Assembly: GCA_027459845.1 (NCBI GenBank) | Contig: DAIDGS010000036.1 | Location: 1 to 35,702, forward strand | DNA length: 35,702 bases | Direction: 5' to 3' | Source of the DNA: Vulcanimicrobiota bacterium | GTDB lineage: Bacteria; Vulcanimicrobiota; Vulcanimicrobiia; Vulcanimicrobiales; Vulcanimicrobiaceae | In this document: in pieces, positions 1 through 35,702 of the stretch | Position numbering within the stretch: position 1 is the first letter of the stretch | Layout: each line of letters begins with the position of its first letter | Made by a program: the position numbers and the translations under genes | Notes under the pieces: generated by a model | Told to the model about the DNA's origin: nothing | The model's input: the letters and a program-made list of their open reading frames with translations, nothing else | The model's database searches: none

Positions 1-876
1 GTTTCCGCCCAGCGTGTCCTGCCAGTTGTATACGACGTCGTTCACGGCGCGCACGTCGCTATCGTACACGATGATCTGGCGCGCCTTGCGTTGCAATCCG
101 TTCTCGCCGGCCTCTTCGGACTGCAGCGAGCCGCGATCGTAGAGGTAACTAAAGATCGTTCCCGAGCGCAGACGCATCTGCACGCGGTAGTGGAGTGCGT
201 CGACGCGGGTCATCTCGATCGCCTGCGGGTTCCACCCGCTCACGTCGTTGGTCATGTAGACCAGCGCGTTCTGCGGGGTGGTTGGGGGAACTTCGACGGT
301 AAACGTGACCAGCACAGGTTTTCCGCTGAAGGTGACACCGGGTGGGATCGTGATGCCGGGCTCGGGATGCGCGGCGGCGACGCCGTTAAGATCGGGATTC
401 GGCACCGGCGACGAGAGCGCCACCGCAAAGTGTTCGACGTCGGCAAAGTTGCCTTCCGGTGGGAGCGGCGAACGCGAAATCGCCATCGCCGTCACCTCGC
501 CGGCGGGATCGAAGGTGGCGCGCGCCCAGAGGCGCGGACCGGGGATCTGGGCCGACGGCTTACCGGTGCGGGCGTTCTCGATCGTGATGCCCGGCGCGAC
601 GCGAAAGCCGTCGCCGGTGGTGAAGAATACGTAGCCGTCCTGATAGGCCAGGAGCTGACCCGTTACCTGAATCGGTGCAGGGGCGGGCGTGGCCGGGGCG
701 GCCGACGGCGCCGGCGACTGCGGAAGCGCGCGTGGCGGCGCGCTCGACGGTGCTGCGGTGGGGATGGTCGCGGCCGGTATCGGCGGCATGCTCGGCAGCG
801 GCGCGGGTGCCGCGGCGAGGATCGCCGACGCACCCAGCAGCAGCACCAAGAGCGGGCCGAGCGCAGCCCGCTTCAT
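1..876 (-). CDS. Secreted protein with Pro/Ala linker and CBM20-like domain (partial, C-terminus beyond left edge)
   Basis: The coding frame runs from an ATG at 876 off the left edge, so only the first 292 residues are seen. Residues 1-22 form a signal peptide (MKR, then a Leu-rich core, then AAA). Residues 23-67 are a Pro/Ala/Ser-rich linker. Residues 68-140 look like a small beta-barrel (GQLLAYQDGYVFFTTGDGF), in the style of DUF5666-type modules. Residues about 180-292 resemble a CBM20/starch-binding beta-sandwich, with VYMTNDVSGWNP, then FSYLYDRGS, then VVYNWQD near the edge. The ATG overlaps the stop of the upstream OstA-like gene in an ATGA, so translation is probably coupled. A periplasmic or outer-membrane-associated glycan-binding role is inference; the missing C-terminus could hold a catalytic domain. 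Confidence 0.75.
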   Translation of the reverse strand, partial: MKRAALGPLLVLLLGASAILAAAPAPLPSMPPIPAATIPTAAPSSAPPRALPQSPAPSAAPATPAPAPIQVTGQLLAYQDGYVFFTTGDGFRVAPGITIENARTGKPSAQIPGPRLWARATFDPAGEVTAMAISRSPLPPEGNFADVEHFAVALSSPVPNPDLNGVAAAHPEPGITIPPGVTFSGKPVLVTFTVEVPPTTPQNALVYMTNDVSGWNPQAIEMTRVDALHYRVQMRLRSGTIFSYLYDRGSLQSEEAGENGLQRKARQIIVYDSDVRAVNDVVYNWQDTLGGN

Positions 877-2693
877 TGCGAGAGCACCTGTACGATGAAG
901 CTCGGACTCCAGCGCAAGGTCCCAAAGTTGAAGTAGTACGTGCGTTGCACGTCGAGCACGGCGTGCGGGAAGAGTTGTGCGCGTACCTCCCCGGTGATGT
1001 CATAGGGTGGCTGTCCGAGAAAGTTGGCGTAGAGGTACTGCCCCAGCACGTTGGTCTGTGGTAGCGGGAAGAGTCCGGGGTAGGGGATCGGAAAGTCGTC
1101 GTGCTTGCGGGCGATCACGTTGAACTGAAATTCGGGACTGGGGTTCCACGATCCGCCCAGCGTGAGCGTGCGCTGGGTTGCCACACCGCGGAAAGAGCGA
1201 AAGCTCGTCACCGGAACGCCGTTGATGATCGGGGTGTACGCCGGATACCCGCCGACTTTGTAGTAGTCGCCGGTGTTGGTGATGCCGTACGTCAAGTAGG
1301 CGTTGAGCGAGCGCGAGAACTGCCGGCTCAGACTCAAAAGGGTCGTAGTGCTCTCGATGTGGTGCGGCAGCGAGTTGTGCTGGCTCTGCTTATCGAAGTA
1401 ACCGTTGATGTAGTAGGTTTTGTACGGGTTATACTGGTTGCCGAGTTTGATTTGCGACGTATAGAGCGTCAAGCCGTAGACGTTGTTGTAGATCGTGGTG
1501 TAGTTGACGCCGCCGAAGTTTTGCAGCCCGCTGGGTGCGCCGGGCGTGGCCGGCTGTCCGACCGAATCGTGGTTGAAACCCCAGCCGAATCGGTACTTGA
1601 AGTAGAACGGTGACTTGCCGATGCGATCGGGAAACGATTGATAGGTGAGTTGCAGTTGCGTGGGATGGTTGTACCCACCCTGGGGTACCAGGGTATTTCG
1701 CTTAGGCCCGAGCAGGTTGTAATCGGTGAACGCTCCGGAAGCGAACAGAAACGAGTGCCAAAAGGCCTGGGTGGCGTTGACGTAGGTCGTTTGCGTGGCC
1801 GCCAGCGGCTCCTCGAAGAGGTGTTGCACGGCGTACATTTGGGTGAACGTCTGGATCTGAAAGCGCGAGCCGATCTGATCGTAGAGCTGTAGGTTGTAGA
1901 ACTTGTCGATCTTGGTCATCGGGTTGACCGAAAAAACCGCGTACTCGTGGGCGCCGGCGACGTGCTGTTCGAAGGCCGCGAAGAGATGATTGGTCGGATC
2001 GTAGCGCAGGTGGAGTGCCGAAACCGAGTTCGCGTTGCCGGCAAAGTTCCAGGTGGCATCGGCATTAGCCCCGGTGAGCGAGTTTTGCGCCAGGTAGCGC
2101 GAGACGGTGTCCGAGCCGAAGTTGACGTAGAATGATTTGAGCGGAAAGGGAATGCCCGCGAGATACGTTTCGCAGTCGGCGAAGCGCACGTAGGAGCGGG
2201 CCTGGATGACCGCGCCATGGGCGGTCAGACTTGGCTTTCCGAGGCCCTGTGGGAAATCGAACACGTCGCCGGGCATGATCCGCCCTTTGACCGGATGCGC
2301 CAGGTCGCCGTTGAGAAACGTCCAGCGGTCGGGTTCGCTCGTGATCGGCACGAAATAGATCCGTTTGAAGTCGAGAAAGTCGGAGATCGCCGCGCCGTGC
2401 ACGCTGGTTCCGTTGGGAGCGGTCAGCGTGACGTGCCCGGCCACCAGAAAGCGGTTGAGTTTCAGGTCCATCGAGAAGGCGTCGCCGGTCACGCTGAAGC
2501 CGTCGCTGGTGGTGACGCGCACGTGGCCGTCGCCCTCGACTTGGAAGCGGTCGTAGTAGAAGGCGATCCGGTTCGCACTGACGTGGAGCAGGGTCGCCGC
2601 GCTCGCCGAGGCCGCGCCGGCGGCCGCGATCGCGATCGCGAGACAAATGAAGACCAAGGACCGCCGCAAGATCGCGTGCATCGGCGAGCGCAT
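873..2693 (-). CDS. LptD/OstA-like outer-membrane beta-barrel protein
   Basis: About 606 residues. A signal peptide (LVFICLAIAIAAAGAASASA) is followed by an OstA/LptA-like repeat region, roughly residues 34-180: LLHVSANRIAFYYDRFQVEG, VTTSDGFSVTGDAFSMDL and VTLTAPNGTSVHG, alternating strands typical of LPS-transport jellyrolls. The rest is rich in aromatic, amphipathic strands, as in an outer-membrane barrel. The protein is shorter than proteobacterial LptD (about 780 residues), so the barrel may be smaller. It does not end in the usual terminal Phe or Trp. In-frame ATGs at 2714, 2708, 2693 and 2681 are all possible starts; 2681 gives the tightest signal peptide and none has a strong ribosome site. 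It is the first gene of a two-gene unit. A role in LPS or lipid transport is inferred from the family resemblance; no lptABC or lptE is visible here. Confidence 0.72.
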   Translation of the reverse strand: MRSPMHAILRRSLVFICLAIAIAAAGAASASAATLLHVSANRIAFYYDRFQVEGDGHVRVTTSDGFSVTGDAFSMDLKLNRFLVAGHVTLTAPNGTSVHGAAISDFLDFKRIYFVPITSEPDRWTFLNGDLAHPVKGRIMPGDVFDFPQGLGKPSLTAHGAVIQARSYVRFADCETYLAGIPFPLKSFYVNFGSDTVSRYLAQNSLTGANADATWNFAGNANSVSALHLRYDPTNHLFAAFEQHVAGAHEYAVFSVNPMTKIDKFYNLQLYDQIGSRFQIQTFTQMYAVQHLFEEPLAATQTTYVNATQAFWHSFLFASGAFTDYNLLGPKRNTLVPQGGYNHPTQLQLTYQSFPDRIGKSPFYFKYRFGWGFNHDSVGQPATPGAPSGLQNFGGVNYTTIYNNVYGLTLYTSQIKLGNQYNPYKTYYINGYFDKQSQHNSLPHHIESTTTLLSLSRQFSRSLNAYLTYGITNTGDYYKVGGYPAYTPIINGVPVTSFRSFRGVATQRTLTLGGSWNPSPEFQFNVIARKHDDFPIPYPGLFPLPQTNVLGQYLYANFLGQPPYDITGEVRAQLFPHAVLDVQRTYYFNFGTLRWSPSFIVQVLSQ

Positions 2694-3062
2694 TTCCGCG
2701 TTGACCATCGGCATCCTATGGCGGCGCATGCGCCCGCTCGGTCGCCGATTGGGCGCGGCAGGCACCCGGGGTAAAAGCCCGAAGCCGTCTGTGCACCCCA
2801 CCACCCCATGGATCGAGAAGGAGACTCCTTGTTTTGCCTCGCCGCTCGCTCGGTCGCTCGCCGATGAACCGGGGGGGAATCGGGCGAACGCCGAATCGAC
2901 CGGACGACGCGATCGAGCGGCGGACGCCCGCAGGGTGGGCGCCCGGATGCCGGGGCGGATTGCGGTGAGTACGATGAGAGTTTTCTCGAGTGTCCACGGA
3001 TTCGTGTTGTCGCGGCGGTCGCGCCGGCTGCCGCGCGCGTCGCAATTGCAACCTCGCCTTTC
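2694..3062. other. Divergent intergenic region between the OstA-like gene and the glycan operon
   Basis: About 370 bases lie between the divergent starts. They should hold the promoters of both units, but no convincing -35/-10 pair can be read on either strand in this GC-rich sequence. A short perfect inverted repeat, AAGGA-GAC-TCCTT, at 2818-2830 is followed by GTTTT. A weaker stem (CGGG/CCCG) lies around 2765-2785. No conserved coding frame is evident; open frames here look like GC-driven shadows. Confidence 0.5.
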
Positions 3063-3722
3063 ATGCGAGCGCGCGGCGTGCAGGTAGCCGTTCCGATCTC
3101 CGCCGAGCGCGACGTCCCGACGGCATGGCCGTATGCGAAACGCGCGATCGACCTGCTGCTGGGCGGGAGCCTTTTGATCCTTTCGGCGCCGCTCATCGCC
3201 GTGGCTGCGGTCGCCATCGTCGCCGTCACCGCCGGCACGCCGTTCTATACGCAGGAACGAGTCGGCATGAACGGGCGGCGCTTCAAGATGTACAAACTGC
3301 GCACGATGGTCGACGGCGCGCACGCGATGCGCGACGAAATCGAGCATCTCAACGAGTGCGACGGGCCGGTCTTCAAAATTCGAAACGATCCACGCCTCCA
3401 TCCGCTCGGTCGGTTCCTGCGGCGCAGCAGCATCGACGAACTGCCAAACCTTCTCAATGTGGTACTCGGTGATATGTCGCTGGTAGGACCGCGCCCGGCA
3501 CTCCCGAGCGAGGTCGAGCACTACGACGCCTTCGCGATGCGTCGCCTGTCGGTACCGCAAGGCCTTACGTGTCTATGGCAGATCAACGGTCGCAGTCACG
3601 TTTCGTTTGAAGAGTGGATGCAGCTGGACAACCGTTACGTCGACACCTGGACGCCACTCTCCGATCTGGCGATCGTGGCTAAGACGATCCCCGCCGTTCT
3701 TCGAAAGGACGGCGCGCATTAA
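3063..3722 (+). CDS. PglC-type phosphoglycosyl transferase (bacterial sugar transferase)
   Basis: 219 residues of the bacterial sugar transferase family (PF02397). Such enzymes move a phospho-sugar from a nucleotide sugar to undecaprenyl phosphate at the inner membrane and so start a surface glycan. KRAIDLLLGG at 26-35 leads into the single re-entrant membrane helix (about 32-57). YTQERVGMNGRRFKMYKLRT (62-81) is the conserved basic stretch. SIDELPNLLN carries the catalytic Asp125-Glu126 pair, followed by GDMSLVGPRP. The length matches short monotopic enzymes such as PglC and lacks the extra N-terminal helices of WbaP/WcaJ. The ATG at 3063 has no clear ribosome site, and a GTG at 3078 is an alternative. 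It opens a five-gene operon; the next gene overlaps its stop codon. Confidence 0.93.
   Translation: MRARGVQVAVPISAERDVPTAWPYAKRAIDLLLGGSLLILSAPLIAVAAVAIVAVTAGTPFYTQERVGMNGRRFKMYKLRTMVDGAHAMRDEIEHLNECDGPVFKIRNDPRLHPLGRFLRRSSIDELPNLLNVVLGDMSLVGPRPALPSEVEHYDAFAMRRLSVPQGLTCLWQINGRSHVSFEEWMQLDNRYVDTWTPLSDLAIVAKTIPAVLRKDGAH
3704..3709 (+). promoter_or_regulatory. Ribosome binding site supporting an ATT start for the flippase
   Basis: AAAGGA sits 8 bases before an in-frame ATT at 3718. No ATG, GTG or TTG lies between 3607 and 3796 in this frame, and the 3796 ATG would cut into the first membrane helix. This makes ATT a plausible real initiator. Confidence 0.45.
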
Positions 3723-5340
3723 GCAACATCTCCGCGTTGTCCGCGAGCCGGCACGGCCGCGCCGGTTTTCGATCGCGGGATCAACGCTCTTCATCATGTC
3801 GGCGACATTCCTGTCGACCGTACTCGGGTTCATGCGCGAGGTCGTGAGCGCGCGCTACTACGGCACGCGTTGGGAGATGGATACGTTTCTCGCGGCCGCG
3901 ACGATCCCGACGATTCTCTTCGGAGTCTTCAACGGGGCGCTCGTGAGCGCGCTGGTCCCGACCTTCTCGGAGTACCTCGCGCACCGCCAAGAAGATGATG
4001 CCTGGCGGCTCGCAAGTACCGTGCTCAACGTGCTCGCGATCATGCTTACGGGGTGCGCCGTCCTCGGCTTCTTTGCGGCACCGTGGTACGTGCCGTTGAT
4101 CGCCCACGGCTTTCCGGCTCCGCAGATGGAAGTTGCGATTCGCATGACCCGCTGGTTGATGCCGAGCATCGTGGCCGTCAGCTTGAGCGGCGTCCTCTCG
4201 GCAATGCTCAACGCGTACCATCGCTTTCGCGCGGCCGCCATGGTCGGCGTGGCGGTCAACACCGTTACCATCGCGACCGTGATCGTGCTGAATCGGAACA
4301 TCGGCATCTACGCGCTGGTTCTGGGCACCACCCTCGGCCTGACGGCGCAGATGCTGGTGCAACTGCCGTCGTTTCTCTCGATCGGAAAGTACCGGCCGAT
4401 CATCGACCTGCACCATCCGGGGTTGCGAAAGATCTGGGTATTGCTCGGACCGATCATCGTCGGCTCGGCGGCGGGGCAACTGGCGCTGTTCTTCGATCGG
4501 TTCTTTGCCTCGACGCTTTCGCCGGGTTACATCGCCGGCATGAACTACGCGACCAAGCTGGTGAACTTCCCGCAGCAGATCTTCGCGGCCGCCATCGCGA
4601 CGGTGATCTTTCCGCTGCTCGCGGCGCAGTTTGCGCGCGACAACCGCAACGGCGTCGGGCGTTCGGTCATCACGGGGCTACGGTTGGTAAACTTCATCAC
4701 GATTCCGTCGGTCTGCGCGCTGATCGTACTGGCGCACCCCATGGTGCAGACGCTCTTCGAGCGCGGCACCTTCCAGCGGACCGCCACCGACCTGACGGCC
4801 GGACTGCTCCCCTTCGCCGCCGTCGGGCTGGTTGCGCTGGCGTCGAACGTCGTGCTGACGCGCTGCTGCTTTGCCTGTAAGGAAACCATGTGGCCGGTGA
4901 CGATCTCCGTGGCAACCGTCGTCGTCAACGTGCTGCTCTCCATGATTTGGCTGCGGACGCTGGGCGGACGGGGCCTATTGCTGGCTAACTCGGTCAGTCA
5001 GACGATGCAGACCGTCCTGCTGCTGATGCTGATCGCGCGGTTGGTGCGTCCGCTGGATTGGCGTGCGTTGTTGCTATCGACGGCTAAGGTTGCCTTAGCC
5101 TCGCTGGCGATGTTCGCCGCCCTGCACTGGATCCAGGCGCTCGGGGTCACGCCCGAGCCGACCCTGGCCTCGCGTGCGTGGTACCTCTTCGGACAGATCA
5201 CCATCGGTGGCGCGATCTTCCTGTTGGCGGCGCGCGTGCTCGACGTCGAGGAACTCCAGTTGGCATGGCGCACGATCGTTGCGAAGTTCGAGCGCAACAT
5301 CATTGGTCCACCTGAAAACCGCGATGCCCCAATCGCCTAA
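3718..5340 (+). CDS. murJ: MurJ/MviN-family lipid-linked glycan flippase
   Basis: About 540 residues from the proposed ATT start, the usual size for MurJ (about 510-550), with some 14 membrane helices of the MOP (MATE-like) fold. The signature TVLGFMREVVSARYYG is close to the MurJ motif LLGFVREVLLA. MNYATKLVNFPQQIFAAAIA followed by TVIFPLLAAQFA matches the central MurJ motif. MurJ flips lipid II. Here it follows a phosphoglycosyl transferase and overlaps its stop by a few bases, so it may instead flip the lipid-linked glycan of this locus, as Wzx would. The start is uncertain: TTG 3607 would overlap the upstream gene by over 100 bases, and ATG 3796 loses half of helix 1. The gene symbol marks family membership, not proven lipid II transport. 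Confidence 0.88.
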   Translation: MKQHLRVVREPARPRRFSIAGSTLFIMSATFLSTVLGFMREVVSARYYGTRWEMDTFLAAATIPTILFGVFNGALVSALVPTFSEYLAHRQEDDAWRLASTVLNVLAIMLTGCAVLGFFAAPWYVPLIAHGFPAPQMEVAIRMTRWLMPSIVAVSLSGVLSAMLNAYHRFRAAAMVGVAVNTVTIATVIVLNRNIGIYALVLGTTLGLTAQMLVQLPSFLSIGKYRPIIDLHHPGLRKIWVLLGPIIVGSAAGQLALFFDRFFASTLSPGYIAGMNYATKLVNFPQQIFAAAIATVIFPLLAAQFARDNRNGVGRSVITGLRLVNFITIPSVCALIVLAHPMVQTLFERGTFQRTATDLTAGLLPFAAVGLVALASNVVLTRCCFACKETMWPVTISVATVVVNVLLSMIWLRTLGGRGLLLANSVSQTMQTVLLLMLIARLVRPLDWRALLLSTAKVALASLAMFAALHWIQALGVTPEPTLASRAWYLFGQITIGGAIFLLAARVLDVEELQLAWRTIVAKFERNIIGPPENRDAPIA

Positions 5341-5341
5341 C

Positions 5342-6586
5342 ATGCAGTCCGGAGCGATTCTCAAACTGCGCATCGTCATCCCGGCTTGTAACGAAGCCGC
5401 ACGCATCGAACCCACGCTTGCGGATTACTGCACGGAGTTTGCCGCCGATGCGCAAATCGTCGTCGTAGCCAACGGCTGCGTCGACGCGACGGTCGCCATC
5501 GTCGATGCGCAGCGCCGTCGTTACGCAAACCTCGAAGTCGTCGACGTTTCGGCGCGCATCGGTAAGGGTGGTGCGGTTCGTATGGGCCTTGCAAGCGGCC
5601 AGGAACCGTTTGCAGGCTTCGTCGACGCCGACGGATCGACATCGGCGCGTGAGTTCCGCCGGCTCTTCGAAACCCTGCGTGGGTGCGGTTCGGATGCCGT
5701 GATCGGTTCGCGCTGGAGCCGGGGCTCGGTGGTGAAGCACGCGCAACCGCTCCGCCGCCGCCTCGCCAGCCGCGGCTTCAATGCGCTCGTGAGCATCCTC
5801 TTTGGCTTGCGCTTCCGCGACACTCAATGCGGCGCCAAGATCTTTACGCGTGACGCACTCCTCGAGGTCCTTCCGGCTCTGGAACTCGCGGACTACGCCT
5901 TCGACATCGAGCTTCTCTGGCGCCTGAAGCAAAATCGCCGGAGCGTGCATGAGGAACCGACGGTATGGCAGGATCGCGCCGGTAGTCGCGTCGATCTGGC
6001 ACGCGTTCCCTGGACGATGTTTATGTCAATCGTGAGGCTGCGGCTACAGGAGTCTCCCCTGTGGCGAATTCCAATGGTCGACCGCGTCGGCCGTGGGGGG
6101 CTGATTCCGGTACGCCCGGGACGATCGATCCTGGTCTTGCGTCGCACCGACGATTCGCGGGCAGAACGTCTCTTCGAATCACTACGGAAGCGGGGTTTGC
6201 AGGTACTTTTTGCCGACGAAGAGGCACGACGGTCCGGCTTCAGGCTGAAGGCGGGATCGCGCCGTCCCTGGCGCGGGTTCCTTTGGTACGCGCTGGCGAG
6301 CCGCCGTCAGTACGACGGAATCCTCGAGTTTGATAGCGATCCGCCGTCCTGGCTTGCTCGACTCTCGTCAAAGCCGCGATTTCGTCTGCGCCTTTCCGAA
6401 GGCGATGGGGGAAAGGCCGCCGAGGCGGGCGGCGTAACCGCTGTTTCGCTGCGGTCGATGTCGGGCGAGGAGCTCGCGGCATTGATCGACACGATCACCG
6501 TCGCACGCTTGCCGTATCGCGCCGTCCTCGTAAAGGGCACGTCGCTGGTGAGCCCGGACGATTTGACGCGCGCGATCGAGCAATGA
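5342..6586 (+). CDS. GT2 glycosyltransferase (DPM1/GtrB-like) with unassigned C-terminal domain
   Basis: 414 residues. Residues 8-235 form a GT-A catalytic domain: RIVIPACNEAARI, VVVANGCVDAT (nucleotide site), GKGGAVRMGL, FVDADGST (metal-binding acidic motif near 95-98) and RDTQCGAKIF, a pattern typical of polyprenyl-phosphate sugar synthases. No membrane helices are seen. Residues about 250-414 form a second domain (PGRSILVLRRTDDSRAERLF, then WYALASRRQYDGILEFDSD) that I do not recognise; its alternating strands and helices look like a small Rossmann-type fold. Such GT2 enzymes often make the lipid-phosphate sugar used by GT-C enzymes, which are abundant downstream. The ATG at 5342 lies one base past the flippase stop; ATG 5324 is also possible. 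The gene overlaps the next one in an ATGA. Confidence 0.85.
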   Translation: MQSGAILKLRIVIPACNEAARIEPTLADYCTEFAADAQIVVVANGCVDATVAIVDAQRRRYANLEVVDVSARIGKGGAVRMGLASGQEPFAGFVDADGSTSAREFRRLFETLRGCGSDAVIGSRWSRGSVVKHAQPLRRRLASRGFNALVSILFGLRFRDTQCGAKIFTRDALLEVLPALELADYAFDIELLWRLKQNRRSVHEEPTVWQDRAGSRVDLARVPWTMFMSIVRLRLQESPLWRIPMVDRVGRGGLIPVRPGRSILVLRRTDDSRAERLFESLRKRGLQVLFADEEARRSGFRLKAGSRRPWRGFLWYALASRRQYDGILEFDSDPPSWLARLSSKPRFRLRLSEGDGGKAAEAGGVTAVSLRSMSGEELAALIDTITVARLPYRAVLVKGTSLVSPDDLTRAIEQ

Positions 6587-7623
6587 ACGCGTCGCTTCGC
6601 TTTCTCGTCGTGGCACCCCAAGGGCTTGGGGATGCTCTCGAGGCGACCCCGATCGTACGGTCGCTGCGCGGCGCATATCCGCACGCACGGATCGACGTTG
6701 CCGTGCTACGTCCCGGGCCGCTGGCGCTGTTCCGCGGATTGCCCCGGTACGTCGATGAGACGATCTACCTGCCCTTTTGGGAGCGAGGTGCGCTTGCGTT
6801 TGCAATGGCCGTGGCGCGCAATCGTCGCGGGCGCCGCTACGAGGCAGCGTTCCTCGCCTACCCAGCGGCAGACTGGAAATACCACGCACTGTTGCGGGCG
6901 TTTCCAGCCGCTCGCCGCTTCGCGCACGATCACGCGCAAAGCGGCCCTGGAAAGCGCCGCAATCCAATTCAGCTGGTGGAAGTCCGCTGCGTTGCAAACG
7001 TCGAGCGCAACCGCGATCTCCTACGTGCGGCTGGAATCGCTCCGGATAGTGACGACGGGTACCTTGTGCCCGACACGTGGCGCGACGGCGCGCGCCCGCG
7101 ATCTGGGATCACGCTTCATGTCGGCTCGGTGACACACGATGGGTTGGCCGCGAAGCGCTGGCCGCTTCAGAGTTTCATCGATCTCGCCAGTCGTCTGGTT
7201 GCCGATGGCGAGATGGTGTCGATCGTCGTTGGCGCCGACGAGCGCGAGGAATCGCTTCGGCTATGCGCCGCCGTTCCCGATGTTACGCCGTTCGAAGGCC
7301 CGCTTGAAGCCGTCGCGCGGCACCTTTCGAGTCGTCGACTGGTCGTGGCAAACGATAACGGAATGGGGCATCTTGCCGCTGGTGTCGGTACGCCGACCAT
7401 CGCGATCTTTGGGCCGACGCCGGTTGAGTTTGCGCCGTTTGCCGCTAATGCACTCGCGCTGCGACCATCGGACTGTCCTGCCTGTTTCGACGTTCGTCGA
7501 CCGATCGTGCGCTGCGTCCGCAACATCGACTTTGCCTGCCTTAAGGCGGTCACGCCCGAGCTGGTCCATACCCGCGCGCGCCAGGTCTTGGCAAAGGATA
7601 CCTCCGGAACACGCGCGCCGTGA
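6583..7623 (+). CDS. GT9 (ADP-heptose:LPS heptosyltransferase-like) glycosyltransferase
   Basis: 346 residues with the two-domain GT-B layout of family 9. APQGLGDALEATPIVRSLRG (11-30) is the classic N-terminal GT9 signature. ITLHVGSVTHDGLAAKRWPL matches the start of the C-terminal nucleotide-binding domain. NDNGMGHLAAGVGTPTIAIF followed by GPTP is the donor-binding GT9 motif. The end carries the family's cysteine pattern (CPACFD, RCV, FACL) before TPELV. Family 9 enzymes transfer heptose or a related sugar in LPS-core assembly. No ADP-heptose synthesis gene is visible, so the sugar is unknown. The ATG overlaps the previous stop (ATGA), and the TGA overlaps the next ATG by one base. Confidence 0.9.
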   Translation: MNASLRFLVVAPQGLGDALEATPIVRSLRGAYPHARIDVAVLRPGPLALFRGLPRYVDETIYLPFWERGALAFAMAVARNRRGRRYEAAFLAYPAADWKYHALLRAFPAARRFAHDHAQSGPGKRRNPIQLVEVRCVANVERNRDLLRAAGIAPDSDDGYLVPDTWRDGARPRSGITLHVGSVTHDGLAAKRWPLQSFIDLASRLVADGEMVSIVVGADEREESLRLCAAVPDVTPFEGPLEAVARHLSSRRLVVANDNGMGHLAAGVGTPTIAIFGPTPVEFAPFAANALALRPSDCPACFDVRRPIVRCVRNIDFACLKAVTPELVHTRARQVLAKDTSGTRAP

Positions 7624-8747
7624 TGCTACGCGTTCTGCTTATCGCAAATAGCTTCGATCCAGCCGAGCGGCATGCCGGCGGCTTCATCCATCTCACCGAA
7701 GTCGCAACGCGTTGGGGCGATGTCGAGCTCACGGTGATGGCGCCTAGTTGCGCGCGTCACATCATCGAACGCCGCATCCCGATCCTGCGCTACTGCGCTA
7801 CGCCGGACATACGCTGGGCGCCGCGCGCGCTGCAGTGGCTGCTGCGGGGAGTCCTTTCGATGCCGAAAGGTTATGCGCTGCGGAAGAACTGCGACGTAAC
7901 GCTGGTCCTGGCGCCGTTTCTGCCCGACATCTTGCCCGCAACAGCTTTCGGACTCGATCGTAGCGCGGTATACCTTTGGCATTTCATCGGCGATCCGTGG
8001 CGTCGCCCGGGAAATCGCTTGCGCAACCTTTTGGCGTCGATAAACGAAAGTCTGGGCAGCGCACTCGCGCGCAGGGCTCGCGTCCTCATCGCCGGGACCA
8101 AACTCGTTGCGCACGAGTTCGCTCCTCGGGGCCGTGCTAAAACGTTCGTCACCAGTAACGGGGTGGATCACCTCGCGCCCTCGCCACCGGTCGCGACGCG
8201 CTCCGGAGTCGTGTCGGTGGGGAGGTTGCACCCGGCCAAAGGGGTTGAGGACCTGTTGCGTGCCTGGGCACGATTGCCTGCGGAACTACGTCGCGAAGGG
8301 ATGCGAATCGTCGGCGAAGGCACCGCAACGTACGTGCGACGACTACAGGTACTCGCGGCCGAACTGGGTGTCGCCGATTCCGTCACGATCGTCGAGGGTG
8401 CCGATGACGCCGCTAAGGTGCGCGAACTCGCCGCCGCGCGCGTCTTTGCCTTTGCAAGCCGAGAGGAAGGCTGGTGCATTGCGCTCGCCGAGGCAATGCG
8501 CGAGCAGCTTCCCTGCGTTACCTACGCGCTCCCGGTCTTTGACGAAGTCTTCCCCCAGGGGAGACTCGCAGTGCCGATCGGCGATATCGAGGCGTTTGCA
8601 TCGGCGCTCCATCGGCTGCTCGCGAATGAATCCTTGCGCCAACGCGTGGCAGGCGAGGCGGGGCGCACGGCGCAGGCGCTGACCTGGCACCGTGCGGCCG
8701 ACGTAGAGCGGATTGCGCTGCTCTACGCGGCCGGTCGCTCGGTCTGA
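7623..8747 (+). CDS. GT4 glycosyltransferase, last gene of the operon
   Basis: 374 residues, GT-B fold. The N-terminal acceptor domain begins MLRVLLIANSFDPAERHAGG, a Gly-rich loop typical of family 4. The donor domain includes VVSVGRLHPAKGVEDLLRAW and the EX7E motif within REEGWCIALAEAM, followed by an AVPIGDIEAFASAL tail. The enzyme is soluble and would act on lipid-linked acceptors at the cytosolic face. The start ATG overlaps the GT9 stop (TGATG); a GTG three bases upstream is also possible. It lies convergent to a giant GT-C gene, with about 250 bases of degraded sequence between them. Confidence 0.9.
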   Translation: MLRVLLIANSFDPAERHAGGFIHLTEVATRWGDVELTVMAPSCARHIIERRIPILRYCATPDIRWAPRALQWLLRGVLSMPKGYALRKNCDVTLVLAPFLPDILPATAFGLDRSAVYLWHFIGDPWRRPGNRLRNLLASINESLGSALARRARVLIAGTKLVAHEFAPRGRAKTFVTSNGVDHLAPSPPVATRSGVVSVGRLHPAKGVEDLLRAWARLPAELRREGMRIVGEGTATYVRRLQVLAAELGVADSVTIVEGADDAAKVRELAAARVFAFASREEGWCIALAEAMREQLPCVTYALPVFDEVFPQGRLAVPIGDIEAFASALHRLLANESLRQRVAGEAGRTAQALTWHRAADVERIALLYAAGRSV

Positions 8748-8990
8748 GCGCTGGCGGTGGCTTCGCGTGGGTAGGCTCGTGCACGATTGCCTTGATAGAC
8801 CTTGCGACGTAGCGAATTTGCGTGGCGTCGAGAGCCGGATAGGTGCCGCCACAAAAGAATACGCGGTCTCTAACAGCGTCGCGATTTCGCAGGTCACCGT
8901 CGGCGCGGCCCCGAGAAGGTGCCAACTGCTGGCGGCCTCAGCCAAAACGCGAGGCAAAGCAACGCGATAAGCAGCGGGTCGCCTCGCCGC
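8748..8990 (-). pseudogene. Decayed C-terminal remnant of an RfbH/DegT-family aminotransferase
   Basis: On the minus strand this interval reads, across one stop codon, RFG-stop-GRQQLAP, then GDLRNRDAVRDRV and FFCGGTYPALDATQIRYV followed by ARSIKAIV. This matches by eye the pattern at the end of RfbH-like DegT/DnrJ/EryC1/StrS enzymes (about GNL.RQP...VGDL.N.D.V...F..G.YP.L.....YV). These PLP enzymes make deoxy or amino sugars for surface glycans. The catalytic body is missing, there is an in-frame TGA, and the frame runs on without its own stop into the 3' end of the GT4 gene. I read it as a remnant of a lost sugar-nucleotide gene. The match is by memory of the family pattern, not by search. 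Confidence 0.45.
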
Positions 8991-8996
8991 AAGCGA

Positions 8997-11900
8997 TCAT
9001 CGCCGTGAGCGAGCTTTAGCCGATTCGGCGCTTGCGTTGGGTACGCCGACCAATGGGATGAATGCGACCACGATCGATGCAAACGACAATACGAATCCTA
9101 GCGTCAGGAGCGGTGGCCAGCGATGCACGAGCAGATACGTTCCGGGCAGTACGTTGCTGAAACAAGTAGCGACGAGGTCGCACTGAACCCCACGACCTTC
9201 GAACCCGTCTCTTTTTAGGACCCAGTACCCATCGTCGAGATGGTTGATCTTCAAACCGGTGCGCGCGCCGACCGCGACTTTGGATCGCAACGTCCCCAGC
9301 GCCACCGTTTTGACCTTTGCCAGCGGGTTCGGGCGAAGCTGGGCAAGTGGCTGCAGTAGCGTGAGCGACTCGGAACCGGCCGCCAGGCGTACGCCCAAGC
9401 GGTGTAGCCCGGTCCGCCCAATGACGAACGCGCCTGCAGGCAAACGCTTACCGTCGAGCTTAAAGGCAGGCGCGACAGGTCCTAGAAACCAGTCGGTTTG
9501 CCGCTGCCGGATGCTGTACCGGCCGGCCGGCATCCAGAGCGTCCGTGTGCGCCACGTTGGGCCGAGGACCTTAGTGCGGGTGTAAACGTGCGCCAGGGTG
9601 GCCGACCCCTGCCACTTGACCCAAAGCGCGCAGCGTCGAGCAGACGACGTGAGGGTGAGAATGGCTAACCCGGAGGTGTGGGTTGCAAGCTGGGTCGCGG
9701 TTTTGTTCCCGCAGCGGAGCGCGGTTTCGACCGCTCCGTTACCCAGCACGCCTTCGGCGCCGACCGCGAAGAGCGTAGGTTTCCCCGAGCCGAGGACGCG
9801 CGCGCGCAGCCACGCGCCGCGGCGGCCGAACAGGCCATTGAACGTAAACGCATCGCGACCAAAGCCCCCGGCGGCGCGAACGACGGCAAGCACCCCAGGA
9901 CCGTCGGTGAAAAGAAGATCGCCCGAGCGCTTTCCGGGCTGACTTCTGTATGTTGGCAGCGACGGCTCGCGTCGCACAAGTGTGAGCTCGGCGCGCGGCG
10001 CACCGGTCACTCCGATACGGTCGCCCGGAACCACGCGCAACGTCGCATACGTATAGACGTCGTCCGGCGTGTTCTTCAAGTGCTCCAAACGCGTCGCCGA
10101 GCGCTTGGCTGCTGCCCCGACGACCACCGCCAGCGTCCTGCGGTAGCGTTGCGGGGCTCGCGCGATGGCAACGACCGTAGCCGACTTTCCGCGCCAGCGA
10201 AACCCGTGGGCGACGGGAGTGAGGGCATAGTCGCGATCGCGCGCCGGGTCGAACGCATCGCTTCCGATCGCGATCGCGCCGGTGGACCCGTACTTGGCGA
10301 GCTTATCGAGCGTCGATGTCGTCACGATCGCTACACCGTCGAGTGCAAATCCCGTCCACGTGTACCCCATGTCGCCAATGCCAAGCGGCGCGACGCGGAT
10401 CTTGAGATCCACGGTGCATCCACGTCTGCAGCCTGCGAGCGGGAGGTCGAACCAGCGAAGGCCGAGCGACGGAAGAAAGCGGAAGCTCTGTTCGGGACGG
10501 TCACCGACGTGAATGGTGAGGTAAGTGTACGCATGTGAGGCATAGCGCAGCAGCAGCGTGTAGGCCCTACGGTGCACCGGAACGCGAACCTTCGCATGGA
10601 GCACGGCGCGTCCGATAAGTTGGATGGCGCCCTGCTCGCTGAAGGTCGGCGAATCGCCATCGATTGCATTGCGATACCAAGGCTGTGCCAGTTCGTAGCG
10701 ACCGACGACGTAAGCGGCGTCGGCGTCGACCAAGCGAGTGCACTCCGGGCAAAGGCGCACCCCTGGTTCCCAGCGGATGCTGTCCTGTGCGGTCAACGCA
10801 TCGTATGGCTGATAGTCGCTGTAGGTCGGAAACGCGCACGACGCGCCGGGACGAACAAAGTCGACGTGTCGTAGCCCGGCATCCGCGAGAAGGTAGTCGA
10901 GGTTGCCCGGGCCACCGAACAAACACGACGTGCGATCGGCCACCACTAGTGGGTCGACGTGCGGCAATGCCTTCACATAAACGCCGTCACGTGCGTCGAA
11001 AATGGTGCGCCCCAACGGAATCGAGCGATAGATCGCGGAGAAGTCGGGTGCGTACCGTTCGAAGCTGCGTTGCCAGGCGGGGGTCGCGATGACGGTGCCG
11101 ATGCCGGCGCGCGCCAGAAGTCCGATGCCCCCGATTCCGTCGGTTCCAAAGCGTGCTCCGAACGCCCGCGCGCTGAAAATCGTCGGTGTTGGGACGCCGT
11201 AGCCGTCACCGTCGTCAAAAGCTCCGCCGCGCGCGACCGCGTACGAAGCGGTGCGATAGCCGTTCGCTGCTGCCAACGCATTGACGCGCGCTAGGTGCGG
11301 CTCGACCGCCGCCACGTCGTTTTCAGCCTGCCAGACGTGAGCGCACGCGCCGAAGGAGAGGAAGCTGGCGAGGCTGACGACGGCAAGCCCCGCAGCGAGC
11401 GCGGCAAGCCGCGCTCCCATGCGCGTCAGCGCGCGCAACCCCTCTGCAGCGCCCAGTGCAATCGCCAGTGCGGGAACGGTAAGCCAACGGTCGGGTGTAC
11501 GCAGCTCGCCGAGCAAGGGGAGGTGCGTGATCAACCACCAGGCTGGGATCCCAACCTCCAGGTTGGGTCCGAAGGCCAGCAACACCAGGCCCACGACCAG
11601 GAGCGCGAGGAATGCCGTTGCCGTTCGTCGCACGCGCGCGAGTAGACCGCGAAGTCCGACGTATGCCAGATACCACACGCTGATGCCGCCAGGCAGGGCG
11701 AGGTAGAGGAACGGCGAGGCATTCACGAGTCCGCTTGGATCGACGAGTTGCTCGCGCGGCGCCAGGGCTAACGTCTCACGCAACGTCTGACTGAACAGCG
11801 TGAGAAATCCGGGAAATGCGAGCGCAGCTCCGCGGGTCGCCGAAGGCGAAAGCACCCCTTGAAACAGGGAAGCGCATACGAGATAGAGCGACGGTCCGAT

Positions 11901-12599
11901 TAGGAGCGGCAACGATGCAACGGCGTAGGTCAGCCAGCGTTTGCGACTCGCCGTTCGGTCGAATGCATAAGCGGCTAGGCACGCGTAGGTCGGGAGGCTC
12001 ACGAGGAAGAGGAACTCGATGTGCGGCACCGTCCCGGCGCAGGCGCAAAGCAGCGCCGCCAGCGGGAGCGCGCGCTCGCCGAATCGGCGAATCGCGATCA
12101 CGCCGAAGCATAGCGCCCACGGGAGCAGCACGCTGGGCCACACGACGCTCAAGCCGGCTCGCAAATTGAGGCAGACCAGCGGCATCGTGGCGTAGATCAA
12201 TCCCGCGAGGACTGCCCAGCAGCGTTCGCGCGCAAACACGCGTGCGAGCGCGTACGCGCCGCTTGCGGCACCCGCCAGCAGCAAAACCTGGAGCACCTTA
12301 ATCGCCGTCCAGCCGTTGTGGACGATCAGCGTGAGCGGAGCGAGCGTCACGTACTCGAAGAGCGAATTGTAGAAAAACTGCGGAATGTCGTACCAGCCGT
12401 TCCATCCCAAGAAGTCGAGAGCGTCGACCGGCGTGTGAACCAGATGCCGCGCATACTCGGCAACCGCATAATCAAAGCCGATGTCGCGCGCGTACGCCCA
12501 CGGTGGCGCCGCCGCAGTCACGAACTGCCACGCGCGCCACGCCAAAAGCGCGAACGTAACGCCCGCAATCGCCCAGATGATCGCCCCACGAGCCTTCAC
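8997..12599 (-). CDS. Giant GT-C-like membrane glycosyltransferase with extracytoplasmic beta-rich region (1200 aa)
   Basis: A GTG start at 12599 has AGGGAG 8 bases upstream. Residues 7-29 form helix 1, followed by an acidic loop (YARDIGFDY, Asp39/Asp43), where GT-C enzymes keep their catalytic acid. About ten more helices reach residue 420. The loop LGELRTPDRWLTVPALAIAL (363-382) matches the R-x-P-x-R region of YfhO/AftD-like proteins. Residues about 420-1155 are extracytoplasmic and beta-rich, with many cysteines (CPEC, CRRGC, CALWVKW). One helix lies near 1160-1185, and the end is basic (KARSRR). GT-C enzymes use polyprenyl-phosphate sugars outside the inner membrane; the sugar here is unknown. 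Related to the three other GT-C proteins in the window but the most divergent. It could also be a non-catalytic YfhO-like protein. Confidence 0.78.
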   Translation of the reverse strand: MKARGAIIWAIAGVTFALLAWRAWQFVTAAAPPWAYARDIGFDYAVAEYARHLVHTPVDALDFLGWNGWYDIPQFFYNSLFEYVTLAPLTLIVHNGWTAIKVLQVLLLAGAASGAYALARVFARERCWAVLAGLIYATMPLVCLNLRAGLSVVWPSVLLPWALCFGVIAIRRFGERALPLAALLCACAGTVPHIEFLFLVSLPTYACLAAYAFDRTASRKRWLTYAVASLPLLIGPSLYLVCASLFQGVLSPSATRGAALAFPGFLTLFSQTLRETLALAPREQLVDPSGLVNASPFLYLALPGGISVWYLAYVGLRGLLARVRRTATAFLALLVVGLVLLAFGPNLEVGIPAWWLITHLPLLGELRTPDRWLTVPALAIALGAAEGLRALTRMGARLAALAAGLAVVSLASFLSFGACAHVWQAENDVAAVEPHLARVNALAAANGYRTASYAVARGGAFDDGDGYGVPTPTIFSARAFGARFGTDGIGGIGLLARAGIGTVIATPAWQRSFERYAPDFSAIYRSIPLGRTIFDARDGVYVKALPHVDPLVVADRTSCLFGGPGNLDYLLADAGLRHVDFVRPGASCAFPTYSDYQPYDALTAQDSIRWEPGVRLCPECTRLVDADAAYVVGRYELAQPWYRNAIDGDSPTFSEQGAIQLIGRAVLHAKVRVPVHRRAYTLLLRYASHAYTYLTIHVGDRPEQSFRFLPSLGLRWFDLPLAGCRRGCTVDLKIRVAPLGIGDMGYTWTGFALDGVAIVTTSTLDKLAKYGSTGAIAIGSDAFDPARDRDYALTPVAHGFRWRGKSATVVAIARAPQRYRRTLAVVVGAAAKRSATRLEHLKNTPDDVYTYATLRVVPGDRIGVTGAPRAELTLVRREPSLPTYRSQPGKRSGDLLFTDGPGVLAVVRAAGGFGRDAFTFNGLFGRRGAWLRARVLGSGKPTLFAVGAEGVLGNGAVETALRCGNKTATQLATHTSGLAILTLTSSARRCALWVKWQGSATLAHVYTRTKVLGPTWRTRTLWMPAGRYSIRQRQTDWFLGPVAPAFKLDGKRLPAGAFVIGRTGLHRLGVRLAAGSESLTLLQPLAQLRPNPLAKVKTVALGTLRSKVAVGARTGLKINHLDDGYWVLKRDGFEGRGVQCDLVATCFSNVLPGTYLLVHRWPPLLTLGFVLSFASIVVAFIPLVGVPNASAESAKARSRR

Positions 12600-12607
12600 C
12601 GCCCCGT

Positions 12608-12613
12608 CTCCCT
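12608..12613 (-). promoter_or_regulatory. Ribosome binding site fixing the GTG start of the 1200-aa GT-C gene
   Basis: Read on the minus strand, AGGGAG lies 8 bases before the GTG at 12599. It supports that start over later in-frame codons. Confidence 0.6.
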
Positions 12614-12667
12614 CTCTTCATGCTTTCCGCCGCCGACGCGCTAGGTCTCGCCGCGCCGCAGGCCGTC

Positions 12668-12675
12668 AGGGAGGA
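12668..12675 (+). promoter_or_regulatory. Strong ribosome binding site ahead of a short upstream ORF
   Basis: AGGGAGGA sits 8 bases before ATG 12684. It is one of the best ribosome sites in the window, yet that ATG opens only an 18-codon frame that ends on the start codon of the GT2 gene. Confidence 0.55.
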
Positions 12676-12683
12676 TTGGCGTC

Positions 12684-12740
12684 ATGGGGCGGCTGAACCC
12701 CCCTGCAATGCATGCGCCCTTGGTTGCAGCGGTGCCGTGA
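12684..12740 (+). CDS. Possible 18-residue leader peptide coupled to the GT2 gene
   Basis: The frame ATG 12684 to TGA 12738-12740 encodes MGRLNPPAMHAPLVAAVP. It has a strong ribosome site, and its TGA overlaps the GTG start of the GT2 gene at 12737 (GTGA), the overlap used by many coupled gene pairs here. The GT2 start has no ribosome site of its own. Translating the leader could therefore feed ribosomes to the GT2 gene. No peptide homology is recognised. The alternative is that the GT2 gene starts at an upstream in-frame ATG (12620) and this short frame is chance. Confidence 0.42.
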   Translation: MGRLNPPAMHAPLVAAVP

Positions 12741-13549
12741 TCGACGGTTCGCTCTCGGTAATCGTACCTGCGTATAACGAGTCGCAGACGATCTTTCATA
12801 ACATCGAAGAGACGGTCGCAACGCTGGAGTCGTTCGGATGCGATTTTGAAGTGATCGTCGTCGATGATGGAAGCAACGACGAGACCTATTTGCACGCTGC
12901 CCGGCTGCTGATCGAGAACGCGCACCGCGTAAGGGTGGTGCGCTGCGAGGTCAATCAAGGGAAAGGCAACGCCTTGATCTGCGGCGCAGGCTATGCGGCC
13001 GGCGATTACTTGGTATTTCTCGACGCCGACATGGACCTGCATCCGCGGCAACTGCCGAAACTTTTTGAAATTATGCACGCGACCGCCGCGGATGTGGTGA
13101 TCGGTGCCAAGCGACACCCCGAATCGAAGGTCAACTACCCGCCCCTGCGCAAACTCCTCAGTGCCGGATACTATCTCTTGGTGCGTGTGCTCTTTGGGCT
13201 CCCGATTCGCGACACGCAGACCGGCCTCAAAGTCTTTAAGGCGCGCGTCGTCCGCGACGTCTTTCCGCGCGTATTGGTCAAACGATTCGCCTTTGATATC
13301 GAGGTGCTGACGAATGCGCATCGATTAGGCTATCGTATCGTCGATGCGCCTGTCACGCTTGAATTTCGGCGCGGAGAAGGGCGCGTTCGCCCACACGACA
13401 TCAAGGCGATGCTTTTCGACACCTTGAGCGTCTTCTATCGCATGCATCTGCGCCACTACTACGATTCTATCGAGCCTGCCCCGCTCGACACGCTTGCATC
13501 GGTGAAGGAATCCTACGAACTCACCGAGCCGCAGCAATCGGCCGTGTAG
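12737..13549 (+). CDS. GT2 glycosyltransferase, polyprenyl-phosphate sugar synthase-like (DPM1/GtrB type)
   Basis: 270 residues from GTG 12737. The GT-A motifs are clear: LSVIVPAYNESQTI, VIVVDDGSNDET, NQGKGNALICGAGYA, VFLDADMDLHPRQL (metal-binding DAD), then RDTQTGLKVFKA and FAFDIEVL, the signature of dolichyl/undecaprenyl-phosphate mannose or glucose synthases. It lacks the extra C-terminal membrane helices of GtrB and ends in a polar tail. Its likely role is to load a sugar onto polyprenyl phosphate for the GT-C enzymes around it, which is inference from family and context. An in-frame ATG at 12620 would add a 39-residue Cys-containing, poorly conserved-looking N-terminus; GTG 12737 is preferred because it starts just before the fold and is coupled to a short upstream frame. 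Its 3' end overlaps the convergent methyltransferase by 29 bases. Confidence 0.88.
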   Translation: MIDGSLSVIVPAYNESQTIFHNIEETVATLESFGCDFEVIVVDDGSNDETYLHAARLLIENAHRVRVVRCEVNQGKGNALICGAGYAAGDYLVFLDADMDLHPRQLPKLFEIMHATAADVVIGAKRHPESKVNYPPLRKLLSAGYYLLVRVLFGLPIRDTQTGLKVFKARVVRDVFPRVLVKRFAFDIEVLTNAHRLGYRIVDAPVTLEFRRGEGRVRPHDIKAMLFDTLSVFYRMHLRHYYDSIEPAPLDTLASVKESYELTEPQQSAV

Positions 13550-14279
13550 CGACTGCGACCAATCCGTCGCACCAGTCGAGTTCGATTGCCGGACAGATCA
13601 GGCGTCGAGGCAGGAGAAACGCCACACGCGATGCGCTCCACGCGTAGTGCGTACGCGTGATATCGACGTTTTCAAAATGGAGTCGAAGTATTGCGTACAG
13701 ATCGTACCATGGGTAGTTTTGCACGTGGGTGAAGTCGCGCGCGATTCCTCCGGGTGATGTTGGATTTGGCGTCGAGAGCAGCAGCGTCCCGGAGCGGTCG
13801 AGCACCGTCGTCAACTCCCCGAGAAGGGTCTCAAATGTATCCGCCGACATGTGTTCGATGACTTCGCTCGCGATGGCCACGTCGATTGGAACGCCTACTT
13901 GGCGCGGCGTGTCGATGCGCTGATAACCGCCTTCGACATTGGGGTCGCGCTCGACCCCGAAGTAGCCGCCGACGCGCGTTCCGTAGCGTTCGCGAAGGTG
14001 TCGGTATAGGTCGCCGTTTCCGGGACCGAATTCGAGCACGTTGATCGAGCTCTCTGCCCGTTGCGCGATGCGGTCTACGAAACGCCATAAGGGCGGCCGG
14101 TCAAGCACCATAAACGGGCCCACGCGGCGGGAGCGTTCGGCTATACCGGCGCGCGCTATTAGTGGGAAAAATACACGCGCCGGTGGCCCCCCTAGCGTCG
14201 AGCTCTCGTTGGCGCGGTATTTGCGTAGCCCCTCACGACGAAAGGCCATGATTTCGTGGTAACGGTCAGCGAGTGGCAT
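13521..14279 (-). CDS. SAM-dependent methyltransferase
   Basis: 252 residues. The class I Rossmann core starts with NVLEFGPGNGDLYRHL (80-95, SAM-binding motif I). GVERDPN (108-114) is the acidic end of strand 2. VPIDVAIASEVIEHMSADTF (130-149) and GTLLLSTPNPTSPGG are the later Methyltransf_11/23-type motifs. The N-terminal 60 residues are basic and may help bind the substrate. The likely target is a sugar or lipid-linked glycan of this locus, which is inference. The ATG at 14279 has GGGA just upstream on the minus strand. The gene diverges from the GT-C gene at 14375 and overlaps the end of the GT2 gene by 29 bases. Confidence 0.88.
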   Translation of the reverse strand: MPLADRYHEIMAFRREGLRKYRANESSTLGGPPARVFFPLIARAGIAERSRRVGPFMVLDRPPLWRFVDRIAQRAESSINVLEFGPGNGDLYRHLRERYGTRVGGYFGVERDPNVEGGYQRIDTPRQVGVPIDVAIASEVIEHMSADTFETLLGELTTVLDRSGTLLLSTPNPTSPGGIARDFTHVQNYPWYDLYAILRLHFENVDITRTHYAWSASRVAFLLPRRLICPAIELDWCDGLVAVATRPIAAAR

Positions 14280-14374
14280 GCAGGTCCCAAGAAGGGTGTA
14301 TGAGGTGATAACGTCGGCAAGATATTACCGCCGGTGCGGAAAAGTCCTATGGCGTTGCAACGTAGCGAGCGAAC
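14280..14374. promoter_or_regulatory. Divergent promoter region between methyltransferase and GT-C genes
   Basis: This 95-base gap separates two divergent starts and must carry at least one promoter. It is locally AT-richer than its flanks (TGATAACG at about 14305 and AGATATTACCG at about 14320), but no clear -35/-10 pair can be assigned. Confidence 0.35.
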
Positions 14375-17300
14375 ATGAGCCGACTAAAGGTTGGCGGTCG
14401 AAGGCGCGCGATGACGCCGAGCCCGTGGTGGCTGCTGACGCTGGCGTTGCTGCCGCTTATTACCCTTTGGCTGCATTTTCGCGGCGAGATGGTGCTGGGT
14501 TGGGACAGCGTGCCACCGTTACGCCCCGATCTCTACATAGCACAGGCGTTTTCGAATTGGAATTGGGCGCGCGAGCTTGGGCAGCCGCACGTCCTCGATG
14601 GCCTCGCCGAGTTACCGCTCGGCATCGCATACTTTTTGCTTGCGCTTCCCTTCGGACTCGCCGTCGCACAAAAAGTCGTGCTCGTCGCGATATTCGTGCT
14701 GCCGGCGTTCGCAATGTCTTTCTGCGCGCGTCGTCTATTCCCACGCGCGCCGTGGCTCTGGTTTATCGCCGGTTGGTGTTACGCGCTGTCGCCGCTTCTC
14801 TTTGTGCGGTATTACATTCCGATCGTTCCGGTGCAGATCGCCTATGCGATGCTGCCGTTGCTGGTCAACGCGTGGGTCGATGTCGCACGGCGTGGCGGCG
14901 ATGCGCGTCGCCTCCTCGGACTAGCGTTAGCACAGTTCGCCTTGCTGCCGTCCTCGAGCAACGTGGCGTACTGGATCGTCCCGCAGGCGGCCGGCCTATT
15001 GCTCGCCGCCGCGATTGCCGTCGGCAAGCGCGACCAAGATGGAAATCGGAAGTGGTCCGGAATCGCACGTGGGATCGCGATCGTTGCTGCGATCAACGCA
15101 TTCTGGTTCGTTCCGCAGGCGCTGTTTGGCGCGGTCGAGGGTTCGACCTATGCCCATGAGTCGGTGCAAGCCGCTTACACTGCCGGCATTCGCAAGGACG
15201 TTGCCGCGAACTCGAGCGCCTCCTACACGATGCGCTTGACATCGCGGGCGATTGCCCACGTTGGTGACGCGAATGGTCCCTACTGGACCGACGCCGCGAT
15301 ATTTAGGAATCCGGTGTATGCCGCGACGCTATTTGTATGGATTGGACTAGCGCTCGTCGCGATCGCTCGGCGCCCGCGCGATCCGCGGCGAATCGGGCTC
15401 GGCCTGCTTTTGGTTCTCGCGCTGTTCATCATGAAGGGAACCGGTCCACCCCTGGCGGCGCTGCTCGCGTTGGCGTATCGCCTGCCGCTGCTGGGAACGG
15501 TCTTTCGCGACGGGTTCGATAAGCTCTTACCGATGGCAGCCTTTGCGATTGCGCTGCTGGCACCGCTTGCGCTCGCTCCCAGCTCGCGGCGCCGAGACTC
15601 AACCGGCGCCTGGGTCCTGGCCGGGTGTGCGCTGCTTTTAGCGTATCCGTACTGGACGGGACAGATGTTTATGGCGCGACCGGCCGGACCGTCGCTCGCG
15701 TCGATTCCGCCGAACGACGCCTATGCGATCGCGCGCGCGACCGACCGAAACAGTGCGCGAACGCTGTTCCTCCCACCCAGTGGGAATGCCATGCTGACGG
15801 CGACGAACTGGGGATACTTTGGCGAGAACCCCTTTATCTGGCTCGCTCGCGCTCCGCTGATCTCGACGCCGCTTTCGGTGATCAATCGGCCTCAAACCGA
15901 TGCCGTGACATCGGCGCTTTACAGGGCGGTCGAGCGACGCGACGTCGTCGCCTTTAGGTTGCTTGCACGCATTCTCCGTGTCGGATATGTGTTGGTAGCG
16001 CACGATGTCAACTTCGAATACTACGGCGGTCCGACGCCGCGCGCGATGGATGCATTTCTGGGCGAACTCGGCGACACTCGGGTCACGCAAGTTATCGGCC
16101 CGTATACGCTCTGGCGTCTTGCGTGGGTTCCGGATCGCAGCGTCGCGCTCGCACGGCGCCAGATCGTCGCATACGATGCGAGTTTTGCGGCGGCACTCAA
16201 CGTCGTCGGCGCGTGCGGTAGGTTTGCGCGGAGCGCGCTGGTTGCCGGATCGCAAGCAACCGGTGTCTGTACGTTGCGGCGCAACGTCATCCCCCCATCG
16301 GCCTGGATGCCGATGACGTTTCGGCTGCGCGATGGGTACCTGCGAGTACGCGCGAACCTCCGAACGCCGGCCGCGGCGGTGTGGGTCGGTCGCGATGCGT
16401 CGGCGGCGTCATTGGGGGGCGTGGTCGCCGGTACGACTCGAACCGCGGTTCCGCTCGTTCCGTGCCTGCGCTTTGCGTACGCGGCGTTTGCGCCGCGCGG
16501 CCCGACTCGGACGATCGCGATTCCCGCCGCGCCGGTCGGCGGCGGTGGGGTGGATGTCACGCTCCCCGCGTTGCGACCGGGCTTTCAAGACGTGCGCGTC
16601 CTCGCCAGCGTCGATCGCTCGACCGTAGCCGCCGAGGTCGTGGATGCAAACAGCGCGCAAGTGATGGCGCGCACGAAAGGCCTCGCGACCGGCAGTAATG
16701 GGATGACCTTCTATGCCCTCCCCGGTCGGACGTATCGGCTGCGGATTGCCGGCGCGGTGGCGTTTGGCAGTGCACGCGCGGATGTGTTGGGAGCCTCGGT
16801 TCGCGCGGTTCGGCGCAGCAAAATCGGGGCACTTCGGGCGCCCGCCGCGCCCGGCCAGACGTGTCCGGCTAGGTCGCGTGCAAACGCTTTTGCAACCCGG
16901 GATCGTGGTCTGGACGTGGCGCTGGCAATCGAGGGAAAGCATATTTTGGTGCGCACCTACGGCATCGAGCCTCCCTTTGACGTCGCCAAGATGCGTCTGC
17001 CACCCGGCACGAAATTGCTGCGCAATGGCAGCACGTTGATCGATCGTACGGCGATCGACACGACGTTTGCACCCGGGTTCACGGTTCGGCTGCAGGGGTA
17101 TCGGCCCACCGGTCCGGCACGCACCCTGCGCGTCACCGATTTGTCGAGCTCGGGGCCGGTACTCGTGACCGATCTCGATCCACGACGTGGACGAATGACG
17201 TTGCAGACAGGGATCAGCGATCAGTGGGTGCGCTTTCCGCTTCCCGAGCTGCGGCCGGGTCCGTATGCGCTCACCATAGCCAGCGGTGGACTCGTCGGTC

Positions 17301-17896
17301 AATACGGCGCTGCGGTGACCAACGTTGCCACCGACGGTGTCGCCGCGTCGCGGCGCAACGTGAGCGGTCCGAAGCTGGCGTTCGCATTCTACGCGCTTCC
17401 CGGGCAGCGCTATCAGTTATATATTTATACGGTTGTTTTGCCCGGACAAACAACTTTTGCGCTGCGCGTCTCGTCGATGACGTTGCAACCGATCCGGTCG
17501 ACCGGCCTCGCCCAGTTCACGTTGCCGCGCGTCGTCGCCACGGTCGATAGCGATCCCGATGCGGTATTGGTGAGCGGACGGCTTCGCCGTGGGCCCCTCG
17601 GCATGACGGGCAGCCACGTTTCGCAATATGCGAATCCCACCGCGTTGGTATTGCGAACGCAATACGATCCATTCTGGCTCGGGTTTCTCTTGAGTACCAG
17701 ACCGCCGTTCGTCATGCCGCTGCACCACGTCGTAGCCGACGGTTACGCCAATGCTTGGATCGTTCCAGCTATGACCGTAGGACGATTCACGGCATTCTAC
17801 CTACTCGACGCATTTGAATATCTCGGCTTGGCACTCGCCCTGGTTGCCCTGTTCGCCCTAATCGCGCGTTCGCGCAAGCGTGGTGCGCGGCTTTGA
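14375..17896 (+). CDS. Giant AftD-like GT-C membrane glycosyltransferase (1173 aa), copy A
   Basis: Helix 1 (about 17-36) is followed by HFRGEMVLGWDSVPPLRP with Asp44, then W.W..ELGQPH. This matches the first extracytoplasmic loop of AftD-type (DUF3367) arabinofuranosyltransferases, where the catalytic Asp lies. About eleven helices reach residue 420, including WCYALSPLLFVRYYIPIVPV, NAFWFVPQ and GTVFRDGFDKLLPMAAFA, comparable to the AftD FRN..K.D region. YPYWTGQMFMARP then opens a long beta-rich extracytoplasmic part with VLVAHDVNFEYYGG near 545. The end has QYDPFW, HHVVADGYANAWIVPA and one last helix, leaving a basic tail. Close paralog of the GT-C gene at 23727. The start could be ATG 14411, which has AAGG 7 bases upstream. 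It probably adds a sugar from a polyprenyl-phosphate donor; donor and acceptor are unknown. Confidence 0.82.
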   Translation: MSRLKVGGRRRAMTPSPWWLLTLALLPLITLWLHFRGEMVLGWDSVPPLRPDLYIAQAFSNWNWARELGQPHVLDGLAELPLGIAYFLLALPFGLAVAQKVVLVAIFVLPAFAMSFCARRLFPRAPWLWFIAGWCYALSPLLFVRYYIPIVPVQIAYAMLPLLVNAWVDVARRGGDARRLLGLALAQFALLPSSSNVAYWIVPQAAGLLLAAAIAVGKRDQDGNRKWSGIARGIAIVAAINAFWFVPQALFGAVEGSTYAHESVQAAYTAGIRKDVAANSSASYTMRLTSRAIAHVGDANGPYWTDAAIFRNPVYAATLFVWIGLALVAIARRPRDPRRIGLGLLLVLALFIMKGTGPPLAALLALAYRLPLLGTVFRDGFDKLLPMAAFAIALLAPLALAPSSRRRDSTGAWVLAGCALLLAYPYWTGQMFMARPAGPSLASIPPNDAYAIARATDRNSARTLFLPPSGNAMLTATNWGYFGENPFIWLARAPLISTPLSVINRPQTDAVTSALYRAVERRDVVAFRLLARILRVGYVLVAHDVNFEYYGGPTPRAMDAFLGELGDTRVTQVIGPYTLWRLAWVPDRSVALARRQIVAYDASFAAALNVVGACGRFARSALVAGSQATGVCTLRRNVIPPSAWMPMTFRLRDGYLRVRANLRTPAAAVWVGRDASAASLGGVVAGTTRTAVPLVPCLRFAYAAFAPRGPTRTIAIPAAPVGGGGVDVTLPALRPGFQDVRVLASVDRSTVAAEVVDANSAQVMARTKGLATGSNGMTFYALPGRTYRLRIAGAVAFGSARADVLGASVRAVRRSKIGALRAPAAPGQTCPARSRANAFATRDRGLDVALAIEGKHILVRTYGIEPPFDVAKMRLPPGTKLLRNGSTLIDRTAIDTTFAPGFTVRLQGYRPTGPARTLRVTDLSSSGPVLVTDLDPRRGRMTLQTGISDQWVRFPLPELRPGPYALTIASGGLVGQYGAAVTNVATDGVAASRRNVSGPKLAFAFYALPGQRYQLYIYTVVLPGQTTFALRVSSMTLQPIRSTGLAQFTLPRVVATVDSDPDAVLVSGRLRRGPLGMTGSHVSQYANPTALVLRTQYDPFWLGFLLSTRPPFVMPLHHVVADGYANAWIVPAMTVGRFTAFYLLDAFEYLGLALALVALFALIARSRKRGARL

Positions 17897-19053
17897 AAAT
17901 CGGGTTGCTCGTCCCCGAAATGCCACCCGATGCCGTCGGCGGCGGCGGGGTGGTTTTCGATGCACTGGCGCGCCGACTGGTTGCCGACGGCCACGCGGTG
18001 ACGGTTGTTGCGGCCGCGACATACCGCGGACCACGCGACGAGCACCCACCGGATGGTTTCGAGCTCATCCGCGTTCCCGAGTTGGCGCATCCCACGCCCG
18101 AATACCGGACGTCGATGCCGCCGCTGCCCGGTCGCGCGCTGGTTCGGGCGATCCGTGCACTGCGGGCCTGCGACGTCGTCAATGCTCACGGCTACGCGTG
18201 TCCACTGGTGGACGTGATCGGCGCGTTTTTGCATCCACGCAAGATCGTCTTTACGTTGCACGGTTTTCTCTACACGATACCCGAGCGGGGTGGCGCGCTG
18301 GCGGCGGCCTATAACCTCTACGATCGATGTCTCGGTGCGCGCGTGTTCCGTTCGGCCCACCGCGTAACGGCGGTTTCGTCGGCGGTTGCGCTGGCCGCCT
18401 CCGAGCGCGGACGGCCGGATTGTGCGGTGATTCCCAATGGTTTTGCGCCGCCGGACCCGCGCCCGCTCGCGCCGGAAATCGCACGTGAGGCAGCGCGTGG
18501 CCCCTATCTGCTGTGCATCGGGCGGCTTCAGTGGCTGAAGGGGTTTGATACCGCGATGGAAGCGTTAGCGCTGTTGCGCGAGCGAGGCTCTCGACTGCGC
18601 CTGCTCATCGCCGGTCGCGACGGCGGCTATGAGACTGCATTGCGCCAGAAGGCCGAGCGCTTGGACCTGGCGGATGCCGTCTCGTTTCTCGGTTTTGTCC
18701 CGAACGATCAGATCGCGACGCTGCTTGCCGCGAGCGAAGCATACCTGCTCACGTCGCGCATCGAAGCGCTGTCGGTGTCGGCGATGGAGGCGCTTTCGGC
18801 CGGAGCGCCGTCGATACTCTCAAAGGTTGGTGGGATGCCCGACATCGCGACCGACGGGGTTAACGCAATTTTTGCGACGCCGGAAGTTCCCGCTACCTTT
18901 GCCGACGCGGTCGAGCGCTTGCAGCGCGATCCCGAGCTGCGCGATCGCATCGTTGCCAACGGCCGGGTCAGGGTGCGCGAGTTCGCCTGGCCGCGGATTG
19001 CGCGTCTCTACGAGGCGACTTACGACGAAGTCTTGGCGAGCATGCGCGCGTAG
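17893..19053 (+). CDS. GT4 glycosyltransferase paired with GT-C copy A
   Basis: 386 residues, GT-B fold. MKIGLLVPEMPPDAVGGGGV is the N-terminal nucleotide-fold strand with the family's glycine-rich loop. The C-terminal domain has YLLCIGRLQWLKGFDTAMEA, LLIAGRDGGYE and the EX7E motif in SRIEALSVSAMEAL, followed by LSKVGGMPDIATDG. It starts at a TTG that overlaps the GT-C stop codon (TTGA), so the two are translationally coupled and probably act in one pathway, the GT4 on the cytosolic side and the GT-C outside. Its last 34 bases overlap the convergent GT4 gene at 19020. Confidence 0.9.
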   Translation: MKIGLLVPEMPPDAVGGGGVVFDALARRLVADGHAVTVVAAATYRGPRDEHPPDGFELIRVPELAHPTPEYRTSMPPLPGRALVRAIRALRACDVVNAHGYACPLVDVIGAFLHPRKIVFTLHGFLYTIPERGGALAAAYNLYDRCLGARVFRSAHRVTAVSSAVALAASERGRPDCAVIPNGFAPPDPRPLAPEIAREAARGPYLLCIGRLQWLKGFDTAMEALALLRERGSRLRLLIAGRDGGYETALRQKAERLDLADAVSFLGFVPNDQIATLLAASEAYLLTSRIEALSVSAMEALSAGAPSILSKVGGMPDIATDGVNAIFATPEVPATFADAVERLQRDPELRDRIVANGRVRVREFAWPRIARLYEATYDEVLASMRA

Positions 19054-20234
19054 AGGTCGTCATACGCGGTCCGCACGCGATCGTCGCTTGCGTGTTCCCG
19101 TAGTGCCAATGCCGCGCGAGTATGGCTTGCCGGATCGTCAAAGAACCGTGCCAGCGCACGTGCGACCTCGCCCGGTTCGGGCGCGAACGTAAGGGTCGCA
19201 GGCACGCCGGGAAAAACGGTCGAGAGTAATATTGGCTTGCCGGCGGAGAGTGCGAATGTGGCCGGCCCGCTAGCCGCCAGGTGCTTGGTATAGGCGAAGA
19301 CGCACACGTCGGCCGCAGCGAGGTATTCGGGGAGCTTTTCGTCGGCGATGAACCCAACGTGTCGTCGTCCCGCGCCCTCGAGCGCTGCGGCTGCGGTACG
19401 GTAAGCATGCAGGTAAGCGGGATCGTTGCGATGCTGGGGGTGCGGTCCCGTGCCCAGCACGAGGAGCGCGTTCGGTCGGGTTGCGGAAAAGTCCGCAAAT
19501 CCGGCAGCCAACACCTCGAGTCCCTTGTAGCCGTTCCAGTATCCCCAAGTCAGCACGACCTCGGCATCTTGCGGGATGCCCAATCGCGTTCGAGCCGTTC
19601 TGCGGTCGATCGTCGGCACCGCCGCGGCGCGAGCGGTAAATAGCGGGTGTGCGATGACGTGCACCTTCGTTGCGGCTGCGCCGAGTGCGACCAACCGATC
19701 GCGCAACGTTTCGCTATGCACGACGAGTTCGGCGTTGGAGCGCGCGATCGATCGAAAAATGCCGACGACGATCGGTCGCACCAATCCGAGCGGGAGCGGC
19801 GAACGACGGCCGGCCAGCAGGCTCTCGTCGATCTCGCGCGAGGTTGTAACCCCGTGTACGGTCACGACAGTTGGCCGACGTCGCGCCATCGCGTGCAGGA
19901 AAGGTGGAAACAGCAGCGCCCGCGCGCTTGAGCCGTAAAGGAAAAGTTCGTGTTGCACGTGGACGAGCGCCGGGCGCACGCCTTCGAGCGCACTCGCAAT
20001 GCGGTGGAACGCGAGCGGATCGCCGAAGCGCCAGGTGGGAAGCACGCGGACGTTCTCGGGGAGAGCGGCGATTTCGGTGCGGCCGGCGTCGCGATTCGCA
20101 ACCAGGGTGTGATCGAACGCCCCCGCGGCAAGGATGCTTAGCAGGCTGCCGGTATAGGCGCCGACGCCCCCGATCGGCCCCGAAGCGTGGTCGCCGGGCA
20201 GCGCGCTGACGTGCCCTACGCGAGCGTCATGCAC
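19020..20234 (-). CDS. GT4-like glycosyltransferase lacking the EX7E glutamates
   Basis: 404 residues from GTG 20234, overlapping the upstream GT-C stop by 8 bases. GPIGGVGAYTGSLLSIL is the N-terminal glycine-rich loop. VHVQHELFLYG and TVVTVHGVTTSREID sit in the acceptor domain. VVLTWGYWNGYKGLEVLAAG and LLVLGTGPHPQHRND begin the donor domain. At the usual EX7E site it reads TKHLAASGPATFALSAGKPI, with no glutamate at either position. Some GT4 relatives use a similar ASG variant, so it may still be active, but donor handling should differ from its neighbours. It forms an operon with the GT-C gene upstream and overlaps the convergent GT4 by 34 bases. Confidence 0.85.
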   Translation of the reverse strand: MHDARVGHVSALPGDHASGPIGGVGAYTGSLLSILAAGAFDHTLVANRDAGRTEIAALPENVRVLPTWRFGDPLAFHRIASALEGVRPALVHVQHELFLYGSSARALLFPPFLHAMARRRPTVVTVHGVTTSREIDESLLAGRRSPLPLGLVRPIVVGIFRSIARSNAELVVHSETLRDRLVALGAAATKVHVIAHPLFTARAAAVPTIDRRTARTRLGIPQDAEVVLTWGYWNGYKGLEVLAAGFADFSATRPNALLVLGTGPHPQHRNDPAYLHAYRTAAAALEGAGRRHVGFIADEKLPEYLAAADVCVFAYTKHLAASGPATFALSAGKPILLSTVFPGVPATLTFAPEPGEVARALARFFDDPASHTRAALALREHASDDRVRTAYDDLYARMLAKTSS

Positions 20235-22398
20235 GGCGACGGCGGCCTGTCGAAAGAAAGATGGGAATCAGCAGCACGACGCTGACGAGTTCGACGACTT
20301 GCAGCGTCGCACTGCGCGCCTCGATGGCGTAAACCGTTCGGGCGCCCTGCCGGCGCTGTGCAACCCAGCCGTTCACGGCGCCGTCGACGCGAACGTGCAC
20401 GAAGCCCCGACCGCCGATGATGCGCCAGTAGCGGGTGTAGGCGACGTTGATCCTCAGCAAGTTCCCGGGCTCAGCCACGGGTAGCGCGATGCGCCAGAGC
20501 CACGGAAGCAGGTGCGTCGCGCGGACGGCTGCGGCCCGATGCGTAGGCGGGTCGGTGGGGATGCCGGGAATCGCAGCGGCACCCGCCGCGACCGCACATT
20601 GACCCCGGCAGGAGATGGTGTGTCGTCCCGGTCCAAGTGCGAACCAGCGATACCCGGAAGTCGTCCGTGCGACGCGCCGGCCGTCGCTCCAGAGGCTTCC
20701 GCGAACCTCGGCGAGGACCGCCGATACCGCAACCCGCAATGGTTGTTGCGAGGCGGTATAGACGCCACCGTAGGCCTGATCGATGTTGGGCCGTGCGACG
20801 AAGAAGAGTCGCGCGTTGACCCAGGCGCGGTGGGCGTCGACGGCCGAACTGCTTGCCGCGATGGGCTGGGGCGCTGGCCCGGGTGCGAGGCCGGCGCGGA
20901 CGGCGTCGCCGATCAGGAGGTTCCCGGCGCCGACGTTGGTGTCGAGCGAACCAACGGCAAAGTGCGAGGCCAGCGTGACTTCCGGCAACGGAGCAAGCGC
21001 AACCGGCGCTGCATCCGCTCCACACGCCCGGCGCCGCGTGGTCCGCGCGGCGATCTGTACGGCGAGCGTCGTGAGATCGGTGCACAGCCACGGCCGCTCG
21101 ACGATGCGAGAAACCGAGAGCGCGCGCAGCAGGCGTGTGTTCCCCGAGATTGCATAGCGAGAGAGGGCCATCACGGCCGGATATTCGGGAAGGTAGGTGT
21201 TGAGTACCGAAACCCCGCCCGGCCGGTCGTAGACGTCGGGATCGACGCCCGACCCTTTGGAGCCCAGACTCATCGGCTGAAAGGCGGGGTAAAACGCAAT
21301 TCGGCTCTGCGCCGGCGCGTGGACCCTCACCCGCGGCAACTGCGATCCGGCGACCCAGAAGCGGGCCGGCGGGGCGAGCCACCACCCGAGTAGCCACGCG
21401 GTGCCGATTGCGATCGCGATGCTTGCCATCACGGGGTACCGGCGCGTCGCGAAGGCGATCGCGACGAGATAGCCGAGCGTTACCACTGCGATCAGGTCGT
21501 AGAGTTCGCGAAAAACCCCGGTAGCTTGAACGTGCGTGACGACGAATCCGTAAAGCGAGGCGATCGGGCCGTCAACGCCGGTAGTAATCAAGGCCGCGAC
21601 GAGCGCTACCGCAACTGCGAGAAGCGCTTGCCGTGCGCGCGCGAGACCGGCGGCCAGAAGCGCGAGTATCGCGAAGGCGGCGTCGGCGACATGCCCGAGC
21701 GTTCCGAGTGCGGTCGCATAGCGCGCGAAGTATCCGCGCGCCTGCAATGCGGCGAGCAGCGTGAGCGACTGACTCCGCTCCCACGCGAGCGTATAAGGGA
21801 TGCGGGCGAGCTCGGCGTGGCCGAGGAGCACGCCTAACCACACCGGCAGCGCCAAGACGAGCGCGGCGATCAGCGGTTGCCAGCGCCGCAGTGCGACGCC
21901 GACGGCCAGGGCGGCCACGAGAAAGATCAAGAGAAACTGTATTTGCTGCGCGACCAGCACCGTTGCAAGTGTGAGCCGAAGTGGCGAGGCGCGCCGGCCG
22001 CGGGCGATTTCGGCGCTAAACCACGCCAGACCGGCATAGGCGATCAACATCGGAAGATGCCCGGCTACCAACTCGGTGTAGGTCCACGGGTTGAAGCAAA
22101 GCAGCAGCATTGCCCCGATCGCGAAGGGGCGCGACCCGGCTACCTCCGTAAAGGTCGATGCCGCAACCGCGCAGACCGCGGAAAAGAGCGCCACGACCGC
22201 GGCCAGCGCGACGGTCGGCGCGATTTGAGCGAATGCCCAAACGAAGCAGTAGAAAAGGTAGTTGTTTGGGTAGAGTGCCGGTCGTCCCAAGCCATTGTTG
22301 CTCCAGGTCGCAAGCCCGGTGAGCGCCTGCGCACGCAGACCGGCGGCATCGGGCGACATCCACCAATCGTGACGAAGCACCGGAACTCCGGCGCTCAA
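20227..22398 (-). CDS. GT-C-like membrane glycosyltransferase (723 aa or longer), probable non-canonical start upstream
   Basis: From TTG 22398 the protein starts SAGVPVLRHDWWMSP, so the likely catalytic Asp11 and the motif W..NGLGRPALYPNNYLFY come at once, with no helix before them. The frame stays open upstream to 22503 and encodes a good first helix (AALLLIAIAFVAFTLSAGVP), but it has no ATG, GTG or TTG. ATA at 22476 (GGGA 7 bases upstream), ATT at 22446 or CTG at 22431 are candidate starts. About ten helices follow to residue 350, including GVFRELYDLIAVVTLGYLVA, the counterpart of the FRDG.DK loop in its paralogs. The extracytoplasmic part (about 365-690) is shorter than in the other GT-C proteins but keeps a Cys module (SCRGQC). 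One last helix ends in GRRRRA. It is coupled to the GT4 gene downstream. Confidence 0.8.
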   Translation of the reverse strand: MSAGVPVLRHDWWMSPDAAGLRAQALTGLATWSNNGLGRPALYPNNYLFYCFVWAFAQIAPTVALAAVVALFSAVCAVAASTFTEVAGSRPFAIGAMLLLCFNPWTYTELVAGHLPMLIAYAGLAWFSAEIARGRRASPLRLTLATVLVAQQIQFLLIFLVAALAVGVALRRWQPLIAALVLALPVWLGVLLGHAELARIPYTLAWERSQSLTLLAALQARGYFARYATALGTLGHVADAAFAILALLAAGLARARQALLAVAVALVAALITTGVDGPIASLYGFVVTHVQATGVFRELYDLIAVVTLGYLVAIAFATRRYPVMASIAIAIGTAWLLGWWLAPPARFWVAGSQLPRVRVHAPAQSRIAFYPAFQPMSLGSKGSGVDPDVYDRPGGVSVLNTYLPEYPAVMALSRYAISGNTRLLRALSVSRIVERPWLCTDLTTLAVQIAARTTRRRACGADAAPVALAPLPEVTLASHFAVGSLDTNVGAGNLLIGDAVRAGLAPGPAPQPIAASSSAVDAHRAWVNARLFFVARPNIDQAYGGVYTASQQPLRVAVSAVLAEVRGSLWSDGRRVARTTSGYRWFALGPGRHTISCRGQCAVAAGAAAIPGIPTDPPTHRAAAVRATHLLPWLWRIALPVAEPGNLLRINVAYTRYWRIIGGRGFVHVRVDGAVNGWVAQRRQGARTVYAIEARSATLQVVELVSVVLLIPIFLSTGRRRRA

Positions 22399-22506
22399 GG
22401 TAAAGGCGACGAAGGCGATCGCAATGAGCAGGAGTGCTGCTCGAATCGCGGCGATCGCGGGCGTTTGTCGGCTTATGGCACGATCCCGTCTCGGTGCGCC
22501 TTCCTA

Positions 22507-22585
22507 CCACGGCGCGCCGGATGAACCCTGCGCTACGACTTGTGTCGAGGCGGGTGCGCCTGCCGCGATCGCAGAAAGAGCGGCG
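22507..22585. promoter_or_regulatory. Divergent promoter region between GT-C/GT4 units
   Basis: This is the short non-coding gap between the open GT-C frame on the minus strand and the GTG-started GT4 gene on the plus strand. It contains the palindrome GGCGCGCC at about 22510-22517. AGAAAGAG at 22573-22580 is a plausible ribosome site for the GT4 gene. No clear promoter boxes can be read. Confidence 0.35.
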
Positions 22586-23722
22586 GTGCTTACGGCAGGC
22601 CCGCCGGCGCGGGCGCTCGTCGTCGCCGGCGCGTATTTTCCGGAAATCGGCGGAGGCGAGCGACTTAGCGTCATCCACGCGTGGTTGCTGCGCCGTTGCG
22701 GCTATGACGTGACGGTGCTGGTTCCTCGTCGTGGCACCGGCGGCGTCGATGCGTTGGGAACGTCGTATGCGGTGGCGTCGCCGCTCCGCCTCGCCAACTA
22801 CCGCGCCGTTCCGCCGCGAACCCTCGCGCAAGAACTCGAGACGCGGCAACCGGCGCTCGTATACTTCATCGGACCGCACCCGCAGGATTTTTACGGCGTC
22901 CGGATGGTGCAACGGCGAGGGATTCCGGTCGCCGCGCTCTACCACGCTGATTTTCGCGTCGATCGTGCGTCATCGCGCGCGATCACCGAGCTCTACGCGC
23001 GCATGGTTTCCCGTCGGCTGGACGCCGTCTGCACGACGACCGAGGGCTATCGCCAACGCTTGATCGCTCGTGGTGTCGATCCCAGACGCATCCACGACGT
23101 CGGCATGGGCGTCGATGCCGCGAGCTTCGCGCCGGGGTTGCCGCGCCGCGAACGCAGCGGAGCGATACTCTTTGTCGGCGGCATGGGCGTCAATCATACC
23201 TACAAGCGCTTCGATCTTCTGCTCGACGCTCTCGCCGCACTGCGGGCGCAGGGGCGCCGCTACACCTTGCGCGCGATCGGGGACGGCGAGAACCGTGCGC
23301 GCTTCGAACGTCAAGCCGAGTCGCTCGGCATCGGCGCGTCGGTAACGTTTACCGGGACGACCGACGATGCCGGCTTGCTGGCTGCGTATCGCGCCGCCGA
23401 CGTGCTCGTGCTCCCCTCGCCAAGTGAGGCCGAGGGTTACGGGATGGTGGTCTTGGAGGCCCTTGCCTGCGGCTGCCCGGTCGTCACCAGCGCGATTGCC
23501 GGTGCCGGCGAGGCGGTCAAGGCTTCCGGTTGCGGAGCGCTTTGGAAAGGGATCGAGGCATCCGATCTGGCGCGTGCGATCGACCAGGTCCTCACCGCGC
23601 CGACGCCGCGCGATCGGGTTGCGGAGGCGGCGCGCGAATACGTCCTGGCCTCGCATACCTGGGAGCGCGTCGGCGACCGCCTCTGCAGCGCCCTGCTCGC
23701 TGCACGCGGGCGCGTGGCGTAG
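22586..23722 (+). CDS. GT4 glycosyltransferase paired with GT-C copy B
   Basis: 378 residues from GTG 22586, chosen because AGAAAGAG lies just upstream and the fold begins at once (RALVVAGAYFPEIGGGERLS). ATG 22475 would add 37 residues of low-complexity sequence and overlap the divergent GT-C frame. The donor domain has ILFVGGMGVNHTYKRFDLLL, LRAIGDGENRARFE and a clear EX7E motif in SEAEGYGMVVLEALACGCPV. GT4 enzymes take a nucleotide sugar and extend a glycan in the cytosol. The stop lies four bases before the next gene, so the two form an operon, a mirror image of the GT-C/GT4 order at 14375-19053. Confidence 0.88.
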   Translation: MLTAGPPARALVVAGAYFPEIGGGERLSVIHAWLLRRCGYDVTVLVPRRGTGGVDALGTSYAVASPLRLANYRAVPPRTLAQELETRQPALVYFIGPHPQDFYGVRMVQRRGIPVAALYHADFRVDRASSRAITELYARMVSRRLDAVCTTTEGYRQRLIARGVDPRRIHDVGMGVDAASFAPGLPRRERSGAILFVGGMGVNHTYKRFDLLLDALAALRAQGRRYTLRAIGDGENRARFERQAESLGIGASVTFTGTTDDAGLLAAYRAADVLVLPSPSEAEGYGMVVLEALACGCPVVTSAIAGAGEAVKASGCGALWKGIEASDLARAIDQVLTAPTPRDRVAEAAREYVLASHTWERVGDRLCSALLAARGRVA

Positions 23723-23726
23723 CATC

Positions 23727-26700
23727 GTGCGCGCTCGGCGATTGAGCCCGCGGTGGCTGCTGCTCTTGGGACTCCTGCCGCCGTTGACCTTCGCAGCGCA
23801 CTTTCATGGGACCATGGTCTTGGGCTGGGACAGCGAGCCACCGCTTCGCCCGCTCGCGTACCTCCTGCAGTCGCTGTCGGCGTGGAAGTGGAATGCCTAT
23901 TTAGGCCAGCCGAACATCTTTCAGATCACGCAGGCACCACTGGCCGTCGTGTACCTCGCGCTCTCGAGACTGCTCGGCGTTGCGCTTGCGGAGAAGAGCC
24001 TACTCACGATCCTCTTCGTTCTGCCGGCCTTTACTGCGTACTACGCGGCTCGCCGGATCTTTCCCAACGACCGCTTTTTGCCGTTTGCCGCGGGATGGTG
24101 CTTCGCGCTCTGTCCGCTGCTATTCGTGCGCTATTACGTGCCGATCGTCACGGTTCAACTGGCCTACGCACTCCTGCCGCTGGCCGTTAATGCCTGGGTA
24201 AACCTCATGCACGGTGGTGCGCGCCCACGCTCGCTCCTGTGGATCGCGGGGGTCGAGCTCGCATTTCTTCCGTGCGCGAATAACCTGGCCTATTGGGTGG
24301 TCCCGCACGTTACTGCGATTGCCTTTGCGGGTCTGCTCCATCTTACGCGAAGCCATCGACCGCACCGCGCGCGCGCTTTTTGGCTGGGTATCGCGGTGCT
24401 GGTGGCGATCAACGCGTTTTGGCTCGTACCCCAAGTGCTCTTTGGTTTGGTTGCGGGATTGACGTTCGAACACGAAGCGATCAATCATGCCTATACGGTC
24501 GGCGTGAAGAAGGATGTTGCTCACGATGCCGGTCTCTCGTACACGCTGCGCATGTCGACCAGCGCACAAACCGGCGCGGGCGATCGCTATGGCCCGTACG
24601 TCACCTACGCACGTGCGTTGCAAAACGGCCTGATTGCGGCGCCGTATTTTCTTTGGATGCTGCTGGCGGCGGCGGCCTTGGCGCTTCGACCGCGCGACCG
24701 GCGCGTGGTCGTGCTCGGTGCTTTGCTCGCCTTCGCCCTCTATGTGATGAAGGGAGAATCGGCGCCGTTGGCATTCGGCCTAGCGTGGTTCTACCGAATC
24801 CCATTGCTCGGAACGATCTTCCGCGACGGTTACGATAAGCTGCTGCCGATGGCGGCGTTTGCCTTCGCCATGCTGCTTCCGGTTGCGGCCGAGGCGATCG
24901 GCCGTTTGACCCGTCGACCGCGAGCGTTGCGCTGGGCCCTCGTCGCGATCGTCCTCGCCATGGCTTTCCCTTACTGGACGGGGCAGATGTTCATGGCGCG
25001 CCCGAGCGGTCCGAATCTCGCGTCGATGCCTCCTGCGTCCGCCTTTGCGTTCGGTCGGCTTCTCGATCGCGTTCACTCACGCATCCTCTTCGCGCCAATC
25101 AGCGACAATCCGCAACTTCTCGCTACCGACTGGCATTTTTTCGGTCCCAACGTGTATGGCAGCATGACCGACGCCGACGTGATCTCGATGGCAGCCTCGA
25201 TCATGAATACCCCGGGAAGCGATCGCATTATGACCGCGCTTCATGCCGCGATCGACTCGGGCGACGTCGCGACCTTCGAGCAAGACGTGCGCGCGGCCGG
25301 GGTAGGGTATGTCTTCGTTGCGCACGATATGAATAGCGAGTACTATGGCGGCGAGACGGCTGCGAAAGTAGACGCGTTTCTGCGCGAGGTTCCCGGCACT
25401 CGCCAAGTTGCGCGGCGCGGCCCATACGTCTTGTGGAAGCTTCCCGGCGTTAGGCGCGTCGACCGGCACCTCCGACGCCTGCCGATTGCCACGTACGATA
25501 CGTCGTTTACGGCGGCACGGGCGCTGGTCTCGCGGTGCGGGAAGGGACGCTTTGCGCTCATCCCGCTCACGCAGGGGTCATGCACCATCGCGTTGAGCCC
25601 GGTCGCCCCGTCGTCGCAGCTTCCGGTCACCCCCGCGCGCGTGCGCGTTGGCAGAAATCACGTTCGCATCAGCCGCGCGACGGTTACGGGGCGTGCCGTA
25701 GAGACCCGCGCGTTGCCGGCCGGAATCACGGTTGTCGGCATCAGCGGGAGGATCGTGGGATCTACCGCACGCTATCTCACGCTCGTACCCTGTAAGCGCT
25801 ATCGCGTAGATTCGTACGCCGTAACGACCTACGCGGCGCCGATCGATCCAGCAGCGCTCGTGGGCGTCGACGGCGCGGCTCTCGTGCCCCTTCCTGCGAT
25901 GTCGAGCGGGCTTAACGTCGTAAAGATAGCGACGGCGCGCAGCGGCGTGGGAGCCGGCGTGGCGATCGTCGACGCCGTAACGCGCGAGCGCGTGGCTGCC
26001 CGCGAGCACCTCGCATATCCCTCGACGTTGCTGGCACTCGACGCGCTGCCCGGGCGCAGCTACGCCCTGCTGATCGGGAGCGCGGAGAACTTCGGCGTCG
26101 CACGGAGCTATCTGCGCAACCTTCGGATCGCGCATGCGCAGCTTCGCACACCCTTTGTTCTGCGCGCGCCGCGTGCCGGTGCGCAACCTTGTGCGGTCGA
26201 ACCGTCGCCGGCCGCCTTTGCCATCGCCGCCGACGTCGCGCGCGTGGGTGCGGTGGTGTCGCGGGGAGCGCTCGTTCTGCATCCGTACGCGGGTCGACCG
26301 ATGACGTCGATCGCGGTTCCCCTTCCGGCCGGCACGACGCTCGCCGCCATCGGAGGTAACGTCGTGGGGCGGCGAGCGCGCGACGTCGGGGTTCCAACCG
26401 GAGCGCGAGTGCGAGTCGACACGTATGCCGCGGTGGGCTCGACGCGGCGCATCCCCATCGACGCCGTCACAACCTCCAGCAACCTATCGGCGGTCAACCT
26501 CGATCGCGCCGCTGGGACGGTAGCGATGCGCGCCGATGGCCCGGATCAGTGGATGCGCTTCGTCGCGCCGTTGACGTGTCCTCACCGCTGTCGGCTCGAC
26601 CTTCGCCTGGGAACGCTGATCGGACGTGTTGGCCTTGCGGCGGTCGATCAGACCGATGGTTCGACGTTGACCGCACGACTCAAGGTTCGCTCGCAGGGAC

Positions 26701-27242
26701 TCTCGCTGCTCCTACCCCACCTTGCCGACCAGCCGATCGGGCTCTACGTGCATTCGATGCCGCTTCCAAGCCCGACCCCGCTTCCGGGCGCGACGGCGGC
26801 CCCCGCATCCCCAAGCGACCTGCAGATCGCGGCGATGACGCTTACGCCGCTGCGGCGGACCGGGGCGGCATGGGTCGCGGTGCCCCGCGTGCGCAGCGCT
26901 CTGCCGACCGAGCGGGGTGCGATTACCGTGAGCGCGCTCGCGGTACGACCTCCTCCGCTTCGCGGGCGCACCTTGCGCCCATCATCGCAACCAAGCGCGG
27001 TGGTATTGGATACGCAGTTCGATCCATTTTGGACGACGCTCATCTTTCCGTCGTCGGGCGGTGTGTATTTCCCGCAACATGTTGTGGCCAACGCGTATCA
27101 AAATGCGTGGATAGTACCGGCCGCCATGCAAGGAACGGTGATCACATTTTATCTCAGTAACGTGCTCGCTGCATCCGGGCTGCTGGTCGCCTTGATCGCA
27201 CTAGCCGTGCTGGCGCGCGCGAGCCTGCGCCGCAATTCTTAG
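23727..27242 (+). CDS. Giant AftD-like GT-C membrane glycosyltransferase (1171 aa), copy B
   Basis: The GTG start gives RARRLSPRWLLLL, leading straight into helix 1. HFHGTMVLGWDSEPPLRP carries Asp35, the proposed catalytic acid, followed by LGQPN. WCFALCPLLFVRYYVPIVTV, NAFWLVPQ, GTIFRDGYDKLLPMAAFA and FPYWTGQMFMARP are nearly identical to the same stretches of copy A at 14375. The extracytoplasmic region has FVAHDMNSEYYGG, several Ser/Pro/Thr-rich links and a Cys module (CPHRC near residue 953), then QFDPFW, HVVANAYQNAWIVPA and a final helix. It follows a GT4 gene by four bases. It probably uses a polyprenyl-phosphate sugar outside the membrane, as AftD does; the exact sugar cannot be read. 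Duplication with copy A is clear at the protein level. Confidence 0.82.
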   Translation: MRARRLSPRWLLLLGLLPPLTFAAHFHGTMVLGWDSEPPLRPLAYLLQSLSAWKWNAYLGQPNIFQITQAPLAVVYLALSRLLGVALAEKSLLTILFVLPAFTAYYAARRIFPNDRFLPFAAGWCFALCPLLFVRYYVPIVTVQLAYALLPLAVNAWVNLMHGGARPRSLLWIAGVELAFLPCANNLAYWVVPHVTAIAFAGLLHLTRSHRPHRARAFWLGIAVLVAINAFWLVPQVLFGLVAGLTFEHEAINHAYTVGVKKDVAHDAGLSYTLRMSTSAQTGAGDRYGPYVTYARALQNGLIAAPYFLWMLLAAAALALRPRDRRVVVLGALLAFALYVMKGESAPLAFGLAWFYRIPLLGTIFRDGYDKLLPMAAFAFAMLLPVAAEAIGRLTRRPRALRWALVAIVLAMAFPYWTGQMFMARPSGPNLASMPPASAFAFGRLLDRVHSRILFAPISDNPQLLATDWHFFGPNVYGSMTDADVISMAASIMNTPGSDRIMTALHAAIDSGDVATFEQDVRAAGVGYVFVAHDMNSEYYGGETAAKVDAFLREVPGTRQVARRGPYVLWKLPGVRRVDRHLRRLPIATYDTSFTAARALVSRCGKGRFALIPLTQGSCTIALSPVAPSSQLPVTPARVRVGRNHVRISRATVTGRAVETRALPAGITVVGISGRIVGSTARYLTLVPCKRYRVDSYAVTTYAAPIDPAALVGVDGAALVPLPAMSSGLNVVKIATARSGVGAGVAIVDAVTRERVAAREHLAYPSTLLALDALPGRSYALLIGSAENFGVARSYLRNLRIAHAQLRTPFVLRAPRAGAQPCAVEPSPAAFAIAADVARVGAVVSRGALVLHPYAGRPMTSIAVPLPAGTTLAAIGGNVVGRRARDVGVPTGARVRVDTYAAVGSTRRIPIDAVTTSSNLSAVNLDRAAGTVAMRADGPDQWMRFVAPLTCPHRCRLDLRLGTLIGRVGLAAVDQTDGSTLTARLKVRSQGLSLLLPHLADQPIGLYVHSMPLPSPTPLPGATAAPASPSDLQIAAMTLTPLRRTGAAWVAVPRVRSALPTERGAITVSALAVRPPPLRGRTLRPSSQPSAVVLDTQFDPFWTTLIFPSSGGVYFPQHVVANAYQNAWIVPAAMQGTVITFYLSNVLAASGLLVALIALAVLARASLRRNS

Positions 27243-27266
27243 GGATCCTTTCGCGCGCCGGATGCC

Positions 27267-27277
27267 GGGAAGTTCCC
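27267..27277. terminator. Weak inverted repeat between convergent genes
   Basis: GGGA-AGT-TCCC followed by TTT lies in the 36-base gap between the GT-C stop and the convergent GT2 stop. The stem is only four base pairs, so terminator activity is doubtful. Confidence 0.2.
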
Positions 27278-27278
27278 T

Positions 27279-28520
27279 TTACAGTAGTACGATGCCGTAG
27301 GCGAGCGAGCCGCGGAGTCGACCGATGGCAACGCCGAGCACGTGCGCGGCATTGCCCACCACAAAGCTCCCGAAGCGCAAACGCGATACGCGCATCATGC
27401 GCGCGGCGACGATCTGCGCGAGGGTCCAGCCGACGAGCAGGAGCAGTGCCAGCGCGAGCAGCCCGCCGAGGTGTGCCGCACGGTGTGCCAGCGCCGCAGC
27501 GAGGATATCGTAGGCTGCCAATAGCACGTACGCATACACGAACAACGAGGTCGGATAGTGACCGGCAAACGACCCGCCGAGCAGCGCGTCGCCGATGAAT
27601 GCAAGCGCTCGGTCACCGTGGCGTTCGACCAGAAGGTTATCGAAGCGGTGGTGGAGTCCGGTACGGAAAATATCGGCGGCATCCTGGGCTCGAATGGGAT
27701 GCCAAACGCGAGCTGCTTCGACCGTGCTCGGGTGAAGGCCGGCGGCGCGTGCCGTCAGCAGCAAGTCGCTATCGTCGCGCGACGCGCCCGAGAAGCGCTC
27801 GCAGTTTCCACCCATCCGAATGAAGTCGGTTACGCGCATCGCAAAGCTCGCACCGACAAACTTCGCGCCGGAAGGTGTCGCTTCGAGCGGATAACGGGCC
27901 GCACGGTCGCTGTAGACGCTCGCGAAGGCGATCGATCCGGGCCGCGCGCGTACGGCTTCAAGCATTGCCGGAAGCCACTCGGGAGTTGGCACGCAGTCGG
28001 AGTCGATTACGACGCCGATCGCACCGCGGGCCTCCCAGAAGCCACGATTGCGCGCGCCGCTAACCCCCTTGTTGGCCTGGGTGATCACGCGCATCGGAAG
28101 CGTCGAACGTTCGGCGAGCCGCGCGGCAACCGCCGGTGTGGCGTCGGTCGATCCGTCGTCGACGACGACGATTTCCCCTCGACCGCAGCGCGTCCAGGCC
28201 GTCAGGTGCTCTTCAATTGCTGCGTGCAGGTCGATTAGGAGGCCGGCGCGATTGTAGACCGGGATCACGATCGTGTAGTCGAAATCGGGAACGCGATCGA
28301 CTCGGGCGAGCGAGACGGGGTATTCGCGTACGCGCGAGCTCCCGACGATCAGCGACGAGAGCAAGGCCAGCACGCCGATCCCAAAGGTGACGAAGGCGAC
28401 GATGCATGCTTCGTCGGCCAGCGCCGAGTCGGGGCCTGCGAAGAGCATGCGTAGGGCGGCCAGCACGATCAGGGCGAGCGTCAGTCCGATGGCGGCAGTG
28501 CCGAGATACTTCAGTCGCAT
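27279..28520 (-). CDS. Membrane-bound GT2 glycosyltransferase
   Basis: 413 residues from ATG 28520; TTG 28553 is an alternative that adds 11 polar residues. Two N-terminal helices (about 8-28 and 40-60) precede a GT-A domain: DYTIVIPVYNRAGLL, EIVVVDDGSTDAT, NKGVSGARNRGFWEARGAIG and VVIDSDCVPTPEW, where DSD is the metal-binding motif. GASFAMRVTDFIRMGG and RDDSDLLLTARAAG are the acceptor and catalytic-base region of processive-type GT2 enzymes. Two to three C-terminal helices follow (SLFVYAYVLLAAYDILAAAL; HLGGLLALALLLLVGWTLA). It would act at the cytosolic face of the inner membrane, possibly adding side sugars. Its stop is convergent to GT-C copy B, and it diverges from the acyl-transfer operon. 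Confidence 0.88.
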   Translation of the reverse strand: MRLKYLGTAAIGLTLALIVLAALRMLFAGPDSALADEACIVAFVTFGIGVLALLSSLIVGSSRVREYPVSLARVDRVPDFDYTIVIPVYNRAGLLIDLHAAIEEHLTAWTRCGRGEIVVVDDGSTDATPAVAARLAERSTLPMRVITQANKGVSGARNRGFWEARGAIGVVIDSDCVPTPEWLPAMLEAVRARPGSIAFASVYSDRAARYPLEATPSGAKFVGASFAMRVTDFIRMGGNCERFSGASRDDSDLLLTARAAGLHPSTVEAARVWHPIRAQDAADIFRTGLHHRFDNLLVERHGDRALAFIGDALLGGSFAGHYPTSLFVYAYVLLAAYDILAAALAHRAAHLGGLLALALLLLVGWTLAQIVAARMMRVSRLRFGSFVVGNAAHVLGVAIGRLRGSLAYGIVLL

Positions 28521-28686
28521 GCCATCGGCGTATTCACCGCTCGCGCCGGCCAAAACCTTGCTCGTGCGACGACGGTGCGGGCAGGTCGTCGGGGCGGGCT
28601 CCGATAAAGCCAGTCCGACCTCATGCAGATGACGTACTTCCGGCCGCGTTTGAACGCTGGCGCGCGCGCGGCGTGCTCGCAGATCG
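28521..28686. promoter_or_regulatory. Divergent intergenic region upstream of the acyl-transfer operon
   Basis: 166 bases separate the GT2 start from the first gene of the plus-strand operon, which runs without a break to the window edge. The operon promoter should lie here, but no confident -35/-10 boxes can be named. Confidence 0.35.
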
Positions 28687-28884
28687 ATGGACGATAGACA
28701 CGTCGACGTCCCCGGGGCAGTACCTGTCGAGCAGGTGTTGCGTAGCGACCCGCTCTACCGGCTGCTGGGTGGCGCGCGGCTGGCCACGCCGTGGGTGCTG
28801 GGGGTCGTCATCGGGCTGATCGTCGTGGTCGCGATCGTACTCGGCCCGTCCGCCGATTCGCACTTCATCTACACCGACTTCTAA
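28687..28884 (+). CDS. DUF5989-like small membrane protein
   Basis: 65 residues: a polar N-terminus (DDRHVDVPGAVPVEQVL), a short amphipathic stretch (DPLYRLLGG), one membrane helix (TPWVLGVVIGLIVVVAIVLG) and the tail SADSHFIYTDF. The single helix followed by a terminal FIYT.F closely resembles DUF5989 proteins, tiny single-helix proteins that as I recall sit beside SGNH and MBOAT genes, exactly as here. Their function is unknown; a role as a small subunit of the acyltransferase complex is inference. The N-terminus is somewhat longer and more acidic than I recall for the family. The next gene starts two bases after the stop. Confidence 0.7.
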   Translation: MDDRHVDVPGAVPVEQVLRSDPLYRLLGGARLATPWVLGVVIGLIVVVAIVLGPSADSHFIYTDF

Positions 28885-28886
28885 GC

Positions 28887-29885
28887 GTGCGCTTTCTGCG
28901 ATTTCTCGGCACGGTCGCGGTCGCGACGCTTCTGACATTGGCGGCCGCCGACGCGATCGCGCGCGCCGCCTTTCCGCACCTATTGCGTTTGGAGCGCGAC
29001 TTTTCGGCCACCTACCTGCGTCGGGTGCTGAGCGCCGATCGCAACCGCCGGCCGATCGTCGTGCTCGGCGACTCGGCGCTCTGGGGGTACGACATCCACG
29101 CCGATCAAGTCGCAGCCTCGATCCTCATGCGCAGGGGCTGGCCGATCGAGAATCTCGCGTACGAGGGTGGAAGCACCGCCAACACCTACGCGATGCTGCG
29201 CGTGCTGCTGCACGCCGGCGTACGGCCGCGCTTGCTCGTCTTTAACGTCAACCTCAAGGAGTTCAGCGCCGGCGACAGCGCGTATCGCACGCTGCATCCG
29301 ACGGTGGAGCGGCTCGTGTGGCCGCTACTGACGCCAGCCGAGCGCGCGTTGCTGGTTCCGCACGTCAAGCAGACGCTCGATGCCAAGATCGACCGCGCGC
29401 TCGGCAACGTGTGGTTTCTTTACGGTATTCGTTCCGATCTGCGCGACAAGCTCTTCGGTCACACCGACATGGCGCATGCCATCCGCGCCTGGACGAACGG
29501 ACTTTCCGGCGAGCGTGCGCGACTGGCCGTTGCAACGGCGCCGACCGCCGATCGGTACTTGGGTACCTACGATCTCGCTCCGCTCACGCGATCCAACGTC
29601 GAGGTCGTCTTCTTGCGCAAGATCGTGAGCGTCGTCGAGCGCCGGCATCTGCCCGCAATCGCGATACTGACGCCTACAAACCACACCCTGCTGCACGAGT
29701 ATATCGACAGCCCGGCCTACCAGGGCCAACTCGCCTACGTGAGTGCAATCCTGCGTCGTGCGGGTATTCGCGTGCTCGACTATGATGCGAACTTTCCGGC
29801 GCGAGACTTCATCGACAACGACCATCTGACGCCGGCTGGAAACGCCACGTTGGCCGCGATGTTGGAACGCGAGCTGCCGCGATGA
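28887..29885 (+). CDS. Membrane-anchored SGNH-hydrolase-like protein (AlgJ/DltD-like role)
   Basis: 332 residues from GTG 28887. A single N-terminal helix (RFLRFLGTVAVATLLTLAAA) would anchor it outside the inner membrane. IVVLGDSALWGYDIHADQV carries the block I GDS with Ser63. LLVFNVNLKEFS is the strand with block III-like Asn. FIDNDHLTPAGN near the C-terminus has the Asp-His pair (Asp310 or 312, His313). SGNH proteins beside an MBOAT usually accept the acyl group and pass it to a glycan (AlgJ, AlgX, PatB), though some are esterases. It lies between the DUF5989-like gene and the MBOAT gene and overlaps the latter's start in an ATGA. Confidence 0.88.
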   Translation: MRFLRFLGTVAVATLLTLAAADAIARAAFPHLLRLERDFSATYLRRVLSADRNRRPIVVLGDSALWGYDIHADQVAASILMRRGWPIENLAYEGGSTANTYAMLRVLLHAGVRPRLLVFNVNLKEFSAGDSAYRTLHPTVERLVWPLLTPAERALLVPHVKQTLDAKIDRALGNVWFLYGIRSDLRDKLFGHTDMAHAIRAWTNGLSGERARLAVATAPTADRYLGTYDLAPLTRSNVEVVFLRKIVSVVERRHLPAIAILTPTNHTLLHEYIDSPAYQGQLAYVSAILRRAGIRVLDYDANFPARDFIDNDHLTPAGNATLAAMLERELPR

Positions 29886-31093
29886 TTTTCAACACCTGGA
29901 CGTTTGGCTGCTTTGCGTTGATCGCGCTGGTTATCTATTGGGGACTGATTCCGCAACGCTATCGCCCGCACTATCTCGTCGCGGTCGGATGCATCTTCTA
30001 CGCGTGGGGAGTGCCCGCGTACCTGACCCTGATCGTCTCACTGGCCGTCATCACGTTTGTCATCGGACGCTTGATGCTCCGCGACGGGGCGTCGCCGGGG
30101 CGCCGAAAGCTACTGCTCACGATCGGCGTCGTGCTCATCACCGGCGTGCTGGTGTTCTTCAAGTACACGAAGTTCTTCGCCACCACCGTCAACCAGGTGG
30201 CGCGTCACGACATCCTGCCGATTCCGCAAATTTTGGTCCCGCTTGCGATCTCGTTTTTTACCTTCGAGTTCGTGCACGTCTTGGTGGACGTGTATCTGGG
30301 GAAGATCGTCGAGCTCGACGGCCTCGACTTTGCGACGTTTGCGATGTTTTTCCCAACGCTGGTGGCCGGTCCGATCAAGCGCTACCAGAGCTTCGCGCCG
30401 CAAGTGCGCCATATCGAGCTTCCCAGCGATCGCGAACTGGCGCTCAACCTCTATCGCATCGTGATCGGATTGGCCAAGAAGTTGATCTTGGCCGACTCGG
30501 CTACCGTATTGACCGGACCGCTGACGGCGCCGGGGGCGTTTCCATACGGGCGGCTCGACTTTTGGGTCGCGATGCTGGCATACACCGTGAAGATATACTT
30601 CGACTTCAGTGGATACTCGGACATTGCAATTGGCGTCGCCGGCCTGCTTGGGTTGCGGATTCCGGAAAACTTCGACCGGCCGTACTGGGCTACCAACGCA
30701 TCGGTCTTCTGGCGGCGCTGGCATATGTCGCTCTCGACCTGGATCCGCGACTACATCTTCATTCCGCTGGGTGGAAGCCGTCGGCCGCCGCTGATCACGC
30801 TGCTCAATCTGTTGGTCGCGATGGCGCTGGCCGGGTTGTGGCATGGGGCCGCCTGGACGTTCGTGATCTGGGGTATCTGGCAAGGTTTTGGACTCATGGT
30901 GCATCGAATCTGGTCGCAGTTCGTCGTCGTGCACGTGCGTGCGCTCGCTCGGCCGAACGTCGCCGTTCACGTACTCTCGGTAGCGTTGACGTTCGCTTTC
31001 GTCGTGGTCGGATGGGTGCTCTTCGCGGCATCGTCGTGGAACGCGGCGATGATCGCGCTCCACTCGGCGTTCATCGGAGTGGCGAGTAACTGA
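29882..31093 (+). CDS. AlgI-family MBOAT O-acyltransferase
   Basis: 403 residues, about ten helices. MIFNTWTFGCFALIALVIYW matches the AlgI N-terminus, then VGCIFYAWGVPAYLTLIV, FFKYTKFF, AISFFTFEFVHVLVDVYLGK, FPTLVAGPIKRYQ, YFDFSGYSDIAIG and ASVFWRRWHMSLSTWIRDYI, all hallmark MBOAT segments. GLWHGAAWTF holds the proposed catalytic His321; His281 is in the WRRWH motif. AlgI-type proteins pass acyl (usually acetyl) groups from a cytosolic donor to extracytoplasmic SGNH partners. It is shorter than AlgI (about 500), nearer in length to DltB-like members, and seems to lack the last helix or two. It overlaps the SGNH stop (ATGA). Confidence 0.93.
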   Translation: MIFNTWTFGCFALIALVIYWGLIPQRYRPHYLVAVGCIFYAWGVPAYLTLIVSLAVITFVIGRLMLRDGASPGRRKLLLTIGVVLITGVLVFFKYTKFFATTVNQVARHDILPIPQILVPLAISFFTFEFVHVLVDVYLGKIVELDGLDFATFAMFFPTLVAGPIKRYQSFAPQVRHIELPSDRELALNLYRIVIGLAKKLILADSATVLTGPLTAPGAFPYGRLDFWVAMLAYTVKIYFDFSGYSDIAIGVAGLLGLRIPENFDRPYWATNASVFWRRWHMSLSTWIRDYIFIPLGGSRRPPLITLLNLLVAMALAGLWHGAAWTFVIWGIWQGFGLMVHRIWSQFVVVHVRALARPNVAVHVLSVALTFAFVVVGWVLFAASSWNAAMIALHSAFIGVASN

Positions 31094-31099
31094 GGAAGG
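31091..31099 (+). promoter_or_regulatory. Strong ribosome binding site for the small secreted protein
   Basis: GAGGAAGGG, six bases before ATG 31106, begins inside the MBOAT stop codon. It is the strongest such site in the operon and suggests high expression of the following gene. Confidence 0.6.
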
Positions 31100-31105
31100 G
31101 ACATC

Positions 31106-31579
31106 ATGAAGCCAGTCGTTGCCTGTTTTGCCATCGCCGCCGCGCTGCTCGCGGCACCCGCGCTTGCCGCGCAGGTTCGCCCGCTGCAAGGGAACGTCAT
31201 CATGGCGAAGTCGACCCCCGCTGCAGCGCTCTACGTCTGGAACGCCACGCCGTACGTCACCCAGTTGGTCGGCGACAAACTGCTGGGGGATCCGGGCATG
31301 CGCGCGATCGAGGCGACCGCCTTGAAGGCGCTGGTCGCGAAGGCCAAGGGCGTGCATGCAACCGAGCTGAGCATTCACGTACTGTACGAGAAGACCGGTG
31401 CCGTGAGTCCGGTCTACGGCACGCCGACGTTCATGGGCATGGAGAAGGTCGCGACGCTGCGTGCCACGCGTAAGCGCCTGCTTGCATCGGGAGCGTCGTG
31501 GGTCGACGCCGTGGCGGCCGGTACGACGCCGCCCGGCTTGACCGTCGAGGTCACCGGCAAACTGCCGCCGCCGCAGTAG
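31106..31579 (+). CDS. Small secreted protein of unknown function within the acyl-transfer operon
   Basis: 157 residues. A typical signal peptide (KPVVACFAIAAALLAAPALA) ends at AQ, around residue 22. The mature part (VIMAKSTPAAALYVWNATPY, ELSIHVLYEKTGAVSPVYGT) looks like a compact alpha/beta domain with no cysteine and a Pro-rich end (KLPPPQ). I do not recognise a family. It has the best ribosome site in the operon and sits between the MBOAT and the NHL-SGNH array, so it may be an abundant accessory or acceptor protein; that is inference. Confidence 0.8.
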   Translation: MKPVVACFAIAAALLAAPALAAQVRPLQGNVIMAKSTPAAALYVWNATPYVTQLVGDKLLGDPGMRAIEATALKALVAKAKGVHATELSIHVLYEKTGAVSPVYGTPTFMGMEKVATLRATRKRLLASGASWVDAVAAGTTPPGLTVEVTGKLPPPQ

Positions 31580-31582
31580 CGC

Positions 31583-33376
31583 GTGCTTCGCGTCCTGCTT
31601 CTGCTCGCGGTGGTTGCCGCTGCCGTTCCGGCGGGGGCGGCGCGGGCTTCGCTGCCCGACATGCCGACCGTCACCACGCTCGCGGGCGATGGCCGACCAG
31701 GCATCGTCGACGGTCCCGGAGTGCGCGCGCGCTTCGAAGGCCCCCAGGGAATCGCCTACGATGCGCGGGGTGATCTCTACGTCGCCGACACGCCCGCCCA
31801 GCGCATTCGGCGCGTCGATCCCCGCGGGAACGTCACGACGATTGCCGGCGGCGGGCCGGCCGCGCTGTTCGGCGCCGGCGTTCCGGGCGGCTATCGCAAC
31901 GGTCCGGCGCTCCAGGCGCGCTTCGACGATCCGACCGACGTCGCGGTTGCGCCGGACGGCGCGATCTACGTCGCCGACTCGCTCAATCACTGCATTCGCG
32001 TGATCCGCAACGGAATCGTCACGACCTTCGTCGGCGCGCCCAACCGCGTGGGCGGAGTCGATGGGGCGCGTGCGGTCGCGTCGTTCACGATGCCGCGCAG
32101 CTTGGCGTTCGGCGCGCGCGGTACGCTCTACGTCGCCGATCCGCCCAACGGCGTGCGCGCGGTCGCACCGAACGGCACGGTGACGACGATCCACGATCCC
32201 AACTTTCAGGGTGCGTGGGCGGTCGCAACCTACCACTCCGCACGCGTCGATCAACTCATCGTCGCGTCCCCGATGCTCATCTCGCTCTACGACCTTCGGA
32301 GCGGAAAGAACGCCGGCGGCATGTTCACCACCAACGACGCGAAGTCGTGGCCGCGCGAGGGACGTGCTTTCGTCGGTCCGGCCGCGTCGGTCGCACCCTT
32401 GAGCGCGACCCAACTGGTCTATGCCGACGACCTGTTCTCGACGGTGCGGCTGGTGCAGTTCCGGCCGCCCGAGCCGTGGCAGTTCACGCGGGCGCTGAGC
32501 GCGCCGCCGCTGCTCAATGCCGGCGCGCGCGGCGGCGGATTCCGCGACGGTCCGGGCGGCCAAGCGCTGTACGATCAGCCGATGGGCGTCGCGGTCGCAC
32601 CGGATGGAAGCATTGCGGTGGCCGACACCGGCAATCGCCGCATTCGCCTGCTCTCGCCGTTCGACCGGCGAACCTACGAAACCGACGGGGCGCGCCTTCC
32701 GAACGCGCCCGACCCGAGGGAGTTTCGCGTCGCGATCGTCGGGAACTCCTTGATCTGGACGGGCGAACCGTGGCATCGTTCGATCGGCGGCATCGTCGAG
32801 GATCGGCTGTGCGCCCAGCGCCCGGCCGCAACGCCCTGCAACGTCAAGGTCTATCCGTTGCGCGTCAGCGGCGAGTCGTCGGCCGCCGCCGCCTCGTACA
32901 TGCAGAGCTATCTGACCGACGGCTTGGTCAATGCGGTGGTCTTTTTGGTTTCGACGCCAGGCCAACTCGATGCGACCACCGTCGATCCGGCGTTTGCCGG
33001 ATCGCTGACGCCGCTGCTGGCCGGATTGGATGCGAAGATGGCGGCCAGCCACACCGACTTATTAGCGGTGCTGATGCCCGGCGCGTACGAGATGCCCAAC
33101 GAAACGTCGTATCTCAAGCTGACGCCGACGATCGGCCCGCGCGATCCGGCGCAGGTCGCGCGCGAGTACGCGGCCGAGCTGACCGCCGTGCAGGCATCGC
33201 ATGCCCCGTATCTCGACCTCTGGCCGCTGTTCTTCGGCAACGACGATCAAGCGACGTTCCAGCCGCTCTTTCGCGTGTGGGATCATCATCTCACCGACTT
33301 CGGCAACGCGCTGGTCGGAGACGCGATCGCGCAGCGCCTCATTCCCCTGTACGCCGAGGCGCATGCCCGCCACTGA
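31583..33376 (+). CDS. Secreted NHL beta-propeller fused to SGNH domain, copy 1
   Basis: 597 residues from GTG 31583, three bases past the previous stop. A signal peptide (LRVLLLLAVVAAAVPAGAA) leads into a beta-propeller at about 28-365 with clear NHL repeats: GIAYDARGDLYVADTPAQRI, DVAVAPDGAIYVADSLNHCI, SLAFGARGTLYVADPPNGV and GVAVAPDGSIAVADTGNRRI; blades between 205 and 305 are degenerate. The SGNH domain (about 380-597) begins FRVAIVGNSLIWTG, with the usual GDS changed to GNS (Ser389). It ends VWDHHLTDFGNALVGDAI, with Asp567 and His569 as likely catalytic partners. NHL propellers bind proteins or glycans; SGNH domains beside MBOATs transfer or remove acyl groups. The fusion is unusual, and its target is unknown. 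Confidence 0.85.
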   Translation: MLRVLLLLAVVAAAVPAGAARASLPDMPTVTTLAGDGRPGIVDGPGVRARFEGPQGIAYDARGDLYVADTPAQRIRRVDPRGNVTTIAGGGPAALFGAGVPGGYRNGPALQARFDDPTDVAVAPDGAIYVADSLNHCIRVIRNGIVTTFVGAPNRVGGVDGARAVASFTMPRSLAFGARGTLYVADPPNGVRAVAPNGTVTTIHDPNFQGAWAVATYHSARVDQLIVASPMLISLYDLRSGKNAGGMFTTNDAKSWPREGRAFVGPAASVAPLSATQLVYADDLFSTVRLVQFRPPEPWQFTRALSAPPLLNAGARGGGFRDGPGGQALYDQPMGVAVAPDGSIAVADTGNRRIRLLSPFDRRTYETDGARLPNAPDPREFRVAIVGNSLIWTGEPWHRSIGGIVEDRLCAQRPAATPCNVKVYPLRVSGESSAAAASYMQSYLTDGLVNAVVFLVSTPGQLDATTVDPAFAGSLTPLLAGLDAKMAASHTDLLAVLMPGAYEMPNETSYLKLTPTIGPRDPAQVAREYAAELTAVQASHAPYLDLWPLFFGNDDQATFQPLFRVWDHHLTDFGNALVGDAIAQRLIPLYAEAHARH

Positions 33377-35147
33377 CGCGCACCGGCGCCGCCCGCTCGC
33401 GCGCGGTGGGATGCTGGCGGCCGTCGTCGCGCTCGCGCTGAGCGCCGGTGCGGCCGCGGCCGGTCCGCTCCCCGACCGGCCGGCGGTGACGACGCTGGCC
33501 GGCAGCGGCGCGCCCGGCATCGCCGACGGACCGGCCGCGACCGCGACGTTTTTAGGACCGCAAGGGCTGGCCTACGATGCCAAGGGCGATCTCTACGTCG
33601 CCGACACCCCGGCGCAGCGCATTCGGATGATCGATCGGCGCGGCATCGTCACGACCGTCGCCGGTTCGGGTGTGCTGACGCTCTTTGGGGCCGGCGTCGG
33701 TGGCGGCTATCGCAACGGACCAGCGCTTCAGGCGCGCTTTAACGAACCGACCGGCGTGGCGGTGGCGCCGGACGGAACGGTCTACGTCGCCGATCTGCGC
33801 AACCGCTGCATTCGCGCGATTCACGACGGCATCGTCACGACCGTTGCCGGCAGCCCGCAGCGCGTCGGAGGGGCCGACGGTGCCCTCGCGCAGGCATCCT
33901 TTACCAATCCACGCAGTATCGCCGTCGACGGGCAGGGGACGCTGTGGGTAGCCGATCCGCCTGACGGCGTGCGGCGCATCGCGCACGGAGTGGTTTCGAC
34001 CCTGCCGGTCGCCGCGTTCGACCGCGCGCGCGCGGTTGCGGTCTATGGCGGAACGCTCTACGTCGCGACGCCGCGCGTGGTGTGGGCCTACGACATCGCT
34101 CGGCGCAAGATCGTCGATGGAATCGCGACGTTGCTGCGCGAGCGCTACCCTCCGCTCGCCAATCCGGTCGAAATGAAGCTGATCGGTCCGGCCGTCGCCG
34201 TTGCCGGCATCGCGCCATCGCAGTTCGTCTATGCCGACGATCTCTATTCGACCGTCACGTTGGTGCAGTACCGCAAGGCCCGCACGATCGGCGCGCCGCC
34301 GCTGCTCGATGCCGGCGCGATCGGCGGAGGATTCCGCAGCGGCGTCGACGCGCGTTTCGCTCAGCCGATGGGGATTGCGCTCGCACCCAGCGGGGCGATC
34401 GCGGTGGCCGATACCGGCAATCGCCGCATTCGGCTGATCGGGCCGTTCGATCGCACCTCGTACGAAGCCGACGTTCACCTTCCGACCGCTCCCAATCCGC
34501 ACGTCTATCGGATCGCGATCGTCGGCGATTCGTACGTATGGGACGGCGTCAGCGCACAGGAGTCGCTGGGCGGCGTGGTCCGCGCGCGGCTGTGCGCACG
34601 CCTCGCGCGCCATCCCTGCAACGTTGAGATCATCCCGATACGCTTCGACGGCGCGCTCTTTACCGACACCGCCTCGGAGGTCGATCAGTTTTTGAGCGAC
34701 GGTCTAGTCAACGAGGTGGTGTTGATGGCGACCTCGTTCAGTTTCGCGCCGCGCGACGGCGATCCGGCGCGGCGGATCGCGGCGATGGCTGCAACGCTGC
34801 GCGCGCTGCGCGCGAAGACCCGCGCAAGCCATACGCGACTGGTCGTGGCCCTCTTCCCCGACGCCTTCGACATGCCGGACGAGACGACGTTCGGCAAGCT
34901 GGTGAACGGGCCGAACTACGATCCCGGAACCACGCTGCGCCACTACCGGGCGACGTTGGCGCAGGTTCGATCCTCCGGCGTCGACGCGATCGATCTCTGG
35001 CCGGCGTTTTTCGCCAACGACGCACGCCCCGAGTACCGGACGCTCTTCGGGGCGTTCGACGATCACTTCACCGCGCACGGCAACGCGCTCTTCGGCGACG
35101 CGGTCGCTGCCGATGCGATCCGCCACGGCTTCGGTACACGGCCGTGA
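33363..35147 (+). CDS. Secreted NHL beta-propeller fused to SGNH domain, copy 2
   Basis: 594 residues from ATG 33363, overlapping copy 1 by 14 bases; ATG 33411 would give a shorter signal peptide. A basic N-terminus (HRRRPLARGG) and hydrophobic core (MLAAVVALALSAGAAAAG) form the export signal. NHL repeats lie at about 45-360: GLAYDAKGDLYVADTPAQRI, GVAVAPDGTVYVADLRNRCI, SIAVDGQGTLWVADPPDGV and GIALAPSGAIAVADTGNRRI. The SGNH domain starts YRIAIVGDSYVWDG, with the standard GDS (Ser390), and ends AFDDHFTAHGNALFGDAV (Asp566 or 567, His568). Closely paralogous to copy 1 over the whole length, with conserved segments such as QFVYADDLYSTVTLVQYR. Likely periplasmic or surface acyl-ester enzyme of the MBOAT system. 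Confidence 0.86.
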   Translation: MPATDAHRRRPLARGGMLAAVVALALSAGAAAAGPLPDRPAVTTLAGSGAPGIADGPAATATFLGPQGLAYDAKGDLYVADTPAQRIRMIDRRGIVTTVAGSGVLTLFGAGVGGGYRNGPALQARFNEPTGVAVAPDGTVYVADLRNRCIRAIHDGIVTTVAGSPQRVGGADGALAQASFTNPRSIAVDGQGTLWVADPPDGVRRIAHGVVSTLPVAAFDRARAVAVYGGTLYVATPRVVWAYDIARRKIVDGIATLLRERYPPLANPVEMKLIGPAVAVAGIAPSQFVYADDLYSTVTLVQYRKARTIGAPPLLDAGAIGGGFRSGVDARFAQPMGIALAPSGAIAVADTGNRRIRLIGPFDRTSYEADVHLPTAPNPHVYRIAIVGDSYVWDGVSAQESLGGVVRARLCARLARHPCNVEIIPIRFDGALFTDTASEVDQFLSDGLVNEVVLMATSFSFAPRDGDPARRIAAMAATLRALRAKTRASHTRLVVALFPDAFDMPDETTFGKLVNGPNYDPGTTLRHYRATLAQVRSSGVDAIDLWPAFFANDARPEYRTLFGAFDDHFTAHGNALFGDAVAADAIRHGFGTRP

Positions 35148-35702
35148 ACGCATCGATGCGCGCCGGCCTCTGCGTCGCGCTGACACTTGGTGCGATTGCC
35201 GGTGCGAGCCGGGGCGCATCGGCGATCGCGCTGCAGAAACTGACCAGCGAGCCGACCGTGACCACCTTCGCCGGATCCGGGCGTCCCGGGATTGCCGATG
35301 GTCCGGCCGCGCAGGCCGAGTTCATGGGGCCGGAGGGCATCGCCTACGACAAGTACGGCGACCTGTACGTCGCCGATACACCCGCGCAGCGCATCCGGAT
35401 GGTCGATCCGCACGGAAACGTGACGACGGTTGCGGGGTCGGGCGCGGTGACGCTGTTCGGTGCCGGCGTCGGCGGCGGCTACCGCAACGGGCCGGCCTTG
35501 CAGGCGCAGTTCAACGCGCCGACCGGCGTTGCGATCGGCCCCAAGGGAACCATCTACGTCGCCGACCTGCGCAATCGGTGCATCCGCGAGATCCGTAACG
35601 GCATCGTCTCGACGCTCGCCGGCGATCCGAGCAAGGACGGCGACGTCGACGGGCCCATCGCGGTCGCGACGTTCAGCAGCCCGCGCGGTGTTGCCGTCGA
35701 TG
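35144..35702 (+). CDS. Secreted NHL beta-propeller protein, copy 3 (partial, runs off right edge)
   Basis: GTG 35144 overlaps the copy 2 stop (GTGA). 186 residues are visible. The signal peptide is RAGLCVALTLGAIAGASRGA. NHL repeats follow: GIAYDKYGDLYVADTPAQRI, GVAIGPKGTIYVADLRNRCI and the start of a third. The spacing and wording match copies 1 and 2, for example AVTLFGAGVGGGYRNGPALQ, so an SGNH domain is expected beyond the edge but is not seen. It shows the array has at least three members and may continue. Confidence 0.85.
   Translation, partial: MNASMRAGLCVALTLGAIAGASRGASAIALQKLTSEPTVTTFAGSGRPGIADGPAAQAEFMGPEGIAYDKYGDLYVADTPAQRIRMVDPHGNVTTVAGSGAVTLFGAGVGGGYRNGPALQAQFNAPTGVAIGPKGTIYVADLRNRCIREIRNGIVSTLAGDPSKDGDVDGPIAVATFSSPRGVAVD

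Follow-up and report, generated by a model that had tools for sequence, protein, structure and literature searches.

A predicted O-acylation locus in Vulcanimicrobiota combines a separate DltX-like microprotein with tandem NHL propeller-SGNH proteins

The last 7 kb of a 35,702-nucleotide stretch of Vulcanimicrobiota DNA (contig DAIDGS010000036.1; the whole stretch is referred to as the window) probably encode an MBOAT-SGNH-type system for the O-acylation of an envelope polymer, in which the acyl shuttle is split off from the MBOAT and secreted NHL propeller-SGNH fusions would act as AlgX-like terminal transferases. Judged from sequence alone, the three components of this broad kind, an MBOAT, an SGNH partner, and an acyl-tyrosine shuttle motif, are all present. 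The parts are of known kinds; their combination was not found described in the literature. In particular, the literature search found no paper that connects NHL repeats to SGNH/MBOAT acylation, in line with the statement of an earlier note on this DNA that NHL propellers are not known from glycan O-acylation systems.

RESULTS

Organization of the locus

All genes of the locus are on the + strand. The first one (28687 to 28884, from translation) specifies a 65-aa membrane microprotein of the DltX-like acyl-shuttle type, with one transmembrane helix and the hexapeptide FIYTDF (FxYxxF; 28864 to 28881) at its C-terminal end. It is followed by a 332-aa SGNH protein (28887 to 29885), assigned a putative DltD/AlgJ-like role and considered anchored on the basis of an N-terminal hydrophobic segment, by a 403-aa MBOAT (29882 to 31093; PF03062, E 2e-26), and by a 157-aa secreted protein with a signal-peptide-like start (31106 to 31579). 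The fusions come next. Copy 1, of 597 aa, has a signal peptide and an intact triad (31583 to 33376; SGNH domain, 32705 to 33376), copy 2 has 594 aa (33363 to 35147; SGNH domain, 34488 to 35147), and of copy 3 the NHL propeller part is present, truncated by the contig end (35144 to 35702). Copy 2 starts 14 nt before copy 1 ends, and the start of copy 3 overlaps the stop of copy 2. A second contig of the same genome, C54, holds one more complete fusion copy and one C-terminal fragment, which is probably the rest of copy 3. Thus, the gene positions and strand given in the earlier note were all borne out, and so was its tandem array of at least three fusions (two complete, the third cut), to which the C54 copy is added; the 157-aa gene between the MBOAT and copy 1 was absent from it. 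Polysaccharide glycosyltransferases and a MurJ-like flippase surround the locus on the same contig. A reading as anti-phage defence was rejected, as PADLOC gave no match.

Shuttle motif of the microprotein

The FIYTDF motif had been missed previously. Its F, Y, and F are invariant among homologues of the microprotein, whose profile matched 12 of 149 genomes of the phylum. Fourteen of the 15 microproteins found in the phylum adjoin a short MBOAT, and the 15th sits in a decayed locus. Conversely, all 10 short MBOATs whose upstream DNA is intact have an FxYxxF microprotein upstream, and the microprotein upstream of an 11th short MBOAT carries FYYGPQF. The long MBOATs of relatives end in [VI]xYxxF in cis (10 of 10). 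A predicted shuttle motif therefore accompanies every checkable neighbouring MBOAT, in cis if the MBOAT is long and on a separate microprotein if it is short. For PatA and DltX, experiments have shown that the acyl group is carried by the tyrosine of this motif (PMC12148441), and by analogy the tyrosine of FIYTDF is proposed to be the acyl carrier here. PatA-PatB is likewise an MBOAT-SGNH pair with an acyl-tyrosine shuttle, and PatA resembles the long MBOATs of relatives in having the motif in cis. However, the Pat system has no microprotein, no propeller, and one SGNH transferase.

The earlier assignment of the small protein to DUF5989 did not hold. PF19451 gave no match at E values up to 10, and BLASTP against a true DUF5989 protein found nothing. 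The likeness is limited to a small transmembrane protein with an FIYTxF end, so that the C-terminus is better described as a DltX/DUF5989-type FIYxxF. PF19451 does match a protein of the same phylum in another locus (L115; 57 bits), which adjoins a carbamoyltransferase and an AlgX-like SGNH protein; no MBOAT was recognised in that stretch.

The MBOAT core and its neighbour

The sole MBOAT found in the genome is the one in the window. It is DltB-like over its full length, a feature not noticed earlier, with 199.9 bits to TIGR04091 (the equivalog cut-off of 375 is not reached) and PDB matches to DltB at 3.7e-35 (8jem) and 8.2e-35 (6bug). In the anchored SGNH protein, S63, D310, and H313 are invariant in 11 homologues. 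Together with the microprotein, these parts resemble Dlt (DltX-DltB-DltD), which has a separate C-terminal FxYxxF microprotein, a short motif-less DltB-like MBOAT, and an anchored SGNH protein. It is nevertheless most improbable that the core represents a genuine Dlt system adding D-alanine. First, no DltA above cut-off was found in the genome, which is 94% complete; the best score was 54 bits compared to a cut-off of 559.85, with generic AMP-binding-like matches only. Second, the MBOAT falls far below the DltB equivalog cut-off. Third, the anchored SGNH protein is nearest to DUF1574 and not to a DltD family. Finally, unlike Dlt, the locus lies in polysaccharide gene surroundings, glycosyltransferases among them, and has extra secreted propeller-SGNH proteins and the 157-aa partner. 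The latter carries a conserved motif, YxxTGAVSPVYGTxTFxGxE, and is a neighbour in most related loci, and its family had no match in Pfam, NCBIfam, or PDB. It resembles AlgF in gene position only and has no detectable relation to a solved structure.

Fold and triad of the NHL-SGNH fusions

That an NHL propeller is joined to an SGNH domain, as the earlier note had proposed, was confirmed by profiles and by a domain model. NHL repeats (PF01436) scored 82 to 85 bits in copies 1 and 2 (cut-off, 20), and the SGNH part of copy 2 passed ALGX (PF16822) with 29.8 bits (cut-off, 26.5). When a profile of the 33-member SGNH family was compared with PDB, AlgX and AlgJ ranked first (8.6e-8, 1.3e-5, and 2.4e-5). 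The full-length model of copy 2 had a pLDDT of 57, and because its fold search returned propellers only, including NHL propellers, the SGNH domain was modelled separately. This domain model, from two sequences, had a pTM of 0.77, and its 27 best PDB matches were almost all GDSL/SGNH enzymes; an SGNH fold is thus predicted after the propeller, with the domain modelled alone. Ser390 and His568 of copy 2 had been named correctly as catalytic residues, and D566 is added as the third member of the triad, the serine being in block I and the Asp and His in block V. Among 50 homologues, Ser and His were kept jointly in 43, lost jointly in 7, and never lost singly. Copy 2 also has E507, and the block III position is Thr in copies 1 and 2 and Asn in the C54 copy and in about half of the homologues. 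The missing Asn of copies 1 and 2 speaks against the preferred reading; AlgJ likewise has no block III Asn. The SGNH fold and triad are therefore supported by profile, predicted fold, and conservation.

Some array members are catalytically dead through loss of the triad, which had also gone unnoticed. For instance, the likely SGNH half of copy 3 on C54 has neither the Ser nor the DxH. Such members are probably retained as non-catalytic binding or assembly subunits.

Transfer or hydrolysis by the fusions

Several features point to the AlgI-AlgJ-AlgF-AlgX system, which also has an MBOAT, an anchored SGNH protein, and a small secreted protein. AlgX is a secreted SGNH protein with a second, presumably binding domain, and the fusions match AlgX and AlgJ in sequence and in the spacing of the DxH motif (PMC4148444). 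There are also clear differences. AlgX and AlgJ are circularly permuted, with DxH before Ser (for AlgJ, see PMC4148444), whereas the fusions have Ser before Asp-His. The CBM of AlgX is C-terminal, whereas the propeller that replaces it precedes the SGNH domain. Unlike the alginate system, the window has several fusion copies and a shuttle motif in trans, its MBOAT ending without a motif of its own, in contrast to AlgI and the long MBOATs of relatives.

Alternatively, the core might acylate the polymer and the NHL-SGNH proteins might be secreted esterases, trimming or recycling acyl groups in the way that Ape1 works next to PatAB. In fold searches, the SGNH domain matched mostly GDSL esterases best (PatB ranked 24th), the fusions bear signal peptides and not an anchor, and Ape1 itself, encoded in a pat operon, is an SGNH esterase to which a carbohydrate-binding module is appended (PMC12148441). 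However, the sequence profile favours AlgX and AlgJ, which are transferase components, the fusions have DxH and not DxxH, and several dead copies have been kept, which is easier to explain if they are complex subunits. We therefore regard an esterase role as possible but doubtful, and prefer terminal transfer over hydrolysis as the putative activity of the fusions.

Conservation across genomes

The combination recurs in about 20 related genomes. In 16 of the 18 genomes having both, an MBOAT is located at most 7 kb from a fusion, compared to 0.48 genomes expected by chance and a maximum of 5 in 200,000 simulations. Furthermore, a locus from another family of the class (L097) has the same order of microprotein, SGNH, MBOAT, 157-aa, fusion, and fusion genes. 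The recurrence of the domain order beside MBOAT genes elsewhere, and with it the earlier reading as an acylation-type locus built from an MBOAT core plus NHL-SGNH fusions, thus finds support in a conserved association. Some fusions do occur without a nearby MBOAT. One genome (G028) has three such loci (C10, C78, and C137) and another (G060) has one, no MBOAT being present in the stretches read, which means that the fusions can stand apart from the core. The G028 arrays would fit the idea of NHL-SGNH proteins as secreted hydrolases unrelated to an acylation core and placed beside it by chance, but the 16 genomes, the overlaps between stop and start codons of neighbouring window genes, and the identical order in L097 make this explanation extremely unlikely. 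In a further genome (G062), whose contig is short, core and 157-aa gene are present but no fusion was found. Searching 72,556 plasmids gave no match, and a scan of named genomes gave only two relatives, both NHL-only.

DISCUSSION

In the pathway that we consider probable, the DltB-like MBOAT would use a cytoplasmic donor, probably acyl-CoA, to load an acyl group onto the tyrosine of the microprotein FIYTDF. The acyl-tyrosine would hand the group to the catalytic serine of an SGNH protein on the external side of the membrane. The DltD/AlgJ-like partner would be the anchored SGNH protein, with the secreted NHL-SGNH fusions as terminal transferases like AlgX and the propeller holding the acceptor. 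The 157-aa protein, in its AlgF-like position, may couple the two SGNH classes. The most likely acceptor is a polysaccharide made by the glycosyltransferases encoded on this contig. It is unlikely that the propeller instead holds a protein or glycoprotein, secreted or at the surface, with the path otherwise the same. Some of the solved NHL propellers that the model matched bind RNA or protein, and a family profile search of the window's proteins detected no carbohydrate-binding family, but the locus lies among glycosyltransferases and a MurJ-like flippase, and glycans or teichoic acids are the substrates of the MBOAT-SGNH pairs that PMC12148441 names.

Two aspects of the predicted polysaccharide-acylating locus are new. 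First, a DltX-like microprotein occurs outside Dlt. In the current account, non-Dlt MBOAT-SGNH systems have no such microprotein, the motif being part of their MBOAT (PMC12148441). Here, one bacterial lineage has both states, the short MBOAT with a microprotein and the long MBOAT with a cis motif, and the one substitutes for the other. The shuttle model can therefore be tested by comparison, and the locus offers a natural split system to dissect. Second, the propeller-SGNH proteins form arrays with recurrent, retained dead copies. They represent an accessory class that pairs a domain of the acyl-transfer type with a putative binding domain that is not a CBM, and the recurrent loss of catalysis with the protein kept raises the question of non-catalytic partners in polymer acylation. 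More speculatively, and in our view with rather little likelihood, one MBOAT/microprotein core might feed several propeller-SGNH enzymes and pseudoenzymes in a multi-acceptor complex, the shuttle peptide being a shared free membrane carrier, with dead copies presenting acceptors and live ones transferring. If so, acylation would be modular here, whereas the known systems each have a single MBOAT and a single acceptor polymer. As the earlier note suggested, the array could give several acceptor specificities, and the propellers may hold a glycan or protein. The fusion copies of the window arose by a recent, lineage-specific expansion. Many copies in other genomes are instead old, with orthologues from one genome to the next, and differentiated roles therefore fit better there.

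Gene run and extent of the fusion array

From position 28687 on, the genes of the window are tightly packed and all on the + strand. First come the microprotein (28687-28884) and the anchored SGNH protein (28887-29885), whose gene is overlapped for 4 nt by that of the MBOAT (29882-31093). Next is a secreted protein of 157 aa (31106-31579), and behind it lie NHL-SGNH copies 1 (31583-33376) and 2 (33363-35147). Copy 3 begins at 35144 and runs off the window end. All three copies have hydrophobic, signal-peptide-like N termini, and in each of them the NHL repeat scored well over the cut-off. The genome (2.72 Mb) is split into 205 contigs, of which C36 makes up the whole window. Another contig, C54, opens inside a fusion gene and then carries one more complete copy; if C54 follows C36, four or more fusions make up the array and the gap is about 40 residues. 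The C-terminal part at the start of C54 (L005:1-991, +), in which the triad Ser and the DxH are replaced (VGDRLG and SVPQLT), probably belongs to window copy 3. In the fusion tree, the window copies formed a single clade (support, 100/100) and are a recent local expansion. In other genomes, the copies are orthologous from genome to genome.

The fusions contain a real SGNH domain

The earlier note had placed an SGNH fold after the propeller, and three lines of evidence support this. First, copy 2 passed the Pfam ALGX cut-off, as did 24 of 33 homologous domains individually, and a PDB search with a profile of these 33 put AlgX (8.6e-8 and 1.3e-5) and AlgJ (2.4e-5) on top. Second, the best 27 PDB matches of a domain model built from two window sequences (pTM 0.77) were nearly all SGNH/GDSL enzymes, PatB included. 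Third, Ser390 and His568 (copy 2 numbering) were both present in 43 of 50 full-length fusions and both absent in the other 7, with neither ever lost alone, as predicted for an active-site pair. Asp566 was substituted in 2 of the 43. Besides the triad, Glu507 (36/39) and Ser401 (38/39) were near-invariant in the fusion alignment.

The seven inactive fusions are spread over separate parts of the tree. They include a third array member common to G069 and G070 with a relative in G068, a pair from two different genera (G002 and G027), and single fusions in G028 and G096. Their retention across species suggests a noncatalytic role.

Conserved association with MBOAT genes

The fusion SGNH domain was found in 19 of 99 genomes of the family and, outside it, only in G118, from another family of the class; two more matches in the phylum were generic AlgX-like proteins. 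MBOAT genes occurred in 18 of the 19 fusion-bearing genomes compared to 31 of the 80 remaining family genomes. In 16 of these 18, an MBOAT lay within 7 kb of a fusion, compared to 0.48 expected under random placement and never more than 5 in 200,000 simulations, with the limit chosen after the distances were known, some links hidden by contig breaks, and related genomes not independent. The G118 locus (L097), from outside the family, has the exact window order: microprotein, SGNH, MBOAT (64% identical), 157-aa protein, and two fusions. The 157-aa protein, which belongs to no known family, was present in most such loci.

Two arrangements of the shuttle motif

The microprotein, which matched nothing in Pfam or NCBIfam, ends in FIYTDF. 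Work on PatA and DltX showed that, between MBOAT and SGNH, the acyl group travels on the Tyr of a C-terminal FxYxxF; according to the same paper, a DltX-like microprotein is missing from all but Dlt systems, and the MBOAT itself bears the motif in the others (PMC12148441). Both arrangements occurred in the related loci. Long MBOATs (∼470 to 516 aa; L041, L042, L043, L045, L049, L050, L056, L057, L102, and L104, the last a fragment) carried a C-terminal motif in 10 of 10 cases (e.g., VIYKAF, VVYRAF, and IVYKGF), with V or I at the first F position, a departure from strict FxYxxF. Short MBOATs (∼396 to 409 aa; the window, L044, L046, L051, L097, L101, L105, L106, L111, and L112) had no motif, and the microprotein directly upstream ended in FIYTDF or FFYGNF; the L110 microprotein is a variant ending in FYYGPQF. 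A microprotein profile search of 149 phylum genomes found 15 sites in 12 genomes. A short MBOAT adjoined 14 of them, including those in G060 and G062, and the 15th was a decayed locus where no MBOAT was found. In G061, a decayed core (L126:5641-6808, +) retains the microprotein and a truncated anchored SGNH gene, with no MBOAT found.

A true DUF5989 protein in G103, of the same phylum (L115:7388-7786, −; 57 bits), ends in FIYTLF. Its neighbors are an AlgX-like SGNH protein, two GDSL proteins, and a carbamoyltransferase, and no MBOAT was recognized in this stretch. DUF5989 proteins in general may shuttle acyl or other groups. Many genomes of the family also have MBOAT frames of ∼800 to 940 aa (e.g., L114:3619-6285, −, and L052:13626-15986, −) with a large N-terminal part without a Pfam match and C termini FIYFRF or YVYFKF; these resemble another acylation system built on a single chain.

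Relation to known acylation systems

Part by part, the locus resembles AlgI-AlgJ-AlgF-AlgX: an MBOAT, an anchored SGNH protein, a small secreted protein, and a secreted SGNH protein with a second domain. AlgF joins AlgJ and AlgX (PMC10641220), and AlgX has a carbohydrate-binding module (PMC4148444). However, this is not an Alg system, given its unpermuted SGNH order, a propeller as second domain, and a shuttle in trans. A Dlt system was also rejected: the MBOAT matches DltB along its length but falls below the DltB equivalog cut-off, and no DltA scored over the cut-off in the genome. For the acyl donor, acyl-CoA is the simplest guess. The window MBOAT keeps an LWHG motif, which we take to contain the conserved MBOAT histidine. 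We take the locus as a variant of the MBOAT-SGNH kind, distinct from Alg and Dlt. Our search, covering mostly open-access literature and few subscription journals or preprints, found no paper that connects NHL repeats to acylation by SGNH or MBOAT proteins.

The fold matches and the precedent of Ape1 allow the fusions to be esterases that remove acyl groups. Sequence affinity and the dead copies instead favor fusions that would form part of a transfer complex.

Probable acceptor and neighboring genes

The remainder of the window encodes a MurJ-like flippase and many glycosyltransferases, which makes an envelope polysaccharide the most likely acceptor. Two related giant membrane proteins of ∼1,170 to 1,290 aa without a Pfam match (14375-17896, +, and 23367-27242, +) may be GT-C glycosyltransferases that have large extracytoplasmic portions; a third protein (8997-12599, −) is comparable in size and kind. 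The product of 873-3560 (−), also without a Pfam match, has relatives in L041, L052, and L054, where they adjoin the gene for MurJ, and its sequence suggests an outer-membrane protein of the LPS-transport type.
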